A stretch of 64,000 nt of DNA from a virus. How positions within the stretch are numbered: position 1 is the first letter of the stretch; each line of letters opens with the position of its first letter. The translations under genes were made by a program, and so were the position numbers. The notes under the pieces were generated by a model. That model was not told the origin of the DNA. It did no database searches and saw only the letters and a list, made by a program, of their open reading frames with translations. Location of the stretch: IMG/VR virus record IMGVR_UViG_3300031576_000036, positions 1 to 64,000 of that record; one strand, given 5' to 3'. Shown here piece by piece: positions 1 through 64,000 of the stretch.

Positions 1-76
1 AAAAAAAAACCAGCCTAGACAGTAAAAAAAATCACAAAAGGAGAAAACTACCCCTGTCGAATGAGAAAAAAGTTCG

Positions 77-207
77 GGTGGCCGCTTATAAAATATAGGA
101 TAGAGGAAAAAAATAATATGTGTGGCCGTACAAAAATGGACAGGTAAAAAATCGCGTGTAGCCGCCATTCACAAAATACACAATATAAAAAAAATTGCGT
201 GTGGCCG
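77..207. repeat. Four spaced TGTGGCCG-type repeats in A-rich DNA
   Basis: The motif (T/G)GTGGCCG is seen at 77-84, 121-128, 157-164 (as TGTAGCCG) and 200-207, separated by about 36-44 bases of A-rich sequence; the copies at 157 and 200 are both preceded by GCG. Regularly spaced GC-rich words in AT-rich DNA resemble iterons of a replication origin or binding sites in a terminal region. No gene overlaps them. The function is inferred only. Confidence 0.45.
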
Positions 208-461
208 GATGCGCACCGATACTGCCCCTCCCGCCGGCCCCTGCGACAACTACTACCGACAAGCGTGTGGGAGGAAGTGACTTCCGACGCTGACGGGCGT
301 AGTGATTATTCTAAAGGGCTTGCGAACACGAGGACGGTATACCATATAGTGTAGCGAGGACGCTGGACCCTGGCGGAAGCGACTTCCAGCAACAATAGCG
401 ATTGTGTGTAGTTGTGGTCGTGAGGAGAGACAACGTTTGCGAATGAGAGTTGGTGAATGTG

Positions 462-494
462 TGTCATTTTGACAATAATTCTAATGTCATTTTG
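462..494. repeat. Direct repeat TGTCATTTTG, 23-bp period
   Basis: TGTCATTTTG occurs at 462-471 and 485-494, and each copy is followed by a TTCTAA (479-484 and 500-505). The first copy contains a TTGACA. This could be an operator or an origin iteron; nothing else supports a role. Confidence 0.4.
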
Positions 495-532
495 CCCCAT
501 TCTAATAAATACCTAAAGTAACACCTTTAATG

Positions 533-550
533 TAATACTTTAACTATAGG
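533..550 (+). promoter_or_regulatory. Phage-type promoter-like sequence
   Basis: TAATAC, six bases, then TATAGG resembles the T7 RNA polymerase promoter framework (TAATAC-N7-TATAGG) with one base less in the middle. It lies in the gene-free leader upstream of the first early gene. No single-subunit RNA polymerase gene is visible in the window, so this may be coincidence. Confidence 0.25.
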
Positions 551-763
551 AAGGCGTGTAATGCAATTTCAAATCGCGGGACGCTCTTTAGCAAATAACG
601 TGACCTCGCCAATTCTTAACCATATTTAACAATTCGCAGCGTTTTTAGTGTTGCAATGCGCTTTCGACAGGCGTATAAGCATACTCGTTCGAGGAAGTCG
701 CTTCCGATACGAATCGCGCTTGCAACTTCCTCAATCTCTCACAACAGAAAGGAAAGCTCTCTT

Positions 764-1246
764 ATGCCTTACGAAATTTGCAATGATGAAATTGGTTACG
801 AATTCACCTTCCGCAACGGCGAGTCCGAAACTCTCCCTCAATACGTCGTTGGCAAAGCGCCAATCGCTGACAATGAAACTTGGACGCTGGATACTGGAGA
901 CAGCCCTGAAATGCTCGAATGGATTGAATCTTGCCAACAATACTTTGAAAACAGCCGCGCTGAGGTTATCGCCGTTCGTCCAATCAAAGCCGTTTTTGGT
1001 CGTTGGACGCTCGGAAGCGGCTACCTGGACTGTTCAGACTGGCAGTACGCCGAAACTGAGGAAGAATTGCTCGAAACTCTCAAAGATGACGATTCTGAGG
1101 ATGACAATGCGGAAACGGCAATTTGCCCAATCTGCGGTACAACCTTGACTGCGTGGTCCCGTCACACAACAGACGGGCGCTTGATCGGCTATCCGTGCGG
1201 AGATGCGTTTACGCAAGCGCAATTTGAAAAGGAGGAAACCAACTAA
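764..1246 (+). CDS. Early protein with CxxC pair, unknown function
   Basis: 160 residues. The ATG at 764 is chosen over upstream starts because AAGGAAAG lies about 10 bases before it. The C-terminal third carries a CPIC motif followed by a lone cysteine (YPCG), so metal binding is possible but incomplete. The middle is acidic (DDDSEDDNAE). Its stop overlaps the next start (TAATG), so translation is probably coupled. First gene of the rightward early arm. I do not recognise a family. Confidence 0.75.
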   Translation: MPYEICNDEIGYEFTFRNGESETLPQYVVGKAPIADNETWTLDTGDSPEMLEWIESCQQYFENSRAEVIAVRPIKAVFGRWTLGSGYLDCSDWQYAETEEELLETLKDDDSEDDNAETAICPICGTTLTAWSRHTTDGRLIGYPCGDAFTQAQFEKEETN

Positions 1247-1689
1247 TGAACGCTAACACCTTATACCAATTCACAAACCTGGACACTCTCGCGCGCGCAA
1301 TCGGCGAAAAGCGTATTCTCTCCGTCAAAGTCGAATGGCTTTTTGATGAAGATGCGGATTTGAGTTATCTTGATCAATTCGAGAGTTCAGACGATAAAGA
1401 TGAACAGGGCTATTACGCGAAGGATCAAGCGCGCAAAGCCGAATACGGTAATTCGTGGTGTATGGAAGGTTGCCGCGCCGTCGCCAAGTGCTCAATCCAA
1501 ATGGGTGAAAGCTATGCGCGCTTGCAAACGTTCCACAGTAGCGGCCTTTGGGAAATTGAATCCGACAGCGACGAAAGCTATAAGCGCGAAGTCGAAGGCG
1601 AACAATTGCGCGAATTGTGCGAGTCTTTGCGCGCTTGGGGATTCTCGCAAGCCGAATTGCAAAAGCACTTTGAATCGAACGCGCTTTAA
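1246..1689 (+). CDS. Early protein with GLWEIESDSDESY motif
   Basis: 147 residues, starting on the shared A of the preceding TAATG. The segment GLWEIESDSDESY near residues 100-113, followed by an E-rich helix, resembles a conserved block that I recall from uncharacterised phage and plasmid proteins; this recollection is not checked. The N-terminal half is acidic and contains paired cysteines (SWCMEGCRAVAKC). Small, soluble, no membrane segment. Likely an early host-interaction or regulatory protein; function unknown. Confidence 0.75.
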   Translation: MNANTLYQFTNLDTLARAIGEKRILSVKVEWLFDEDADLSYLDQFESSDDKDEQGYYAKDQARKAEYGNSWCMEGCRAVAKCSIQMGESYARLQTFHSSGLWEIESDSDESYKREVEGEQLRELCESLRAWGFSQAELQKHFESNAL

Positions 1690-1757
1690 TTTCGGCAAAG
1701 GCTGGAATCCTGCGCGCATTATCAATGTTCTCACAATGGAAAGGCAAGGTAGCTAAA

Positions 1758-1940
1758 ATGGAAAAAGACACTCTGTACATAGACCGCGAAGGCGGGCAAT
1801 TTTGGGCATACACCTATTCAGATAGCTGGCGCATCACGCTGGCGCGCACAGATGACAAAGCCGTGATTTACCGCTATGCCCGCAAGCATAACTATCGCGT
1901 GGTTGATTTGACCATTGCGTACCGACAGCGAGTATTTTGA
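1758..1940 (+). CDS. Small early protein, probably the 5' part of a frameshifted gene
   Basis: 60 residues from the ATG at 1758, preceded by AAGGTAGCTAAA. The product ends in an unremarkable YRQRVF and stops just where a second open frame (1912-2076), one base offset, continues with plausible coding sequence. Joined by a +1 shift near 1920 the product would be about 105 residues. No domain is recognised. Confidence 0.55.
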   Translation: MEKDTLYIDREGGQFWAYTYSDSWRITLARTDDKAVIYRYARKHNYRVVDLTIAYRQRVF

Positions 1941-2076
1941 TAACTATACGCTTGAACAGATGGAGTTTGCGGAGAGCTATGCGTGTGAGTGTTTACAGAT
2001 GTGGACCCTTGACGCCTACGATGGAGAGGAAGCGCCGGAATTTGAGGAAGTAGAGGAGGAAAGCGACAATGGCTAA
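1912..2076 (+). pseudogene. Out-of-frame continuation of the 1758 gene
   Basis: This frame has no good start of its own: the only ATG, at 1960, lacks a Shine-Dalgarno. It encodes an acidic, natural-looking tail (TDSEYFDNYTLEQMEFAESY and onward to EEVEEESDNG). It ends 8 bases inside the next gene, the overlap style used by intact genes here. It is best read as the 3' half of the 1758 gene after an indel, a sequencing error or programmed +1 frameshifting. Confidence 0.45.
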
Positions 2077-2299
2077 CAACAGCGACAACCTAAACCATAA
2101 CGATGAGCGTTTCGATTCGGGCAAGCTGGACTCGTTGCTTGTACCGCTAGTCAAGTCTGACAGGATGGTAACGACGGAGTTGACATCAAACGCCATCAAC
2201 ATTCAACCCAAGCGCGCGAAGGCCAAGCGCGCGAAGGAAGCTGCTTCCTGCCATAGCAATGGTTTCGGAAGATTTGCGTTTTCAATTTCGGAAATTTAA
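2069..2299 (+). CDS. Small hydrophilic early protein
   Basis: 76 residues with AGGAGG about 9 bases upstream of the ATG. N-terminus rich in N and D, centre basic (KRAKAKRAKEA). The dispersed palindrome at 2236 lies in the coding sequence. It overlaps the frame that ends at 2076. No family recognised. Confidence 0.6.
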   Translation: MANNSDNLNHNDERFDSGKLDSLLVPLVKSDRMVTTELTSNAINIQPKRAKAKRAKEAASCHSNGFGRFAFSISEI

Positions 2300-2316
2300 C
2301 AAACGGAGAAAAAGCT

Positions 2317-2865
2317 ATGAACACTTTCAAAATCATCAACAATTCACCTTCTCAACGTGGCTCGCTCAAGTTTCGCTTTCTGACTGGAGACGTGAACTGG
2401 CAAGAATATGGAGGCAAGTTCGTCTCGAAGCGCCTCAATAACGGCGAGTTTGCTTACTGGCTCGTTATTGAAGTTGTGAATCTGAGAGATGCTTGCGACG
2501 ATGACAATAATGATGAGTATGCCGTTAGTTTGCTTTCAGTCTCGCCAACTGAGGCAGGGCAAACCAACGTAGATGCCGCGCTTTCCTGCTGCGGATTCAA
2601 CGATGAGGAGTTGACGCAGGCGGATAGCGGTAACGAGTTGATTAAGGTTGAGGCATTGGCCGGTTATGGCATCTTCGCTACTCTGTGGTCGGAAACCGGA
2701 AACAACCTCAACCAGCTTATGCGCGACGCTAGGGCGCAGGCCAATGCCTCCCAATTGCTCTACGGTTTTATGATGGACTCTCCGCAGAATCGCATCGGCT
2801 CATCAGGATGGGATTGTCAGCGCGGAGACATCACGGCGGGATTGCGACGAATGGAGGAGCAATAG
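2317..2865 (+). CDS. Early protein, unknown function
   Basis: 182 residues, preceded by GGAGAAAAAGCT directly before the ATG, the start context shared with six other early genes. Composition is mixed alpha/beta and soluble, with a CC pair (ALSCCGF) and an acidic loop (DACDDDNNDEY). No catalytic motif is visible. It is followed within 3 bases by the next start, so it sits in the same transcription unit. Confidence 0.75.
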   Translation: MNTFKIINNSPSQRGSLKFRFLTGDVNWQEYGGKFVSKRLNNGEFAYWLVIEVVNLRDACDDDNNDEYAVSLLSVSPTEAGQTNVDAALSCCGFNDEELTQADSGNELIKVEALAGYGIFATLWSETGNNLNQLMRDARAQANASQLLYGFMMDSPQNRIGSSGWDCQRGDITAGLRRMEEQ

Positions 2866-2867
2866 CT

Positions 2868-3002
2868 ATGACTTCCAAAGAATATCTCGACTATCAAGCG
2901 CGCGTAAACGCCTTCTGTGAGCGCGAAGGCATCACACACCTTATCTGTAAAGCCGAGGATCGCGTTCCCTTACAGAAGCAGTTGAGGAATTGTTTGAGCT
3001 AG
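2868..3002 (+). CDS. Small early protein, probably the 5' part of a second frameshifted gene
   Basis: 44 residues from the ATG at 2868 (GGAGGAGCAATAGCT upstream). The first 30 residues look natural (MTSKEYLDYQARVNAFCERE), then the frame degenerates and stops. The -1 frame carries on with convincing coding sequence to 3076. The junction lies around GTTCCCTTACAG (2964-2975). Confidence 0.5.
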   Translation: MTSKEYLDYQARVNAFCEREGITHLICKAEDRVPLQKQLRNCLS

Positions 3003-3076
3003 TTGAAGGCGAACCTGATAACGTGCGGTTGCCCGTTGCGAAGGTGCTAGCGCAAAATGGGCAAAGGAAGGTCTGA
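2951..3076 (+). pseudogene. Out-of-frame continuation of the 2868 gene
   Basis: This -1 frame has no start codon but encodes SLTEAVEELFELVEGEPDNV and onward, ending 4 bases before the next ATG. Fusing it to the 2868 frame gives a coherent product of about 68 residues. An indel, an assembly error or programmed -1 slippage would each explain it. Confidence 0.45.
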
Positions 3077-3080
3077 AGCT

Positions 3081-3305
3081 ATGACTTGCAACAATTGCGA
3101 ACTACTCTCAATCAACGGCATTCTATGCCACGAAACCGGATGTCCCGACGCTTGGCAAGATGAAACACGCGAGTGTAAGGAGTGCGGATCGGAATTCGCG
3201 CCCGAAACCCGCCAGCAAACTTGCTGCGATGATTCCTGCTTTTGCGCTTATAACGGCTTGCCCTACGAAGATGATGAAGAGGATATTTATTTTCTAGCAG
3301 TGTGA
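3081..3305 (+). CDS. Small cysteine-rich zinc-ribbon-like protein
   Basis: 74 residues; the start at 3081 is chosen because GGAAGGTCTGAAGCT precedes the ATG. Cysteine pairs CNNC, CKEC and the run CCDDSC.C are spaced as in zinc ribbons or zinc fingers, so a DNA- or protein-binding metal site is likely. The C-terminus is very acidic (EDDEEDIYF). No closer family is evident. Confidence 0.7.
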   Translation: MTCNNCELLSINGILCHETGCPDAWQDETRECKECGSEFAPETRQQTCCDDSCFCAYNGLPYEDDEEDIYFLAV

Positions 3306-3357
3306 ACAACCAAATGCCCTACTAACAACCAAAGTGCCTTAGAAAGCGTTATGACAA

Positions 3358-3495
3358 ATGGGGAAATTCATATTCGCGCTCATATTGATCGCGTTTGCGT
3401 TCGGGCTGTTCGCCTATTTGCAAGGATGGCTTATCGCGACGGCGCAACTTGAACAGCAGATAAATCATTCCGCCGCTACCGTTAGAGGATGGTAA
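3358..3495 (+). CDS. Small membrane protein (45 aa)
   Basis: The reading frame from ATG 3358 to TAA 3495 encodes one strongly hydrophobic segment (FIFALILIAFAFGLFAYLQG) followed by a polar tail. The Shine-Dalgarno is weak. Single-span peptides of this size are common in phage early regions; the function cannot be inferred. Confidence 0.5.
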   Translation: MGKFIFALILIAFAFGLFAYLQGWLIATAQLEQQINHSAATVRGW

Positions 3496-3504
3496 TTGCG
3501 CGCA

Positions 3505-3600
3505 ATGGCCGAAACTCTCTCGCTCGTGGGGAGAGTCCGCCCGGAGCAACCTATGGGCGCTGATGATGGCAAGGGGGTTGCGCACTCAATTACCGAGTAG
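3505..3600 (+). CDS. Possible 31-residue peptide
   Basis: An ATG-to-TAG frame between two small membrane genes, encoding MAETLSLVGRVRPEQPMGAD and 11 further residues. No clear ribosome binding site and no motif. It is listed because it fills the gap exactly; it may be spurious. Confidence 0.22.
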   Translation: MAETLSLVGRVRPEQPMGADDGKGVAHSITE

Positions 3601-3626
3601 ACTTGTTGACTTAGGAGGAAAAAGCT

Positions 3627-3737
3627 ATGCCGACGTTTATGATTTTTGCTACGATCCTTTTCTTTCAATTCCTGGCCGTGCTGACCGCTCTGGAATGGGC
3701 TGAGAACCGAGAGATTGCACCCGCGCAAAAGCGTTAG
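3627..3737 (+). CDS. Small membrane protein (36 aa)
   Basis: A strong Shine-Dalgarno (TTAGGAGGAAAAAGCT) precedes the ATG at 3627. The peptide has one membrane segment (FMIFATILFFQFLAVLTAL) and a charged C-terminus. The strong translation signal supports a real gene despite its size. Last gene before the promoter at 3776. Confidence 0.65.
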   Translation: MPTFMIFATILFFQFLAVLTALEWAENREIAPAQKR

Positions 3738-3775
3738 CAGCGGGCAAAACGGCCAATAGTTTTTCATTATAACGG

Positions 3776-3805
3776 TTGACATCGCAGCGCGCTACAGCGT
3801 AGAAT
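3776..3805 (+). promoter_or_regulatory. sigma70-type early promoter with dyad around the -10 box
   Basis: TTGACA (3776-3781), an 18-base spacer and TAGAAT (3800-3805). The -10 is embedded in CAGCG-TAGAATG-CGCTG, an inverted repeat that also surrounds the -10 of the promoter at 9203, suggesting a shared operator. It lies 50 bases upstream of the gene at 3855. Confidence 0.75.
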
Positions 3806-3854
3806 GCGCTGCAATCACAACAAAGCGCCGTTGAGCGCAAAGGAGCAAAAAGCT

Positions 3855-4199
3855 ATGTCAGACACAAAAGCAAAACGCACAGAGCAAAACAAGAAAGCCG
3901 CTTCCACACTCAAAACCTACCTTTGCCAAGTTACTGAGTACCGAGGAGAGTCCGAACACTCCACGAGCATTCTAGTTGACGCTAAGGATGAATACAGAGC
4001 CAAACGTTTATTGATTTGCGAGATTTTGTTTGAGTGGTGGAATTCGGACTCTGATGAGGACGGCGCGGAAACGCGGGAGATGATCGGGGATGAAAAGGGA
4101 TGGGAGTTTGCCTACAGCGGAAGTGTGACGGGCTATGTTGACCGCGAGATACCGAAGTCTCACGTTAAGATTTTGAAGCAATACCTTACCTCATACTGA
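3855..4199 (+). CDS. Early protein, unknown function
   Basis: 114 residues; the ATG at 3855 is preceded by GGAGCAAAAAGCT. The N-terminus is basic (KAKRTEQNKKAA), followed by a compact alpha/beta region with WW at about residue 66 and an acidic loop. First gene downstream of the 3776 promoter. No recognised domain. Confidence 0.7.
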   Translation: MSDTKAKRTEQNKKAASTLKTYLCQVTEYRGESEHSTSILVDAKDEYRAKRLLICEILFEWWNSDSDEDGAETREMIGDEKGWEFAYSGSVTGYVDREIPKSHVKILKQYLTSY

Positions 4200-4207
4200 T
4201 ATGAGGA

Positions 4208-4218
4208 TTGACTATAAT
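4208..4218 (+). promoter_or_regulatory. TTGACTATAAT element upstream of 4249
   Basis: A perfect TATAAT (4213-4218) fused to TTGAC, followed by CGCA. The 14-base word TGACTATAATYGCA recurs at 33699-33712 in front of the HNH gene at 33777. There is no good -35 at the normal distance. Possible promoter for 4249. Confidence 0.35.
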
Positions 4219-4248
4219 CGCAGCTAACCAAAAAACGGAGAACCAACA

Positions 4249-4749
4249 ATGCAAGACAATCAACATAACAACGACAATAGCAAAGAATGGCCTTCCACAT
4301 TCGAGCAATGGTTTCGCGCCAATTTGGGCGACTATGCAAGCGACATCGCCAATCACGGCGCGGACGCTGGCTATCCTCACATCACCTACACGAGCGACAC
4401 CGTTGAGATTTTCGATCAATACGACGCGGAGATTTGGGATATGGCGATTGCGATGGCGGACGGTATGGGAGCAAAGAACGTCGCGGAGTTCATCTCAGGC
4501 TTTAGGCGTGATGATATGCTCGCGGGCATCCACACGTTCAAAAACTTGATGGTCTGGTTCGCGTGTGAGGAGTTGGCGCGGAAGATTGAGAATGGGCCAC
4601 CAACTTTCGTTTGCGCAGAGTGCGAAGAGAGTTTCGAGGATGAAGACGACCTGACGGAAGGGCTTTGTTATTGGTGCGAGCGGGACAAGGAAGAGAAGGA
4701 AGAGAAGGAAGCTGCTTCCAAACCCCAAGAGGAGGTAATCGCGCAATGA
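4249..4749 (+). CDS. Early protein with C-terminal zinc-finger-like motif
   Basis: 166 residues; ACGGAGAACCAACA precedes the ATG. The C-terminal part has CAEC...CYWC, a four-cysteine ribbon, then a run of E and K. The N-terminal domain is acidic and aromatic-rich. The dispersed palindrome at 4707 encodes KEAASK at the end of the protein. The last bases overlap the next start (ATGA). Function unknown; nucleic-acid or protein binding is possible from the zinc site. Confidence 0.72.
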   Translation: MQDNQHNNDNSKEWPSTFEQWFRANLGDYASDIANHGADAGYPHITYTSDTVEIFDQYDAEIWDMAIAMADGMGAKNVAEFISGFRRDDMLAGIHTFKNLMVWFACEELARKIENGPPTFVCAECEESFEDEDDLTEGLCYWCERDKEEKEEKEAASKPQEEVIAQ

Positions 4750-5129
4750 AAGGCTATCGCTTTTATCTCGAATTCCCAGACGCGCAATCAAAGCGCGCAC
4801 ACTCCTCCAAGCGCGGCGGCGGCTCGGAAGGAAATGTGTTTGCGCTCTGTTTGGACTCTCCGCCTCGAATGGACGCTAACGCGCTCGGCGGTTGGGTGCA
4901 GGAAGGCGTAGGCGCTGTTCACTATCAATCGAACTCGCCTGTCTGTGGCTCCTCAACTTCTCTGCGCCGATTGCAACTGTTTTGCAAGCGCATCTCAGAG
5001 GCAGTGGCTAGGGAAATTCACCCGGCCTTGTTCGAGTATTTGGGCAATGCCGGCAACAACTACAACGAAAACAACCAAAACAACGAAAAGGAGCAATTAG
5101 AAGAAAATGGCAAAACGAAAAACGGATAA
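4746..5129 (+). CDS. Early protein upstream of the ParB-like gene
   Basis: 127 residues, starting at the ATGA overlap with the preceding gene and overlapping the first 23 bases of the ParB-like gene. N-terminal half compact (MKGYRFYLEFPDAQSKRAHS), C-terminus N- and E-rich and apparently unstructured. The tight overlaps suggest coordinated translation with its neighbours. No known domain. Confidence 0.65.
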   Translation: MKGYRFYLEFPDAQSKRAHSSKRGGGSEGNVFALCLDSPPRMDANALGGWVQEGVGAVHYQSNSPVCGSSTSLRRLQLFCKRISEAVAREIHPALFEYLGNAGNNYNENNQNNEKEQLEENGKTKNG

Positions 5130-6138
5130 CAACGACAACAACGGGCAAGTGGAGTTCTCCCTTGCCCGCGCAACTGGTGAGGAACCTTTGAGTTTCGAGC
5201 CGCTGTACACAGTCGGAGACGTGCTAGAACTTGACCCTAAAGACCTTGTTATTGCGCAAGAGAGCAAATTCGATCCTCTCTTTGACAAGCGCGCAGAGGA
5301 TGAGGACAAAGAACTCGCGGCGGCAATGGCCACAGAGGGTTTCAACAGCTTGATTCAAGTCGTTGAGCGCGCTAATCCTGATGACCCATCAGTTTCATTG
5401 TTGCACGTCGTAGCCGGACGCCGCAGGGCGCTGGCGGCGATTGAAGCGGGCGTGGCTGTGCAGGCGCTCGTTCTCAATCCCAAGTTGAGCGATTGGCAAT
5501 TGGTAGGCGCGATGATCTCAGAGAACGAGTTGCGCAAAGCGGACAACTTGATCAACAAGGCGCATAAGGCGCAGAGGTTCGTTGAGCTTTTTTGCGAGCA
5601 GTTCCGGCCAACGAGCGGAGAGAGCGCAGAGGTCGGCGATGATGGGGAGATTGTATACAACGGCGTGGCGTGGAAGGCTACTGCCGCTCAGCGTAGGGAA
5701 GCCACTTCCGCTGTGGCGGCAAGATGTGGAGTCAGCGAACGCCGCGTTAGGCAATTTTTCGAGTTGTTGACTCTCGCTCCCGCCGTCCAAAAGGCCATCG
5801 AAGCCGGGAAGGTTTCGGGAGAGATCGCGCGCGGCTGGAAAGACCTCACCCACGATCAACAAACGCGGCGGTTGGCGAAGGAACTCGAAAAGGCTGCTAC
5901 GACCGCTGGCAGTGGAAGCGGTAAGGCGTCTGCGTGGCCGAACAAGATTGCCTTCAACCGCGCTACACTCGAAACTCTGTACGAACAAGGGGAGGGGTTG
6001 GGAATGCCCGCTAACGTTCTCAACTTCCTCTCTGTTTACTTGGGCTACAACACGGTTGAGGATGCGGGCTTGAAGTGGTTGACGAAGGCGATTGCTCCGG
6101 TAATAGAAGAGGATGGCGACGAGGATGACGACGAGTAA
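5107..6138 (+). CDS. ParB-like DNA-binding protein
   Basis: 343 residues. The N-terminal domain carries the ParB/Srx-fold signature: VVAGRRRALAAIEAG around residues 101-115, then an ENELRKADN box, both in the order of the ParB N-terminal domain. A helix-turn-helix follows near residues 190-225 (VAARCGVSERRVRQF), as in ParB central DNA-binding domains. The C-terminal 100 residues are unassigned and end in an acidic tail. The usual GERR motif is changed to GRRR, so CTP switching is uncertain. No ParA partner is visible in the window. ParB proteins bind short palindromes; the dispersed GGAAG-N3-CTTCC palindrome makes this gene the best candidate reader, by inference only. It could instead be a phage transcription factor or ParB-like nuclease. 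Confidence 0.75.
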   Translation: MAKRKTDNNDNNGQVEFSLARATGEEPLSFEPLYTVGDVLELDPKDLVIAQESKFDPLFDKRAEDEDKELAAAMATEGFNSLIQVVERANPDDPSVSLLHVVAGRRRALAAIEAGVAVQALVLNPKLSDWQLVGAMISENELRKADNLINKAHKAQRFVELFCEQFRPTSGESAEVGDDGEIVYNGVAWKATAAQRREATSAVAARCGVSERRVRQFFELLTLAPAVQKAIEAGKVSGEIARGWKDLTHDQQTRRLAKELEKAATTAGSGSGKASAWPNKIAFNRATLETLYEQGEGLGMPANVLNFLSVYLGYNTVEDAGLKWLTKAIAPVIEEDGDEDDDE

Positions 6139-6544
6139 GTTAATTCCCCGCATCCCAGCGTTGCTTTGTCCTCACTGCCGCCAAGACATCGCAACGAAGC
6201 TCTACGAGAACAAGAAGCTTGAGCAACAACTTAGGAAGTTGCTCAAGCTCTTGCATCGCAGACGGGTTCTAGGGGGAAGCAAGAGTAATAGTAATCGCCG
6301 CAAGATGGCGATGATTTACCTTCGGAGGTTAGTTATGAACGCAGAAGGGAAAGTGATCGAGAAGAACGACAAGGGAGGGCAGGCGTTGCGGAAGCTTTCC
6401 CACGAGCTAGCTGAACGCCTATGCAACGCAAGCTTGCTATGGGTTGCAAACGATTTGATGACCGATGCCGGGATTGCAGACACGGCAGCGGAGATTGAGA
6501 AAGGCTTGGTGGAGTTTTTCTTTGCACCTAACAACGAGACCTAA
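6113..6544 (+). CDS. Early protein with N-terminal CPHC motif
   Basis: 143 residues from ATG 6113, or 139 from ATG 6125, which has AAGAGG at a better distance. Overlaps the end of the ParB-like gene. A CPHC pair near the N-terminus is followed by a basic leucine-rich helix (KKLEQQLRKLLKLLHRRRV) that could form a coiled coil, then an alpha-helical C-terminus. Coupled to the ParB-like gene and possibly its partner; no family recognised. Confidence 0.6.
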   Translation: MATRMTTSKLIPRIPALLCPHCRQDIATKLYENKKLEQQLRKLLKLLHRRRVLGGSKSNSNRRKMAMIYLRRLVMNAEGKVIEKNDKGGQALRKLSHELAERLCNASLLWVANDLMTDAGIADTAAEIEKGLVEFFFAPNNET

Positions 6545-6568
6545 CAACAGAAAAGAGGATAAAAAGCT

Positions 6569-7309
6569 ATGGACGCAAAAACGGGAGCGGAACAAAATAA
6601 TTTCACTGAACTGCTAATCCCCCAACCCATCAAATTGGAAATGGTCTACATTCCCGGTGGCGAGTTCACGATGGGATCGCACGATTACGACGGGGAAAAA
6701 CCACCGCATCGCGTGCGCGTCTCGCCTTTCGCCATCGGTAAATACCCGGTCACGCAGGCGCAGTGGAAGGCGGTAATGGGGGAAAATCCGAGCCGCTTCA
6801 AAGGCGACGACCTGCCGGTGGAAACTGTCTCGTGGGAAGACGCCGTGGAATTTTGCGAGCGGTTGTCACACGCGACTGGGCGCAAGTACCGTCTGCCCAG
6901 CGAAGCCGAGTGGGAGTACGCCTGCCGCGCGGGATCAACCACGAAGTACGGCTTCGACGGCGATGAGAAACAATTGGGCGATTATGCGTGGTATTACGAA
7001 GACTCTGACTCCAAAACTCATCCGGTTGGGCAGAAAAAACCAAATGCTTGGGGCTTGTATGATATGCACGGCAATGTCTGGGAGTGGTGTGAGGATTGGT
7101 ATGGTCATTACCCTAGCGCAGAGGCGACTGATCCTACGGGGTTCAGTAGTGGCTCGGGCCGCGTTTTTCGGGGCGGCGGTTGGAACAACGGCGCCGTCAG
7201 TTGCCGGTCGGCGTATCGCTACGGGGTCGCGCCCGGCAGTCGCGGCGGCAATCTCGGTTTCCGCCTTGTAGTTGCCAAAAGACAGTTTGAATTAGCAAAC
7301 ATAGCCTAA
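6569..7309 (+). CDS. SUMF1/FGE-sulfatase-domain protein, possible DGR-type variable protein
   Basis: 246 residues, single formylglycine-generating-enzyme-like domain: MVYIPGGEFTMGS near residue 26, RLPSEAEWEYACRAG near 112, GLYDMHGNVWEWCEDWYGH near 158, and the terminal RVFRGGGWNN...GFRLV. This C-type-lectin-like fold serves as enzyme in formylglycine formation and as scaffold of variable receptor-binding proteins in diversity-generating retroelements. Residues 205-232 carry many G, V, S and Y codons ending in C or T (GGC, GTC, AGT, TAC, TAT) where AAC/AAT would be expected in a template repeat. No template repeat or reverse transcriptase is visible. Strong start context (GAGGATAAAAAGCT). It may simply be a bacterial-type gene acquired by the phage. 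Confidence 0.85.
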   Translation: MDAKTGAEQNNFTELLIPQPIKLEMVYIPGGEFTMGSHDYDGEKPPHRVRVSPFAIGKYPVTQAQWKAVMGENPSRFKGDDLPVETVSWEDAVEFCERLSHATGRKYRLPSEAEWEYACRAGSTTKYGFDGDEKQLGDYAWYYEDSDSKTHPVGQKKPNAWGLYDMHGNVWEWCEDWYGHYPSAEATDPTGFSSGSGRVFRGGGWNNGAVSCRSAYRYGVAPGSRGGNLGFRLVVAKRQFELANIA

Positions 7310-7482
7310 CTTTGGCAAGACAAATCCATTGTGTATGATGATCGCCCGCGTGTTACAATGCCAGAACGCGACTTACAAAGCCATCCATTCTTCATAAAGG
7401 TGCCCGGATAGGCTTTCTCTCTATTGAGCGACACTCAACGATGTTTCCATAACCTTAGTAGCTATTCTGGAGCCTTCCGCAA
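7310..7482. other. Intergenic stretch before the AAA+ gene
   Basis: No clear gene. TACAAT at 7354-7359 could be a -10 box, but the best upstream match (TTGTGT, 19 bases away) is weak. No terminator-like hairpin is seen. Confidence 0.3.
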
Positions 7483-9009
7483 ATGTATCCTTCCGCATCA
7501 CCAACGGACATTTATGCGCCTATCACATCTATTCAAACGCTTCCTGAACCGCTTCCTGAACCCAATTCTTGCAACAACGATCACTCTGAGCTTGGCGATG
7601 GTTTGCCTACTGAGCGGTCGGATAGCGTTGATGGGCATTACCCTGCTGTGGGGCTGCTGGTGGACGGGGATTATATTAGCGTTGGAAGTGGGGAGGATGA
7701 TCTACAGCGGCGAGAGATTGAGCAAGCGAGCGCGGAGACAGTCGTAGCTGAGACAGTCGCAGTAGCAAAATCTCTTAGCCAGTTGCGCAAGTTCATTGAC
7801 TCACATTTTCACGGCGCGGACTGGCAAGGGGTTGAGACTATCCTTGCGTTTTTGTGCGCCTACCGCCTTCACGAAACCGACCCGTTATGGCTGCACGTCA
7901 TCGGGCCATCGGGGAGCGCCAAGACTAGCTTGGGAATTCAGTTGTTAGCGAGGGGGTTCGCGGATCACCATCCCATTGGGGATATAAGCGAGAATACTTT
8001 GTTGAGTGGGTACGCGAAGGGGCGTGAGGGAGGGAAGTTCAATTCGCTACTACATAGAGTGGGCGAAGAGGGATTGTTGTACTCGAAGGAGTTCACTGAG
8101 TTTCTAGCGAAGGACGAACGAGTCGTGCGCGCTGTAGCTGGGCAACTACGTTCGGTCTACGACGGTGCGCTTCACAAAGAAACCGGCGCGAGCGCAAAGT
8201 CTCTATTTTGGTCTGGGAGGTTGTCAGTTATAACAGCCTTTACGCCAAGCGTAGAGTGGAAGTGGTTGCAGTACAACCGCGAGGGGGAGAGGTTTTTGAT
8301 TTTGCGCTGGCGAGCTACAGCGGACAAACGCGCACTAACAAGAGCAGTCAGAAATCAAGAAGGTCGTCAGGGAGAGTTCCAAGCCGGACTTGAGGAGAGA
8401 GTGTTGGAGTTGATCAACGGCAATGACAAATACGGCGCGATAGTGGAAGCAGCAAGCCCCAGCGATGATGTTATGGACAAGCTTCGCGCTTACCATTTAC
8501 CCCAGGTTGTAGCTTGGTTGCGTTCGATCCCGGTTAAATACGACGGGAGACAGGTAAGTCACGTTGCGAGTGAGGAATCGCCAACGAGGGTTATGCATCA
8601 ATTGATAAAGGCAGCGCGAGGTAGTGCTATGTTGCATCGGAGGAAACAATTCGGCGCGGAGGACTGGCGAATAGCTACGAGGCTCGCGCTGGATAGCATT
8701 CCTGAAACTAGAATGAGGTTGTTGAGAAGCATCTACCCTGATCCGAGTTATTCGACTGGGGTGGACAAGATTCGCATTATGTCGGGGTTCTTTAGCAATG
8801 ATGCTATTCAAATGCACTTGGATGAGCTACAGGCGCTCAAGGTCATCAGGCGAACTCGGCATAGTAGTGATAATGATCTCGACGGGGGATACGCATATAC
8901 AGAGGAGTTCGCGCGAACCGTAATAGATGGGTGTCCGGTGTTGTGGGAGCAGTTGCGCGGGGAGTGGGGGGAGAGGGAACAACTGGCAATAAGGGAGATG
9001 GAACAATGA
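7483..9009 (+). CDS. AAA+/P-loop ATPase, possible replicative helicase or loader
   Basis: 508 residues. A Walker A motif GPSGSAKTSL lies at about residues 141-150 after a hydrophobic strand (WLHVI); LLYSKEFTEFLAKDE about 60 residues later occupies the Walker B/sensor region. The C-terminal 150 residues look like a winged-helix region (FFSNDAIQMHLDELQALKVI). This resembles the P-loop domain of phage primase-helicase or DUF3987-like proteins. It sits upstream of nuclease, Sak4-like and polymerase genes, fitting replication. The first 90 residues are low-complexity and overlap another frame (7514-7747), so the true start may be downstream, for example a GTG near 7648. Confidence 0.7.
   Translation: MYPSASPTDIYAPITSIQTLPEPLPEPNSCNNDHSELGDGLPTERSDSVDGHYPAVGLLVDGDYISVGSGEDDLQRREIEQASAETVVAETVAVAKSLSQLRKFIDSHFHGADWQGVETILAFLCAYRLHETDPLWLHVIGPSGSAKTSLGIQLLARGFADHHPIGDISENTLLSGYAKGREGGKFNSLLHRVGEEGLLYSKEFTEFLAKDERVVRAVAGQLRSVYDGALHKETGASAKSLFWSGRLSVITAFTPSVEWKWLQYNREGERFLILRWRATADKRALTRAVRNQEGRQGEFQAGLEERVLELINGNDKYGAIVEAASPSDDVMDKLRAYHLPQVVAWLRSIPVKYDGRQVSHVASEESPTRVMHQLIKAARGSAMLHRRKQFGAEDWRIATRLALDSIPETRMRLLRSIYPDPSYSTGVDKIRIMSGFFSNDAIQMHLDELQALKVIRRTRHSSDNDLDGGYAYTEEFARTVIDGCPVLWEQLRGEWGEREQLAIREMEQ
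7514..7747 (+). CDS. Possible small two-span membrane protein overlapping the AAA+ start
   Basis: 77 residues in a frame overlapping the low-complexity N-terminus of the AAA+ gene. Two hydrophobic stretches (ATTITLSLAMVCLL and MGITLLWGCWWTGIILAL) and a basic tail look like a genuine holin-like or small membrane protein. No good ribosome binding site. Either this frame or the AAA+ N-terminal extension, not necessarily both, is real. Confidence 0.3.
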   Translation: MRLSHLFKRFLNRFLNPILATTITLSLAMVCLLSGRIALMGITLLWGCWWTGIILALEVGRMIYSGERLSKRARRQS

Positions 9010-9206
9010 AAATGGAAACAGTAACTTGTAAACGTTGTGGGGCTACCTGGCTTGCGTCTGCTACTAGCAAGCCAATTGCTTGTCCAAATAACAACTGCCG
9101 ACTGCTTACCATTGCGCCGGTAGAATGGGAAGTGAAGTTGGCTTTGGGGAAGGCCGTTAAGTACAAAGGAACGCAAGTAAATATTAAAAAAGAAAATAAA
9201 GGTTGA
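9006..9206 (+). CDS. Small zinc-ribbon protein
   Basis: 66 residues beginning at an ATGA overlap with the AAA+ gene. CKRC...CPNNNC is a classic zinc-ribbon arrangement in the first 35 residues; the rest is basic. Probably a nucleic-acid-binding accessory of the upstream ATPase, inferred from coupling only. The promoter at 9203 begins in its last codon. Confidence 0.65.
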   Translation: MKMETVTCKRCGATWLASATSKPIACPNNNCRLLTIAPVEWEVKLALGKAVKYKGTQVNIKKENKG

Positions 9207-9231
9207 CTCGCATCACTCTTCAGCGTACAAT
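9203..9231 (+). promoter_or_regulatory. sigma70-type promoter with dyad around the -10 box
   Basis: TTGACT (9203-9208), 17 bases, TACAAT (9226-9231). The string CAGCGTANAATGCGCTGCA is shared with the promoter at 3776, including the CAGCG/CGCTG inverted repeat flanking the -10. It faces a 460-base gene-free structured stretch. Confidence 0.75.
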
Positions 9232-9237
9232 GCGCTG

Positions 9238-9690
9238 CATTGAAGGAAGAGAAAAGCGCGAACAGAGCCAATTGTGGTAGTTGGCTCCATTGTGGGAGAG
9301 GGAGAGGGAGAGCGTGAGTGTAGTCAACTTGCTTGCGCTCTCCCTTCTGAAACGAAATCAGAACAGATATTTGAATTGAAACAGGTTCGTAGAAACGGCT
9401 TTCTTTGGGGAAGTCGCTTCCGGTAGCCCTTGGTATCAACGATAGCAACCAATCGTCAAGGGCGACGACATTCGCATTCAAGTACAGCGAGTACGTTAGA
9501 TGCGGGAGGGTTGCCGTCATCAGCTTCCAACTAAGCCCACTCCCTCCCTTCAACTTCCTCGGATAACAAACGGGAAAGCTGCTGCAACGATCCTGGTTGG
9601 TTCTCATAGATTGTCTTGGACTAGGATCACAAATGAAAGAAGCTTGCCCCTTTACAAACGAGGAAGCTGGGGGAGGGAGTGGGGTTGTTT
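9238..9690 (+). ncRNA. Candidate structured non-coding RNA
   Basis: No convincing gene lies between 9207 and 9698, yet a good promoter fires into it. Nested perfect or near-perfect inverted repeats build one long rod: 9536-9548 with 9671-9683 (13 bp, CCCACTCCCTCCC/GGGAGGGAGTGGG), 9554-9561 with 9659-9666 (8 bp), a GGGAAAGCT/AGCTTGCCC pair (one mismatch), and GATCCTGGT/ACTAGGATC (one wobble) at the tip. Upstream are separate hairpins: GAGCCAA/TTGGCTC, GGGAGAGCG/CGCTCTCCC, CCCTTG/CAAGGG and CGCAT/ATGCG enclosing GTAC/GTAC. The palindrome at 9409 is included. It could be a regulatory or structural RNA, or a long leader of 9699. Class unknown. Confidence 0.6.
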
Positions 9691-9698
9691 GAAATACT

Positions 9699-10154
9699 AT
9701 GGCTAGAGAAAAATCAACAAGGACAAGAAAACAAACCAGCCACGGGCATTCCAAGTCCGTGCGCCGATTGAGCAGCGATGGAGTTGAGAGGTTACGCAAC
9801 CCGCTGACGGATCACGATAGGTTGCTGGACACAGCGGACAGCGACTCGAAATTGGCAAAGCTGGTCTACCCTAGCGATACGAGCGCGCACGGGTTGTTGC
9901 GGATGGAGTTCGAGCAATTTCTGTCCACCTTGCGCCCCGCTCCCAGAAAACCGACGACGAAGGTGGTTTCAGCGTATATGCAAGGGGAGACGCTGAAGTT
10001 GTTGTTTGAGGCGAGAATGCGGTTGATTACTGAAGGGCGTTATCATCAAGATGATAGTTTGAGTGGGCTTCTCAAAGCGATTGTGCGAGAGGCGGATAGA
10101 AATGCGAGGAGTAACGAAAGGGGTAACAATGTCGAACCAACTACAAGTACTTAA
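9699..10154 (+). CDS. Early protein, unknown function
   Basis: 151 residues, strongly basic N-terminus (KSTRTRKQTSHGHSKSVRR) and a helical C-terminal half. No strong Shine-Dalgarno: the upstream bases belong to the 3' arm of the long inverted repeat, so folding may control translation. Its end overlaps the start of the Cas4/RecB-like gene. Possibly a nucleic-acid-binding accessory; no family recognised. Confidence 0.65.
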   Translation: MAREKSTRTRKQTSHGHSKSVRRLSSDGVERLRNPLTDHDRLLDTADSDSKLAKLVYPSDTSAHGLLRMEFEQFLSTLRPAPRKPTTKVVSAYMQGETLKLLFEARMRLITEGRYHQDDSLSGLLKAIVREADRNARSNERGNNVEPTTST

Positions 10155-11481
10155 AACAGATCGTTCGCGGATTGAATGCGCGCAACAGTGTATGCGCAAG
10201 CGATTTTGGCAGTACGAAGCGCAACTGGCAGAAACGGATTCCGCGAACGGGGCGAGGGGGATCGAACCCAACAAGCCACAGTTCGCGCTTGAGATTGGGA
10301 GCGGGGTTCACTTGGGGATGGAAGTCCTACTCACCCAAGCTATTCGTTACCAAACTGATCCTTTAGTGAACGGCGCGGACAACCTCGTTAAGACGATGAT
10401 ATTAGAAGGAACCTTGGATATTGCAGTGAGGGCGGGAGATGCGAGGTACGACGAAAAAATCCTCCCCTTCTTCGAGAGCTACAACAACCGAGAGGAAGCT
10501 ACTTCCAATGAGGACGACGAGGCCGAAACATTCTCAGTCTATGCCGTCGAGGAAGGCCGCGCGCTCGTCGAGGGACTAATACGAACGTATGCACACGCTC
10601 CGAACGGCTTAGCGCGATTGCTTGACGAATACGAGATCATCGCGGTTGAGCAGGAGCTTGAAGTTCCCTTGTCCACAGACGGCAACGTTGTGCTGATGGC
10701 CAGACCGGATGGCATCCTTCGTTCTCGCGCTGACCATCAGTTGTATGTGCTCTCGTTCAAAACCGCTACGACCTACGACCGCCGCAAGGCCCGCGCGGGA
10801 ATGTACGACACTCAGGGAATGTCTGAGTTAATCGCCGCGCAACATCGCTACAACGAAACCTTCGCGGGGGTGGTGATGGTCTACCTTGTTAAAGGCTACA
10901 AATCGCAAGACAAAGACGACCAATTGTGGAAGCACAACAACGGCGTCGTTCGTCCTTACTTCAAACCAGGGGTAGTGAGTGATGATGATGACTACCGATT
11001 CTCTTATGATTGGCTTACGGAGTTCGGCGAGACAAAGCGGCTCGGCAAAGGGTTCTCCAAAATCAACCTCTGGGACTCGTGCTACATCGGCATCAAAGAA
11101 TGGATGGAGCGGATAGTTGCGGGGAGGGAAGTTGACCTCAATCCTGACTTACTTGATAAGTATGTGGTAATGCCGCCGCCTTACTATCGTAACGAAGCGG
11201 ATTTGGAAGAATGGAAACTCCAAGCCCGCCATCAAGAGATGTTGATTCACGATCTCGCAACAACGGCGAACGCGATGGTAGCGGCGGGAGATAGCGAAGG
11301 TCTGAAAACGTTCCTTCCCATCGCCTTCCCCAAGAACCGACAGAGTTGCGCTTACCCCTTGCCGTGCTCGCTGATTCCAATCTGTCACGAGGGGCTGGGG
11401 GATGGAGTTGGGGAGATGGTTTTGGAGTCAGGGAGCTATAAGCAGCGCCAAGCAAATCACCCTAATGAGGTTGAAGGATAA
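10129..11481 (+). CDS. Cas4/RecB-like PD-(D/E)XK nuclease
   Basis: 450 residues; ATG at 10129 follows GAAAGGGGTAACA. Nuclease core: GSGVHLGMEVLL (helix with conserved H), YEIIAVEQELEVPL, then ARPDGIL with Asp194 and LSFKT with Lys211, the PD...D-x-K pattern. Cys17 or Cys21 plus Cys407, Cys413 and Cys419 form the four-cysteine set of an AddB/Cas4-type iron-sulfur cluster. Such nucleases process DNA ends in recombination. Neighbours (Sak4-like ATPase, helicase, polymerase) support a replication-recombination role. The site at 10494 encodes EEATSN inside it. Confidence 0.82.
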   Translation: MSNQLQVLKTDRSRIECAQQCMRKRFWQYEAQLAETDSANGARGIEPNKPQFALEIGSGVHLGMEVLLTQAIRYQTDPLVNGADNLVKTMILEGTLDIAVRAGDARYDEKILPFFESYNNREEATSNEDDEAETFSVYAVEEGRALVEGLIRTYAHAPNGLARLLDEYEIIAVEQELEVPLSTDGNVVLMARPDGILRSRADHQLYVLSFKTATTYDRRKARAGMYDTQGMSELIAAQHRYNETFAGVVMVYLVKGYKSQDKDDQLWKHNNGVVRPYFKPGVVSDDDDYRFSYDWLTEFGETKRLGKGFSKINLWDSCYIGIKEWMERIVAGREVDLNPDLLDKYVVMPPPYYRNEADLEEWKLQARHQEMLIHDLATTANAMVAAGDSEGLKTFLPIAFPKNRQSCAYPLPCSLIPICHEGLGDGVGEMVLESGSYKQRQANHPNEVEG

Positions 11482-11484
11482 GGT

Positions 11485-11997
11485 ATGCCAAGAAAAAAGA
11501 AACGCCCACACCAGATAGCGGTTGCGCAAGTTGTCCCCCCTCCGACCCCCAACGCGCCGCGAGAATTGGACGTTACGCTGCTCCCAACAGTTCACAGCGA
11601 ACGCGCGTCTAGCGAACGCGCATCTGATGACCCAACTGTGAACGCCCTCCTGCAAATGGCCGCTGCCGTGCAAACCCTGGCGAACGGCGTTGACCAACTC
11701 GTCACCAGAGTAGATGGACTTGAGCAGCGGATGATCGAAGGTGAGGAGCTACGGACGCTGGCGACTAACAGCGGTCTAAGCACCATAGGTTTGAGCGGTG
11801 GGCCGAACGACCAGGGGCAACTCGCAAACAGCGGGGACTATCGCTTGCTTGAAAGGCAACTGCTGAACTCTATGGCTGGGGACGAGGTTCGAGGAAACGA
11901 GCACACCGTGGTTATAGGGGGAACGGCGGCGGAGGAGGAAGGGCGAAGGACAAGGTTGCATTCGATGTTGGAGCAGGAGAATAGATTCAAGTACTAA
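11485..11997 (+). CDS. Coiled-coil early protein, unknown function
   Basis: 170 residues; AAGGATAAGGT precedes the ATG. Basic start (PRKKKRPH), proline-rich linker, then a heptad-like helix (LLQMAAAVQTLANGVDQLVT) suggesting oligomerisation. A short duplication (SERAS SERAS) is visible near residue 40. It lies between the nuclease and the Sak4-like ATPase with gaps of 3 and 23 bases. No catalytic motif. Confidence 0.65.
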   Translation: MPRKKKRPHQIAVAQVVPPPTPNAPRELDVTLLPTVHSERASSERASDDPTVNALLQMAAAVQTLANGVDQLVTRVDGLEQRMIEGEELRTLATNSGLSTIGLSGGPNDQGQLANSGDYRLLERQLLNSMAGDEVRGNEHTVVIGGTAAEEEGRRTRLHSMLEQENRFKY

Positions 11998-12020
11998 CTG
12001 GGAAAGGTAAAAACGGAAAA

Positions 12021-13031
12021 ATGCCAACACCAAACACAAAATTCTCAACCGCGCTGTGCTACGGCGCGACGAAATCAGGAAAGACCCGCGAAATCGGCGC
12101 AATGAGCCTCTACATCTACCAAACTTACGGCAAAACGACTCGGCTCATCAGCGCGGACGGCGGCGGGTGGGAGTCGGTACAGGATTACGTTGACGCGGGG
12201 ATTATCGAACCTATCAACATAAGCGACGCGGCAACCCCACTCACGTTGTTGCATAGGCTGGCGCGAGGGGATTGGGAAGTGGAAGGGAAGTGGCTTCCCA
12301 GGGATCACAAGGATCAGCAGTTCTCCAACGTAGGAATGTACGCCATCGAGGGTTTCTACTCCATCTGCCAGCTTCTAATGGGCGACCAAATAGAGAAAGG
12401 CCGGAAGATCGCCGAGGACGTAGTGGGGAAGTTCGCGGAAAAAGACGCTGACACCGGCGAGCAGTTCACTTTCGGCAACGCCTCTCGCGCCCACTATGGG
12501 TTCGTGCAGCAACGGCTACTGCAACTGATTCGGGAATTTCAGGGCTTGTGCGCAGTGGGGGTCAATCAAATTCTCTTTACCTCTCTCGAATCAAGTGGGG
12601 AAGATGAGTTCACGAACGCGAAAATTCTCGGCCCGGCCAGCGCGGGCAAGGCGCTCACCCAGATATTGCCACAGAGAGTGGGAGATTTGATTCACCTAGA
12701 GATTGTAGCGAAACCAGCGGCTAAAGAAGGTCAACCGCCCACGCAAGAATACCGTGCGTATTTCCAGCCTCATATTGACTCGGAGATTCGACGCGCGTGG
12801 CCTGCGAGCTTACGGCTGACTCCGACGCTCAATCTGGAATTGCAGAAGGACGATGAGCTTAGGAAAGGGTATGTGGTGCTCACCGATGAACGAGGAGCGA
12901 CTAGAGAGGGAGTAAGTAGGCTGTGGAGATGGAGGGATAGGACGCAATCGAAAGGAGTCGAAGAACTCCGAAAAATAATGAACTCGAAAACAACAACTTT
13001 AACAACAACCGAAAAAGAAAGGACAAAGTAA
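12021..13031 (+). CDS. Sak4-like RecA-fold ATPase
   Basis: 336 residues with Walker A GATKSGKT at residues 15-22, directly at the N-terminus as in phage Sak4/AAA_24 proteins, and a hydrophobic strand ending in N (GLCAVGVNQILFTS) matching the sensor position. Sak4 proteins are RecA-core ATPases that assist single-strand annealing and recombination-dependent replication. The gene after it (13038) may be the partner single-stranded DNA-binding protein, the usual arrangement. The C-terminus is rich in T and K. Start supported by GGGAAAGGTAAAAACGGAAAA. Confidence 0.75.
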   Translation: MPTPNTKFSTALCYGATKSGKTREIGAMSLYIYQTYGKTTRLISADGGGWESVQDYVDAGIIEPINISDAATPLTLLHRLARGDWEVEGKWLPRDHKDQQFSNVGMYAIEGFYSICQLLMGDQIEKGRKIAEDVVGKFAEKDADTGEQFTFGNASRAHYGFVQQRLLQLIREFQGLCAVGVNQILFTSLESSGEDEFTNAKILGPASAGKALTQILPQRVGDLIHLEIVAKPAAKEGQPPTQEYRAYFQPHIDSEIRRAWPASLRLTPTLNLELQKDDELRKGYVVLTDERGATREGVSRLWRWRDRTQSKGVEELRKIMNSKTTTLTTTEKERTK

Positions 13032-13037
13032 AACAAA

Positions 13038-13835
13038 ATGGCAAAACGAAAATCAAGTGACGGCAACGAATTCACGGGAGCACACGAGGAAATCGCTTCC
13101 TCCGTTGGGGACTTCGATTTCAACGATCCCTCCCTCTTGGAGGAAGAAGTTGATCAGGTGAACGCCGATGTGGACGCAGATGAATTTCCCCCTCCTCCTC
13201 CAGATGGCATCTACAAAGTCAACTGGGATTTCTCTGAGAGCGACCCTGAAAAGCAGTTCTCTCTCAGGAAAGACAGCAAAGGGAAGGCATTCGGAATGAC
13301 CAAATTGGTGGGAACGATAATTGACGCCAAGGATCAAAACACCCCAGAGCGCCTGTGGCTGAACCGCAAAGTGTTCTCAATGGTCAACACCATTGTGTTT
13401 CAGAGTGGGGCGAGCGGATTCGGGGATTGGCTCAAGTCCGTCGGGCGTAAGAATGTAGTGCAAGCGGTAGAACAGGCGCGCAACAAAGCCGAACAGCTTA
13501 ACCTGTATCGCAAAGGCGCGGAGGATGCGATTGTGGAAGGCGCGCAGGGATGGGTGGCTATCTGCTGGGAAGGCTCTTACAAGCTTGAGAATGATGCTCT
13601 TGGTGGAACTTCATACATTCGTCCGAAAGGGAAGTACGCGAACGGAGAAAAGATCGCCAAGGATCATCCGGTGCAGAAGTTCACCAATATGAAAGCCTTC
13701 CCGACAAACGACAAGGGGGAGAGGGTTCCGAAGGTCATAGTCGTTGACCCGGAGGACGGAAACGAATATGAGGTGTTGGCGCAGTTGACGGTGAAGACGT
13801 ATATTCCGCTGCGCGAAGGGCAGCAGTCGGAATAA
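13038..13835 (+). CDS. Putative single-stranded DNA-binding protein
   Basis: 265 residues, 6 bases after the Sak4-like gene. Acidic N-terminus (LLEEEVDQVNADVDADEF) with a run of five prolines, then a beta-rich domain (IYKVNWDF, KLVGTIIDA, YEVLAQLTVKTYIPL). Single-stranded DNA-binding proteins often sit next to Sak4, and the size and beta composition fit, but the acidic tail is at the N-terminus rather than the C-terminus. Assignment rests mainly on context. Confidence 0.45.
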   Translation: MAKRKSSDGNEFTGAHEEIASSVGDFDFNDPSLLEEEVDQVNADVDADEFPPPPPDGIYKVNWDFSESDPEKQFSLRKDSKGKAFGMTKLVGTIIDAKDQNTPERLWLNRKVFSMVNTIVFQSGASGFGDWLKSVGRKNVVQAVEQARNKAEQLNLYRKGAEDAIVEGAQGWVAICWEGSYKLENDALGGTSYIRPKGKYANGEKIAKDHPVQKFTNMKAFPTNDKGERVPKVIVVDPEDGNEYEVLAQLTVKTYIPLREGQQSE

Positions 13836-13926
13836 CGAGTGTGAAGACTATGGCCTTGCCCGCAAAGGATGCTACATAAGGGTGTGGCGTTACTCCGTGA
13901 AAGCCGGAGACAGGGCCTTCAGAGAA

Positions 13927-14050
13927 AGCTGCGGCGGCGCTGAAGGAAGCGCACGGATGGACTAGCAAACTGTCTGCCAGAGAAGCTAGAGTTCCGGCCC
14001 GAATCAGGCAGATAATGCAGGGAAGCAGGTTTCGAGTCCTGCCCGCAGCT
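13927..14050 (+). ncRNA. tRNA-like structured element
   Basis: Within a 242-base gene-free gap, an 8-bp stem (AGCTGCGG 13927-13934 with CCGCAGCT 14043-14050) closes a D-arm-like hairpin (GCGC-TGAAGGAA-GCGC, 13937-13952) and a T-arm-like hairpin (GCAGG-TTTCGAGT-CCTGC, 14025-14042, loop one base too long). The 71-base middle has no normal anticodon arm; stems CTAGC/GCTAG and TCTGCC/GGCAGA are possible. No CCA end. It may be a degenerate tRNA or a tRNA-mimic RNA. The preceding 13836-13926 holds a further hairpin (CTCCG/CGGAG). Confidence 0.4.
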
Positions 14051-14077
14051 ACTTCCAATAGATTCGGAGGCATTACT

Positions 14078-14281
14078 ATGAACAAAATCGTTGAACTCGC
14101 TACCGTTACAACTAAAGACTTAGTAGACGAATTGCTAAGACGTACAGACGTGGTAGAAGGTTTATTCATTGAACCCTTAGATAAGTGTGAGGTAGCAGTT
14201 ATGCACGGGGATGGCTATCTAACCGGCGGAATGCACGAAGTGAACAACGGGCCGTTTCTGTTGTTGCGGATAATTGATTGA
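14078..14281 (+). CDS. Small early protein
   Basis: 67 residues; GGAGG 7 bases before the ATG fixes the start. Compact alpha/beta sequence (DLVDELLRRTDVVEGLFIEP) without cysteine or membrane segments. Directly downstream of the tRNA-like element. No family recognised. Confidence 0.68.
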   Translation: MNKIVELATVTTKDLVDELLRRTDVVEGLFIEPLDKCEVAVMHGDGYLTGGMHEVNNGPFLLLRIID

Positions 14282-14293
14282 GGAGAAAAGAAA

Positions 14294-14701
14294 ATGTCAA
14301 ACAAAATAATCCTAACCGGCGACAACGACTCTCCAATCGAGGAAGCAGCTTCCTCCGTGGAATTCCCAATGATTGACGAACGTTGGGAACCCCCTTTGGA
14401 ACGGATGTTGCTGGATATGGAAGTCGTTGCGCTCGCCAACCGCGATGCGGGCATTTACCGTCGCGCGGGTTTGAAGGTGGACTCCGCCGAAGACGTGGAA
14501 CTGTATATTCAGCGGCAACTCGGAACCTACGGAGGTCAGTTATCAATGTCCCAAGCTGAATACTACCGAATGCGCGTCGCGGAACACCTATTCACCCTAT
14601 GGATCACAACGGTAATTCAGCAGCAGCAACAGCGCGCGATGGAGACTAACCAAATCCTCGCGGAGATGAATCGTCCGCGCAAAAGTGAGCGCAGACATTA
14701 A
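14294..14701 (+). CDS. Early protein, unknown function
   Basis: 135 residues with GAGGAGAAAAGAAA before the ATG. Mostly helical, with a poly-Gln stretch near the end (VIQQQQQRAMETNQ) and a basic C-terminus. The palindrome at 14341 encodes EEAASS. Nothing indicates an enzyme; likely a small DNA- or protein-binding factor of the replication arm. Confidence 0.65.
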   Translation: MSNKIILTGDNDSPIEEAASSVEFPMIDERWEPPLERMLLDMEVVALANRDAGIYRRAGLKVDSAEDVELYIQRQLGTYGGQLSMSQAEYYRMRVAEHLFTLWITTVIQQQQQRAMETNQILAEMNRPRKSERRH

Positions 14702-14738
14702 CAACCAACAACAACGACAAAAGAAAGGAAAAACGGAA

Positions 14739-15149
14739 ATGCCAACAGACAACAAATCCGACAAAGTGTACGCCGAGCCAACTGACCTCGACTTCGCCCG
14801 CCAGCAGTTGCAATTTAACCTCGCCGCCGTGATCGCGCGGTTTGAGTATGAGACTGGGGTTGCGGTCGAAGAAGTCAAAGTGGTTCGGGAAACCAGAGAC
14901 AACCACGACAACTACACAGATTTGAATGCAATCTGGAACGGCGACGGGCCGAGGTCCTATGTGACTCACGTGGGAGTGAGGTTGGCAAAGGGGAGGTTGG
15001 TGGGGCCGAATATGATTGAGCTTCCTGATGAGGAAGAGATAATACAATTAGTAACGGACGTTGCTGACCAAGAGCTTGCGGCGATCAATGAGAAGTTTCA
15101 GGAAGCCGCTGAGCAAGATCGAGTGGATGCGGAGGAGATTCCTTGGTAG
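14739..15149 (+). CDS. Acidic early protein, unknown function
   Basis: 136 residues from ATG 14739, chosen over 14685 because of GAAAGGAAAAACGGAA before it. Helical N-terminal part, a central region with WNGDGPRSYVTH, and an acidic C-terminal helix. Located just before the helicase, in the same operon. No recognised domain. Confidence 0.65.
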   Translation: MPTDNKSDKVYAEPTDLDFARQQLQFNLAAVIARFEYETGVAVEEVKVVRETRDNHDNYTDLNAIWNGDGPRSYVTHVGVRLAKGRLVGPNMIELPDEEEIIQLVTDVADQELAAINEKFQEAAEQDRVDAEEIPW

Positions 15150-15174
15150 TTGGGGAAGGGAGGATTGAAAAGCT

Positions 15175-16632
15175 ATGACATTTACCAACGAAGAATCAAG
15201 ACTACTGGATTGGGAAGCGGCTTCCGAACCTGAAACAGAGGAAGTCCCTGAAGTAGTAGCAGACTCAATCCTCCCTTCCCACCGAGGAAAGTCCCTTGAC
15301 GACCTCGACGGGAAACATCCGGTTTGCTTCCTGACCGGTCAAGCGGGAACGGGTAAGACTTTTCAGCTTATTCAGAAATTGCTCGCTGACCCCAAGTACG
15401 CCTTGGTGTGCGCCACAACTGGCATCAGCGCCGTGAACCTCAACGCAACCACCATCAATTCTGCCTTGGGGTACTCAACGGTGGAAGTAATGGGAGACAA
15501 CTACCTCGCGGGCTATCTCGAAGCCTCCATCCGTCGCATTCGTGACGCTGGGTATGAATGGCTAGTGGTGGATGAGTGCAGTATGATGCATCGGAAAGCG
15601 TTTGAGTACTTGGTGATGGCCACCAGAGCGGTCAACGAAGCCGATAGCAGCAGACAGCCGTTAGGGGTGATGTTGACTGGGGATTTCGCCCAGCTATCTC
15701 CTATCGGAGAAACGATTATGATAGGCGGAAAGCCGGTTATTGAGAGAGGGAGGGAGAAGAAAGAGAAAACTCCCTGGTTGTTCCTGAGCGAAGAATGGCA
15801 GCAGTTCGACGACAACACTATTAAGCTTGAGAAAGTGTGGCGGCAAACCAACCCCGACTTCCTCCGCGCGATCAACGCTATCCGTCGTGGTAGTGGGAAC
15901 GCGGGGGCGGCGTTGCTCAAGCAAGCTGGAGTGCAGTTTGAACGGAGGTTGCTGACGGACTTCGACGGCACCACCATCGTCGCCAAAAACGACGAAGTTG
16001 ACCGGTTGAATCAAATGCGACTGGCGCAACTTCCAAGACGCACAATGGGCTTTACAAACACCCGTTGGCACGCCCGCGCGAACCCTCCGGGGGAGTGGAA
16101 GAACATCCCTGGCGTTTTGCAGTTGAAGATAGATGCTTGGGTTATGTTGCTCACCAACAATCCCCCAGACTTCAACTACGTCAATGGCGACTGCGGCCAC
16201 GTCCGGGAGTTTGTGTTACACCCTGAGACCGGGGAGCCGCAAGCGATCCTCGTTGAGGTAGAGAGGACGAAGGAAGTCGTTTCCATTTCTAAGATCAAGC
16301 GGATGGTGGAGCAACGCGGGGAACCCGATGAGCCTGAGCGTTCACACCCCAAGGTGAGCGAAGTGCAGGTGGGAAGACGTAAGGTGTGGTGTTTGGGGGA
16401 GATTGAGTATTGGCCTTTGCGATTGGCGTATGCTACGACTTGTCATAAGTCGCAGGGGCTTTCGCTGGATAGAGTGCAGATAGACCCACGGTCGCACTTC
16501 TTCGGCTCGCCCAATATGAGCTATGTCGCCATCTCGCGTGCTAGGACGCCGGAAGGATTGATTGTGGTGGGCGGGGTGGAGGAGCTTGCTACTAAGATAA
16601 AGAGTGATCCTTTGGTGAGACGTTTCATTTAG
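15175..16632 (+). CDS. SF1 DNA helicase, Pif1/RecD/Dda-like
   Basis: 485 residues. Motif I GQAGTGKT at 55-62; motif II VVDECSMM near 131; motif III LTGDFAQLSPIG near 169; C-terminal TCHKSQGLSLDRVQI (motif V) and YVAISRARTPEGL (motif VI). This complete set defines a superfamily 1B ATP-dependent 5'-3' helicase of the Pif1/RecD type, like phage T4 Dda in length. It would unwind forks or displace proteins during replication. Start context GGAGGATTGAAAAGCT; the palindrome at 15213 encodes EAASE near the N-terminus. Confidence 0.92.
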   Translation: MTFTNEESRLLDWEAASEPETEEVPEVVADSILPSHRGKSLDDLDGKHPVCFLTGQAGTGKTFQLIQKLLADPKYALVCATTGISAVNLNATTINSALGYSTVEVMGDNYLAGYLEASIRRIRDAGYEWLVVDECSMMHRKAFEYLVMATRAVNEADSSRQPLGVMLTGDFAQLSPIGETIMIGGKPVIERGREKKEKTPWLFLSEEWQQFDDNTIKLEKVWRQTNPDFLRAINAIRRGSGNAGAALLKQAGVQFERRLLTDFDGTTIVAKNDEVDRLNQMRLAQLPRRTMGFTNTRWHARANPPGEWKNIPGVLQLKIDAWVMLLTNNPPDFNYVNGDCGHVREFVLHPETGEPQAILVEVERTKEVVSISKIKRMVEQRGEPDEPERSHPKVSEVQVGRRKVWCLGEIEYWPLRLAYATTCHKSQGLSLDRVQIDPRSHFFGSPNMSYVAISRARTPEGLIVVGGVEELATKIKSDPLVRRFI

Positions 16633-16667
16633 TTAATACCGATTGACAGTAATACGAGGTTTTTGTA

Positions 16668-17087
16668 ATGAGTTTCAAATTTGATAGAGACGCAGCATTC
16701 GTGGGCGCATTTAGAACAATACAGCGCGAAGTTCACAAAACCGCCAAGGAAAAAGGCTGGTGGGCGGTTCCAAACCCGGCTATCATCGCGGGCTTGCAGA
16801 TAGAGGGCATCATGGAGCGCAACGAACTGTATTCTCTGTTCCCCAACCAAGCTGAGAAGATCGCGTTGATGCACTCGGAATTATCAGAGGCGTTGGAAGG
16901 GCTGAGGACGGAGGCGTTCTCGGACAAAATAGGAGAGTTCCGAGCGGTTGAGGAGGAGCTTGCAGACTTGGTGATTCGCGCGATGGATTTTTGTGAGTAC
17001 TTTGGGTATGACCTGGCGGGGGCGATTGTGGCGAAAGCAGCGTACAACAAAGGGAGATCGTTTATGCACGGAGGGAAGAAGTTTTAG
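16668..17087 (+). CDS. MazG-like nucleotide pyrophosphohydrolase family protein
   Basis: 139 residues. The helices HSELSEALEGLR and EEELADLVIRAMDF carry the ExxE...ExxD metal-binding pattern of all-alpha NTP pyrophosphatases, followed by a conserved-looking KAAYNKGRSF. These proteins hydrolyse nucleoside triphosphates or ppGpp-like molecules; phage versions may tune nucleotide pools or the stringent response. The extra N-terminal 55 residues resemble those of MazG-like phage proteins. A TTGACA at 16643-16648 lies upstream but lacks a convincing -10. Confidence 0.8.
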   Translation: MSFKFDRDAAFVGAFRTIQREVHKTAKEKGWWAVPNPAIIAGLQIEGIMERNELYSLFPNQAEKIALMHSELSEALEGLRTEAFSDKIGEFRAVEEELADLVIRAMDFCEYFGYDLAGAIVAKAAYNKGRSFMHGGKKF

Positions 17088-17089
17088 TT

Positions 17090-17236
17090 ATGAAAGTAAT
17101 TCTTGTGGATGTAGAAGAAACTGATGAGTTGAACGAAGAACGGTTCGTTATTCTAGCTGCTGAATCTGAAGAGGAGGACGCGGCATTGCAAGAGATTATC
17201 GCAACGGAGGACAGCAACAATGGCGACCAAAAATAA
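17090..17236 (+). CDS. Small acidic early protein (48 aa)
   Basis: ATG at 17090, 2 bases after the MazG-like stop, to TAA 17236, overlapping the next start. Very acidic (VDVEETDELNEERF, ESEEEDAAL). The size and tight packing argue for a real gene; a DNA-mimic role is possible but unproven. Confidence 0.55.
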   Translation: MKVILVDVEETDELNEERFVILAAESEEEDAALQEIIATEDSNNGDQK

Positions 17237-17489
17237 TCCAGGTAAATGGGATTGCTACGAAAATGCTGACGCAGACGAGCCGATGTTTGTGCTGCTCGCA
17301 CGGGACAGGCACGCTCCGGCGTTGGTGGAATTGTGGGCGGCGCTGCGAACGTTGGACGAAGACAACGTAGAACAGATTGAAGAGGCGGAGGAATGCGCTA
17401 AGAGTATGCTGCGGTGGAGGCTGCAAAATGGGAAGACTAAGACAGTGAGTATGCAGACAGTAGCGATTGCGGCGGTTGGGTGTCTATGA
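17220..17489 (+). CDS. Early protein, unknown function
   Basis: 89 residues with AACGGAGGACAGCAACA before the ATG. Pattern WDCYENADADEPMFVLLARD followed by a helix (ALVELWAALRTL) resembles small phage proteins of unknown role that I recall; unchecked. Overlaps the next gene by ATGA. Confidence 0.65.
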   Translation: MATKNNPGKWDCYENADADEPMFVLLARDRHAPALVELWAALRTLDEDNVEQIEEAEECAKSMLRWRLQNGKTKTVSMQTVAIAAVGCL

Positions 17490-17716
17490 GCGCCCCCAGA
17501 GTATTTGCGTTGCTCACGTTGCTGGGGTGGACCGTGATGGCAGTGAGTGAGTGGCAAGCGTTCGTAGGGGTGGTGAGGGTGGTGGTGGGATGGGGAGGGA
17601 TATTGGTGGTGGGAGCGGTGATGCTGTCAGTGATAATTGCGCTAATGCCTGTGAGGAGGAAGCGACTTCCCTCCGCTAACAAAAATAATCTTGACATATC
17701 GAGAGGACAACAGTAA
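17486..17716 (+). CDS. Small two-span membrane protein
   Basis: 76 residues from the ATGA overlap at 17486. Two hydrophobic segments (VFALLTLLGWTVMAV and GWGGILVVGAVMLSVIIALM) and a basic C-terminus (PVRRKRLP), encoded in part by the palindrome at 17658. Topology fits a holin or early membrane effector, but the early location argues against lysis. The promoter at 17691 lies in its last codons. Confidence 0.6.
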   Translation: MSAPRVFALLTLLGWTVMAVSEWQAFVGVVRVVVGWGGILVVGAVMLSVIIALMPVRRKRLPSANKNNLDISRGQQ

Positions 17717-17719
17717 TAT
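17691..17719 (+). promoter_or_regulatory. Near-consensus sigma70 promoter
   Basis: TTGACA (17691-17696), 17 bases, TAATAT (17714-17719): a near-perfect promoter facing the structured gene-free stretch that follows. The spacer holds GAGAGGACAA (17701-17710), an exact inverted repeat of TTGTCCTCTC at 17811-17820. Confidence 0.82.
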
Positions 17720-17725
17720 GCTTCC

Positions 17726-17970
17726 GCATATCAAGCTAGCAGCGATACTTGCACCAACCTGGACATTCGTTGCTAGCGATTCCTGCCAAATGCAGGTGTC
17801 GCTGCTTCTATTGTCCTCTCGGTTCTGCAAATTTCATCGTAACAAGTTCTTTTGTCTTTGCAGGACCGTACAATCTACCTACCCGGCTGGGCGATCAACG
17901 GAGCGCCTTTTCAAGGGGAGTAGTTTGTCTACAACGGTTGCGCTCACCCAGCAGCGGTCCTGCAAAGATA
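17726..17970 (+). ncRNA. Candidate structured non-coding RNA with alternative stems
   Basis: Downstream of the promoter come GCTAGCAGCGA/TCGTTGCTAGC (17735-17745 with 17767-17777, one wobble), CCTGC/GCAGG (17782-17796), and a segment 17855-17868 that pairs either with 17820-17831 (12 bp, one wobble) or with 17955-17968 (14 bp perfect). Inside the distal stem, GCTGGG/CCCAGC (17886-17891 with 17947-17952) pairs as well. The two stems exclude each other, as in RNA switches. The open frame over this stretch is low-complexity and unlike a protein. From 17970 to 18128 I see no clear gene. Confidence 0.62.
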
Positions 17971-18128
17971 AGAGAATTATAGAAGTTCTCAAAAGTGGAG
18001 AGGCAGACTTCAGGGAAGAAGTGCGTTTAATTGAATGCCGCAGCCCCTTGGTAGGATATTTATTAAGTAAACAATGAACCTACAAGGCAGTAACAACTGG
18101 TATCTACACTGCTCAAAGGAATCCAACA

Positions 18129-18518
18129 ATGCTAGACATTCAAGCCTGCTCCGACGGTATTAGTGCGCAGTGGGAGAAAGATCGCGCTGCAACACAAATG
18201 ACATTAGGCAGGCTAATCAAAGTCTTGGAAGCAATGTCCCCAGACGCGCCCGTAGCAAACCTACACTCTCCCCACAGTTACCGAGGCTACTACGGAGATT
18301 TGGCTTTTGAGCGTGTCGAAGGAACCCAGCCTGCCTCAGAGCTTCTAGCCACTTGTAAATCTGCTATGGGTCAGGTGTTCGCAGGGTACAGAGGGGGAGA
18401 TTTCGTAATGGGCGCGCTTGCTCCGGTTTGGGTAGCGAAGTATGGAGATTGTGGAGAGAAGATCATTGCGCTGGAAAACACTGGAGAGATTATAACCAAG
18501 CAAGACGACTACAACTAA
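18129..18518 (+). CDS. Conserved-looking phage protein of unknown function
   Basis: 129 residues; AAAGGAATCCAACA precedes the ATG. The central blocks TLGRLIKVLEAMSPDAPVAN and HSYRGYYGDLAFE, then SAMGQVFAGYRGGDFVMG, look like a family common in many phages as I recall it, without known role; this is not checked by search. First gene after the candidate RNA, which may act on it. Confidence 0.72.
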   Translation: MLDIQACSDGISAQWEKDRAATQMTLGRLIKVLEAMSPDAPVANLHSPHSYRGYYGDLAFERVEGTQPASELLATCKSAMGQVFAGYRGGDFVMGALAPVWVAKYGDCGEKIIALENTGEIITKQDDYN

Positions 18519-18591
18519 GAATAAAAGTGCCCCCAACATCCCTCCACCCCCACTTAGGCCCCACTCAGGGTGGAAAAAGGAAAACACTTTT

Positions 18592-18753
18592 ATGCCCACA
18601 CCTGAGCAACTCAGAAAGCTCGCTGATGCGCAAGCTAAACTCCGCGAAGCCGAGAAGCGACGACGGCTGGACAAAATAATAGCCACGCTCGAACGAAACC
18701 AAGCTGTCCGAGCAGCGGCGATGAACAACCAATCTATAACTAAAAAGGAGTAA
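18592..18753 (+). CDS. Small basic helical protein (53 aa)
   Basis: ATG 18592 to TAA 18753. One long charged helix (PEQLRKLADAQAKLREAEKR) followed by a basic region; a coiled coil or DNA-binding peptide is plausible. Upstream AAAAGG is somewhat distant. Ends 5 bases before the next ATG, whose ribosome binding site is inside it. Confidence 0.5.
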   Translation: MPTPEQLRKLADAQAKLREAEKRRRLDKIIATLERNQAVRAAAMNNQSITKKE

Positions 18754-18758
18754 CCAGG

Positions 18759-18899
18759 ATGCCAAGAGGAACCAAGTCACAAAAACGTCGGGAACAACAA
18801 CGCAGAGAGCAGCCCAAGTGCGCGAACGGCTGCGGACGAACTGTAAGCAGCGAGAGACAGGTGTGCGGGACTTGCGCGAGTAAACCGCCGAAGAAATAA
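18759..18899 (+). CDS. Small zinc-finger-like protein (46 aa)
   Basis: AAGGAG 9 bases upstream of ATG 18759. A basic N-terminus (KSQKRREQQRREQPK) precedes CANGC...CGTC, a four-cysteine zinc knuckle. Likely a nucleic-acid-binding peptide translated just before the DNA polymerase. Confidence 0.6.
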   Translation: MPRGTKSQKRREQQRREQPKCANGCGRTVSSERQVCGTCASKPPKK

Positions 18900-18915
18900 C
18901 TTGAAGGAAGCGACA

Positions 18916-21900
18916 ATGGCAATCACTCAACAACCGAAATCCTGTGAAGGCTGTGCGCTTTCGGGTATCTCCAAAGGCTTTATGTCCCCAGAAGGGAAAG
19001 GCTCCCTAGGAGTCTTGCTCGTCGGGGAAGCAGCTGGAGAGCACGAGATGAGAGATTCACTTCCATTCAGGCCGCAAGCCCAAGCGGGAAGTGTACTAGA
19101 GAGAGCTATCAAGCGAATGGGATTGTCCCGCGAACAATTCGTGATCTCAAATGTCATAAATTGCAGGCCCAAAGACAATAAACTCGAAGGAGAATGGTAT
19201 GAACAAGCAGCAATTGAACACTGTAAACGAAACCTTGGGGGTGTTGTTGAACGATTTGCGCCGCGCGCAATCGTCGCTCTTGGAAATATCCCGCTCCGTG
19301 CCCTTACCGGAACCGCCGGTCCGGGCAGAACTGTTACTGCTCTACGAGGATATTGCCTTCCTGCAACAACGTATACAGCAACGGAAGGGAAACCTATTCC
19401 AGTTATCCCAACCTACCATCCCTCCTTCATCTCCCGTGGAAACGAACATCTCTTAGGGGTGTTAATGCACGACTTGGGGAAGGCGATCAAGGTTGCGAGC
19501 GGGAAGCTCGTGGAAGGAAGCCACTTCCTTTACGATCCCTTGGGTGACGACAGTGACAAGCTCAAATATTACTACCCAGTCCCAAGCGAAAAGGTAGACG
19601 AGCTTCTGGAAGCCGCTTCCGACCCAAACGCCCTCATTGCCTACGACATCGAAACTGCCTTCACTGGCAAGGGCAAAGGTGAGGACGAATACGAGATGAT
19701 CGAGGGCGATGAGATCGTCCAAATTCAATTCTCCCTTCGTCCTGGCGAGGCTTGCATATTTCCCTGGTCAGATGCAGTTAGAGAACTAAGCAGAAAGATT
19801 CTGGGAGGTTGCGCAAGAAAAGTTTCCCAAAATGGCTGGCGCTTCGACCAAGTTAAACTACGAGCAGAGGGAGTAAGGGTTGCGGGGGAGGACATAGATG
19901 TAATGACTGCCTTCCATCATTTGCAGCCTGATCTCCCTGCGGACTTACAGTTCATTGCTTCGATGTTTGGCTTCCCTTTTCCTTGGAAGCATTTGGGAAC
20001 AAAGGACTTAACCTATGCGGGCGCAGATGTGGACGCCTTACAGCGAATAATGCAGAAGCTTCCTGAAGATATGCGCAAGCGGGGGGTTTGGGATAGCTAC
20101 GTCGAGATGGTCTTGGGGCTACAGCCTATCTTGGAAGGAATGCAAACCCGTGGCATCCGACTTGACCTCGAAGCGAGAGAGCAGTTTCGAGTGGAGATCG
20201 AAGAGCAAAAGAAAGTCGTCAACACTCAATTGCAAGCGGAAGTCCCGGAGGTAGTGAAACCTAGAAAGGTTTACAAAGACTGGCCTGATGAGTGCAAGGA
20301 GTACCTCTCCGCTGTTAAGGAGGCTAACATTATCATCGGCAAAAAGGGCGGGAAGCGGCTTCCGGTCGTGACAATGGGCGTGGCTACCGCCGACCATCAC
20401 ATCGCGCTTACCATTGAACAGCGAAGAGACCTGGTTGAACAGCTAGGTAAGCAGTGGCGCTACGACAACGGCTCTTTACATCGGGTTGACTTGTTTCTGC
20501 CGAACTCAACCGCGCACTTAAAGAAACTAATCGTTCACTTTGGCGAAAAGGTTCCCAAGAATTTAGATGATGACGACACCACCGCGCGTCCAGAGTTAGA
20601 GAAGCTGATCGAGAAGCTTCACAAAGAAGCGGACAAGCTCAAAGCAAAGAAGCGCCCCACAGACGACGATCTCGTAAAGATAGAACAAAAGCTCTCGCTG
20701 GTGAAGTTGATAGAACAGAGCATCGAATACCGACAACTGAACAAAATCGGCTCGACTTACATAGAAGGTTGGCAACCAGACTCCAATGGGCTAGTTCATA
20801 CAACCTACACCTTCTCTCCCGCTTCGTGGCAACTGGCTGCCATCCGCCCAAACGTTATGAATGCGCCTGTGCATAGTGAGCTTGCTAAGAAATTCAAAAA
20901 GCTTCAAGTAGCATCTTCAGGTTGTACATTGATCGCCGCTGACTACTCTGCCTGCCACTTGAAGACCCTCGCGTTCGAGGCTGAAGACATCTCCTATTAT
21001 CGGATGGCCTGCATTGACGGGCACTCTACCGTAGCGGCGTTGATGCTCAAGTTGGTAAGCCCTGAAAAACTTTTCTCTATGGAAGACGGGGAACTACGTG
21101 ATTACTTCAAGTGGTTAAAGTCCGATAAAGACCGACTCCGGGTTCGCAACAAACAAGCAAAACCCTGCATTGCCGAAGGGGAACTTGTGCTAACCCAACG
21201 AGGTCTGGTCCCAATCCAAGCCGTCTCGATTGACGACCGACTTTGGGATGGAGTAGAATGGGTTTCCCACGGCGGGGTTGTATGTCTTGGAGAGAAGGAG
21301 ATTATTGAATATGACGGACTCAAAGCTACGCCAGATCACGAAGTCTACACCGCCTGCAAGCGGAAGGTATCGCTCAGGGAAGCAGCATCGGGATCACTTA
21401 GGCTCGAAAGATCAGGAGATGATTGGAAAGCGATTCGGACAGATGGTTGTTATATCAGCGACGATCAAACGGGTGCCAAGGGGCGGCAGCAATCGGCGCG
21501 AGAGACTATTGCATCACTGCCAATGTCAGGTTTGTGGCGCGAAGGCTTGGATAGATCGTTGTTGGCTAAGAACCATCAAGGAGAAGGGTTGCAGGAAGTG
21601 CGCAGACTTGGCAAATCAGATTCCTCACTCCAAGAAAATTGGTCGGCGTTACGACGCCATAGTAGCTCGTTGTTACAATCCGACCAATCCAGCTTTTCAT
21701 CGCTACGGTGGGCGGGGGATCAAATGCAACTTCAACTCACGAGAGCACTTCACCAGATGGATAGTGGAGAACCTGCCGCACGAGAACTACAACGGAGTGG
21801 AAATAGATCGAATAGACAACGACGGGCATTACGAGCCTGGGAACTTGCGGCTGGCTTCGAGGTCGCAGCAAATGCGAAACAAGTCGGACAATGTATGGAT

Positions 21901-22710
21901 GAGCTTCTACGGCGAGCAAGTGTTAATGATAGAGTTCCCCAGTCCATTTACGGAAAGTTGGACGAGACGGTTGGTGCGCGATTGGGGAATGACTGGCGAG
22001 CAGATAATAGAACAGGCGAAGGCTGCGGCGAAAAAGGGCACGAAGAATTGGCGAGGGCGACAGGATCGTTTAATAAAGTTCGGGTATATGACATCCTTAA
22101 TTCGGGACCCAGACACCGGTTCACTGTTAGCGGCAAGCTAGTGTCTAATTGTTTGCTTGGAATACAACTCGGCCTCGGCGCTAGAAAGCTGTTCGACCTC
22201 AATCGTGGCAGCTTCGACAATCAAAAAGAAGCTCAGGATGTTATTGATTTGATCAAGCGTATCTACCCGAACATTCCTAAGTGGCAACAACATATTAAGG
22301 ACCTCGCGCACCGGCAAGGGTTCTTGGCGCACAGGTATGGCGGAATCCGGTGGTTCTGGAATGTGCAGCGGTGGGACGCTAAGAATGGACGGATGACTGC
22401 GGGAGATGATGCAGAGAGGGCGCTGGCATATCCGGTTCAGGGAGATGCTTTTGGGAAGATGAGAGAGGCTATGTTGGACTTGGAGATTGAAGGATTAGCG
22501 GAGAAGTACAGACTTAATAATAACTTGCACGATGCGCTGTACTTCGACTGTCCTAACGAATACTTGGAGGAAGCCATTTCCAAGATCAAGGAAATTATGG
22601 AGCGCCCAGCGAGGAAGCTAGTGAATAAGACGTTTCCAGACGGGTTAGTAATTGGGGTAGAGATTAACGTGGGGCCGAATCTTGGAGAGTTGAAGGAGGT
22701 CAAACTATGA
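18916..22710 (+). CDS. Family A DNA polymerase with N-terminal UDG-like domain and an intein
   Basis: 1264 residues before splicing, about 936 after. ATG 18916 is used because AAGGAAG lies upstream. Residues 8-200: uracil-DNA glycosylase-like domain (CEGC, GEAAGEHE, NVINCRPKDN, TYHPSF), as in phage SPO1 polymerase. Next a 3'-5' exonuclease with YDIETAF, NGWRFDQ and YAGADVDAL. The polymerase domain has motif A (LIAADYSACHLKTLAF), motif B (KQAKP...CLLGIQLG) and motif C (NNLHDALYFD). The intein splits motif B. The residue aligning with E. coli Phe762 appears to be Leu, a type common in phage polymerases, and the motif C Glu is replaced by Ala (HDA). It replicates the phage genome. Terminal ATGA overlaps the next gene. 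Confidence 0.93.
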   Translation: MAITQQPKSCEGCALSGISKGFMSPEGKGSLGVLLVGEAAGEHEMRDSLPFRPQAQAGSVLERAIKRMGLSREQFVISNVINCRPKDNKLEGEWYEQAAIEHCKRNLGGVVERFAPRAIVALGNIPLRALTGTAGPGRTVTALRGYCLPATTYTATEGKPIPVIPTYHPSFISRGNEHLLGVLMHDLGKAIKVASGKLVEGSHFLYDPLGDDSDKLKYYYPVPSEKVDELLEAASDPNALIAYDIETAFTGKGKGEDEYEMIEGDEIVQIQFSLRPGEACIFPWSDAVRELSRKILGGCARKVSQNGWRFDQVKLRAEGVRVAGEDIDVMTAFHHLQPDLPADLQFIASMFGFPFPWKHLGTKDLTYAGADVDALQRIMQKLPEDMRKRGVWDSYVEMVLGLQPILEGMQTRGIRLDLEAREQFRVEIEEQKKVVNTQLQAEVPEVVKPRKVYKDWPDECKEYLSAVKEANIIIGKKGGKRLPVVTMGVATADHHIALTIEQRRDLVEQLGKQWRYDNGSLHRVDLFLPNSTAHLKKLIVHFGEKVPKNLDDDDTTARPELEKLIEKLHKEADKLKAKKRPTDDDLVKIEQKLSLVKLIEQSIEYRQLNKIGSTYIEGWQPDSNGLVHTTYTFSPASWQLAAIRPNVMNAPVHSELAKKFKKLQVASSGCTLIAADYSACHLKTLAFEAEDISYYRMACIDGHSTVAALMLKLVSPEKLFSMEDGELRDYFKWLKSDKDRLRVRNKQAKPCIAEGELVLTQRGLVPIQAVSIDDRLWDGVEWVSHGGVVCLGEKEIIEYDGLKATPDHEVYTACKRKVSLREAASGSLRLERSGDDWKAIRTDGCYISDDQTGAKGRQQSARETIASLPMSGLWREGLDRSLLAKNHQGEGLQEVRRLGKSDSSLQENWSALRRHSSSLLQSDQSSFSSLRWAGDQMQLQLTRALHQMDSGEPAARELQRSGNRSNRQRRALRAWELAAGFEVAANAKQVGQCMDELLRRASVNDRVPQSIYGKLDETVGARLGNDWRADNRTGEGCGEKGHEELARATGSFNKVRVYDILNSGPRHRFTVSGKLVSNCLLGIQLGLGARKLFDLNRGSFDNQKEAQDVIDLIKRIYPNIPKWQQHIKDLAHRQGFLAHRYGGIRWFWNVQRWDAKNGRMTAGDDAERALAYPVQGDAFGKMREAMLDLEIEGLAEKYRLNNNLHDALYFDCPNEYLEEAISKIKEIMERPARKLVNKTFPDGLVIGVEINVGPNLGELKEVKL
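21166..22149 (+). mobile_element. Intein in polymerase motif B
   Basis: 328 residues (751-1078 of the precursor). It begins with Cys (block A, CIAEGELVLTQRGLVPI), has block B TPDHEVYT, block F VRVYDILNSGPRHRF and block G LVSN followed by Cys+1. The penultimate residue is Ser rather than the usual His. Removal joins KQAKP to CLLGIQLG, restoring motif B. The 220-residue middle has no endonuclease motif in this frame and is rich in S, R and Q; the shifted frame encodes an HNH protein instead. Confidence 0.9.
21311..22141 (+). CDS. HNH homing endonuclease nested out of frame inside the intein
   Basis: 276 residues, read +1 relative to the polymerase frame and lying wholly within the intein; the stop is 8 bases before the intein end. 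AGAAGGAG (21293-21300) sits 10 bases before ATG 21311; a later ATG at 21419 (MIGKRFGQMVVIS) is an alternative. Two CxxC pairs (CQVC, CRKC) form a zinc site, and GVEIDRIDNDGHYEPGNLRL is the HNH core of phage homing endonucleases. The frame overlaps codons for splicing blocks B and F, so both proteins constrain the same DNA. It is expected to cut intein-free polymerase alleles; not proven. Confidence 0.88.
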   Translation: MTDSKLRQITKSTPPASGRYRSGKQHRDHLGSKDQEMIGKRFGQMVVISATIKRVPRGGSNRRERLLHHCQCQVCGAKAWIDRCWLRTIKEKGCRKCADLANQIPHSKKIGRRYDAIVARCYNPTNPAFHRYGGRGIKCNFNSREHFTRWIVENLPHENYNGVEIDRIDNDGHYEPGNLRLASRSQQMRNKSDNVWMSFYGEQVLMIEFPSPFTESWTRRLVRDWGMTGEQIIEQAKAAAKKGTKNWRGRQDRLIKFGYMTSLIRDPDTGSLLAAS

Positions 22711-22916
22711 ACACCAAAGGAAGCAAACTCGACAACGCTCGTGAGTTCATCCGGCGCGGAATGGAACTAGGAGGCAAAACCCTAGACGCATCTGCGCGGG
22801 AAGCCCTAAAAGTTTTCACGCCGTATCTAGTAGCAATCGTGGTAGCCGAGAAGGAAGCCGCTTCCCTGACTGCCAAACTCGAAACCAAATCGGTGCCAGA
22901 AAAGGCTGATAACTAA
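22707..22916 (+). CDS. Small helical protein after polymerase
   Basis: 69 residues starting in the ATGA overlap with the polymerase stop. Alpha-helical, with KEAASLTAKLE encoded by the palindrome at 22853. No motif. Translationally coupled to the polymerase. Confidence 0.65.
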   Translation: MNTKGSKLDNAREFIRRGMELGGKTLDASAREALKVFTPYLVAIVVAEKEAASLTAKLETKSVPEKADN

Positions 22917-22917
22917 A

Positions 22918-23157
22918 ATGGCTAACAACGGAACCAACAACTATTCCGACAATGAAGGCAACGGCGAAGGCGGAAACAATACTCTAATGTGGGTAGTGAC
23001 TATTGTATTGAGCGTGTTGGCAATCTGGGGCATCTGGGTGTTCAGCGGATGGCTTTTGGATTTGGACAGCCAACCCAAGCAACCTCCCGGCTCCACTCCA
23101 ATAAGCACTCCCAACAACAGCCCTCGACCTTACGGAACCTCGGAGAGGCTACGCTAA
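22918..23157 (+). CDS. Single-span membrane protein
   Basis: 79 residues: a G/N-rich N-terminus, one membrane segment (LMWVVTIVLSVLAIWGIWVF), then a proline- and serine-rich tail. Follows the preceding gene by 1 base. The function is unknown; the topology fits an early membrane effector. Confidence 0.6.
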   Translation: MANNGTNNYSDNEGNGEGGNNTLMWVVTIVLSVLAIWGIWVFSGWLLDLDSQPKQPPGSTPISTPNNSPRPYGTSERLR

Positions 23158-23161
23158 GGAA

Positions 23162-23479
23162 ATGAAACCCATAACCATCACAATTTCCAACTACAACTGC
23201 CTTGTCTGCGGCGAACTCTACGAAACTTCCTACCTCGCTCGGCAGTGCCACGAGCAACTCACGGCGGTAGTCAACCTCACGTATCATTGCGGTAGGTGTG
23301 GGGTAGGGTTCACGACTGAGATAGGAGCGATTAGGTGTGGGAGTTGCGCAGGGGAGGTAAGGATGAAACACGAGCAAAAGATAAAGTTGGCGAATAAGGT
23401 CCTGTTTTGGCTATTCATTGCCCTAGTGGGAACGGTGGTTATCATTGCCATTGTCAAGGCCGGCGAACTGTTGCTATGA
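23162..23479 (+). CDS. Zinc-ribbon protein with C-terminal membrane anchor
   Basis: 105 residues. CLVC...C...CGRC...CGSC gives paired cysteines for one or two zinc sites in the first 65 residues, followed by a membrane segment (VLFWLFIALVGTVVIIAIV). Last gene of the rightward arm, ending just before the terminator at 23499. Confidence 0.65.
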   Translation: MKPITITISNYNCLVCGELYETSYLARQCHEQLTAVVNLTYHCGRCGVGFTTEIGAIRCGSCAGEVRMKHEQKIKLANKVLFWLFIALVGTVVIIAIVKAGELLL

Positions 23480-23498
23480 GCTTACACGCTACAAAAGA

Positions 23499-23535
23499 AA
23501 GCCGTTCACTTTCTCTCGATTGCAAACGGCTTTTT
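23499..23535 (+). terminator. Rho-independent terminator of the early arm
   Basis: AAGCCGTT (23499-23506) pairs with AACGGCTT (23525-23532), 8 bp, immediately followed by a run of T. It ends the rightward transcription unit and faces the convergent late arm. Confidence 0.8.
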
Positions 23536-23708
23536 CCCACTTTGATAGGTACACACATTTTGTGCCCGCAAACCTTCTTTCGCCCTAATTGGTTTACGTT
23601 AGATTGCTCGTCTTCTCTCCCTATCACCCTCGGCATCCCTTTGCGCAGGGCAATGTGGGTAGCCATTGTTCGTGAATGACGATCTTTTGTGTTTGTGCCA
23701 AAGAACCA

Positions 23709-23730
23709 ATGCTCAGCGCGCGCTGAGCAT
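23709..23730 (-). terminator. 22-bp perfect palindrome, probable late-arm terminator
   Basis: ATGCTCAGCGC/GCGCTGAGCAT is a perfect palindrome 32 bases past the last late gene. Read leftwards it makes a 9-bp stem with a GCGC loop, followed by GGTTCTTT, a weak T tract. Could also be a protein site. The rest of 23536-23762 shows nothing clear. Confidence 0.5.
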
Positions 23731-23762
23731 AGAGAAATACTACTGCAACCCAGCAAGAGAGG

Positions 23763-26700
23763 TCAAGGCTTTACGGTTGCCGATGGCGCAAGTTGTTTTG
23801 CTTCTTCCTCAAGCGACGGCTTGCCTTGTCGTTTGCGTTTGCGGTTTTCGACGTTGCGCTCTTCGCGGGTGAACTCTCGCAGAATCTCCGCCTTGAGCAG
23901 CGCGTCTGGAAACTCCGCCATTGCCGCTTCGCGCACGTCCGGGTAGTACGCAGGGAAGATAACGTCTATGAGGATTTGTCGGCGATCCTCAGCAGTTTTG
24001 GAAGTGAAATTGCTGTCAGCAGCGAGAGCGTCTACAACTCCCGGCATAAATTTGCCGAGTTCTCTCGCTATCACCCGGTCAACTCGCGGGTCGCCAACCT
24101 TCGGTACAACGTCATTCCAGCGAACGCCGAGGGTTTCCATTTCCTTTTCGAGATAGTTGCGCTCTTCAACGAAGGGGATTCCGGTTAGTTGGCGAACGAG
24201 AGGCATTGACCGGGAGGGGGCCTGAGTGCGCGTGGGGACTTCTTTTTCCGGGAGGGATTGTTTCCAATAAGGAACTCTATTCTGTAGTTGGTTGCGGAAG
24301 CCGCTTCCAAACCCCTCTCCCTCCAAGTCTCGCTGTTTGTGCTCCTCCACGCTCCAAAACAACGCTAGGTCGGAAACTTGCTTCAAGGGAGTTAGGAATC
24401 CCGCTGTGATCGCGCCGAGGTACTGCCCGGCGAGCTTATCAGACTTAGCTTCTTTCTCAGCATTGCCAATCCCCGCAATGGCATTCGTCACTATGTCCGC
24501 TTGCTGTTCCATCCCACGCAAGCCGAAACCGAACGCCTCTGCTCCCTCACGCGCGGTCAATGCTCCAAGTCCGCGTTTGTTTCTCTCCAATAAGTCCGCA
24601 ACGTAGAATGCTGGGGCGAACGGAGTAAAGCGAACGTCCAGGTTTTTCCCTCCGACTTTAACTTCGTTCCACTTTTCTCCAGCGGAGAACGGTGCGACTT
24701 TCGAGAGAGGCTTACCGAGGAGCTTGCGAGGATACTTTGCAAATCGGGACTCCTCATCCTCAGTCATCTGCGAGCCTTGTTGCTCGTAGAAGCTGTGGCG
24801 CATCTGGGACGCCAGGCCGAAGATCGCGGTTCCCATCAGCGACTTCCAAAATACCCCCATATCCCCCTTAGCGACGTTCGCTCTTTCCTTTGCCGACATC
24901 AACGAGAGAACGCCTAGGGGAGAGTATTCATACTGAAATCGGAGGAAGTTGTTGATGAGGAAGTTCGGAAAGGGAATGACTCCGAGCTTGAACGCGGCTC
25001 CCACCTTGCCTTTGAGAACTTTGTTGACGAGATCGCCCTTGCTTCCCTTTTCAGGTCTGCGACCAAACGTGATGCGAAGGGCTTCATCAGCAGCGCGAGT
25101 CACAATCTCCACAGGGAGTTCCGCTGCTCTACCTTCTTTGATCAACCCCCCTAAATCTATGCCTCCCTCCATAGCATAACGTCGTAACTTAGCCTCAAAG
25201 ATCGCCCTACGGGAAATTTGCTCTTGCGCTCGGTTCGCCCAAGTTAGCGTGTGAACGACATTTTCGGCCTGGATGAAGCCCTTGGTGACGAGGGATTGTG
25301 AGCGGTCATATCTCGCTTGGGCTTTGGTGATGGCGTCTAGTAGCTTTTGCTTTTTCGGAGCGTCGTTGGGCATCGCGCTGGCTTCCGACTTCCAACGAGA
25401 GAGAAGTTGCGGAGTGGTTTCCCCAACGGCAGCGGGGGATTCCAGGTCCGCATTGAGAATCTGGAAAAGCTTATAGTCAACTTCTTCCGGGAAAGCCTTT
25501 GCCATTTGGTCTACGAGGTTGGAAACCTTGCCGACGTTTTGCTTGTAGTTGCTGGAACGGAGAGAGTTAATAGCTTCCCCAAAGAGGTTTATGAAAGGAC
25601 GGATGGCAAGCGTGGGAGAGAGGGCGTTGCGGTTGTCAAAGCGTTTTGCGCCGAGAATATTTTGAACGGCGGAGTCGAATAGCTGTCCGAGGGAGTCCAT
25701 CCCCGTGACGATCCCAGTCGCTAAGAGATTTCGTTGCGCAGTTTCAAAAGCCGACACCAAGAGTCCCTGGTAAACGGTTGAAAGCCTGTCCCAATTGCTG
25801 CGCTCGCGGAACATTCCGTTGAGTTCGGTTAGGGAGGGGAGTTGCTCGGAAATGGCTTCCGCGAGTCGAGGATTCACCTTAGCGAGATCGTTCACCATTC
25901 GGCGGATGTGGGAGAGGTAAGCGAGTTCCGCAGCAGAGGTAGAAACGTCTTGACGGAGCTTGTCTAGGAACTGAGTAGCGTCTATTCCCTCACGCTCGAA
26001 AATTTCGTTGAATTGAGAGAGCGGAATTCGTTTCTCCTTGGCCATCCGCACCAATTGGGTAATTACGAGTTCGTTCGGATCGAGTTCGTAGCCCTCAGCG
26101 GCAACCGCGTCTTTCGCTGCTTTAAAGAACTGCTTAGCGACGCCTTTGGCGTTGGTGATTTCTTCCAGATAGGGAACGTCAGGATCAACCCTGTACGAAA
26201 GGTCTAGAGTCTGCAACCGCTGGCGCGCGGGGATTGCTTCTTGGCGTTTGCGTTCAGCGACAGCTTCGGCTTCGGCGAGCTTGAATTGCCTGCGCGCGTG
26301 TTGGGATTCTTCGAGGGTTTGCTTGCGGCTCTCCCGAACCGCGTTGATTCGCGCGTCAAGCTCAGCTAGGCGCTCTGGGTTGAGGTAGCCGGATTCCTTA
26401 CGCAGGTCTTCAAGTCTGCGTAACTCTTTGCGAGTTTCCGTTCGGGCTTGTTTGGAGAGGTCGTATGCGCGGGCGGTGGTTTCTAAGGACGCAGAAGTTT
26501 CGTTCGCGGAAGTCGCTTCCCTCACGCTCTCATCTATGACATCACGGGCTTGTTGCTGCGCTTCGGGCGTGGGAGCGCCGCGCTTGAACCCCTTGAACAA
26601 CTGCTTCCACATCTGGGGGTCGAATATGGGGTTGGCAAACAACTTCTGCCCTTCGTAGCGCACTGATGCTCGGAGCTTCGGAGGGAGGTCGAGGTAGTGT

Positions 26701-29531
26701 ACTTCCGCTTCGCCATAGGCTGCTCCCCTTGATTCGTCACTTAATATCAAGGACTCTCTTGCGGCTTCCGCATCCCCACGCCTTGAATATGGGCCATATT
26801 CTTCCCCGTCAATTCCCGCCGAATCTTGCACTACATAGTCCGTCGTGCCGTCAGTGCGAGCCACTTCTATAATTCTGTAGTTCGGAGTTGGCGGACGCTC
26901 ACCAGCGTTGATAGTCGTCCTACCGTAAGTCCCTCCGAATTTCTTCGCCACCCCCCTGGCGAACTGCGGCAACTTCTCATCGTAGAGAAGCTTGTGAATT
27001 TGTCCGCCGATGGAGAGGTCGTTTCCTGTTATTGTCCCAGTAGGAAAGAATCCATCCCCCTTCCAATCTCTTGCGCCTGTTGTAATCTGCTCAGCGATTC
27101 TTGGCCCTACAACCTCAGATAAGCGTTCGAGGGTTAGGTCTTGGAGTTCGTTGAGGGTTTGGGCGTTCCCGTCTTTGATTACTGTAAGATCGAAGGAGCC
27201 ATTGTCATTTTGCGCCCAATCTATAGAATCAACATTCTGCCTCAGCGCATCTTCATAAAGGTCAATCTGTTGCTTCCCAGTGGGCCACACGATCCGACTG
27301 TACCCATTGTCGCTCGCCCAGCGGAGCATCCGTTTGAAGGCGAGTTCGTGCCAATTGGATTTGAAGGGGGCGTTGGGAATACTAGCTGCGCGCAATCGCT
27401 GTTGTTCGTCAGTTAGGGCATCCAGCCTCGTATCAAGTTCGATTATCTGTTCAGGAGTTAAATCGTCCCACCGAAGCGCACGTTGGTTGCGAATGTCTCG
27501 CTTTCGCTGGGCGAGCGCCTCCAACTGCGCATCTGCATCCGCAGGTTTATAGCCCTTCTCCCTCCCCTGCTGCATCCAATCTGATTGAATCTCCTGCAAC
27601 CGTAACACTTTATTCCCTTGCGCGTCTTTGCCTTCGTCAAAGCGAACGTGGGCGAGGATGTTGGGTTCGGAGAAGTGGCTAGAGCTAAACTGTGCATCCT
27701 GCGCTGCCCTATTACTAGCCATCCTCGTGGCTTCAGCGCGATCCGCCGCACTCAGTACTTCGTAGGGCCTGCCAAATGCTCTATCGGCAACCTTATCAAG
27801 TGTCTGTATGGAGAGTTCTTGAAAAGGCTTCAGTGGAAGCGTCAACAACAACTCCCGATACGTCCCCGGCTCCCCGCCTTGCAACGCTTTCCAGGATTCA
27901 AACTTCGTCTGCGACGTTCGCTGCGCAAACGTCTGCCCACTTTCCAAGTGCATAAGCTCGGTGCCAAGCTCGTGCAGTTCAAACTCAGCGTCATTAAGCG
28001 CAGCTTTAGCCGCAATTGCGTTTTCTTGCGACCCAAACTCAAGCGCATACCGTGCGCGCTCGCGCAAGATGTCCACATCTCGACGTTGGGAATCGAGAGC
28101 TACAGTCAAGTCTGCAATTCTCTTTGTAGTCTTTGGATCGTTGGTTGGTTGGCCAAGAACCTTCTCTTCCACTCTCACTTGGTTATCCCGGATCGTCTGC
28201 AACAACTCGTCGCGTCTTACTGTCTTCCCGCGAATGGCTTTCATCGCTAGCAACTCGGCCAACCCAGACCATTCGTATTCCTCTGCCTTAATCCCGTACT
28301 TAGGATCGCGCAACATTCCCATTGCTTGGTCCGCAGTTAGCTTCTTGGGGAACTTTTGGGTTACAACTTGCTCAAGCGCCGAATAATACCAGTTGACCGG
28401 ATCACGACTTACCTCGTCTATCGGCAGGGGGATGCCGGAGAACAGTCCTGCTTGCTCACCAAATACAATTGCTGTGCGCTTGTCAGGAAGCTCCCCCCAA
28501 GAGAACGAACCCTTGGGAAAGAGTCCTTCCGGAATCAGCGGACGGTTCGCCTCTGTCCCAGTGGGCATAACCATATCCAAAGCGGCGTTAGCCAGCGAGG
28601 ATTTTATGACGTTCTCAGGCGTGAGCGGTCGCCCTTCGAGAGGAGCGTCCACCATCTCTTGCCCAGCGCCGCCGAGGGCCTGCATCCCTACCCTCGCTGG
28701 TCCCATCGGCATTTGGTTCAGTCGCTTGAACAGACGCCCTTCTACTGCTCCTACGAGTCCACGAGTTGCGAGTTCCTTGGGGTCAGTGATCCCCTCAGCG
28801 CGAGCGGTGGCCATCTTTTGAAACGCGAACGCCATCGTTGGAGACTTGAATAGCATCATCGGCGCGAGTTGGCCAGGGAGCGCGGCGGCGAATTCGGAAG
28901 TGGCTTCCAACGGCGAAACCGAGAGAGGGTTAAGGTGCATCTGCGCGGACGACAACGCGCTTGCCTCTTCTCGTGATCTTCCGATAAGCCAATCTCCGAG
29001 CTTATTCAACACCGACTGTTCCCGCTGCCACGTTTGCGCTCCTCTGATCAAATCTCCATCCGCCTCTAACATCGAAAGAAATTGAACTTCGCTTTTATCA
29101 AACGATCTCCCTATGTCATCAAGTAGGTAAGCCGCGCCTGCTAGTGTTCTGCCCAGCGCCGCCGCTCCGGCCTGCTGGCCACGCTCGATTGCTCCGAGAA
29201 TGCCGGAGTCCTCGCCTGCGATGGCTTTTTCCATCACCCCGATTTCCGCTGGGGTTTGGGGACGCATAACAGCCGCCACGTCCGCTATGGTTCTGGGCCT
29301 GAGTTGGCGTTGGGTAATCACGTCTCCAGGGGTCAACGTGTGCCCCATTGCGCCTGTGCGCGTTTGTAACAATGGTCGCACGGGAGGGGTAAGAAATTGT
29401 TGTCGCCGCCCAAGTCCTGTTTCAATAGCAGTTGTAACACTTGGGGGGAGGGGGGTTCCGGTCGGAGGCGCAACGACGTACTTAGCGGGATCAAAAGGTC
29501 TGGCTGGACGTTTGCGTTTTTGCGGCGGCAT
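23763..29531 (-). CDS. Very large internal virion (ejection-type) protein
   Basis: 1922 residues, last gene of the leftward late arm; GAGGTAGCTACTAAAA precedes the ATG. Low-complexity N-terminus, then mixed domains. Around residues 610-1010 lies a polyvalent-protein-like module (ILAHVRFDEG, LRLQEIQSDWMQQG, GYSRIVWPTGKQQ). Long helical regions follow (EAEAVAERKRQEAIPARQRL) and a C-terminal half with a membrane-anchor-like stretch (FKLGVIPFPNFLINNFLRF). The order after tail genes and the size match podovirus inner-core/ejected proteins that help DNA cross the cell envelope. No lysozyme or transglycosylase motif was recognised. Confidence 0.72.
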   Translation of the reverse strand: MPPQKRKRPARPFDPAKYVVAPPTGTPLPPSVTTAIETGLGRRQQFLTPPVRPLLQTRTGAMGHTLTPGDVITQRQLRPRTIADVAAVMRPQTPAEIGVMEKAIAGEDSGILGAIERGQQAGAAALGRTLAGAAYLLDDIGRSFDKSEVQFLSMLEADGDLIRGAQTWQREQSVLNKLGDWLIGRSREEASALSSAQMHLNPLSVSPLEATSEFAAALPGQLAPMMLFKSPTMAFAFQKMATARAEGITDPKELATRGLVGAVEGRLFKRLNQMPMGPARVGMQALGGAGQEMVDAPLEGRPLTPENVIKSSLANAALDMVMPTGTEANRPLIPEGLFPKGSFSWGELPDKRTAIVFGEQAGLFSGIPLPIDEVSRDPVNWYYSALEQVVTQKFPKKLTADQAMGMLRDPKYGIKAEEYEWSGLAELLAMKAIRGKTVRRDELLQTIRDNQVRVEEKVLGQPTNDPKTTKRIADLTVALDSQRRDVDILRERARYALEFGSQENAIAAKAALNDAEFELHELGTELMHLESGQTFAQRTSQTKFESWKALQGGEPGTYRELLLTLPLKPFQELSIQTLDKVADRAFGRPYEVLSAADRAEATRMASNRAAQDAQFSSSHFSEPNILAHVRFDEGKDAQGNKVLRLQEIQSDWMQQGREKGYKPADADAQLEALAQRKRDIRNQRALRWDDLTPEQIIELDTRLDALTDEQQRLRAASIPNAPFKSNWHELAFKRMLRWASDNGYSRIVWPTGKQQIDLYEDALRQNVDSIDWAQNDNGSFDLTVIKDGNAQTLNELQDLTLERLSEVVGPRIAEQITTGARDWKGDGFFPTGTITGNDLSIGGQIHKLLYDEKLPQFARGVAKKFGGTYGRTTINAGERPPTPNYRIIEVARTDGTTDYVVQDSAGIDGEEYGPYSRRGDAEAARESLILSDESRGAAYGEAEVHYLDLPPKLRASVRYEGQKLFANPIFDPQMWKQLFKGFKRGAPTPEAQQQARDVIDESVREATSANETSASLETTARAYDLSKQARTETRKELRRLEDLRKESGYLNPERLAELDARINAVRESRKQTLEESQHARRQFKLAEAEAVAERKRQEAIPARQRLQTLDLSYRVDPDVPYLEEITNAKGVAKQFFKAAKDAVAAEGYELDPNELVITQLVRMAKEKRIPLSQFNEIFEREGIDATQFLDKLRQDVSTSAAELAYLSHIRRMVNDLAKVNPRLAEAISEQLPSLTELNGMFRERSNWDRLSTVYQGLLVSAFETAQRNLLATGIVTGMDSLGQLFDSAVQNILGAKRFDNRNALSPTLAIRPFINLFGEAINSLRSSNYKQNVGKVSNLVDQMAKAFPEEVDYKLFQILNADLESPAAVGETTPQLLSRWKSEASAMPNDAPKKQKLLDAITKAQARYDRSQSLVTKGFIQAENVVHTLTWANRAQEQISRRAIFEAKLRRYAMEGGIDLGGLIKEGRAAELPVEIVTRAADEALRITFGRRPEKGSKGDLVNKVLKGKVGAAFKLGVIPFPNFLINNFLRFQYEYSPLGVLSLMSAKERANVAKGDMGVFWKSLMGTAIFGLASQMRHSFYEQQGSQMTEDEESRFAKYPRKLLGKPLSKVAPFSAGEKWNEVKVGGKNLDVRFTPFAPAFYVADLLERNKRGLGALTAREGAEAFGFGLRGMEQQADIVTNAIAGIGNAEKEAKSDKLAGQYLGAITAGFLTPLKQVSDLALFWSVEEHKQRDLEGEGFGSGFRNQLQNRVPYWKQSLPEKEVPTRTQAPSRSMPLVRQLTGIPFVEERNYLEKEMETLGVRWNDVVPKVGDPRVDRVIARELGKFMPGVVDALAADSNFTSKTAEDRRQILIDVIFPAYYPDVREAAMAEFPDALLKAEILREFTREERNVENRKRKRQGKPSLEEEAKQLAPSATVKP

Positions 29532-29540
29532 TTTTAGTAG

Positions 29541-30911
29541 CTACCTCCGGGGCTGCACAGGGATAGTGAGCGGGGGGATTGTGGGGAAGCGACGGTTGGT
29601 ATTGCCCACTCCCGGAGAGGTGCCCGCGCGCGGCAATGACCCCTCGCGGATGTTGAGGTATGGCCAGGGACGCCCGCTGTCGTCGGAGGTTCCCGATCCG
29701 CCTTCGAGGAAGTCCGGGAACACCTTAGCTGCTTCGGTTGCCTTGGCTGTCGCCGCTGCATACGCGCTCTCAAACTCCCGTTGCAACTCAAGCTTTCTTC
29801 GTTGCCAACTCGGAGCGCCTTTCACAGCCGAAGGGGTGTCTTCGTAAGTCTGAAGCGCAAGGGACGCAGCCTCCGCCTTTGCCTTTAGCTCGTCGAATTC
29901 CTGTTTGTATTTGATGGCTTGGGTGCGATTTTGCTGGAAGTTTGTGAGGGACTGCCCTGCTGTGAGTCCTCCGGTTTCCGCAGCGGTCGCGGCTTGCTGA
30001 CCATAGTATTGGGCTTGGGCTTTATTCTTTTCCGCAGCCGCTTCCAAGTTACCGATCTGCGCAGAGCCATAGCGCATCGTCTGGCCCCCAGCGGCGTTGT
30101 AGAAGGGGATTTGGTTTTCGACCGGCATTGACCAAAATTGCTCAGGGGTTATACCCGCCTGCGCCGCCGCAGCTAGCACCTTTCCCATCAGCCCCTTAGA
30201 CATTGCTTCTTTGGCGAGGGCGGATTTTGTTTGTGCGCGTTGCTGTTCGATCAGTTGTTTCTCAGTGGAGATTTGACCGAGAGGGACTTTGCGGGTCTGT
30301 CCTAACTTCTCATCCATTTGTACGAGGAAGTCATTTCCTTCTGCATCCTGGTATACCTGTGGGAGGGTTTTCCACTTTCCCTGCTGTCCCTGCTGTCCCT
30401 GCTGTCCCTGTGATGAAAACTCCAGTATTCCTGGTCGAGGAACTCGCGCAGTGGGCGCAACTGCCCTCGCCATCCCCGCATATACTGTCGCCGCCGGACT
30501 CACGGCTTCTGTTACCCCTCGTGGGATGTTGCCAATGGATTCCCTGGATGGCGCGGGGAGAGATGGTGGTTGAGGGACCGCCGGACGCTCTTGCGCAATG
30601 TCATCGTTTGGGGGCAGGATGCCCTTGAGTCGGGTCCACAGATCGTCAACATACTTTGTACTTGCTACTCCTGTTCCAAACAATGAATCTGACCAATGCT
30701 TTTTGCTCGGTTTGCTGCCGAGAATGTCAAGAGCCATCCGAGTAACAATGGGCATATTGTGCTCAGTTGCCGGGATGGTCTGAAGCCACTTGAGCGCGTT
30801 CTGTCGAGACTCGTTCTCCATCTCGGACTCTTCTTGGCGACGGCGTTGGATGTTGCCAATGAGTCCTCCGAGAACTCCTTGACCAAATGATGAATATCGT
30901 GGGTCCGGCAT
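29541..30911 (-). CDS. Internal virion protein, helical
   Basis: 456 residues, 9 bases upstream of the 1922-residue gene; AAGAAGGAGAGCGAGCCTAAA before the ATG. Contains three GQQ repeats (collagen-like) near residue 170, an A/Q-rich helical region (AAAEKNKAQAQYYGQQAATA) and a proline-rich C-terminus. Position and composition suit a podovirus internal virion protein. The fold is not recognised. Confidence 0.62.
   Translation of the reverse strand: MPDPRYSSFGQGVLGGLIGNIQRRRQEESEMENESRQNALKWLQTIPATEHNMPIVTRMALDILGSKPSKKHWSDSLFGTGVASTKYVDDLWTRLKGILPPNDDIAQERPAVPQPPSLPAPSRESIGNIPRGVTEAVSPAATVYAGMARAVAPTARVPRPGILEFSSQGQQGQQGQQGKWKTLPQVYQDAEGNDFLVQMDEKLGQTRKVPLGQISTEKQLIEQQRAQTKSALAKEAMSKGLMGKVLAAAAQAGITPEQFWSMPVENQIPFYNAAGGQTMRYGSAQIGNLEAAAEKNKAQAQYYGQQAATAAETGGLTAGQSLTNFQQNRTQAIKYKQEFDELKAKAEAASLALQTYEDTPSAVKGAPSWQRRKLELQREFESAYAAATAKATEAAKVFPDFLEGGSGTSDDSGRPWPYLNIREGSLPRAGTSPGVGNTNRRFPTIPPLTIPVQPRR
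30381..30410. repeat. Tandem 9-bp repeat encoding GQQ
   Basis: CTGCTGTCC is repeated three times plus CTG. On the - strand it encodes Gly-Gln-Gln units in the internal virion protein. A short in-frame slippage-prone repeat, not CRISPR. Confidence 0.8.
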
Positions 30912-30935
30912 TTTAGGCTCGCTCTCCTTCTTTGG

Positions 30936-31622
30936 TTATTCAGGCCACGTGCTTCCTGCTCCGTAAATCTGTCCCCCGCCTCTACGATTAAGCACATCGC
31001 GCAAGAGCGGCCCTAACAAATCTCCTACTTGCGCGCCGATCTGCCCCCAACCTTGACCTGCTTGCTGTCGCTGGCCCGCGAGTGATGCTTGACCGCCGAG
31101 CGCAGGACCGAGGACCGCCGATGAAGCGTCTATGGCTTGATTGCCGAAGCCTAGCGCCATCGAACCGGCTTGGCCTCCGGTGCGCAACAGTCCCTCCGCT
31201 GCCATCGTGCGGGCGCGCGGAACAAGTTCCATAAGTTCACGGTTCCTAGCCCAATCGAAGTTCATCATCCCCGATGTGCGCCCACCACCACGAGCGCCGA
31301 ACCGCGCGGCATTCTGGATCATATTGGTGTAGTTGTCGTTGATGGCGGTTCGTTGGGGACCTAATATCTCATCAAGCGCCTGCGTCCCACTGCCGGACAG
31401 TAAGCGGTTGTAGAACCCAGACGCTTTGGAGATGTCGTTGATGGCGATGGGTTGGAAGGCTTTGCGCGCGTCAGTTGCTTGCCCGCTCCAGTGGATCAGG
31501 TTCTCCATTACGGGGTTTATTTTCCCGGAGATGTCCCTTTCCAGTCGTGACCGACGATTGCCAAACAGCGAGCCTAAAATGGAACCTCCGAGGCCGATTA
31601 GGGGTATTAGTGGAAAAGGCAT
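30936..31622 (-). CDS. Virion protein with glycine-rich N-terminus
   Basis: 228 residues; ATG 31622 is chosen because AAAGGAGATTGCAGA precedes it. The start (MPFPLIPLIGLGGSILGSLF) is hydrophobic and membrane-like, the centre has RFGARGGGRTSGMMNFDW, and the C-terminus is G/Q-rich. In podovirus-like genomes a small protein of this shape commonly precedes the internal virion proteins. Likely an ejected or core protein. Confidence 0.55.
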   Translation of the reverse strand: MPFPLIPLIGLGGSILGSLFGNRRSRLERDISGKINPVMENLIHWSGQATDARKAFQPIAINDISKASGFYNRLLSGSGTQALDEILGPQRTAINDNYTNMIQNAARFGARGGGRTSGMMNFDWARNRELMELVPRARTMAAEGLLRTGGQAGSMALGFGNQAIDASSAVLGPALGGQASLAGQRQQAGQGWGQIGAQVGDLLGPLLRDVLNRRGGGQIYGAGSTWPE

Positions 31623-31633
31623 TCTGCAATCTC

Positions 31634-31662
31634 CTTTAGTTGAGCAAGCTTTAGTTGAGCAA
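31634..31662. repeat. Tandem duplication at a gene end
   Basis: CTTTAGTTGAGCAA at 31634-31647 is repeated at 31649-31662. On the - strand each copy encodes Leu-Leu-Asn-stop, so the upstream gene ends with a duplicated last codon group. Confidence 0.7.
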
Positions 31663-32100
31663 ACGCCAAACCGCCGCTCCTGCACTTACGTTCGCCGCCA
31701 AATAAACGTTATTGGTAGTAGTGTTGATCCAAATTGAGCCGACTCCGTAGCCTTTGGTAAGGTCGTCGGTGACGGCTGGGACGGAGGTTGCGGCCAAGTT
31801 GGATAGCCGGGTTGCTATTTGGTCCACACCGAGTTGCACGAGCGCAGCTGGGCCGGTGGTAACGCCGTTGAGGATGTTAGCGCGCTGTAACTCCCATTGG
31901 CGCTCAATATCGTCCGCTGCGGAAGTCACTTCCACCCCTTGCGCGCTTTGTTGCTGCGATTGTTGCGATTGTTGCGATTGTTGCGATTGTTGCGCATCTT
32001 GGCGATAAACCATCTCCGCCAGCCCAGTTAGGAACCGCTGTAGCTGTTCCGGGGACTCGACTTGTTGACGGGTTGGGTAGAAGTTGTTTGCGCTTGGCAT
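31651..32100 (-). CDS. Tail-associated protein with glutamine repeats
   Basis: 149 residues from ATG 32100, 8 bases after the neighbouring stop; an upstream start at 32169 would overlap that gene. Centre carries SQQ tandem repeats; the C-terminus (GVGSIWINTTTNNVYLAAN followed by VSAGAAVWRLL) resembles beta-stranded end domains of tail fibre proteins. Probably a minor tail or fibre-associated protein. Confidence 0.5.
   Translation of the reverse strand: MPSANNFYPTRQQVESPEQLQRFLTGLAEMVYRQDAQQSQQSQQSQQSQQQSAQGVEVTSAADDIERQWELQRANILNGVTTGPAALVQLGVDQIATRLSNLAATSVPAVTDDLTKGYGVGSIWINTTTNNVYLAANVSAGAAVWRLLN
31949..31994. repeat. Tandem TTGTTGCGA repeat encoding SQQ
   Basis: About four copies of a 9-bp unit give (SQQ)n in the tail-associated protein. 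A simple coding microsatellite. Confidence 0.8.
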
Positions 32101-32110
32101 ATTAGCGTTG

Positions 32111-33346
32111 TTAGCTGATCGGAATGAGTTGAAAGTATTGATTGGCCAAAACACTCGATGCGCTTGCATCGGAAGCGTTTTGAGCGAATTGTATCGTCAA
32201 TGTTCCTCCTACATTGACCACCATCACCCCTTCGATGACACAGGTTCCCGTCGTCGTAGTAGTTGACGCGCAGACCACCGTGTCGAGTGCGGTCGCGCGA
32301 GTCGTGGCGATGATGCCGGTAGTCATCCGCAGGTGGCCTTCATAGCTGATTGCCGTCATTGTCGCGGTTCCGCTTACTGCCAACTTGAGTCCACCAGTCA
32401 TGGGCGCGGTAGTTTGAATGACGGCGCGGAACGCATAAGCCCTTGCAGCTTCTACATCACGAGTTAGGCCAGTCACGTTTGCCAACGTGGTATCAGCGGT
32501 CTTATCAAACTGCGCGGAGTTGCGCGCGGCAAGTCCGGTAATGCGGTTCACTTCACCCGCTTCGTTGCGAGAGTAGAGGTTGTGGTTCCCGGCGGCGGAA
32601 TCGCCGGAGTAAAACTGAACTGTGTCGGCGGGAGACGTGGAGGGAATAGTGGAAGCCGTGAACGCCAGGACGCCCGCGCCGCTTGTGCCGATTGCTCCGG
32701 CGCTAGTGCCGATGATTAGGGAGCCTGCACCAGTGGAAGCGTTAGTTACTCGCGCTACCCCGGCAGCCAGCCGCGCTACGCCAACATCTCCACCGAACGT
32801 AACCGCCCCGCTGGTGGACGCGACAGAGAGAGTGCTTGTGCCGAAGGTATACCTGAGCGCGCCGCTCGAAGAGAATCCAGGATTCCCGCTAGACAGGTAG
32901 AGACCGGTAGAGGTATCGGAGGCGAACGAATACGTAGGAAGCGACGCTGAACCATTACCTGCCGCGAATGCTCCGGCATCGCTCAGGATGGCGGTAGAGT
33001 TCTGAATCAGCTTACCGGTCGTGGAATCGAATCGCGCGACGGCGTTGTCAGTCGCGGACGCCGGGCCTACGACATCTCCTGTTCCCGGACCTGCGGCGGC
33101 AAAAGGCCCCACCCACGTGTTTGCCGGGGTGCAATAGTAGAGTCCTTGGGAGGAAGTGAGTTTTCCCCACACGCTACCCTCGGAACAGGTTGTTGGGAGG
33201 GTTGTGCCAGTTACGACTCGACGGGCGGTTTGCGAGGATGACTGGGCCAACGTGGGACAGGCAAACAGTAGTAACAGCCCCAAGGAAGGAAGCCACTTCC
33301 CTATCAACCACTTAAGCCATTTTGATCGTTTTCTATTGTTAAGCAT
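32111..33346 (-). CDS. Tail-fibre-like protein with N-terminal signal peptide
   Basis: 411 residues. Basic start plus hydrophobic core (WLPSLGLLLLFACPTLAQS) forms a Sec-type signal peptide with a likely LAQ|S cleavage site. After that a cysteine-containing module (TTCSEGSVWGKL...YYCTPANTWVG), a fibre-like S/T/G-rich middle (ATDNAVARFDSTTGKLIQNS) and a beta-rich C-terminal domain. The body resembles phage tail fibre sequence, yet the leader would export it, which is unusual for a virion part. Overlaps the upstream gene by 8 bases. Confidence 0.65.
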   Translation of the reverse strand: MLNNRKRSKWLKWLIGKWLPSLGLLLLFACPTLAQSSSQTARRVVTGTTLPTTCSEGSVWGKLTSSQGLYYCTPANTWVGPFAAAGPGTGDVVGPASATDNAVARFDSTTGKLIQNSTAILSDAGAFAAGNGSASLPTYSFASDTSTGLYLSSGNPGFSSSGALRYTFGTSTLSVASTSGAVTFGGDVGVARLAAGVARVTNASTGAGSLIIGTSAGAIGTSGAGVLAFTASTIPSTSPADTVQFYSGDSAAGNHNLYSRNEAGEVNRITGLAARNSAQFDKTADTTLANVTGLTRDVEAARAYAFRAVIQTTAPMTGGLKLAVSGTATMTAISYEGHLRMTTGIIATTRATALDTVVCASTTTTTGTCVIEGVMVVNVGGTLTIQFAQNASDASASSVLANQYFQLIPIS

Positions 33347-33677
33347 ATTCCACCGTTACGTTTACTTTCTGTGATGCCGCTCCACCTACGAGCCAGAAGT
33401 TAATTCGCTCACTGTTCTTGCCTTGTTGCGAGATAAGAAAGATGGTGTCTCCACCTTGTATCGTCTCGCCCTTGTTTGTGGCGCTCACACTGCTATCTTC
33501 GCCCTTGTACACATTGTCGCTGTTGCCAGGGTCGCCTTGCAAAATAATCCTTTGCGCTCCGTTGGGAAGATTCGGAAAGATTTTGGACACCGAAACCCCT
33601 GCGGGTAGCGTCCCCCCGGAAAGAACCGTCCAAAGGTTCATCGGGGTTGCTCCGAGGGTGATTTGTGCGTATGGCAT
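33339..33677 (-). CDS. Small virion-type protein
   Basis: 112 residues, beta-rich (MNLWTVLSGGTLPAGVSVSK, GGDTIFLISQQGKNSERINF), no cysteine or signal peptide; looks like a small fibre or decoration-type protein. Located between tail genes and coupled to the downstream signal-peptide protein. Confidence 0.6.
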   Translation of the reverse strand: MPYAQITLGATPMNLWTVLSGGTLPAGVSVSKIFPNLPNGAQRIILQGDPGNSDNVYKGEDSSVSATNKGETIQGGDTIFLISQQGKNSERINFWLVGGAASQKVNVTVEYA

Positions 33678-33776
33678 ATTGCGTTCTCCTACACAATCTG
33701 ACTATAATTGCATTAGGGGCAGGCATTTCTACCTGCCCAAATAACTCAAACCGCTTGCAATGGGAGTGCAAATAGT

Positions 33777-34319
33777 ATGAGCAAGTCAAAGTATAGCACC
33801 AACATAGACAATTCAAAAGAGATTTGGAAGCCGATTCCGGGATTCGAGGGCCTATATGATGCATCTACGCAAGGTCGTGTGCGCCGTTCTATAACGTGGC
33901 AAAATCACAGAGGCTCCCCCAGTCGTCCAGGATTGATCCTAAAAATCTCGGCGAACAAGTTAGGATATTGCCGTGTTCCCCTGTCCAAAGCTGGCAGAAA
34001 GCGCGCATACAGCGTTCATAGAATCGTCGCTGCAACTTTCTTGGGGGAATCATTGGATAGCCCCTTGACGGTGAACCACCTAGATGGAAATAAAAAGAAC
34101 AACTCGGTTATCAACCTGGAATGGTGTACGGCCAAGGCCAACTGTATCCACTCTTGGTTTAATGGGCGGGCCAAAAAGCTGACTATCAATGATGTTAAAC
34201 GTGTGCGTTACTTGCATACGTTGGGTTTCAAATGTGTTGCGCTAGCGGCTATGTTCAAAATATCTGGTGGGCAAATGTCCAGGGTATTGCGAGGGCAAGC
34301 CCATAAACACATTAGATAG
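33777..34319 (+). CDS. NUMOD4-type HNH homing endonuclease
   Basis: 180 residues on the strand opposite to the surrounding late genes. N-terminus EIWKPIPGFEGLYDASTQGR is the NUMOD4 module; YSVHRIVAATFLG then LTVNHLDGNKKNNSVINLEW is the HNH core; the C-terminus (VKRVRYLHTLGFKCVALAAM) is a helix-turn-helix module. It is a free-standing homing gene. TATAAT at 33703-33708 (with TTGCGT 18 bases upstream) could drive it. Its end overlaps the tail gene by 8 bases. Confidence 0.88.
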   Translation: MSKSKYSTNIDNSKEIWKPIPGFEGLYDASTQGRVRRSITWQNHRGSPSRPGLILKISANKLGYCRVPLSKAGRKRAYSVHRIVAATFLGESLDSPLTVNHLDGNKKNNSVINLEWCTAKANCIHSWFNGRAKKLTINDVKRVRYLHTLGFKCVALAAMFKISGGQMSRVLRGQAHKHIR

Positions 34320-37300
34320 TCGCGCCGATACGTCTACTGTCCCCTCCAAATGGCTTGACGGCAATCATCTCACTGGTTCGTCCCCAAGGCGCGGAGATCA
34401 CACACGAGTCCTTTTGAAACAATCTAAATCCTTCCACAGACGTAAGCTGATGTTCAAAGATTTTTCCCTTCAAAGCTCGCAATGGAAGGTAATACTTGCG
34501 CATCTCCCCACCGGACTGCGGGATGAAGTAGGTTGAGATAGCGCCGTCGCAGAGAATGTTGTAGACGACTTCGGCAGTGGAAGCGACGGTAATGTAGGCT
34601 TCGCGGAGAATCTGCCAGCCGCAAACATCGTGTGTCGTAGCTTGGGTTTTCCACACTTTGACGAGTTCCGGCGCAGGTTCGTGTACGAAAGTAACGTTGA
34701 ATATCCGCCAGTCCACAAAGTCATCCACTGGTCGCAGGCGGAAGCTGCTTCCTATCACGGGGGTTTCGAGCGCATACGACTTCACGGATTGCCCGTCGTG
34801 GTTGATGAATAGCGATTGAATAACCCCTTGGTCGCCGCTCTCCAACTGTATCTCACGTTGGACTCCTTCGGTGTCAGCTTCGATTATGACGCCTTGGAGG
34901 AACTTGGCCCCCATATCCCCAGAGAGTTCCCAATCGGTCGCTCTCAAGAATGTAAGCTCAGGCTTAGGAATCCACGAGGGTTGCCACTCGTACAACTCAA
35001 GTCGCGCACCGTTCGTTCCAGGGTGGATGATGTCAATGCCGATGTTGACCGCGAACAGTTCGTCCCCCTCCACGAGGTCTATAATCTGTATGCCCCTGCC
35101 AATGGAGAAAACCGAGTTCGCCACGACAAGGTTGGTGTAGTTGTCTTTATAGATGTTTACGTTCGCCGCTACCGTTCCCGTGGCGAGGTCAAACATTTGA
35201 TCCCCGAAGCGTTTCTGGGATCGTGGGTCGTTGGCGTCAAAGGCAAGCGTAAGTATGCGAGCTTGAATGGGATCAAGGTTGTCCATCGCGCCGCCGTAAG
35301 AGACGAACGATCCAAAGCCCGTGAACCCAACGGTGCCGAAGAGGATTTTATAGCGTGTTGGGCCTTTGTCGGAGTAAACAACTCGCACCCCACCGTCGGA
35401 GTAAACGTCGTAATACCACCGACGCTTAGCTTTGTCCCAAACAAGCATATTCCATTGATTGCTGCTGTCTTGATAAACAAAGCGAAGGTACTGTCCGTCC
35501 GAGTCAAGCATCATCGAGTTGGGCTTGGTGTAGGCAGGCGAGGGCAAGCCGCCTGCGAGCGACGTGGGAGTTCCTTCTTGACCGTCGTGAGGGAAGAGAG
35601 GGAAAAGGGTATCATCTGTAATAGATCGTGGTTGTCCGCCCTCGGACTCGTAAATCCCATCCTTACCGATGAAGTAGATAAGGGTGTCCACGGTGATCCC
35701 TCGGCGTGTCCAAGCTCCCTTGCCGTTGGCGACTTCCTGGGAGATGAACTGCGGCTGACCCGGTTGGGCGGAGAAGTTCTGCGAAATCAAGTACATCTTC
35801 TCCGTTGTCCACACGTAGGGCCGTCCGTCGTAGATACAACCGCCGATGAGAGGTTGTGATGGGGAAGCGACTTCCAGGTAGTTCAAGTCTGAGCAACTGT
35901 TAGGGTCGTTCCCATTGGACCAGTAGAGCACGCCGGGGTTGAGTGAGTCACCAAGGAAGAAGTAGAACAACCCGAACTGCCCTTGGCCATAAGGTCCAAA
36001 CACCGTTGGCAGAGGTTGCCCCATCACAATCGGGTTCGGCATCTCCCACACCGCGCCAGTCGCCGTCCCCGCCGATTGCGTGAGTTCCGTGACTGTTGTG
36101 CTCTCAGGCATCGCATACGTCAAGTAAGCTTTGCCGTTTATTATAATCTCGTTACCCGGAGAGTCGTTCGTGGTAAACGCGCTTCCACCAGTAATAGTCA
36201 CTCGTGTGCCTACGACGTTGCACGTTCCACTTCTGGGGATACCGGCTGTGGGCACGGGAGGAAAGCGGTCAAACGTGAGCAAGGGATTGTTGGCGATGCT
36301 TCCGTCCGTGAGGTTGTCTACGAAACTGGGAGAGCCGGTGTTGTCTACGGTTGCGAGATAAATCCATTGGAGCAGCGTGCCTCCGTAACGGTAGATGTCG
36401 AGCTTGTCCACTTGAGGGTCTGGGTGCAAGGGACAGGTGATAGTACGTTGTTGCCGACGACCGACTACGCCTGCGCGCGTCGGTGGCGACGGTAATCCCA
36501 TCTCTCCAGTTGAGGAATTTCGTCCGACTGTGCGGTAGTAGTAAGCATTTCCCAGCACATCGTAGTCAATTTCGGCGTCCGGGCCATACGTGCCTCCGAT
36601 CCACACCGACGAGAAGCGGATGGTAGTGGTGTCAGAGACGTTGAAGTTGATCATAAAGGATGTGCAGTCCTTCAAGGAGCGAGACTGGTCAGTTCCGACG
36701 CGGATGAGATCGCCGACCTTGATCCGCAACTGATACCACTGCTCCTGCCCCGATCCCACTTGGAACTCTCCGCTATCCCGAACGGGAGCAGTGAATAGTC
36801 CCCCTCCCTGGCCAGTGTTGCCGTCTTGCTCCGCGAGCCTATTCAATATTTGTTGCCGGACTCGCGTTGGAAGGATGCCTCTGGGTTGAAATTGCTCGAT
36901 CTGCTGCCTGGATGATCGTTCGTTGAAGCGATCTAACTGCGAAGACTGGACGTTCTGAAAGCTCGCTTGGAGTTGCGTTGTGGTGTTAGTGGAGACAGCA
37001 TAGCGTTGCAAATCAGCGGTACGAAATGGATAGAAGTAATAATTCCGTGATAAATCCGTGGCCGCATACGTCGTGGTAGTGTTAGGGTCTACATCGAAGA
37101 ATATTCTTCCTTCGATAAGCTTGGTTATGTCGGAGAGATAGACGCCTACGCAGATTTCGTCGTCATCTGTGATCGGGCGCGAACCAGCCGCCGACAAATC
37201 TCGTGCAATGTTGTGGCGAATGTTTCCAATTCCAGCGGGAGTAATAATTGATTCGTAAGCTTTAGTGATAAGCGTCTCGGCTGCAATATGATTACTGACT

Positions 37301-38307
37301 GTGTAACAACGGAAGTTTCTAAACCCCGTGACGGCTTGCCCCGCAGTGAAAGTTCCCGTGGTGGAGCAGCGGAAGCAAGGTTTACCGTCGGGACCGTCTG
37401 TGACGGAGAGAACGCGGACGATCTCGGTTGCAGCTAATTGTACAAGAGTGTTGACTAGCAACCCAGTAACGGGAGTTGCGAGTTGGATAGTGCAGAATCC
37501 ACTTGCTCCGATTTCATAAACGATTCCTTCGATGGTGGTTGATTTGATTTGCGGAAAGGTTTGCTCAACCGCAACGTATTCAGCGGTTCCGCCGCCGCTA
37601 TTTATCAAGATGCGCTGTCCAGGTTGGATGTCGGTTCCTTGGCTAGCAGGAACTATGTTGCAATACCCAACCGCGCCAGAGTCGTAAACAATGTTGTTTA
37701 TTGTGGTGTTCGTGCGGTTGGTTTGCGTCAATGTGGAAGCATTGACGCTTTTGTTCCAAACGTTTCCATTCTCTGCCGTCGCTTGGGGGTTGGCGCTGGT
37801 GCAGTCCGTGATGGAATTATACAACGCTGGAGAGAGAGTGACGGAGCACTGTTCGCGCGGCGGGAATATCCCCCATTGCTGCCCATTTCCCAACACATCA
37901 AACTTCCTCATTCGGGTCCCGTCCGTTAGGTAGAGCAAGGGGGAGGGAGAGCGTTCCGGTCGGCCTTCGACGGCCATCAAGGGTAGGCCGCTGAATCCGG
38001 CTTCGGAGAACACGAGGACGGTTTTGCCGAATAGGATGGCGTTGTCTGCGCCGACGATGTAGGTGTAGTCGTTGCGGGGAACGTCGTTGAGGCGATGAAT
38101 ACTGTGGATGTTCAAATACCCACCGCTTATATTAGTAAAGCCAGGTCTGGTAGTTATCTGACCTTCCACATAGCTTCGTATGTTCTTCGCAAATGGATAG
38201 TAGCCATCTTCCAAGAAGTTGACTGGACGAGCGACGTTTATTCCTTTGTAGTAAAATTTGAGCGGCTGGCGTTGAAAGGCATCGCCAAGCCCGCTACCCC
38301 AAGCCAT
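34312..38307 (-). CDS. Large tail protein (stabilisation/tail tube-like)
   Basis: 1331 residues; AGGAGGCTAACAACAAT before the ATG. The N-terminus (FYYKGINVARPVNFLEDGYY, ITTRPGFT) is typical, as I recall, of large beta-propeller-like tail proteins that follow the adaptor gene in podovirus-like phages. Repeated beta-strand and WSNGNDPNS / FIGKDGIYES-type segments fit a propeller. Likely part of the short tail, between adaptor and fibres. Stop lies 8 bases inside the convergent HNH gene. Confidence 0.65.
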   Translation of the reverse strand: MAWGSGLGDAFQRQPLKFYYKGINVARPVNFLEDGYYPFAKNIRSYVEGQITTRPGFTNISGGYLNIHSIHRLNDVPRNDYTYIVGADNAILFGKTVLVFSEAGFSGLPLMAVEGRPERSPSPLLYLTDGTRMRKFDVLGNGQQWGIFPPREQCSVTLSPALYNSITDCTSANPQATAENGNVWNKSVNASTLTQTNRTNTTINNIVYDSGAVGYCNIVPASQGTDIQPGQRILINSGGGTAEYVAVEQTFPQIKSTTIEGIVYEIGASGFCTIQLATPVTGLLVNTLVQLAATEIVRVLSVTDGPDGKPCFRCSTTGTFTAGQAVTGFRNFRCYTVSNHIAAETLITKAYESIITPAGIGNIRHNIARDLSAAGSRPITDDDEICVGVYLSDITKLIEGRIFFDVDPNTTTTYAATDLSRNYYFYPFRTADLQRYAVSTNTTTQLQASFQNVQSSQLDRFNERSSRQQIEQFQPRGILPTRVRQQILNRLAEQDGNTGQGGGLFTAPVRDSGEFQVGSGQEQWYQLRIKVGDLIRVGTDQSRSLKDCTSFMINFNVSDTTTIRFSSVWIGGTYGPDAEIDYDVLGNAYYYRTVGRNSSTGEMGLPSPPTRAGVVGRRQQRTITCPLHPDPQVDKLDIYRYGGTLLQWIYLATVDNTGSPSFVDNLTDGSIANNPLLTFDRFPPVPTAGIPRSGTCNVVGTRVTITGGSAFTTNDSPGNEIIINGKAYLTYAMPESTTVTELTQSAGTATGAVWEMPNPIVMGQPLPTVFGPYGQGQFGLFYFFLGDSLNPGVLYWSNGNDPNSCSDLNYLEVASPSQPLIGGCIYDGRPYVWTTEKMYLISQNFSAQPGQPQFISQEVANGKGAWTRRGITVDTLIYFIGKDGIYESEGGQPRSITDDTLFPLFPHDGQEGTPTSLAGGLPSPAYTKPNSMMLDSDGQYLRFVYQDSSNQWNMLVWDKAKRRWYYDVYSDGGVRVVYSDKGPTRYKILFGTVGFTGFGSFVSYGGAMDNLDPIQARILTLAFDANDPRSQKRFGDQMFDLATGTVAANVNIYKDNYTNLVVANSVFSIGRGIQIIDLVEGDELFAVNIGIDIIHPGTNGARLELYEWQPSWIPKPELTFLRATDWELSGDMGAKFLQGVIIEADTEGVQREIQLESGDQGVIQSLFINHDGQSVKSYALETPVIGSSFRLRPVDDFVDWRIFNVTFVHEPAPELVKVWKTQATTHDVCGWQILREAYITVASTAEVVYNILCDGAISTYFIPQSGGEMRKYYLPLRALKGKIFEHQLTSVEGFRLFQKDSCVISAPWGRTSEMIAVKPFGGDSRRIGATI

Positions 38308-38314
38308 ATTGTTG

Positions 38315-39691
38315 TTAGCCTCCTGTGATGGAATCGGAACTGTCAGTGTCTATGCGTCGTTGGTAGCGGGCTTCCTTGTCCCGACTGCTTATATCTTTCA
38401 TAGTGTTGAAGTTGCGCGCTTCGACTGCGAGCTTACTGTTATATTCCATAGCAGCCTTGAAGAAGCGTTCCCAGAGGGGTTGAGTTGCGAAAAATTCCGC
38501 GCCGCCGAGTTTAAAGACCGCCAAGTGTCGCGCGTAGTCCAAGACGGACTGGACGTGCTCATTCGCTATCTGTAAGGAAGCCACTTCCGGGATGGGGGCT
38601 TCGATATTCATCTCCAGCGAAATAGCGTAACCCGTGGAATCTGGCTTTGGGTGTAGGCCGAAGATATTCCAACCGTAAGCAATGAGTGCTCTAGACATCC
38701 CCGCTGCGACGTTTTGCCAACCCGGTTCCCACGAGTCCATATCCGAAACTTGGATGACCGGAACGGGGGCGTTGTTCACGTAGGCGACTAGCACGGACGG
38801 CGAGATGCGCGAAAGCAAGAGAGCGTCTTCGTAGCGTTTGCGACAGTAATCTGCGCGGGCGTGGTCGCGGGATTGGCCATCGGCAGACAGTAAGAAATGG
38901 AGGGCTAGCCATTTTGTAGCGTATTGCCAGTCCGTCGCGGGGAAGCGGTCAGAGCGGATGGAGATAATCTCCGCAAGCGCGCTGATATTGGGCGGGGGGA
39001 TCAGTCGCAACGAGGGCTGCGTGTTGGGCAGCAAGAACGAGTAAGCGTAGGGGATTCCCTCGTTTACCAAACTCCCCACGGCGAGCCGGTTGTACTGGGC
39101 GTCGAATTCGTCTTGCCTGCGGAGGGTGATGCGTTTGTTGTTGAATGAGGGATCGCCGGGGGTGACGAACTTGAGTTGGAGATGCCGCACGTCGGCTACG
39201 CCGTTGTCTAGTTCCAGGATGTAGCTCGGAGCGGAGGGAATGCTCTGTGGAAGTTCTTCGCTCAAAACCATCCCCACGTCAAACTGAAACTGCGCGCACG
39301 CCTGGATAACGGCGTCGTTGATTTGCGTCGCGGAGAACTGTCCTGTGGTGGGGAAGTTGGTGTAAGTGTAACCGCTGGAAGTGAAGTCGCTGAATGGTTC
39401 GACGAGCGCGTATTGAATGTCGTTTATAAGAGCGGACTGGTTGCTCTCCACGACAAGCAACGGCGTAGCTCCGAGGGAGGCTGCGGACGACAAATCATAA
39501 ATCTGTTGGTTGGTGATGGTGGCGAACTGCCTACGCGCCCGCCAATAGCTCGCATAGAATCCCCAAGTGCGCAAAGACTCTCTCAGATAGCGTTTGAGTT
39601 CGTCTTGGACCCAGAAGGTAAATAGCGGATCGCCCAGCGAACGCGCCAGGGATTCTGAGAGAGTCGTTAGGGTTTGCGATGCATACGGCAT
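38315..39691 (-). CDS. Tail adaptor-like structural protein
   Basis: 458 residues, no strong Shine-Dalgarno visible, 7 bases before the large tail gene. Sequence is mixed alpha/beta with W-rich N-terminus (FYASYWRARRQFATITNQQI) and a charged C-terminus. The pair adaptor plus propeller protein is common in podovirus-like gene order. Function from context. Confidence 0.55.
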   Translation of the reverse strand: MPYASQTLTTLSESLARSLGDPLFTFWVQDELKRYLRESLRTWGFYASYWRARRQFATITNQQIYDLSSAASLGATPLLVVESNQSALINDIQYALVEPFSDFTSSGYTYTNFPTTGQFSATQINDAVIQACAQFQFDVGMVLSEELPQSIPSAPSYILELDNGVADVRHLQLKFVTPGDPSFNNKRITLRRQDEFDAQYNRLAVGSLVNEGIPYAYSFLLPNTQPSLRLIPPPNISALAEIISIRSDRFPATDWQYATKWLALHFLLSADGQSRDHARADYCRKRYEDALLLSRISPSVLVAYVNNAPVPVIQVSDMDSWEPGWQNVAAGMSRALIAYGWNIFGLHPKPDSTGYAISLEMNIEAPIPEVASLQIANEHVQSVLDYARHLAVFKLGGAEFFATQPLWERFFKAAMEYNSKLAVEARNFNTMKDISSRDKEARYQRRIDTDSSDSITGG

Positions 39692-39700
39692 TGCGAGTAA

Positions 39701-40183
39701 TTACTTGTCGTTACTTTGGGAAGCGGCTTCCTTTGTTGGTCTGACCAACTTACCTTCCACGATCTCACACCCCTCGCAATTGTGCGCTCGTCGCACGTCT
39801 GCTATCCATTGCTGCTCCCGAACGCTGATGGGTTGGAGTTGTGAGAGCGCCAAGACGTGCTCAGTCGCCGCTGCACACCGCTCACTGGAAGTCTTAGCCG
39901 TAGTAAGCCGTTGGTAGCTTGCACGGGCTTCATCCTGGAAAGGCTTGGCGTCCGCTTGGATCGCTTGGAATCGCTTGATCTCGTCAGCGGTGATTGCCAA
40001 GGGATCAGGGGTAACGGAAGCTTTAGCAGCTTTCGTCGGTTGGGCAGCTTGCGCTGGCCCTTGCGACGGCGATTGCGCCCCTACACCCACAACAGCAAAC
40101 GCCAATGCCATTGCGAGCGCGCCGGTTGCGCCTACGGCTACCAGCTTGTTGCCAAAAATCTTGTTAATCCAATAGTTAATCAT
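39701..40183 (-). CDS. Periplasmic or anchored protein in the lysis-like cassette
   Basis: 160 residues from ATG 40183, where ACGGAGAAACAACGACG matches leaders used elsewhere; ATG 40210 is the alternative. A hydrophobic segment (LVAVGATGALAMALAFAVVG) ending VGAQS looks like a cleavable signal peptide, then an A/P/K linker and a helical domain with a C-x-x-C (CEGC). Outer-spanin-like or adhesin-accessory roles are possible; the neighbours are membrane proteins. Confidence 0.55.
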   Translation of the reverse strand: MINYWINKIFGNKLVAVGATGALAMALAFAVVGVGAQSPSQGPAQAAQPTKAAKASVTPDPLAITADEIKRFQAIQADAKPFQDEARASYQRLTTAKTSSERCAAATEHVLALSQLQPISVREQQWIADVRRAHNCEGCEIVEGKLVRPTKEAASQSNDK

Positions 40184-40239
40184 CGTCGTTGTTTCTCCGT
40201 TTTTGTTCATCGTTAAGGCACCTTTCTTTCGATTTGCTA

Positions 40240-40677
40240 TCAGGATTCTATCACATCCTCCGCCACCGTCCTACTCACCCAGCGCAACAAAAATGCTACC
40301 AACAGCCAAACTGCAACCGTGCGAAACCCCGTCGTGGCTATCCGCATCAACAGGTCGTTCGCAGACACGCATACGATGTTACAGTCCGTTGAGCTTCTCG
40401 GCGCGAATATGACTACGCGAACAGACTCGGCTACGAGCGCAATACAAGCGATTGCGATCCACTTTAGTAATCGAGAAAGCTGTCGGAGTTGGATTTGATC
40501 GCTGACTGGAAGCGGCTTCCGAAGACGTTTTGCTATTTGGTATTTAAGATAGAGTGTATAGTGCGCAAGGAGTCCCGTCGCCATCGCACCCAACAGCCTT
40601 AACCCCAACCACACATAGAACAGCGTGAGGTTGTCTGAGGAAAGCGTGAGGAAGTTAGAGAGATTTGAGAGCCACAT
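40240..40677 (-). CDS. Multi-span membrane protein
   Basis: 145 residues with at least three hydrophobic segments (LFYVWLGLRLLGAMATGLLA, LKWIAIACIALVAESVRVVI, VAVWLLVAFLLRWV) and two cysteines between them. Sits between the XhlA-like and periplasmic genes. Possibly part of a lysis or host-envelope cassette; not recognised as a known holin. Confidence 0.6.
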   Translation of the reverse strand: MWLSNLSNFLTLSSDNLTLFYVWLGLRLLGAMATGLLAHYTLYLKYQIAKRLRKPLPVSDQIQLRQLSRLLKWIAIACIALVAESVRVVIFAPRSSTDCNIVCVSANDLLMRIATTGFRTVAVWLLVAFLLRWVSRTVAEDVIES

Positions 40678-40684
40678 ATTGTTG

Positions 40685-40978
40685 TTAAGGAAAGACCTTA
40701 AACACTGCTCCTAACGCTACCGATGCAATCGCAGTCAGCAATCCCAACGCCCACCACAGCACGCGGCGGTTGTACTCCTTGAGGTCGGATTTCGTCTCGG
40801 TTGCCACCAGTTGTACATTGGTGATGCGTTCCGTTTGTACCGCCACGTCCTTGGCGATAGCTTTCATTTCACTCTCTATCTGACGAAAGAGCGTTAGCAC
40901 GTCGGAATCAATTGGCATTGCTGTAGGCATCCCTGGGCACCAAAAATGGGGGATTCTGCGCCTCCGGTTGCTCATCAT
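40685..40978 (-). CDS. XhlA-like protein with C-terminal membrane anchor
   Basis: 97 residues (the start may be ATG 40930 or 40918 instead). A long helix (DVLTLFRQIESEMKAIAKDV) precedes one C-terminal membrane span (VLWWALGLLTAIASVALGAV). This topology is that of haemolysin XhlA-type phage proteins that assist holins. It follows the holin-like fusion gene, consistent with a lysis cassette. Confidence 0.6.
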   Translation of the reverse strand: MMSNRRRRIPHFWCPGMPTAMPIDSDVLTLFRQIESEMKAIAKDVAVQTERITNVQLVATETKSDLKEYNRRVLWWALGLLTAIASVALGAVFKVFP

Positions 40979-40990
40979 TACGCGACAAGG

Positions 40991-41809
40991 CTAAAAGACC
41001 TTGCTCACGCCAATGGTTCCTCGGAACTGATTTGAGCCGACTGGGAATATGGAGCGTTGGCGCTGATATTCGATACCTAGGCGTCCGCGCCAGGATTTTC
41101 CAAGTGGAATGTAAGCGTCGCCCCGTAGAACGTGCGCGCGAAGTTCGGCGGCGGAAACTACGTCCGGGAAGGCGTAGAAGTATTGGAGAACGTACTTGTC
41201 TTGGAAGTTGACGCCTGCGCCCAAGGTAGGTGAGAGAAACGCTTGTTTGATGATCTGGAGTTTGTAGCGAGTAAGATCAAGTCCGGCTGTGACGAAGGGC
41301 TTCAAGCCGAAGAATCCATTGTTAATCGGATAGTAACGAACTTCCCCGCGTGCGCCAACCGTATGCGCGGTTAGTGAAGTGGGTTCGTCTTTGAAGCGAT
41401 TGAAATTCAATCCTCCTACAGCAACCACTTTAGTCCCAACTGGAACCGAGCCATCAACCCCGATGCCGAATTCCGTTCCTTGATTGCGGTTGTCCGAAGT
41501 GGTTCCGCCGCTGATGTGCAACCCCACTTGTCGCTCTTGCGCAACTCCCACAACCGCCAACGCCATCACCAACGCAAGCGCGCTCGTAGAAGTCTTGGTT
41601 GCAGACGTAGACGCCAACGGAGCTTTCGCGGTCCACCGACCATACAACCCAACCACGATTGCGACTAAGGCAATTGCGTCATCCAGGGAAGCGTTCAATT
41701 GCTCAGCATACTTTGGGAAAGCAATCGCCGCTGCCGCAACGAGCGCGGCCCAGAATGCCTTCGACTTCCAAAATGCTTTTGTTTCAACCTGTGTTTGTGC
41801 AACCGACAT
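40991..41809 (-). CDS. Holin-like segment fused to an outer-membrane-barrel-like domain
   Basis: 272 residues. Residues 10-70 (KAFWAALVAAAAIAFPKYAE, ALVAIVVGLYGRWTAKAP) match the two-span layout of small phage holins. Residues about 75-95 form a second hydrophobic stretch ending VVGVAQ, like an internal signal peptide. Residues 96-272 alternate polar and hydrophobic residues with glycine turns (VGLHISGGTTSDNRNQGTEF, VRYYPINNGFFGLKPFVTAG) and end in VSKVF, the C-terminal Phe expected of an outer-membrane beta-barrel. Start fixed by AAAAAGGAGAATATCTA. A secreted barrel could mask a receptor. Confidence 0.7.
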   Translation of the reverse strand: MSVAQTQVETKAFWKSKAFWAALVAAAAIAFPKYAEQLNASLDDAIALVAIVVGLYGRWTAKAPLASTSATKTSTSALALVMALAVVGVAQERQVGLHISGGTTSDNRNQGTEFGIGVDGSVPVGTKVVAVGGLNFNRFKDEPTSLTAHTVGARGEVRYYPINNGFFGLKPFVTAGLDLTRYKLQIIKQAFLSPTLGAGVNFQDKYVLQYFYAFPDVVSAAELRAHVLRGDAYIPLGKSWRGRLGIEYQRQRSIFPVGSNQFRGTIGVSKVF

Positions 41810-41973
41810 TAGATATTCTCCTTTTTATTGGTTAGAAAATGGTAAATGCTGGTTAGCATATTACCAATTGCGATAAAGGCCGTGCAACCGCATTTCGCAC
41901 ACCCCTTGCGCCAGCCGATGACGTGGATGAGTTTTGAGTGCCCGCAGGCGTTGCATTTTTGCGTATGAGGTAT
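41809..41973 (-). CDS. Small zinc-ribbon protein lacking a standard start codon
   Basis: The frame encodes CNACGH...KGCAKCGC, a clear zinc ribbon, and ends in TAATG, overlapping the next start, as real genes here do. No ATG, GTG or TTG lies upstream of the first cysteine in this frame; ATA at 41973 is used as a placeholder. The frame overlaps the end of the preceding gene in a +1 offset, so a +1 frameshift from its T6 run could also produce it. Confidence 0.4.
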   Translation of the reverse strand: MPHTQKCNACGHSKLIHVIGWRKGCAKCGCTAFIAIGNMLTSIYHFLTNKKENI

Positions 41974-41974
41974 C

Positions 41975-42715
41975 CTATCTTGAGGTATGGGGGTAAAAAA
42001 TGCGCGGATGCTCTACCTGCGACGTACCAGTTAAAGCCGCCGTTGCGCCGTAAAATAGCTCAGGCTCTGGTGAAGCGCGTCCGAGAATTGACCAATAGTA
42101 AGGCTTTGCCGTCAGTCTCACCATTCGCGGTGATGCGCCCTTAGCTAGCGCATTGATGTCGTCTGCGGAGAAAACTATACCAGGATAGATGGCGGCGTCC
42201 GCCATTCGGCCTGCGCCAAATAACGTAGAAGCATTTCGGCTCATAAAATACAACGTGCTGCTGGCAAAGTTGTTGGTATTGTCATTCGTACTGATTGGAG
42301 TCACGGTCTGTGATGCGCCATCTACATAAACCGCGCCGATCTCAACCGTCTGACTTTTATCAAAAACGATGGCATAGTGATGCCACGCCGCCGCGCTTGG
42401 TCTTGGAAAATGCCCACTATAAATACCGACATCACCCTTCAGTCCAAGCTCAAATGTTCCGCTAGTGCTGCTGTTGGGATCAAGATAGAAGCCGCCAGTG
42501 GACGCGCTGAAGTTCGCAGTAAACTCCATTGCCAGGTCGTCGTTGTTAGTGAATGAATCCCAATACAACCAGAAGACCAAAGTGATCTTGTTGACGCCGG
42601 ATAAGTCAACACTTGCTGCGCTCATTGCATCAGATGTGCCGTTAAAGGAACGCGCGCCCATCACCGGAGCAAGCAACGCGCACAACAATAGCAGTGATAT
42701 GAATAGCTTTCTCAT
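41975..42715 (-). CDS. Signal-peptide LamG/concanavalin-like protein
   Basis: 246 residues. N-terminal signal peptide (FISLLLLCALLAPVMGARSF). The body is a jelly-roll, laminin-G-like domain: TLVFWLYWDSFTNNDDLAM, AAWHHYAIVFDKSQTVEIGA, LYFMSRNASTLFGAGRMADA, with the AAWHHYA motif typical of such carbohydrate-binding modules. Likely binds glycans. Starts in the TAATG overlap with the giant tailspike-like gene, so the two are co-translated and may act together at the cell surface. Confidence 0.7.
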   Translation of the reverse strand: MRKLFISLLLLCALLAPVMGARSFNGTSDAMSAASVDLSGVNKITLVFWLYWDSFTNNDDLAMEFTANFSASTGGFYLDPNSSTSGTFELGLKGDVGIYSGHFPRPSAAAWHHYAIVFDKSQTVEIGAVYVDGASQTVTPISTNDNTNNFASSTLYFMSRNASTLFGAGRMADAAIYPGIVFSADDINALAKGASPRMVRLTAKPYYWSILGRASPEPELFYGATAALTGTSQVEHPRIFYPHTSR

Positions 42716-45700
42716 TATGGAGTCCCCCTTATTTCTACTCTCAGCAATTGCGCATCGCCGGTCATTGTGTCGCCGCCCGCATCTGCATCACGAGTTACCT
42801 TTATCCTAAAAGCTTCTCCGACCGCCAGCGAATCCATCTGCGCACCGGCGGTAAAAGTGATCACGCAATATTGCGTGATGCCGCTAGTCCCGTTGGCCGT
42901 GCAGGTCGCGGCCTGAGCCGTGGCGAACGAATCGGCGTCAATGTCCAGTCCTCCGTTGTCAATCCGCTCGAATGCGGCGTTCCACACCACATCGCCGCTG
43001 GTTGCGGTAGCCGCCACCCAAACAATCGTGAGAGTAATGCCGTTGCCGGTGTACTTGCGATCCAACGCCCCGCTGAATACAGAGTTCTCGTCGGTCGCCG
43101 CGTCGAAGTTGAGCACCTGATGGGCGTTGCGGGTGTCAAGCGTGGCGAAGGAGCTAGCGGGGGGTTCGTTGGCATTGGCGGAAAAGGTTGCCAGCGTGCC
43201 CCTATAAACGATGCTAGAGAAGGTTTGGGTAGCCGTCCAGGTTTGCGCAAGATTTATACCGGCGATGGTTATGTTAGCGTCGGGAGGAGTCAAAACGCGG
43301 ACCGTTCCAGTGGTTAAGCCATCAACCTCAAAGCGGATTTCCTTCGTGGCGTCAGATGAGCCTTCAATGATAGAAGTCGTGTCTACTACCGGCAGAGACG
43401 AGCCGCCCCCGCTCAAGTTCACCCAAGCCCCTCCAAGATAGCCATAGAAGCGATTGTTGGTGCGATCAATGGTGGTGGGGATGACGTTGGTGACGAGGTT
43501 CGCGGGGACGCCGGTAGGAACGCCCGCAGCGGATGGGTAGTGAACAAATCCGGCTGTGTCGCCCGTGACCAGCGTGGCATTGGCGAAGAACGTATCTATG
43601 ACGTTCGCGCCCCCGCTGACCGCCCCCTTGAACTTCACGTAATCAGTGGAACCGGATGGCCCCATCGAGAGATAAACACCTGTAGGCGCTGCGCCCTGGT
43701 TCTCAATCAACAATCCATTGTGAGCACTCGCCGTTGGCAGGAAATGAGCGACCAAAGATGACGTGAGTGTCATATTCGTGCCTGCGGAAGGTGAATCTGC
43801 GTAGATGGAAGCCGCTTCCCCGATAGTTTCAGCGGAGGTCGCAGAGTAGGTAGGAGCACGCAATCTAAAAACCCGCTGAAGGTTAAACGCGCCGCCCCCA
43901 GCAGTGAATTGCACAGTACGATTAAGGTTAAATAGAACGTCAGAAGCTTCAGTGTCGGCAGCGAGGGTGGTGTGCGCTCCGCCAGTAAAGATACCTAAAT
44001 TTGGTGAACCTGAAGTGGAGACGCTTTGAGTGAGCGTGAGTGGCGTGGCGCTGGCGATGGTTTGGTTCGCGGTGAAGGACTGAACAATGTTGGTGCCAGC
44101 GAGCGTGTAGTCAGCGTCTTGTGGAGTCAGCACTCTGACAGTCGCAGTAGTGAGTCCATCAACCTCGAAGCGAATCTCTTTCGTGGCGTCTGCCGAGCCT
44201 TCCACGATAGAAGTCGTATCAACAAATGGCGGGGATGCCCCTCCACCTACCGCCCACTCAAGTACGGCAACTCCACCGGAAAATGATGTAACTTTCAGGA
44301 AGTCGGCGGCTGCCGGATCATCCGCTGGCCATTTGTAAGTAACATCACTCGCAGGAGCGTCCCCAGCTTGCAAGATGGAGAAATTCGCGTCCCCCGACAC
44401 TGCCAGCCTAAGCTTACCGGTGGTCGAAGACGCCGTACCGAGTTCAAGTTGCGTGCTGCCGGTCGTGTAGCGAAAGTCGGCGCTATCAAGCAGCAAACCA
44501 CCAGTGGTTACAAAAGGCACACGCCCAGAAGTAAGCGCAGATGCCGAACCTGCAATGACGATATTAGCGTCAGGAGGCGTTAATACGCGAACCGTCGCGG
44601 TCGTCAAGCCGTCAACTTCAAATCTAATCTCCTTTGTCGGATCACCGCTTCCCTCAACTATGGAGGTGGTGTCTACAACCGGCAAGCCTCCGCCCGAACA
44701 CGCTGAACCCGTGGTGGTGAGGTTGCCACTGGAATCCATTTGCAAACACTGAGTGCTGCCGGGGGCTGCGAGTGGGAAGGTCAAAGTGTAACTTGTAGTT
44801 GTAACCCCTGGAGAGAGTGTTAGGGTGTTGCTATTGGTTGTGTTGTTGAGGATATGGTTGAGCGAAGAGATTGTGGCAAAAGCCGAATCGTCAGCTAGAC
44901 GTACTTGGATTGTTGCGGATGACCGTTTCAGCCCAGGGAACGTCGAAGACGTGCCTCCGAATTGCACCAATGTTCCATTATCTCGCAGAGTGGAATCAGT
45001 GATCTCCCACGAAGTTGCCGAGGCTTTCTTCAGGATGTTGGCCGTGTGGCTAGCGGTATTGTCTACGACGACTGGGTTATAAGTCCCGGTGTTTTTTGAG
45101 AGCAACAATTGTTGCGTGATCGTTCCCCCAGCAATGTCATAGTACAATTTGCCGTCGTTGGCGAGCGAGGCCGTGGGAGCGGAGGAGAATCCCCGATAGA
45201 AGTGCGCGCCTGCGAACGAATAACCTCCCCGCACGCTCCCACCGGAATCTTTTATCTGAATCATCTCCGCCGTCGCCGCTGCAATGGACTGTACCGTGAG
45301 CGCGACTACTGAGGTTGATCCTTGGTTGAAGGTTGCGTTTCCGGTGAGCGCGAGGGAGTCGGACGCGGCGGTGTAGGTGAAAGCTGCTTCTCCAGCGATA
45401 GCCGAGGCCCCCGTCCAGTAGGTAACTTGATTCGCCGCGCCAGAACCAGTGATAGTCCCTGAACCCACTGCCCATTCGAGCACCGCTACCCCAGCGCCGA
45501 ACGATGTCACTTTGAGGAACTCGTTGGCAGCCGGATCATCTGCCGGTAGCTTATAAAGAACGTCGCTCGCAGGGGTATCGCCAGCTTGCAAAGTAGTAGT
45601 GTTGGCATCCCCACTCACGTTTAGTCTCAGACTCCCCGTGGTAGTCAAGGGAACACCGAGTGTGAGCCGGTTGTTGGTTTTGTCCCAAGCGAAATCCGCA

Positions 45701-48369
45701 TCTCCGCCGAACGCCCCAGCGTCATTGAATTGAACGTTGGTATCCGCGCCTCCGGGGACTGAACCTGCTCCCCCACACGCGCTCCCGGTTGTAGTAACCG
45801 CGCCCGTCGAGGACATTTGTAAACATTGAGTACTACCGGGCGCAGCGACGGGGAGAGTAACATTGTAGCTGGTAGTGGTGACACCTGCTTGGATACTAAC
45901 GATGTTGCTGTTCGTGGCATTCCGTAATGTTAGTAATCCCGTCTCAGCCCCCGTGCGCCCAAGCACAACTGAAGTTCCAAAATACCCGGTGCGCGGGCGG
46001 TTGCTTGCGGATGCGCCGATGTCGCTCGCGTCATCCGTGTTGAATAGTATCCCTCCAATCGCAACGATGTCCGAGCCGAGTTTATACAGTGGGGAACTGG
46101 CCGAAAGAGTTCCGTTGGTGTTACTCCAAGTGGAAAAGAAATCAAGGTTCGGTCCGGGATCGAACTGCGCTCTCGTACCATAACCTAGTTGTCCAAGGCC
46201 ATCGGTGGTGAACACTTGCGGATTCGTTCCACCAACGCCATACGTCGCGGGAAGAATGAAGTCCTTGCGCGTGATCATTGACGACGAGGGTTGGATGGTT
46301 GCGACGACTTGGGTTGGATTCTTTAACTCCAACGCAGGAACCCGAAGGATTCTCGGAGCTTCCGTTCTTGCCCCCGCGCGCCCATAGGTAATAGAGAGTC
46401 CATCAATGTACCAAGTTCCGCCCGCGCTCGTAGCGAAGTTCTGCAACACCAGGTGTACCTGAGTAGCCGCTGCCGTAACGCGAGAAGTAATAGAGAGTCG
46501 AACCCAAGTGTTGGTAGTGGTGGTGGAATCGCCAACGTAAGCAGTGGAGCCGCCGTTGAGCCAGAAGTGCAAACGGACGTTTGGTTGTGTAGGTTGGCCG
46601 CTGGGGATGTAGACCCAAGCAGTTAGAGTAACTTGTTGGTCGAGGATTTGTGAGAGTTCGGGAGTGTTGACGGCGGCGAGCACGTATTCGGTTCCAGAGG
46701 GGACTTTTGCGGCATAGTCACCGAACTTTTTAGTTGTGTCTCCAAGCCCCGTGCCGGTTTTGGTAAGCGATCCGCTGCTGACGCCCCAATCCGTAGGTTG
46801 AGAGCCGTTCCAGTATTCCGCGCCGCCGTTTTGCAAGAGATTCACGGATGGCGCGAGCGGCGCGGGACCGGTCTTCGTAGCGTTGGCGTTGCACAAGTTG
46901 ATAATTTGGCCATCGTACATCGTCTCCACACCGTTGTCAGTGAGAGCGCCGCAGTTTAGCCCGTATTGCAGAAGTCCGATCTTGGTGCGAACGGAAGTCG
47001 AATTGATGGTAAGTATGTCAGTGGCCACACCATCAATGCGAATATCAGAGGTTCCTATCAGAGAGACATAAGTAGTTTCGACACCCTGGCCGATAGTCCA
47101 GTTGCTAGCGGTGTCTAGCCGGATGCCCGCTTCTACGAACGCGGGCGCGTTGGTGTCTTCTACGTGCGCGCCGATAATGCCGCCGTAGTTGGCGTTTTTG
47201 ATGTGAATCGCGGGGTCTATATTGCCCTCGAAGGTGCCACCGTAAATCCAGTTGTCAAACGTTCCTCCCGTGCCGGTAGCGCCGTCTATGAACAATCCTA
47301 CACCGGAAGGAAGCTCCACGATGCAGTTGACGAAAGCGTTTGCGTTCGATGGGAGAATGCTGCTACCCCGAACCCAAATGCCATTCCCAGGAATGCCGTA
47401 GGTATAAGGGTAGACGAGGGAATTGGAGACCATCACGGTGTTGAAAGTTGAGATAAGTACGCCTTCTAGGACTAGGCCGTAGCCCGCTGCGCCCGTTCCG
47501 GCTGCTATGCGAACGTTGGAGACGTAAGCCCTATCCACATTTCGTAACACCAGGCCATTACGAGTTGCATTGACGCCTCCGAGGATCGTTATTCCCTCTA
47601 TCCGCAACCCCTCAATGAGTTGCGATGAACCTTTGTCGAACACGACGCAATCACTTCCAGTGCCCATATTGCAAGTGATTGCCGTTCCGATGTCGTCTCC
47701 TACGAGATTTATTCGTTTGTTGATGGTCCAAGTGGAGTCTATGCGATACCTCCCAGTGGGAAGGTAGAGAGTGCCGCCGTCAGGAGTTGCGGCGAGGGCG
47801 TTGTTTAGTTGAGTGATGGTGTTGGTTGCGCCGGTTTTGTCGGCGGAGTAGCCAAGAACCGCGTTGACCACTTGGCGGTAGTCGGTTGGGGAGGAACCGC
47901 CGCCTCCGCTAGCGCCGGGCGCTATTTGGTCGCCACGGGTGAACGGAGTAGAGATGTTGTTGGGGGATGTTCCCCCGGAGAATTGAACGTCGTAGTTTCC
48001 CGCGTCGAGGTAAGCAAACCAATAGCCATTGGCGTCGGCGGTGAAGGGGTTTGCTTTGGGGGTGCAAGTGGGTGAGAGGCGGTCAGAACAGAGAGTCGCG
48101 GGAGTAGCAGTTCCGGCTACGAGGACGGTGACGGTACAGCTAGGGTAGGACTGTTGAACCGTGGTGGTGGATTGAGAACCTGCGACGTTGACCCGCGCGC
48201 CGCCACGCTCGCAATAGCCATCTAAGCGGCTCTTGGTGGATTGAGCGAGCGCGGTTACGGTGGAGAGCGCGAGGAAGCTAGCCAACAAAAGCGCGAGCAG
48301 TCTCAAGTAGCTCCACAAGGAGCCGTTAGAGGTTGCTATGGGAAGTGACTTCCGCGACTGAAAAAGCAT
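42715..48369 (-). CDS. Giant modular tailspike-like protein with signal peptide
   Basis: 1884 residues. Residues 20-44 are a signal-peptide-like leader (LLALLLASFLALSTVTALAQ). Residues about 160-500 form a pectate-lyase-like beta-helix (TLYLPTGRYRIDSTWTINKR, ITILGGVNATRNGLVL), as in tailspike depolymerases. A carbohydrate-binding-like domain follows (NLLQNGGAEYWNG...GTWYIDGLSITYG). The C-terminal half has repeated modules: DTTSIVEGS..TKEIRFEVDG three times, SGDAN...LQAGD.PASDV.YK twice, and APGSTQCLQM.S.G twice. It would bind or cleave surface polysaccharide. A Sec leader on a virion spike is unusual. Confidence 0.75.
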   Translation of the reverse strand: MLFQSRKSLPIATSNGSLWSYLRLLALLLASFLALSTVTALAQSTKSRLDGYCERGGARVNVAGSQSTTTVQQSYPSCTVTVLVAGTATPATLCSDRLSPTCTPKANPFTADANGYWFAYLDAGNYDVQFSGGTSPNNISTPFTRGDQIAPGASGGGGSSPTDYRQVVNAVLGYSADKTGATNTITQLNNALAATPDGGTLYLPTGRYRIDSTWTINKRINLVGDDIGTAITCNMGTGSDCVVFDKGSSQLIEGLRIEGITILGGVNATRNGLVLRNVDRAYVSNVRIAAGTGAAGYGLVLEGVLISTFNTVMVSNSLVYPYTYGIPGNGIWVRGSSILPSNANAFVNCIVELPSGVGLFIDGATGTGGTFDNWIYGGTFEGNIDPAIHIKNANYGGIIGAHVEDTNAPAFVEAGIRLDTASNWTIGQGVETTYVSLIGTSDIRIDGVATDILTINSTSVRTKIGLLQYGLNCGALTDNGVETMYDGQIINLCNANATKTGPAPLAPSVNLLQNGGAEYWNGSQPTDWGVSSGSLTKTGTGLGDTTKKFGDYAAKVPSGTEYVLAAVNTPELSQILDQQVTLTAWVYIPSGQPTQPNVRLHFWLNGGSTAYVGDSTTTTNTWVRLSITSRVTAAATQVHLVLQNFATSAGGTWYIDGLSITYGRAGARTEAPRILRVPALELKNPTQVVATIQPSSSMITRKDFILPATYGVGGTNPQVFTTDGLGQLGYGTRAQFDPGPNLDFFSTWSNTNGTLSASSPLYKLGSDIVAIGGILFNTDDASDIGASASNRPRTGYFGTSVVLGRTGAETGLLTLRNATNSNIVSIQAGVTTTSYNVTLPVAAPGSTQCLQMSSTGAVTTTGSACGGAGSVPGGADTNVQFNDAGAFGGDADFAWDKTNNRLTLGVPLTTTGSLRLNVSGDANTTTLQAGDTPASDVLYKLPADDPAANEFLKVTSFGAGVAVLEWAVGSGTITGSGAANQVTYWTGASAIAGEAAFTYTAASDSLALTGNATFNQGSTSVVALTVQSIAAATAEMIQIKDSGGSVRGGYSFAGAHFYRGFSSAPTASLANDGKLYYDIAGGTITQQLLLSKNTGTYNPVVVDNTASHTANILKKASATSWEITDSTLRDNGTLVQFGGTSSTFPGLKRSSATIQVRLADDSAFATISSLNHILNNTTNSNTLTLSPGVTTTSYTLTFPLAAPGSTQCLQMDSSGNLTTTGSACSGGGLPVVDTTSIVEGSGDPTKEIRFEVDGLTTATVRVLTPPDANIVIAGSASALTSGRVPFVTTGGLLLDSADFRYTTGSTQLELGTASSTTGKLRLAVSGDANFSILQAGDAPASDVTYKWPADDPAAADFLKVTSFSGGVAVLEWAVGGGASPPFVDTTSIVEGSADATKEIRFEVDGLTTATVRVLTPQDADYTLAGTNIVQSFTANQTIASATPLTLTQSVSTSGSPNLGIFTGGAHTTLAADTEASDVLFNLNRTVQFTAGGGAFNLQRVFRLRAPTYSATSAETIGEAASIYADSPSAGTNMTLTSSLVAHFLPTASAHNGLLIENQGAAPTGVYLSMGPSGSTDYVKFKGAVSGGANVIDTFFANATLVTGDTAGFVHYPSAAGVPTGVPANLVTNVIPTTIDRTNNRFYGYLGGAWVNLSGGGSSLPVVDTTSIIEGSSDATKEIRFEVDGLTTGTVRVLTPPDANITIAGINLAQTWTATQTFSSIVYRGTLATFSANANEPPASSFATLDTRNAHQVLNFDAATDENSVFSGALDRKYTGNGITLTIVWVAATATSGDVVWNAAFERIDNGGLDIDADSFATAQAATCTANGTSGITQYCVITFTAGAQMDSLAVGEAFRIKVTRDADAGGDTMTGDAQLLRVEIRGTP

Positions 48370-48440
48370 ACACTAAGCCTATCCTGGTTAGAAGTGACGG
48401 TTGAGAACAAATGGGGCATCTGATGTTCCTACGGACATTC

Positions 48441-48773
48441 CTACTGCTTGATTTTCATCGGAATCGGATTATTCATCGGACTGTCCACTGCGCCTGATCC
48501 CTGTCCACGCCCATCGTCCCTTGGGCGCATATCAATCGCCTGGATGGATTGGGAGTCGAAGGTGGAGTCGAGAGGTTCGGGCGTGACGGTCTGGAGCGAG
48601 CCTGGGCCGTTAGGAGTGTAGTAAAATGTGACCTTTACATTGCCTTGGTTCGGCGGCGTATTCAATGCACCCTGAACCCCTGGATTATGCGTACTGCCCA
48701 CAACTGTAGACGGAGTAACTTCCTTGACAATGTTGACATCCATTGGGGAGTCAATTTGATTTTTCGTTGGCAT
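48441..48773 (-). CDS. Small protein of unknown function
   Basis: 110 residues from ATG 48773 (CAATAAGGAGATTTGAA upstream). Polar, P/N/T-rich, no signal peptide (VTFYYTPNGPGSLQTVTPEP). Located between the adaptor-like gene and the tailspike, so a small virion or connector component is possible. Confidence 0.6.
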   Translation of the reverse strand: MPTKNQIDSPMDVNIVKEVTPSTVVGSTHNPGVQGALNTPPNQGNVKVTFYYTPNGPGSLQTVTPEPLDSTFDSQSIQAIDMRPRDDGRGQGSGAVDSPMNNPIPMKIKQ

Positions 48774-48800
48774 TTCAAATCTCCTTATTGTAAGATGTGC

Positions 48801-48831
48801 GCTATCCGATAGTTTGAGGCTATCGGATAGC
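48801..48831. promoter_or_regulatory. 12-bp hairpin between divergent genes
   Basis: GCTATCCGATAG (48801-48812) and CTATCGGATAGC (48820-48831) are a perfect inverted repeat with a 7-base loop, midway between the leftward gene at 48441 and the rightward HNH gene at 48864. It lacks a T run, so an operator or RNA stem is more likely than a terminator. Confidence 0.55.
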
Positions 48832-48863
48832 AATTAACATTCAAACCTGAATAGGAGGTCCAA

Positions 48864-49367
48864 ATGTCTAACCGCAAGTTTAAGCCAATTCCTGAACTTT
48901 CACCAGAGCAAATCGCTCGATTCAAGTCTAAGATACTGATTACCAAATCGGGTTGCCACGAATGGCAGGGTAATACAACTACGCAAGGCTACGGATCATT
49001 TCTTCTTTATCCAAGGCGTTGCTCAGGCAAGGATAAACGGTACGCACACAGAGTTGCATTCAAATTGCATAACGGGTTTATTGATGATTCATTGCTAGTT
49101 TGTCACACTTGCGACAATCATCCCTGCGTAAATGGTGAACATTTATTGCAAGGAACTCACGAAATCAATAGCGCCGATATGACTAGCAAGAAACGGCAAG
49201 GCTTCGGCGAATCACACAGTCAGGCAAAACTAACTGATAAAGACGTAAAGCAAATCCGTAAGCTTCGCAGGCAAGGGTTAATAATTAAAGACATTGCATT
49301 CATTTTCGGCGTCAGCTACGAAACCACGAGACAAGTTTTAACTGGCGAAACTTGGACACACGTTTAA
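48864..49367 (+). CDS. HNH homing endonuclease
   Basis: 167 residues, oriented against the late genes; AATAGGAGGTCCAA before the ATG. KSGCHEWQGNTTTQGYGSF, YAHRVAFKLHNGF and VCHTCDNHPCVNGEHLLQGT form the HNH_3-type core with zinc-binding cysteines; a helix-turn-helix follows (DVKQIRKLRRQGLIIKDIAF). A free-standing homing element inserted between structural genes. Confidence 0.88.
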   Translation: MSNRKFKPIPELSPEQIARFKSKILITKSGCHEWQGNTTTQGYGSFLLYPRRCSGKDKRYAHRVAFKLHNGFIDDSLLVCHTCDNHPCVNGEHLLQGTHEINSADMTSKKRQGFGESHSQAKLTDKDVKQIRKLRRQGLIIKDIAFIFGVSYETTRQVLTGETWTHV

Positions 49368-50452
49368 AGCCCGCCCATCCACGGGAAACCCCCGGATGAG
49401 TGAGTTTGCCAATAGTCCGCGCCCCCAAGGAAGCCATTTCGATAATACTGCCCCAGGCGCGGAATCCATTCTTGATTGTATATCTCCCGGTCTATGCGCT
49501 GAGCCGCGAGATATTGTTCGTCGTAGCTGTTTCTGGCTTCCTGGATAAGCAGGAGCCAGTTGGTTTTCACCAGCGATGGTATTCTTCCTTTGTTGATCTC
49601 CGCCCACCGATAAGCCTTCATCCGCGCGTAGTCGAACAGCATCTCCGAGTTAATGTAAGGCGGCAACACGCTGTTGACTCTTCCGAGATCGTCCGTGAAC
49701 TCCGCTCCATAAGCTTGGTAGACGGCATAGTAGACCTTCGCGGGAGTGGAGACGTAGTGCGGATAGAGTTCATACAGCGGAGTCCCCGGTTGTAGGTTGC
49801 CGTCGAGAGTCACTCCCGGATACACTGTCGTCGCGGCGGGAGCTTGAACGAGCATAAACGGCATCCCCGTGCTGGTGCGGTTGGGGTCTACCATATCCAA
49901 ATACCGCTTGGGCTTGGAGATGTCGAGCCAGAAGTTGTTGTCCGGGTCTTTGACCGTTAGCCAGCGGAGGAAGTTCGTGGACTCAAAGCCGGTCGTCGGG
50001 TCCAAAGGGGGAAGAATCCAGCGACGGTAGATGTTTACGGAGAGCACGGCGGAAGTGGCTTCCTGAAACTGCCGATCAAGCGTGATTGCTCCTGCCCCCG
50101 AAGGGTCATAGCCGTAGATGTCGTAGATGGGGAGGTTGCCCCCTATGACTCCCCCGGTAGCCGCTGCTCTTAGTGATCGGCGCGTAAGCAAAGGCGGAGA
50201 GGATAGCGCGTCGAGGATCGTCTTCAAGGCCGCGCTAGGGACTGCGGTTGCGCTATATTGCGTCACCGCAATGTTCCCCGTGATCACTGCTGGAACCTGA
50301 ATCATCCCTTCGCGCAACAAGAAACTCCAAGGACGTTTGTTCTGGATGTCCCGCCACGCATCGTTGATGAGTTGCTTGGCGCGGGGTTGCGGAAGGTCCG
50401 CGCCCACTTCGCCGATCAGGTTGTTCCACAATTGATAAAATGTGGTGGACAT
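49364..50452 (-). CDS. Head-tail adaptor-like protein
   Basis: 362 residues. N-terminal helices (FYQLWNNLIGEVGADLPQPR, LINDAWRDIQNKRPWSFLLR) resemble gp4/gp11-type head-completion or tail adaptor proteins that dock beneath the portal. C-terminal helices are charged (RIPSLVKTNWLLLIQEARNS). Lies between capsid and tail genes. Its stop overlaps the convergent HNH gene by 4 bases. Confidence 0.6.
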   Translation of the reverse strand: MSTTFYQLWNNLIGEVGADLPQPRAKQLINDAWRDIQNKRPWSFLLREGMIQVPAVITGNIAVTQYSATAVPSAALKTILDALSSPPLLTRRSLRAAATGGVIGGNLPIYDIYGYDPSGAGAITLDRQFQEATSAVLSVNIYRRWILPPLDPTTGFESTNFLRWLTVKDPDNNFWLDISKPKRYLDMVDPNRTSTGMPFMLVQAPAATTVYPGVTLDGNLQPGTPLYELYPHYVSTPAKVYYAVYQAYGAEFTDDLGRVNSVLPPYINSEMLFDYARMKAYRWAEINKGRIPSLVKTNWLLLIQEARNSYDEQYLAAQRIDREIYNQEWIPRLGQYYRNGFLGGADYWQTHSSGGFPWMGGL

Positions 50453-50458
50453 TCTTCG

Positions 50459-50662
50459 CTAACCTTTAGTCTTGTTCCCCGCCGCGTTCCCAATGCGGAT
50501 CGCCGCGCCTTCGCTTTTCCCTGACTTCAAAGCTGCATTCGCTGCCGCCGCAGCCACTTTGAGTTGCTGGGCGTTGAGCTTCTTATTTTTCTTTTTGAAG
50601 TCTCGCGCTTGCCAAGTCATACCAAAGTCCCTTTCGGTTGTAATGGTGATCTCATCTGTCAC
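50459..50662 (-). CDS. Small basic protein
   Basis: 67 residues with a GTG start overlapping the preceding stop (GTGA); AAGGA lies upstream. Basic, alanine-rich helical (FKKKNKKLNAQQLKVAAAAA), a composition seen in small DNA-associated virion proteins. Function unknown. Confidence 0.65.
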   Translation of the reverse strand: MTDEITITTERDFGMTWQARDFKKKNKKLNAQQLKVAAAAANAALKSGKSEGAAIRIGNAAGNKTKG

Positions 50663-51378
50663 GCTGGGAGTTCCTTACGATGCTGCTCGTTCAACGATTT
50701 AGTAATGTTCAAAATCACAACGACCGCGCCGAACGTCCCTTCCACCGTGAGTTGGTTGTTCAGGGCTTCGGCGTCTCCGTAAGACACCAAGATGAGTTGC
50801 ACGAGATCAAACAACCATTGCGGAGTGTTTGCTTGTAGACGCACGCGATCAAGTGTGATCTTTGCAGCAACCACGTCCTTTGTGAAGGAAGGTTGCTGCT
50901 GGGAGAGGAGGATTGCGCGCAGAGTTGCAAGCGCCGCCCTAACGCCCCCAGTAATAACGATGAATGAGGCTTTGGCTTGATCTGAGAGTTCGATCACTCC
51001 AAGCCTCTCTAGTTGTTGAACATCCACCAACAACGCATCGAGCTTGGCGATGGTGTCGTTGGGATCAGGGAAACCACTTCTCACTCGATCCGCCACCACT
51101 CCCAATGCTAACGCCGCTCTATCATCTAAGTTGTAGATGTTGAGCGCGGTGTTACGAGAGAGTCGTCCGGCTTTCACCAAGATTGCCGTAGCGTCACTAG
51201 CCGTCCTCAGTCCAATCGCCGCTTTGCCGATGTAGATTCCCGCGAGGCGTTTTTTGTACGTCGCGGTGGGTTCGTCAGGTTGCTGCGAGGGCTTTTTGCA
51301 ACCCACAACCAAAGAGAGATTGAGTACGCATAGCAATGACAGAAGTAGTCCGATAGCGCGGAATTTGTTGCATCTCAT
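50659..51378 (-). CDS. Predicted lipoprotein
   Basis: 239 residues from ATG 51378 (TTG 51384 is an alternative). A basic N-terminus and hydrophobic core (AIGLLLSLLCVLNLSLVVGC) end in the lipobox LVVG|C, followed by polar KKPSQQPDEP: a clear type II signal peptide. The mature part is helical (AAIGLRTASDATAILVKAGR). Asp is not at +2, so outer-membrane sorting is expected by the E. coli rule. In a virion operon it may protect the cell from superinfection or form part of the envelope-piercing machinery. Confidence 0.72.
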   Translation of the reverse strand: MRCNKFRAIGLLLSLLCVLNLSLVVGCKKPSQQPDEPTATYKKRLAGIYIGKAAIGLRTASDATAILVKAGRLSRNTALNIYNLDDRAALALGVVADRVRSGFPDPNDTIAKLDALLVDVQQLERLGVIELSDQAKASFIVITGGVRAALATLRAILLSQQQPSFTKDVVAAKITLDRVRLQANTPQWLFDLVQLILVSYGDAEALNNQLTVEGTFGAVVVILNITKSLNEQHRKELPA

Positions 51379-51380
51379 AT

Positions 51381-51740
51381 TCAATAACCCTCAACCACTA
51401 GACGAAACTGCGCGCCTGAGAGATCAGTTGTGTTGGTTACTTCAGTTGCGCCGACCGGGGTAGTTGTCCAGATGAACGTAATGTCCTCGCTACCCTGTTC
51501 TTGGCGATCAGCCTTGACTGCACCCAGAACTCGGTAGGTTGGAACCTGAGTGGCCTTGACGACTGCCAGTCCCGGCTGCATCACAGCGCAGATGCGGTTC
51601 AATCCAAGCTGGGTGGCGGTCACGATGTGTTTAGTCGTGGTGTTGTAGCTAGCGGGTCCGTTGACCTCGACTTCGAGTTGCATCCGATCTCCGACAGGCA
51701 TTCTGCGGACGACGTTGATTGATGGAGTTGGTGCAGGCAT
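51381..51740 (-). CDS. Small virion-type protein
   Basis: 119 residues; CAAAAGGAGAATAACTGAA before the ATG. Beta-rich (RMQLEVEVNGPASYNTTTKH, DITFIWTTTPVGATEV), no cysteine pairs or membrane segment. Lies just after the capsid genes; a head or connector component is plausible. Confidence 0.6.
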   Translation of the reverse strand: MPAPTPSINVVRRMPVGDRMQLEVEVNGPASYNTTTKHIVTATQLGLNRICAVMQPGLAVVKATQVPTYRVLGAVKADRQEQGSEDITFIWTTTPVGATEVTNTTDLSGAQFRLVVEGY

Positions 51741-52006
51741 TTCAGTTATTCTCCTTTTGTTTAATTACAATTGCGCTTATTAAAGGAAAAAGCGGAAGCA
51801 GCTTCCAAGGCTCTGGCTGTTGTTAATTGCGTAGAGCTACCTTGTTTGTCGCGGTTGATGAAGGAAACCACTTCCGCTCCTGGTCTTCACCACCAGTGCC
51901 CTAATGGTGACTAAGAATCTCGCTGGGAAGGGAACGCCCACGACCCCCGTTGTACGCGACGTTCCCTTTCCCAGTTCTCCCCTTTTGCACGGGAAGCTTA
52001 TATGCG
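51741..52006. other. Gene-free stretch behind the capsid genes
   Basis: No gene seen. Holds the palindromes at 51794 and 51863 (one mismatch), a CACCA/TGGTG hairpin (51891-51909) and the large hairpin at 51923-51974, which may partly end capsid transcription. Confidence 0.45.
51923..51974 (-). terminator. Large hairpin, possible attenuator after capsid genes
   Basis: CTGGGAAGGGAACG (51923-51936) pairs with CGTTCCCTTTCCCAG (51960-51974), one bulge. It lies downstream of the capsid and 213-residue genes in the leftward transcript; the following GATTCTT is a weak T tract, so it may be a partial terminator or mRNA end stabiliser. Confidence 0.45.
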
Positions 52007-52648
52007 CTAGACAAGCCTAACCATCGGCTTCATCCACACGCGGGTAATGGTGTTGTCAACCGGGAGTTCCGCAGCCACCAGCCCCGTGCTAACGTAAGCA
52101 GAGAGGTTAGCGATTGTGGGAGTGGAGATGTCCGCCGCAACTTGCTGTCCCAACCCCCTACCGGATTGGTCAACAATCTTGACCAACTGCCCGTCAACCG
52201 GGTTGGTTACGTCAGTAACGAACTGCAACGACCCCAACCCTCCAGTCTGAATCCAGCAGTAGTTGCCGATGGTGACAGTGTTGAGAAAGATTCCCACGAA
52301 CCGTAGCAGTGTGCCAGCAGTTGCGGAATCAGTAGTGACAACGTAGTTGCCCGCTTTGGCGATGGTCGAGACGAAGGCCGCGCAACCTTTAACCGCTCCG
52401 AGCACCGCCACTGAATCTAGCTGCACGTACTGATAGGTTCCACTGTAGAGGGTGCCGATGCTGGAGTCATACAGTCCGCTATCCAAAGCCGCAGGGCCAC
52501 TCGCCCCAGTCGCCAGTTCAACCTCTTGGCCGAGAGCGCCGAGACGGATCGCAGGCGAAGTCGAGGGGATAGACCCAGGAGTGCTTTCGTTAATGGTGTT
52601 CAGCTTCCCAAGATTGGTTGCGAACGATGTTGGAATACGTAATGACAT
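52007..52648 (-). CDS. Capsid-associated protein, possible decoration protein
   Basis: 213 residues directly downstream of the major capsid gene, AGTAAAGGAGAACAAAA before the ATG. Beta-rich and S/T/G-rich (LATGASGPAALDSGLYDSSI, GNYVVTTDSATAGTLLRFVG), resembling capsid-accessory proteins. A hairpin in the 83-base gap (GAGCGGG/CCCGCTC) may adjust the ratio to capsid. Confidence 0.6.
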   Translation of the reverse strand: MSLRIPTSFATNLGKLNTINESTPGSIPSTSPAIRLGALGQEVELATGASGPAALDSGLYDSSIGTLYSGTYQYVQLDSVAVLGAVKGCAAFVSTIAKAGNYVVTTDSATAGTLLRFVGIFLNTVTIGNYCWIQTGGLGSLQFVTDVTNPVDGQLVKIVDQSGRGLGQQVAADISTPTIANLSAYVSTGLVAAELPVDNTITRVWMKPMVRLV

Positions 52649-52731
52649 TTTTGTTCTCCTTTACTGGAAGATGGTAGAGCGGGAAGGATCAAAGCCACCA
52701 GACTCCCCAACCCGCTCCACTATACCAATCT

Positions 52732-53862
52732 TTAAGCTTGATGGCCGTAATACTGTTTTTGATACCGGGGGCCGACACACTGCACATTGAGCGCAGCGTG
52801 AATGCGCCCGACGACGCGAGTGTTGATCTGCGACGGCAGGAAGCCCGTGAAGCCGAAACCGAACAACGGACTGTTGGAGACGCGGACCTTCCACATCCGG
52901 GTGTTGAACCAATTGAAAACCTCGCCCACGTAGCAGTCAGTACCAGCGGTGATGACTTGTCTGGCCCAATTGTTGAGCGTGCTTGCGGAAGCCGCTGCCG
53001 TGGGAGCGTCCACGAAGAGGTCCGTGGTGGAGAAGTTTCCATACTCCGTATTTTGACCGTACCTTGCGCTCAGCCACAGATCGTCTTTGAAGATAATGGC
53101 GTTCTTGAAGCGAATCCCCGTGTGGACTCCGAAGTAAGGATCAGCTTCCTGGGCGATCCGCTGCTTCGGCTCCATCAGTTCCTCAATGTGAGCAACGATG
53201 GCTTTGTTCCCGACTCCGATGTCGGGTTGTTCCATCCCGATGTTCACGTCCATATAGCCCGTGTTGAGTTCCTTGTAGTCCATCTTGCCCATTGAGCCGT
53301 CAGCATTACCGAGGAACCTGGGAGTTGAGTTGTAGGCGTTGCCAACTTCCGATCTGGCCTGTCCACCGTAGCTGGTGTAGATGTTGTTGTCCCAACTGGG
53401 GAAAACGCCGTCGTTGATCGCCTCTGGCCAGCCGTTGAGGTGTTTGGCGCGGGCGGCGGTTTGGCCGTTTTGCGAGAACATCACCGAGATGCGACTGGTG
53501 AGAGAGGACATCGCAGCGGCAAGATCGGTTTCGATGATCGAGAAAATGGCATTCGGTCCAACGTTGAACACTTCCAAATCTTCCAAATACTCGACAATGA
53601 GAGCGACGTAGAACTTCGGGTTGAAGTTCGCGCTGGCGAGAATTTGTCGACGAACCGGCGTGAAGTCCTCTCCTGGGGAGTAAGCGTCATTTTGCAACCC
53701 CCTCCACAAAAAGGTCTGTTGGATAGTAGCGCCGCCGCCGAACGGAACGAATGCTCCTTGGCCGCGCAGATACGCCAGGAAAGGCGCATTGAGAAAGAAG
53801 TTGTCCTGAACAACCAAAGGATACATCTCCTTTAAAGTTGTTATATTTAGTTCGTCTAACAT
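52732..53862 (-). CDS. Major capsid protein
   Basis: 376 residues following the scaffold gene, AAAGGAGACTAACAACA before the ATG. It has the expected pattern of an HK97-fold coat protein encoded after a scaffold: N-terminal helix (NITTLKEMYPLVVQDNFFLN), an E-loop-like region (GGGATIQQTFLWRGLQNDAY), long spine-helix segment (IFSIIETDLAAAMSSLTSRI) and a beta-rich end. Order portal-scaffold-coat supports the call more than sequence. Confidence 0.8.
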   Translation of the reverse strand: MLDELNITTLKEMYPLVVQDNFFLNAPFLAYLRGQGAFVPFGGGATIQQTFLWRGLQNDAYSPGEDFTPVRRQILASANFNPKFYVALIVEYLEDLEVFNVGPNAIFSIIETDLAAAMSSLTSRISVMFSQNGQTAARAKHLNGWPEAINDGVFPSWDNNIYTSYGGQARSEVGNAYNSTPRFLGNADGSMGKMDYKELNTGYMDVNIGMEQPDIGVGNKAIVAHIEELMEPKQRIAQEADPYFGVHTGIRFKNAIIFKDDLWLSARYGQNTEYGNFSTTDLFVDAPTAAASASTLNNWARQVITAGTDCYVGEVFNWFNTRMWKVRVSNSPLFGFGFTGFLPSQINTRVVGRIHAALNVQCVGPRYQKQYYGHQA

Positions 53863-53934
53863 TGTTGTTAGTCTCCTTTAGTTGCTGTTGTGGTTGTGGA
53901 CAACGTTCTTTCCCCTTTGAGCATTGCGCGGTTG

Positions 53935-54942
53935 TTAGTCGCGGTTGACCATTGGGTTGAATCCGTGCCCGTTGTATTTACCTGTGAGAAATGCTTCTGT
54001 TGCTCTCGCCGCCGCGCGTCCGGGTTGGCCGGGTTTGGCGAACAATGGGAGTCCGGCTTTGGGGTCGTTTCCAGCCGCCGCCTGCTGGACAGCTTGGAGG
54101 GTCTGTGCGAGAACTGGTGACTGGGCGAACCCGCCTCCGGTTGGCAACTGTCGCTCGCTTAACCTTTGCGCGACTTGCTGTTGCACTCGACGTTCGACCT
54201 CGGCGTTCATATCCGCAGCCTGTTTGTCAGTACGGAGTTTGTTGAAGTCGAATTTTTCCTGGATGTAGTCTTCAAGAGGTTTACCGGCTGTGAGAGCTTC
54301 GGCCAGGAGAGAGCGACGGTCGGCAGGAAGCGGCTTCCCGGTTAGCAACGTGTATTCCTCTCTCAAATCGGACATCGTGGCATCAATCATCGCGGTTGAG
54401 ATCGCGGCTTCTTGGATGCGTTGGTTCACCACGGCATCGGTTGCGTAGGCGATGGGAGATTGCGAGGGCTGGTTGTTACCATTGTTGCTGTGGTTGTTGT
54501 TGGTAGGCATAGCTCTTTGCTCCGGTTGTGGTGATTCGTTGCTGTTTTCTGCTTCCAGTAAATCCTCAATCCCCATTCCCTTCAATCGCGCTTCTACCGC
54601 TTGGTAGTTTCGCGCCAGTTGCTCTCGCTCTCGCTGAATAGCATCGTATTGCTCTCGACTGACCGTGTTGGACGCCAGGTGCGCTTCCCACTCTTTGAGT
54701 TCGTTTTCATAAGTGAGAAGCTTTTGCGCATCCGCCTCAATTGCGCTCAGGCGTTGCTGTAGCTCTCGTCCGTTCTTACCGTAGTCATCGCGCATCATAA
54801 CAGCGGTCGCTGTGAACTGTTGCGCAGGTTCGCTCTTTTGGTAGAGTGCTCGAAGTTGCTCGTAGTCCTCCTTCGAGAAGTTTGCTTCTTGAGATTGAAG
54901 CCACTTGTCGAAGGTGGACTGTTCGTTAGGTTTCAAAGGCAT
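53935..54942 (-). CDS. Scaffold protein
   Basis: 335 residues from ATG 54942 (ACGGAGAAACCAA upstream). Long charged coiled-coil (YENELKEWEAHLASNTVSRE, QREREQLARNYQAVEARLKG), an N/Q/S-rich linker, a second helical region (AEVERRVQQQVAQRLSERQL) and a C-terminal tail. This is the composition of phage scaffolds that guide coat assembly and leave the head. Immediately precedes the coat gene and has its own promoter at 55182. Confidence 0.78.
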   Translation of the reverse strand: MPLKPNEQSTFDKWLQSQEANFSKEDYEQLRALYQKSEPAQQFTATAVMMRDDYGKNGRELQQRLSAIEADAQKLLTYENELKEWEAHLASNTVSREQYDAIQREREQLARNYQAVEARLKGMGIEDLLEAENSNESPQPEQRAMPTNNNHSNNGNNQPSQSPIAYATDAVVNQRIQEAAISTAMIDATMSDLREEYTLLTGKPLPADRRSLLAEALTAGKPLEDYIQEKFDFNKLRTDKQAADMNAEVERRVQQQVAQRLSERQLPTGGGFAQSPVLAQTLQAVQQAAAGNDPKAGLPLFAKPGQPGRAAARATEAFLTGKYNGHGFNPMVNRD

Positions 54943-55241
54943 TTGGTTTCTCCGTTTTAGTCGTGGTTGGAAAAATTCCGAAGCAACCGCAAGTTGGTAA
55001 GCTAAACAACTAAGCAAATGGTCAGGCCAACGGGCCGGAAAACGGAAATGAAGAACCTGCCTCGCGTCGGGAAGCCGCTTCCTTAGCAGTAAAGGGCCAA
55101 GCTCTGTTGGTTGCTTCGGAGAATGTCAAAAAGCTATACGAAACGCTCTCAATTCATTGGAATTGATTGCAGACAATTTAGATACTACACGGTTGGCGGA
55201 AACGAAGTCAAACTATTTTTCGCTTGACATTCTTTTGTCGC
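54943..55241. other. Structured promoter region upstream of the scaffold gene
   Basis: No gene seen. Besides the leftward promoter it contains AGAATGTCAA (55120-55129) matched by TTGACATTCT (55224-55233), a hairpin CAATTC-ATTG-GAATTG near 55150 and the palindrome at 55070. This suggests an RNA leader or protein-binding control of scaffold and coat expression. Confidence 0.45.
55182..55211 (-). promoter_or_regulatory. Leftward sigma70-type promoter for scaffold and coat
   Basis: Read on the - strand: TTGACT (55211-55206), 18 bases, TAGTAT (55187-55182). It sits in the only long gap between portal and coat and would boost the most abundant virion proteins. Confidence 0.65.
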
Positions 55242-55598
55242 TTATGCTGGAACCGGCGGAGCCATCGGACTCGGCTGCATCCCCTGCGCAACCTTGAGCA
55301 TCGCTCGTGCAATCGCTTGGCCAGCCGCTTGCAATTCCTCGGTGGCCATCGGGAACGACTGTGCGAGCAATTGCAGTTGATCCACCATCGGCTCGAATTG
55401 AGCTTTGATGGCCATCATCGGATCACCACCCATCGCTCCCATACCAGGATCGCTCATCCCCATTCCACCCATTTCCGATTCGGAAGCCATTTCCCCGCCC
55501 TGCTGGGGAGGCATAGGCAATCCCGGTGCGCCCCCGGCGAGCATTTGCGCCGCGTCCGGGGGGAGGGTGGCGGTGTTCATTTGTTGTTGATAAGGCAT
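55242..55598 (-). CDS. Small Gly/Met-rich protein after the portal
   Basis: 118 residues; CAGGAGATTCACCAAT before the ATG. The N-terminal half is M/G/P-rich (GGAPGLPMPPQQGGEMASES), the C-terminal half a single helix (MVDQLQLLAQSFPMATEELQ). Similar in composition to the tail of the portal gene. Probably a head-assembly accessory. Confidence 0.6.
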   Translation of the reverse strand: MPYQQQMNTATLPPDAAQMLAGGAPGLPMPPQQGGEMASESEMGGMGMSDPGMGAMGGDPMMAIKAQFEPMVDQLQLLAQSFPMATEELQAAGQAIARAMLKVAQGMQPSPMAPPVPA

Positions 55599-55615
55599 AT
55601 TGGTGAATCTCCTGT

Positions 55616-56212
55616 TTACTCGATATATTTCCAGTTTATTCTACGACAAATAGAGCTAACTGATGTTTGTTTAAGGCCAAACGTCTTTCCCAATACTGTT
55701 TGGGATTCTCCGGCTTCCCATCGTCGTCGTATTTCTCGCACAATATCTGCTGTTACAAGCGCACGTCCATTGGACTCCCCAAGATGTGCACGAACCTCCC
55801 CAGAAAAGAATTTAGTATGTCGCTTAACCCAATTTCCTCTATCTTTATTGGCTGGATGCGCCTTCCCCCTTTTCAACAACTCAGGATGTCGGCGCGCCCA
55901 ACTTTTATTACCAGTTAGCGCGTCTCTTCCTTTCTTTAGCATATCCTGCATATTATCCCGCACAGTCCCTAAAAATAGATGTTTAGGGTTACAGCACAGC
56001 GGAGTATCGCACCGATGGCAAACAAGCATACCGTCTGGTATCGAACCATTAGTCAACACCCACGCCAATCTATGCGCAGCCCATCTTCGGCCTTGATATT
56101 TGGTTACGCCATAGCCATTGGGACGCAACGCTCCAATCCACAACCAACACGCATTCGCAGAATCCATCTCTACCATTCTCCAGAAATCATCTGGAGTCTT
56201 TTTGTTCGCCAT
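55616..56212 (-). CDS. HNH homing endonuclease
   Basis: 198 residues, same strand as the late genes, between portal and its small partner; GAAAAGGAAATTGAGTT before the ATG. NACWLWIGALRPNGYGVTKY, WAAHRLAWVLTNGSIPDGML, VCHRCDTPLCCNPKHLFLGT carry the HNH_3 core with zinc cysteines; SQTVLGKTFGLKQTSVSSIC is a helix-turn-helix. A homing insertion. Confidence 0.9.
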   Translation of the reverse strand: MANKKTPDDFWRMVEMDSANACWLWIGALRPNGYGVTKYQGRRWAAHRLAWVLTNGSIPDGMLVCHRCDTPLCCNPKHLFLGTVRDNMQDMLKKGRDALTGNKSWARRHPELLKRGKAHPANKDRGNWVKRHTKFFSGEVRAHLGESNGRALVTADIVREIRRRWEAGESQTVLGKTFGLKQTSVSSICRRINWKYIE

Positions 56213-56227
56213 AACTCAATTTCCTTT

Positions 56228-58510
56228 TCAAGACTCAGAAACTACGCTGCGGGGTCCAGTTCCACTTAAATCTGCCTTTTGCTGAATTTCCGGCATAGCC
56301 TGGCCGCTCGGAGGTCTACCCTCTGGCCTGCCGGTTCCATTTTGCGCCCCCGGCGGTCCCCCTTGCTGCCCTTGTTGCATCATCCCAGCCAACCCCTGCT
56401 GGATCATTGCTTCCGGCCCCATTGATTGCATTATTTGCATCTGCGCCTGCGCCATCATCGCCTGCGCTTGAGCTTGAAGCATCACGGTGTACTTCATTTG
56501 CATCTCTTGCCACGCGATGTAGCGTTCGACCATATTCGTGGTTTCGGGAGGCGCTTCGCCGAAATTGGGGAGGTTCCAGGCTTTGGCGAGGTCCCACGGG
56601 GAGATAGGGAAGTTTTTGGGGTCCCGCCACAGTTGTAGTAGGAAGAGTTTATTTTGGATGTCGGTGACGTTGAACGAGGAGCGAGGGGTGATGTTGAAAA
56701 CGAACTGCCGTCCGTGTAGCAATCCCTTGCGCATCAACGGAGCGTCTTCCGGGAGTCCCGGAACTTGGTCTGGAATGAGCGATCCCGGTTTGAAGTCGAA
56801 GTCTTCTTTCGTCACGCCGTCTCGTCCGAGCGTGGAGAGCCGTCGCGCGGTGGTGTCGAACTCCAGTATAAGCCACATAAACATATACCCAAGGTCCGTC
56901 AACGACCTTTCCATATCGCGGGCGAAATCGCTTATCAAAGGCCCTGCGGCCTGAAGCAACCTGTCAATGCTCTCCGCCGAGGGAACTTGCTGAAGCTTAG
57001 CTAGCGCGGTGAAGTCCTGGACTCCGATTTGGTAGTCCATATCGGACTGGAACTTCTCGTAAACCGGAAGCCACTGTTGGGGAAGTTCGTAAGATTGCCA
57101 ATCCAATAGGGGCTTAACAGGGTCATTTATCATTCCGGTCTGAGCAAGTCTCTCGCCCGGAACTCTCGTGTTCAAAACCTCCATCGCTTGCCGCGAGTAT
57201 TCGTTTTCGTTGAACGTCAATGGCGGATCAAGGCGGAGTTCGAGGGAATCTACCGCGCCGCGAGCAAGCGAATCTCCAGCGGCTTGGATGGAGTAGTTTT
57301 CGCCGACGATATTGAACCCCAAGGATTGCCAAGGCCATTTATCAAAAGTGAACTTTACCAAGGGAACCTTGCCGTGCCACCACGGACTCGGACCGTCGTA
57401 GAGAACGCAATGATTCGTCCATACGATCAAACGTCGTAGTGGGTAGAGAAGACAGTCTTCACGGGTGGTTGGGCGAGTGTTGGGGGTTAGTTGTTGACCG
57501 CCGCTCCCTAACATTTCCCCGTTGGGGCCATAGTCGCTTCCGGCTGCGGCGAGAGTGAGCGTGCCGTCCGGGATTTCAGTTCCCAGCGAAGGAATTCCGT
57601 ACTCCCACATAGTCCCCCGTGTGAGCGACTGAGCGTAGCCGCGAGAGATGTCCTCGCTATGCAACAGCGCACCGGAGTCATTCACCGACATATCGGCGAC
57701 ATAGGTGTAGTAAACGTCTACTTCGGGAAAAGGGGAATTAACGTCGTTCATTGACGAGTCAACTGCGCCACCGCCGAGTCCGAGATACTTGAAGATAGGA
57801 GCCGCCCAGGTGGAGATGAGTTTCATTGGGCCGGGAGCCACACTATTCATAACGCGGTCGGGGATGATTTTGCCGAGGGAAGCGGCTTCCGGGAACGCCG
57901 CCGACGCAGCCGCAATAGACATTGTGTCTTGAATGTGAACCGCGTAGGCACGCTGAAGGTCTCCATCCCTGGAGGGTTGATCCTGTAGCACTTGCGTCAT
58001 CCCGAACGCTCTAGTGGTTACGTCCGCTTGTTCGCTCCCGAATGGACTCTTGCCCCAAGTAGGAGAGAGGTAGCCTGCTCCGAGGACCGCCCACTGTAGA
58101 GCCTCTTTGATCCTGCGGTCCACGAAACTCGTCGTCCACCAATTGTCTCGGCGTTTGTTGAGTATTTCAGCTTGTTCCTCCAGGTCCTCGTTATACGTCT
58201 CGTATTCCCAGCGAGGATTCAGGTTCGTAAGGGTCGAGATAATCTCTCTGATTTGGCGTTTGAGGCGGTTGAATTGCACCATCGAGAGCTTGCGGTTGCT
58301 CGCTGCTCGAACTTGATTGGAGATGACCGCTATCGCTGTGTCCAAATCCTTATATGCAACCTGTCCTTTCAAGTGCGTCATCCCCGCTGCGAGCGATCTC
58401 GTGAGCCACGCTATTTTATGGTCGTCCGCAGAGTCATATCGTGGGCACATCCATCCTAACGAGTAGAGTTGAGAAGTTTGGTTGGTGAAGGGAGTTTCGA
58501 CGTAGGCCAT
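56228..58510 (-). CDS. Portal protein
   Basis: 760 residues, the usual size of podovirus portals, placed after the terminase block. N-terminal wing region with helices (LVRAA-type IAVISNQVRAASNRKLSMVQ, FNRLKRQIREIISTLTNLNP) and ALQWAVLGAGYLSPTWGKSP, then a beta/alpha core, a barrel helix rich in M/Q/A (VMLQAQAQAMMAQAQMQIMQ) and a disordered G/P/Q tail. The dodecameric ring would be the DNA gate of the head. Weak-moderate Shine-Dalgarno (AAGGACAAATAAAG). Confidence 0.82.
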   Translation of the reverse strand: MAYVETPFTNQTSQLYSLGWMCPRYDSADDHKIAWLTRSLAAGMTHLKGQVAYKDLDTAIAVISNQVRAASNRKLSMVQFNRLKRQIREIISTLTNLNPRWEYETYNEDLEEQAEILNKRRDNWWTTSFVDRRIKEALQWAVLGAGYLSPTWGKSPFGSEQADVTTRAFGMTQVLQDQPSRDGDLQRAYAVHIQDTMSIAAASAAFPEAASLGKIIPDRVMNSVAPGPMKLISTWAAPIFKYLGLGGGAVDSSMNDVNSPFPEVDVYYTYVADMSVNDSGALLHSEDISRGYAQSLTRGTMWEYGIPSLGTEIPDGTLTLAAAGSDYGPNGEMLGSGGQQLTPNTRPTTREDCLLYPLRRLIVWTNHCVLYDGPSPWWHGKVPLVKFTFDKWPWQSLGFNIVGENYSIQAAGDSLARGAVDSLELRLDPPLTFNENEYSRQAMEVLNTRVPGERLAQTGMINDPVKPLLDWQSYELPQQWLPVYEKFQSDMDYQIGVQDFTALAKLQQVPSAESIDRLLQAAGPLISDFARDMERSLTDLGYMFMWLILEFDTTARRLSTLGRDGVTKEDFDFKPGSLIPDQVPGLPEDAPLMRKGLLHGRQFVFNITPRSSFNVTDIQNKLFLLQLWRDPKNFPISPWDLAKAWNLPNFGEAPPETTNMVERYIAWQEMQMKYTVMLQAQAQAMMAQAQMQIMQSMGPEAMIQQGLAGMMQQGQQGGPPGAQNGTGRPEGRPPSGQAMPEIQQKADLSGTGPRSVVSES

Positions 58511-58512
58511 CT

Positions 58513-58644
58513 TTATTTGTCCTTACCTTTGCGATTGCGGCTGTGACTGCGGATGAATATGTAGAATAAAGCCATCGCACCCAGGAATGGAATCACCCAA
58601 CTTAGGATTTCCCACAATATCTGCTCGACTGGCTCCTCGCGCAT
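58513..58644 (-). CDS. Small membrane protein (43 aa)
   Basis: AAAGGAG lies 7 bases before ATG 58644, a better start than the longer frame to 58713. One membrane span (EILSWVIPFLGAMALFYIFI) and a basic C-terminus (SHSRNRKGKDK). Holin or virion-membrane roles are possible; unknown. Confidence 0.6.
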   Translation of the reverse strand: MREEPVEQILWEILSWVIPFLGAMALFYIFIRSHSRNRKGKDK

Positions 58645-58646
58645 CA

Positions 58647-59192
58647 CTAGCTCCTTTTTTGGTCGTAGTTGAGCACGTAGAGATTCACCCCTGGGTCTAC
58701 GCGCTTGTCCCAAGACATTTTGCGAGTGTCGTTGCGCCGCATTGCTTCCCTGGCAAACGCTTTTCCTTTTTCTGACATCTGTTCCATCGCGGATCGCAAC
58801 TCTCGCCGATTCTCGCGCACGGTTTGCTCGAATTGTTGTTGCTCGCGCTCAACGAACTCTTGGCGCTTTCGGCATTCAGCCTGGGTGAGACGCTTTTCGA
58901 GCGAGCGCATTTCGTTGAGCGTGGAGGCTTCTTTGCGCTCGTAGCCTTGGGGCGCGGAGTCGCTATCGCTTCCCGCAGGGATAATATGGCCGCGAGCGTT
59001 CTCGAAGTAAACCGTTCCTGATAGCTGTTGATTCTGGACGCGCGCGTTCATCCATCTTGGCAAAAGCGTGAGTTCGGCTTTGCAGCCTTTACGCTCACAA
59101 GGACAGGAAATGACTTCCGCGAACTCCGCCAACGGTCGCTGAACTTCGTGGATTTGATCGCATTTGTTTCCGCTGTACGTATAAGTTGGCAT
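58647..59192 (-). CDS. FmdB-like zinc-ribbon protein with coiled coil
   Basis: 181 residues; AAGGAAAAGCTAGAT before the ATG. N-terminus MPTYTYSGNKCDQIHEVQRP then CPCERKGC resembles FmdB-type regulatory zinc ribbons (MPTYxYxC). The rest is a long charged coiled coil (QEFVEREQQQFEQTVRENRR). Located between terminase and portal; in packaging or head assembly by context. Confidence 0.65.
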   Translation of the reverse strand: MPTYTYSGNKCDQIHEVQRPLAEFAEVISCPCERKGCKAELTLLPRWMNARVQNQQLSGTVYFENARGHIIPAGSDSDSAPQGYERKEASTLNEMRSLEKRLTQAECRKRQEFVEREQQQFEQTVRENRRELRSAMEQMSEKGKAFAREAMRRNDTRKMSWDKRVDPGVNLYVLNYDQKRS

Positions 59193-59194
59193 AT

Positions 59195-59272
59195 CTAGCT
59201 TTTCCTTGAGGCTGCGTAAATCATCATTCCTACGAATATCAATGTAGCGATAAATGCTCCAAGCAGTACCAT
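59195..59272 (-). CDS. 25-residue membrane peptide
   Basis: ATG 59272 lies 4 bases after the large terminase stop; TAG at 59195, 2 bases before the next start. Encodes MVLLGAFIATLIFVGMMIYA plus AASRKS-type basic end: one transmembrane helix. The exact fit between two genes supports it; probably translationally coupled. Confidence 0.55.
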   Translation of the reverse strand: MVLLGAFIATLIFVGMMIYAASRKS

Positions 59273-59276
59273 AACT

Positions 59277-61469
59277 TTAAATGTAAGTAGGACGCATCAC
59301 GCCCGCTCGTTCCTCTTCCAGTTTCGTAAAGTCCTTCGGATCGAACCGAGTCAGCCCTGGATAACCCTCTTTGAACGTAGCAAACTTAACCAACTTCTCT
59401 TGTTCCTCTTGCATCGAGCGCCATTGTGGGGTTTCGCCGCGATAAATGTCAAGCTCGTGCAGCGTTACGAGTCCTATTCCGAGCGAGAACAGATCGTCGT
59501 CGTGAGCGGACTTGTCGTGTTCGAGTCGGATGTTGCGGGAGTTGTCGGATTCGTGAACGACGAAATCCCGCATTTCGTCTATCGTCCACGGAGAGTTGAG
59601 TTCGACGAACATTCCCTTCAAGAGCTTAAAGAGCCAGGAAGTCAGCAAGGGTCGAGTGCCGTGGCCACTCCCGGTTCCTGTCGTCTTCCAGCCTAGGTTG
59701 CCTATTTTGTTCCCGCTGAGATCGCGTTTGTCCGCCGTACGACGCATATAAAACCGCGTCCAACCTCGTTTGCGAACTTCGAGTAGGCAAGCGCCGCCAT
59801 CGCTGGCGGTTTCAGGAGAGAACATCGGATAGGCCATTCCATTTTTGTAGGAGTTCCAAGTTGAGTAATAGTGGAGGAGCATTAGCGCAAAAGGCCACAT
59901 CTCCAGCCCCCCAAGTTGGTCGGAGGCGAACGAAGCGACTTGGGAAGCGGCTTCCCCAAAGTCCCCTTTGCGGATCACTTGGAGCGAGGAGCGATCCCTT
60001 CCGATTCCTTCTGAAGCGTCTAGGCTAACCGCGTATTCTTTGTCTTCCCTCGGATATTCCCACACCCAAAGCGTGTTGAGATGAGAGTGAACACTGGAGT
60101 AGCCGGGGAATTTAATCGGGGTCCAAAGCCAATCCACTTCATCCCTACCTCCCATCCATTTGACGTGAATACTCGGAGCGTCTTCTAGCTTCTCCTGCGC
60201 TTCCGCTCCGAGCCACGACGGGACTTCTGTGCCGGAGAGCTTAAACACGCCTACGGGCTGCTTCAAGCGACTCTCATACTTTTGAATGAGTTGAATGGAG
60301 AACACAGATTTCGACCGCGACTGAAAACAACTCAAATCGTCGCTGGCGTATTCCGCCAAAAAGTCTCCCAACTTATCCTTCCGCTCCGCAAAGTCGTAGG
60401 AATACTCATACCACCACTGCGTTGCCAATGGCATCTCCCAATCCCTACCCATCGCTTGCGCTAAGAAAGGATCAGACCGCACATACTCCTTCGCTTTCCG
60501 CGCGTGCTCTACAACGTAGTCCTTGGGCTTCCAGTCTTGAGGAATAGGAATCGCCGCCAGCCAACCATCAGTCGGATACAGGTTGTCAGAGATATAGTAG
60601 GGAAGGAAAAGCGGGCGCATTACCGATAATCCTTGTGGCCAGAGTTCTTTGTTCTCTTCCCATTTTGTATGCCAGTAATCGTGTCGGCCTCCAGCGGTAG
60701 ATTCCATCACACCAAAATGCAATGAGGTTGGATGCCACGCGCCGAACAGCGATGCGTCTACGATCAGTTCTGGTTTGTCGAAATTTGGAATCTCACTTAG
60801 GTGGAATAATTTTACCGTGTCGCCTCTCGAAATCCCCGTTCCCTGTGTGCCGTGCTGAATTGAGATGTAGGAGTTGCGGGAGTCACAGCGCAAGAAAATT
60901 TCGCCTGATTGATACTCTTTTACGTCCGGTGGAATGAGCCACCAAGGTTGCTTAGGCAAAGAGCGCGAGATCATCTCTGAGAGTAGCCACGATTTATCAG
61001 GATCACTACTGCCTATAACAGCGGCGCTATCAGGCACGAATAGCATTCGGTGCATTATCTTGCTAGTAGTGTCGGTCGTGCCTCCTCCCTGTCTGGCTTT
61101 AAGCAACTGCACCACAACAGGCTTTCCTTGCTCCTCCAATTCCGCTTGGGCGAGCGTCAACACCTGTTGGTATTTGTTTTGCTTGAAAGGCACGAGCGCC
61201 AGCGTCTCAGCGTGCCGCACGTAGTGGTAATTCTCGGCCCAATGCAAGTAATCCAGTCCGCACAACAACCTTTCGTTCGAGATGAACTGTTGTTCGTCTT
61301 TCGTGAGCGGACGTTGAAGTTCCACGACTCGTCGTTTGTCGTCGCGGATAGCTAAGGACTCAAGGTGGGAGATGCAAGCCTGAATGTAGGCAGGGGTGTA
61401 ATAGATCAGCGATTTACCATCGCTTTCTAACTGGGCTATTCGGTTGGCAACAACTTTTCTCGAATACAT
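59277..61469 (-). CDS. terL: Terminase large subunit
   Basis: 730 residues, longer than the usual 450-650. ATPase: Walker A-like KARQGGGTT at about 124-132, Walker B VKLFHLSEIPNF with the catalytic Glu, then the coupling region. Nuclease domain begins at EYAVSLDASEGIGRDRSSLQ (first metal-binding Asp) and ends with HDDDLFSLGIGL (third acidic site). It powers DNA packaging through the portal. GGAAGAAG precedes the ATG, which overlaps the small subunit gene by 34 bases. Confidence 0.9.
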   Translation of the reverse strand: MYSRKVVANRIAQLESDGKSLIYYTPAYIQACISHLESLAIRDDKRRVVELQRPLTKDEQQFISNERLLCGLDYLHWAENYHYVRHAETLALVPFKQNKYQQVLTLAQAELEEQGKPVVVQLLKARQGGGTTDTTSKIMHRMLFVPDSAAVIGSSDPDKSWLLSEMISRSLPKQPWWLIPPDVKEYQSGEIFLRCDSRNSYISIQHGTQGTGISRGDTVKLFHLSEIPNFDKPELIVDASLFGAWHPTSLHFGVMESTAGGRHDYWHTKWEENKELWPQGLSVMRPLFLPYYISDNLYPTDGWLAAIPIPQDWKPKDYVVEHARKAKEYVRSDPFLAQAMGRDWEMPLATQWWYEYSYDFAERKDKLGDFLAEYASDDLSCFQSRSKSVFSIQLIQKYESRLKQPVGVFKLSGTEVPSWLGAEAQEKLEDAPSIHVKWMGGRDEVDWLWTPIKFPGYSSVHSHLNTLWVWEYPREDKEYAVSLDASEGIGRDRSSLQVIRKGDFGEAASQVASFASDQLGGLEMWPFALMLLHYYSTWNSYKNGMAYPMFSPETASDGGACLLEVRKRGWTRFYMRRTADKRDLSGNKIGNLGWKTTGTGSGHGTRPLLTSWLFKLLKGMFVELNSPWTIDEMRDFVVHESDNSRNIRLEHDKSAHDDDLFSLGIGLVTLHELDIYRGETPQWRSMQEEQEKLVKFATFKEGYPGLTRFDPKDFTKLEEERAGVMRPTYI

Positions 61470-62194
61470 TCTTCTTCCACGATCTCGGCTTCTATCACGG
61501 GGGCTTCCGGCAACGCTTTTACCTCTCTCCCATTCAACGCCTTTGTGAGCACCTTATCCGTCTCTTCCCACTGTGGCAACCCCATCGCAAGGTTATTGGT
61601 GACGTTCTGTTGGTTGACGTTCACAACCGTCCCAGGGCCTTCTTGGATCAACCCTCCTGCCTTCATCAGCAGTTGTCGGTCGTTGAAGCCGTGGCGTTCG
61701 CCTTCGACGGCTTGGCGAATGGAAGCGTCCACGACGGAGTTCATCTGCAATTGCAACCGGATTTTCGCGGCTTCGAGTCCATACCAATAGATAGCTTTAC
61801 AAAGGTCCCCTACGAAGTCCTCGTAGGGAAGTTTGGCCAGGTCGCAAGCCTGTTCCAACGAGGGTTCTCGGAATTCCTCGGTAGGAAATAGTTGTTGCTG
61901 ATGCAAATCCTCCCACGCAAGGGCGAACTTGCGCAGCGAGTCGTATCTGTGCGCGCCCATCCGCGCGAGCAATATAATCGCTTCGATCCCGGAGCGCCCT
62001 TGGACGATAAGGCCGTCGAAGAGAGGAAAGAGGTGTTCGCTGAGGGGGACGTGGGTGATGGGCAATGGGGGTTGGTCAGACTTTGGGATGTTTTTAACAA
62101 TAGTCGCTGCGGAAGCGCCTTCCCCATTCGTAACCGGAATATGAATTTCGTATTCCCCAAGTTGCAATTTAGTCCCGAATTTCTTTCTCGGCAT
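61436..62194 (-). CDS. Putative terminase small subunit
   Basis: 252 residues directly upstream of, and overlapping, the large subunit. Helical N-terminal part (EAIILLARMGAHRYDSLRKF), a central helical region and a VNVNQQNVTNN segment near the end, a feature I recall from terminase small subunit-like proteins. It would recognise DNA for packaging. Call rests on position and general shape. Confidence 0.65.
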   Translation of the reverse strand: MPRKKFGTKLQLGEYEIHIPVTNGEGASAATIVKNIPKSDQPPLPITHVPLSEHLFPLFDGLIVQGRSGIEAIILLARMGAHRYDSLRKFALAWEDLHQQQLFPTEEFREPSLEQACDLAKLPYEDFVGDLCKAIYWYGLEAAKIRLQLQMNSVVDASIRQAVEGERHGFNDRQLLMKAGGLIQEGPGTVVNVNQQNVTNNLAMGLPQWEETDKVLTKALNGREVKALPEAPVIEAEIVEEECIREKLLPTE

Positions 62195-62197
62195 CCC

Positions 62198-62779
62198 TTA
62201 CAACCTCCCCCACTGCTTCGCCATTGCGTTCGCAATCCCCTGATAGGTACGACTGCGATTTTTCCATCTCTCCTGCGACGGCGGCTCCAAGTGAACCCTT
62301 GCGACTCTCCCGGACACTATTTTGCTCGGTTTCAACTCAGGAAGCCCTTTCAACCACAAACAAGTCGCCTTTGTTTCTCCGTGCCCGAATTGCCACGGCT
62401 GGATTATTTGGCTATATGTTTGTTTAATCAACGTGCGCGCGTGGCTGTGCATTATGGGATTTTCAATGGCAATCAGCGGAATGGGCGCAGCCAGCAACTC
62501 CACGAAAAACTGCGCTGCCTTGTGCATTGCGCGCCATCGAGCTTTCCCATTTACCTTATCGTAAAGATGCCGTACCCCAGAGTTGCACAGATAAGTACAA
62601 GGCGGATGCGCAGTCAGCAGGTCCCATTTTCCCGGTCGAATAATATGAAACACGTCTCCCATTATGTGATTACCCGGAATCTCTGAGGGCAGTAGATCGC
62701 AACTCCAGGCATCGTGTCCTAGGCGCGCGAAGGCTTCTCGAACAATCCCGCTAAACTCGCAAGCTACCAATACTCTCAT
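62198..62779 (-). CDS. C5-cytosine methyltransferase-like protein
   Basis: 193 residues from ATG 62779 (AAGGTAAAAGA upstream). Motif I-like VACEFSGIVREAFARLGHDA with SCDLLPSE, motif IV HPPCTYLCNSG containing the catalytic-type PPC, and motif VI-like AIENPIMHS. This is the compact phage relative of DNA cytosine methylases; the target recognition domain seems absent, so sequence specificity or even activity is uncertain. It could modify phage DNA against restriction or a base precursor. Confidence 0.7.
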   Translation of the reverse strand: MRVLVACEFSGIVREAFARLGHDAWSCDLLPSEIPGNHIMGDVFHIIRPGKWDLLTAHPPCTYLCNSGVRHLYDKVNGKARWRAMHKAAQFFVELLAAPIPLIAIENPIMHSHARTLIKQTYSQIIQPWQFGHGETKATCLWLKGLPELKPSKIVSGRVARVHLEPPSQERWKNRSRTYQGIANAMAKQWGRL

Positions 62780-62883
62780 TCTTTTACCTTCACCGTTGAT
62801 TGCTGCCTTCCCTCCCGCTTCGCCCACACTCTTCGTCCTCGCCTAGTCGCCGCCGTGAGTCCCTGGGGTCGGCGCTTATACAT
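62776..62883 (-). CDS. Possible small basic peptide (35 aa)
   Basis: ATG 62883 to TGA 62776, ending in an ATGA overlap with the methyltransferase gene. Rich in R and K (YKRRPQGLTAATRRGRRVWA). The G-run next to the ATG is a poor ribosome binding site. The overlap style supports it; could be spurious. Confidence 0.35.
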   Translation of the reverse strand: MYKRRPQGLTAATRRGRRVWAKREGRQQSTVKVKE

Positions 62884-62893
62884 CCCTTTACGT

Positions 62894-63241
62894 CTAGTCG
62901 TTACCGTGGAGATTTTTGAGTTGTTTGCCATCGTCGTATCGTAGCCCCTCCATCATTTTCTCGACTTCCTCTGGTCCATAAATTTCCAAGAGTTCCAGCA
63001 ATGTGGCTTCAGTCTCATCCCCTGCCGCGCGCTTCCAGTCTTCGTCCTGACGCTTCTCAGGGTTGAAGTGGATGACGGCATCTGTGCCCAATGGCGCTCT
63101 CCGGTCGAACTTCTCAAGTTTGCTGCCTTCTTCCTGCGCGCGTCTAAGCAAATCAAGCTCTCCAACCAAATGCCGGTTGATTATGGTGTTGATGCCAATC
63201 CGAATCGCTCGTAGCTCCAAGAGAATGTCTTTGAGAATCAT
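62894..63241 (-). CDS. Helical protein of unknown function
   Basis: 115 residues. Entirely helical and charged (ILLELRAIRIGINTIINRHL, ATLLELLEIYGPEEVEKMME). No motif. Located between the putative anti-CBASS gene and the methyltransferase, in what looks like a defence-related or regulatory front of the late arm. Confidence 0.62.
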   Translation of the reverse strand: MILKDILLELRAIRIGINTIINRHLVGELDLLRRAQEEGSKLEKFDRRAPLGTDAVIHFNPEKRQDEDWKRAAGDETEATLLELLEIYGPEEVEKMMEGLRYDDGKQLKNLHGND

Positions 63242-63251
63242 AGCAGGTACG

Positions 63252-63464
63252 CTACCCCTTGTATAACTTCGCCCTCACCGCCGCATCCTTAGCTTCAAGC
63301 AACTTCCTGAGCGCAACTGTTCGCTCCGGGTTCCTTGGCAGTTCCGCAACGAGCTTCTTCGCCAACTCTCCAAATGGCTTGCTTACTTCCTGCAAGTCCG
63401 AGGGAAGATGATCGTAGGCGAAAAATTGTTGAATAGGTTCATATTTGATTTCTTCGTCAGCCAT
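63252..63464 (-). CDS. Putative Acb2-like cyclic-nucleotide sponge
   Basis: 70 residues, starting in a TAATG overlap. Pattern FFAYDHLPSDLQEVSKPFGE, LAKKLVAELP, then PERTVALRKLLEAKDAAVRA follows the layout of small all-helical Acb2 anti-CBASS proteins (F-x-Y-x-H, basic-x-x-A-L, and a final A-rich helix) that sequester cyclic oligonucleotides. Length agrees. Assignment from remembered family pattern, not a search. Confidence 0.45.
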   Translation of the reverse strand: MADEEIKYEPIQQFFAYDHLPSDLQEVSKPFGELAKKLVAELPRNPERTVALRKLLEAKDAAVRAKLYKG

Positions 63465-64000
63465 TACTTCTGTTCTCCTTTGTTTGCAAACTGTTTCTGA
63501 ACCGCCCCCTTCTGCGCTCCCGTAGCCACTTTCGGCTTATCGTGCAATAACGCTTCTCCCTTCGACCCTGTGTGCGCGATTCTCGTCGGCGTCGGCACTG
63601 GAAGATCGTTCATTATTCGTATTGCGTCCGGGGGGATTTCGTCGCAATTGAACTTTTCACCAAATCCGCAGTCCCGCTCTAAGGCTGCGTTGGTGATTAG
63701 AAAGGCTATCTCCCCGGAAATTCCTCTGCCTTCTTCTTGGGGAAACTGCGCAATACTGAAAGCAAACGTCACATTGCAAATATCCATTCCTCCACTCTCG
63801 CCTCCCCCACGTAACGAAAGCCTCCACGTCACGTCCGCCTTCGGAAATCCCACTACGTCGCTGCATAAGCTGGCGTGTTTGGAGAGTTCGTTGTCTATGG
63901 TTTTGGCGATGTGGACTTGGGCGCTTTCGGCGATCTCGGCCTCCGCTAACGCGCGCTTTACTTTAATCCCTAGCAGTTCTCGGAGTTCGTTCCCGTTGAG
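63464..64000 (-). CDS. Partial gene, N-terminus beyond the window
   Basis: The frame is open from the stop at 63464 to the window end; the GTG at 63853 is internal, because convincing coding sequence (LRELLGIKVKRALAEAEIAE, VHIAKTIDNELSKHASLC) continues upstream. At least 178 residues. The visible part is mixed, with an NVTFAFSIAQFPQEEG segment and a basic end. Function unknown. It shows that the late arm and the phage genome extend past 64000. Confidence 0.7.
   Translation of the reverse strand, partial: LNGNELRELLGIKVKRALAEAEIAESAQVHIAKTIDNELSKHASLCSDVVGFPKADVTWRLSLRGGGESGGMDICNVTFAFSIAQFPQEEGRGISGEIAFLITNAALERDCGFGEKFNCDEIPPDAIRIMNDLPVPTPTRIAHTGSKGEALLHDKPKVATGAQKGAVQKQFANKGEQK

Follow-up and report, generated by a model that had tools for sequence, protein, structure and literature searches.

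A small helical phage protein family remotely related to the Acb2/Tad1 hairpin: a candidate sponge for nucleotide immune signals

Introduction

Does a 70-residue phage protein that recalls the Acb2 sponges belong with them, and could it act as they do? The question was raised by a 64,000-nucleotide stretch of viral DNA (hereafter the window; positions 1 to 64,000 of IMG/VR record IMGVR_UViG_3300031576_000036, itself 67,147 bases long), in which an initial annotation had read the small gene at 63252-63464 as a putative Acb2-like anti-CBASS gene. Acb2 sponges, as described in passages of PMC12043709 and PMC10419184, are built from assembled protomers, the N- and C-terminal elements of different protomers forming pockets in which cyclic nucleotides are held uncut. 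Here we analyse the gene, its predicted product, its family and its relation to the Acb2/Tad1 hairpin.

Results

A genuine gene at the head of the late region

The open reading frame at 63252-63464 (minus strand, as for the flanking genes, signals and protein segments located below) starts with ATG and encodes 70 amino acids. A frame of this length could arise by chance alone, and its reality was judged from family matches. In a PHROG search the protein matched phrog_1761 (1.9e-29), phrog_5120 (8.8e-20) and phrog_1454 (9.1e-5), for none of which PHROGs gives a function, and tblastn found relatives in 322 of 50,697 phage records at E values up to 0.01. A putative ribosome-binding site, AGGAG, was read directly from the sequence at 63475-63479, 10 nt upstream of the ATG, and this start codon shares bases with the stop codon of the gene before it (TAATG), so that the hairpin gene reads as a member of a tight operon. 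The PHROG matches, the ribosome-binding site, the overlap and the relatives confirm that this is a real gene for a 70-residue protein, as first proposed.

The gene directly upstream (63464-64000, 206 aa) continues beyond the window end and has no strong family match, and the 115-aa ORF directly downstream (62894-63241) matched no family. Next comes a DNA methyltransferase-like gene (62198-62827; phrog_757, 2.3e-61). The initial annotation had placed the hairpin gene next to a methyltransferase-like gene: that gene is real, but the 115-aa ORF separates the two. A 252-aa ORF without PHROG match (61436-62194) lies just ahead of the terminase large subunit and would, by position only, be the terminase small subunit. 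The terminase large subunit itself (59277-61469; phrog_5989, 6.3e-11) and the portal protein (56228-58510; phrog_156, 8e-8) are 28% and 29% identical, respectively, to their counterparts in Tunturiibacter phage Tunturi_1. The proposed place at the head of the late arm fits, as terminase large subunit, portal and major head genes follow on the same strand, weakly recognised. In the late region (49364-56096 and 58647-59192), the ORFs at 53935-55017, 49364-50452 and 58647-59192 had no PHROG match; together with the weak terminase and portal matches, they place this phage far from described groups. In our collection the phages closest by terminase are Tunturi_1 and Tunturi_2 (28% identity), which makes an acidobacterial soil bacterium a possible host.

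Predicted fold and structure searches

The AlphaFold (AF2) model of the window protein has a mean pLDDT of 91 and comprises helices at residues 10-15, 22-41 (long helix 1, 63342-63401) and 46-67 (long helix 2, 63264-63329), the last carrying the near-invariant pattern E-x4-L-R-K-L-L-E-A-K-D-x-x-V-R. The protein is thus predicted to be mainly helical, in agreement with the initial description. Passages of PMC12043709 and PMC10419184 give the Acb2 protomer as a short element followed by two long helices, and the model appears to agree with it in helix count and order, which are all that this comparison covers. The same predicted arrangement would be expected of an ordinary Acb2, an explanation taken up with the residue pattern below.

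Two-helix hairpins are common, and we therefore weighed the possibility that the protein is an unrelated hairpin whose similarity to Acb2 is convergent or compositional. A Foldseek search of the PDB with the window model is consistent with this explanation: all matches were weak (best E 1.2), and no Acb2 chain was among the best 50 of 62. VIA-align likewise placed no Acb2 chain among the matches listed (50 entries; 185 chains aligned). A missing row in either search does not exclude an Acb2 fold, but the absence has some weight because a Xandras-type model, run as positive control, did find such chains, Acb2 homolog 43 coming first in PDB Foldseek (E 0.035) and T4 Vs.4 and Acb2 ranking high in a second search. 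Viral models told against an unrelated hairpin, since they pointed repeatedly to one named family: in BFVD, 12 among the best 50 of 193 Foldseek matches were named Acb2/Tad1 hairpin, the first at rank 7 (E 0.038, probability 1.00), and several top matches were recognisable members of the window family. The structure search against Acb2 that had been suggested as a check thus brought up viral models bearing the Acb2/Tad1 name and no PDB Acb2 chain among the matches listed.

Remote sequence homology to PF24729

The window protein had no match to the Pfam family PF24729 (Acb2/Tad1 hairpin, curated cut-off 27 bits) at E values up to 10. Among four divergent relatives, two scored below threshold (L436, 16.4 bits; L140, 18.9 bits) and two had no match. 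Pfam, NCBIfam and phmmer searches of the PDB with the window protein returned weak unrelated matches only, and a profile of the window family found no Acb2 chain among PDB sequences.

Profile-profile comparison gave a different picture. We used as reference the group around Mycobacterium phage Xandras gp101, to which PMC11953737 gives the name cyclic nucleotide sequestering protein and which passes PF24729 (8.1e-17); a profile of its relatives finds solved chains of Acb2 homolog 43 (8.7e-12) and of Tad1 (1.8e-4). In hhalign the window family aligned with this Xandras-type PF24729 group at 91-93% probability (E 3e-7 to 1e-6, score 34-36), whereas direct comparisons with the T4 and Falsigemmobacter groups were not significant. 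With remote members added the score was 35.2, and the highest value among 600 shuffled profiles (columns or four-column blocks) was 21.25; this null does not model other real helical hairpins. In a further null of 300 circular shifts, some reversed, 41 scored as high; we discounted it because many shifts keep the matching block 24-58 intact. A control with real neighbour families comprised three families, one of them the window family itself, too few for a null. The best window-family members scored 21-22 bits with the Xandras-type HMM and the best T4 Acb2 relatives 12.3 bits, so that in sequence T4 Acb2 is at least as far from the Xandras branch as the window family. The model phrog_1454 also reached all of these proteins, matching the window protein at 9e-5, T4 Acb2 at 7e-4, a Falsigemmobacter PF24729 protein at 3e-4 and Xandras gp101 at 8e-30.

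Conservation pointed the same way. Column conservation of the two families correlated with a Spearman rho of 0.80 at the hhalign register (window position = Xandras position + 5) and at most 0.72 for shifts of 1-6 either way, the second-best value (0.72) coming at a shift of +4, one helical turn. This agreement at one register and the failure of any of the 600 shuffled profiles to reach the observed score, set beside the viral-model matches, make an unrelated hairpin very improbable.

A shared core and an exchanged helix-2 face

The PF24729 family (Xandras gp101, Falsigemmobacter L147, Tunturi_1 gp101 and Acb2 homolog 43) consists, like the window protein, of small phage proteins in which a short turn connects two long helices, with an L-P-x-x-x-E-x-x-x-A-x-x-K-L-x-E-A core and an aromatic/His motif ahead of helix 1. 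In the window protein this motif is FFAYDHLP (residues 14-21, 63402-63425), in which F15, H19 and L20 are near-invariant by weighted conservation; canonical members carry the counterpart F-x-Y-H-x-P. The most divergent window-family members keep helix 2 and have lost the H-L-P motif, which counts against the sponge reading. T4 Acb2 (Vs.4) and the Pseudomonas phage Acb2 (PDB 7uq2, 8h2x) share the short N-terminal element and the two long helices, but T4 Acb2, with 88 aa, has a long interhelix insertion and the window protein is shorter.

These likenesses would allow the protein to be an ordinary Acb2, with the same pockets as the T4 and Pseudomonas proteins and binding cGAMP-like cyclic dinucleotides and cyclic trinucleotides; the aromatic/His motif and the shared E-x4-[LIK]-x-K-L-x-E-A core agree with it. 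The remainder of helix 2 does not. Canonical members read T-K-L-E-E-A-M-F-W-A-N where the window family reads, almost invariantly, R-K-L-L-E-A-K-D-A-A-V-R. At the aligned register E47, A51, K54, L55, E57, A58, A62 and A65 agree, while the Xandras invariants R41, T48, M54, F55, W56 and N58 correspond to window P46, R53, K59, D60, A61 and V63. Seen along the helix, the R-E turn of PF24729 becomes P-E, its T becomes R and its M-F-W-A-N becomes K-D-A-A-V, so that the Xandras stretch T48, M54-F55-W56-A57-N58 stands against window R53, K59-D60-A61-A62-V63; K59, D60 and R64 are extra charged invariants of the window family. The Xandras signature R-E-x-[AS]-x-A-x-T-K-L-E-E-A-M-F-W-A-N was accordingly absent, only E, A, K, L, E, A and A being shared. 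Nor are the ligand-related T4 residues Y8, T68 and F82 (literature including parts of PMC12657230) conserved as such: window R53 aligns with T68, and a figure legend of PMC12657230 states that T68M lowers binding in T4 Acb2. Since the helix-2 residues are replaced and yet invariant, the same face appears to be strictly constrained with another chemistry. With the protein also below the PF24729 threshold, we consider an ordinary Acb2 improbable, and we did not file the window protein as Acb2 because both the threshold and the canonical signature had been tested with negative result.

A canonical counterpart in Tunturi_1 and rare co-occurrence

Tunturi_1 gp101 (L439:5235-5450) is annotated as a hypothetical protein but passes PF24729 (1.7e-11), so that this Acidobacteriota phage probably encodes a sponge. 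Counted along the coding strand, gp101 precedes the terminase by six genes and the window hairpin gene precedes its own by four. No homology was detectable between the two phages in the genes lying between hairpin and terminase, and we therefore regard this as a comparable place and not as proven synteny.

Records with both families were rare. A PF24729 gene was present in 1 of 39 window-family records (the Xandras control left out, some near-duplicates included), and a clear window-family gene in 1 of 40 canonical PF24729 records; a second, weak match (E 0.003) fell on the canonical gene itself. In Acinetobacter phage ZZ1, which is T4-like, the window family is present and PF24729 gave no match. 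This low co-occurrence, counted without a base rate, is at most compatible with one family replacing the other.

Taken together, the profile-profile alignment, the predicted helices, the viral-model matches and the placement of the Tunturi_1 gene support remote homology of the window family to the Acb2/Tad1 hairpin superfamily. The label Acb2-like was a fair lead that the same four lines of evidence partly support, PF24729, the PDB chains and the helix-2 residues speaking against it.

A widespread family in changing neighbourhoods

The window protein belongs by strong match to PHROGs 1761 and 5120, the former being longer (148 positions) with the hairpin in its C-terminal part. Phages with relatives infect Vibrio, Erwinia, Acinetobacter, Brevibacterium, Gordonia, Microcystis and others, and nearly all relatives among the tblastn matches listed are annotated as hypothetical proteins. 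In IMG/VR a relative is encoded in at least 577 of 599 candidate stretches, and among genome contigs in 64 of 420. The family is unannotated in the collections examined, and a text search of one library of open papers found no mention of the sequence motif or of the PHROG names.

Neighbourhoods differ widely. Annotated family genes adjoin lysis, packaging or unrelated genes and also occur in early regions, and 91 adjoining same-strand ORFs (hand-picked from 130 that had been randomly drawn from 338 longer neighbour ORFs) covered 98 PHROG families, with at most 3 ORFs per family. Such variability is what a mobile accessory gene would show. Most neighbours are ordinary phage genes, some of them head or packaging genes, which tells against a sponge. 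Among the 91, one ORF is Tad2-like, one matches Lar and a few match methyltransferases or glycosyltransferases, and the Tad2 cut-off was exceeded in 2 of 45 records; judged without a control set, an association with other counter-defence is suggestive at most. The Tad2-like genes over cut-off lie in the window-family records L370 (G083:C1:25071-25298) and L008 (G074:C1:3128-3355).

Several members are of unusual build. In Erwinia phage pEa_SNUABM_23 (L428:2755-3207) the hairpin is fused behind a P-loop-like segment (GAVGSGKSAV, motif identified by eye) that may be a truncated NTPase, and in Ochrobactrum phage vB_OspP_OH (L424:765-1133) it follows a Cys-rich, zinc-ribbon-like segment in a protein annotated as anti-TRAP domain-containing. 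In the Brevibacterium phages AGM9, AGM10, 4C and 10C, at about 24527-24754, the family gene overlaps features named repeated sequence in phage genome; the match is longer there than in AGM2, and the family gene may vary by internal repeats.

The main rival to a sponge is a hairpin of the same fold and ancestry put to another use, for example in regulation, in inhibiting a host protein, or as an accessory factor in packaging or structure. It would account for hairpins that form the C-terminal part of longer proteins, as behind the Cys-rich and P-loop-like segments, for the head or packaging genes among some neighbours, and for a helix-2 conservation so strict as to be unusual in an arms-race protein. 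The varying genome position, in early, lysis and packaging regions, is however unlike that of most structural genes, and we rate this alternative as rather unlikely.

Discussion

We propose to place the window protein in the Acb2/Tad1 hairpin superfamily, as a divergent branch, and to regard it as a probable sponge that takes up a nucleotide immune signal, a reading we favour with some reserve. We infer its assembly, binding, sequestration and counter-defence role as follows. Several copies would assemble, with pockets formed by helix 2 together with the F-x-Y-x-H-L-P segment near the N terminus; these pockets would hold a small nucleotide alarm molecule from host defence, a cyclic oligonucleotide or cyclic ADP-ribose, and with the alarm molecule captured the defence effector would stay off.

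The canonical helix-2 face is exchanged for the equally conserved R53, K54, E57, K59, D60 and R64, and so the window protein probably departs from T4 or Pseudomonas Acb2 in its ligand or its mode of binding. Acb2 homolog 43 has been solved with 3'cADPR, a TIR-type signal (PDB 9ptq, entry title), so that Acb2 relatives are not confined to CBASS signals. By analogy, the ligand of the window protein may likewise be other than the CBASS signal first proposed. Given this wider range of ligands, sequestration with a changed specificity is the most likely function.

A bolder version, which we hold only tentatively, is that the hairpin sponges include a major branch, so far unrecognised, formed by this family, and that its R-E-D-R stripe captures a signal outside the known Acb2/Tad1 spectrum. 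If so, there would be a nucleotide-signalling defence in wide use that has yet to be paired with its phage counter-measure. If the protein is not a sponge, the Acb2/Tad1 hairpin would have been recruited for other work. If it is one, a very common phage hypothetical protein would turn out to serve counter-defence in phages of many hosts, unnoticed by current annotation, and its near-invariant charged helix would offer a direct handle on the bound signal.
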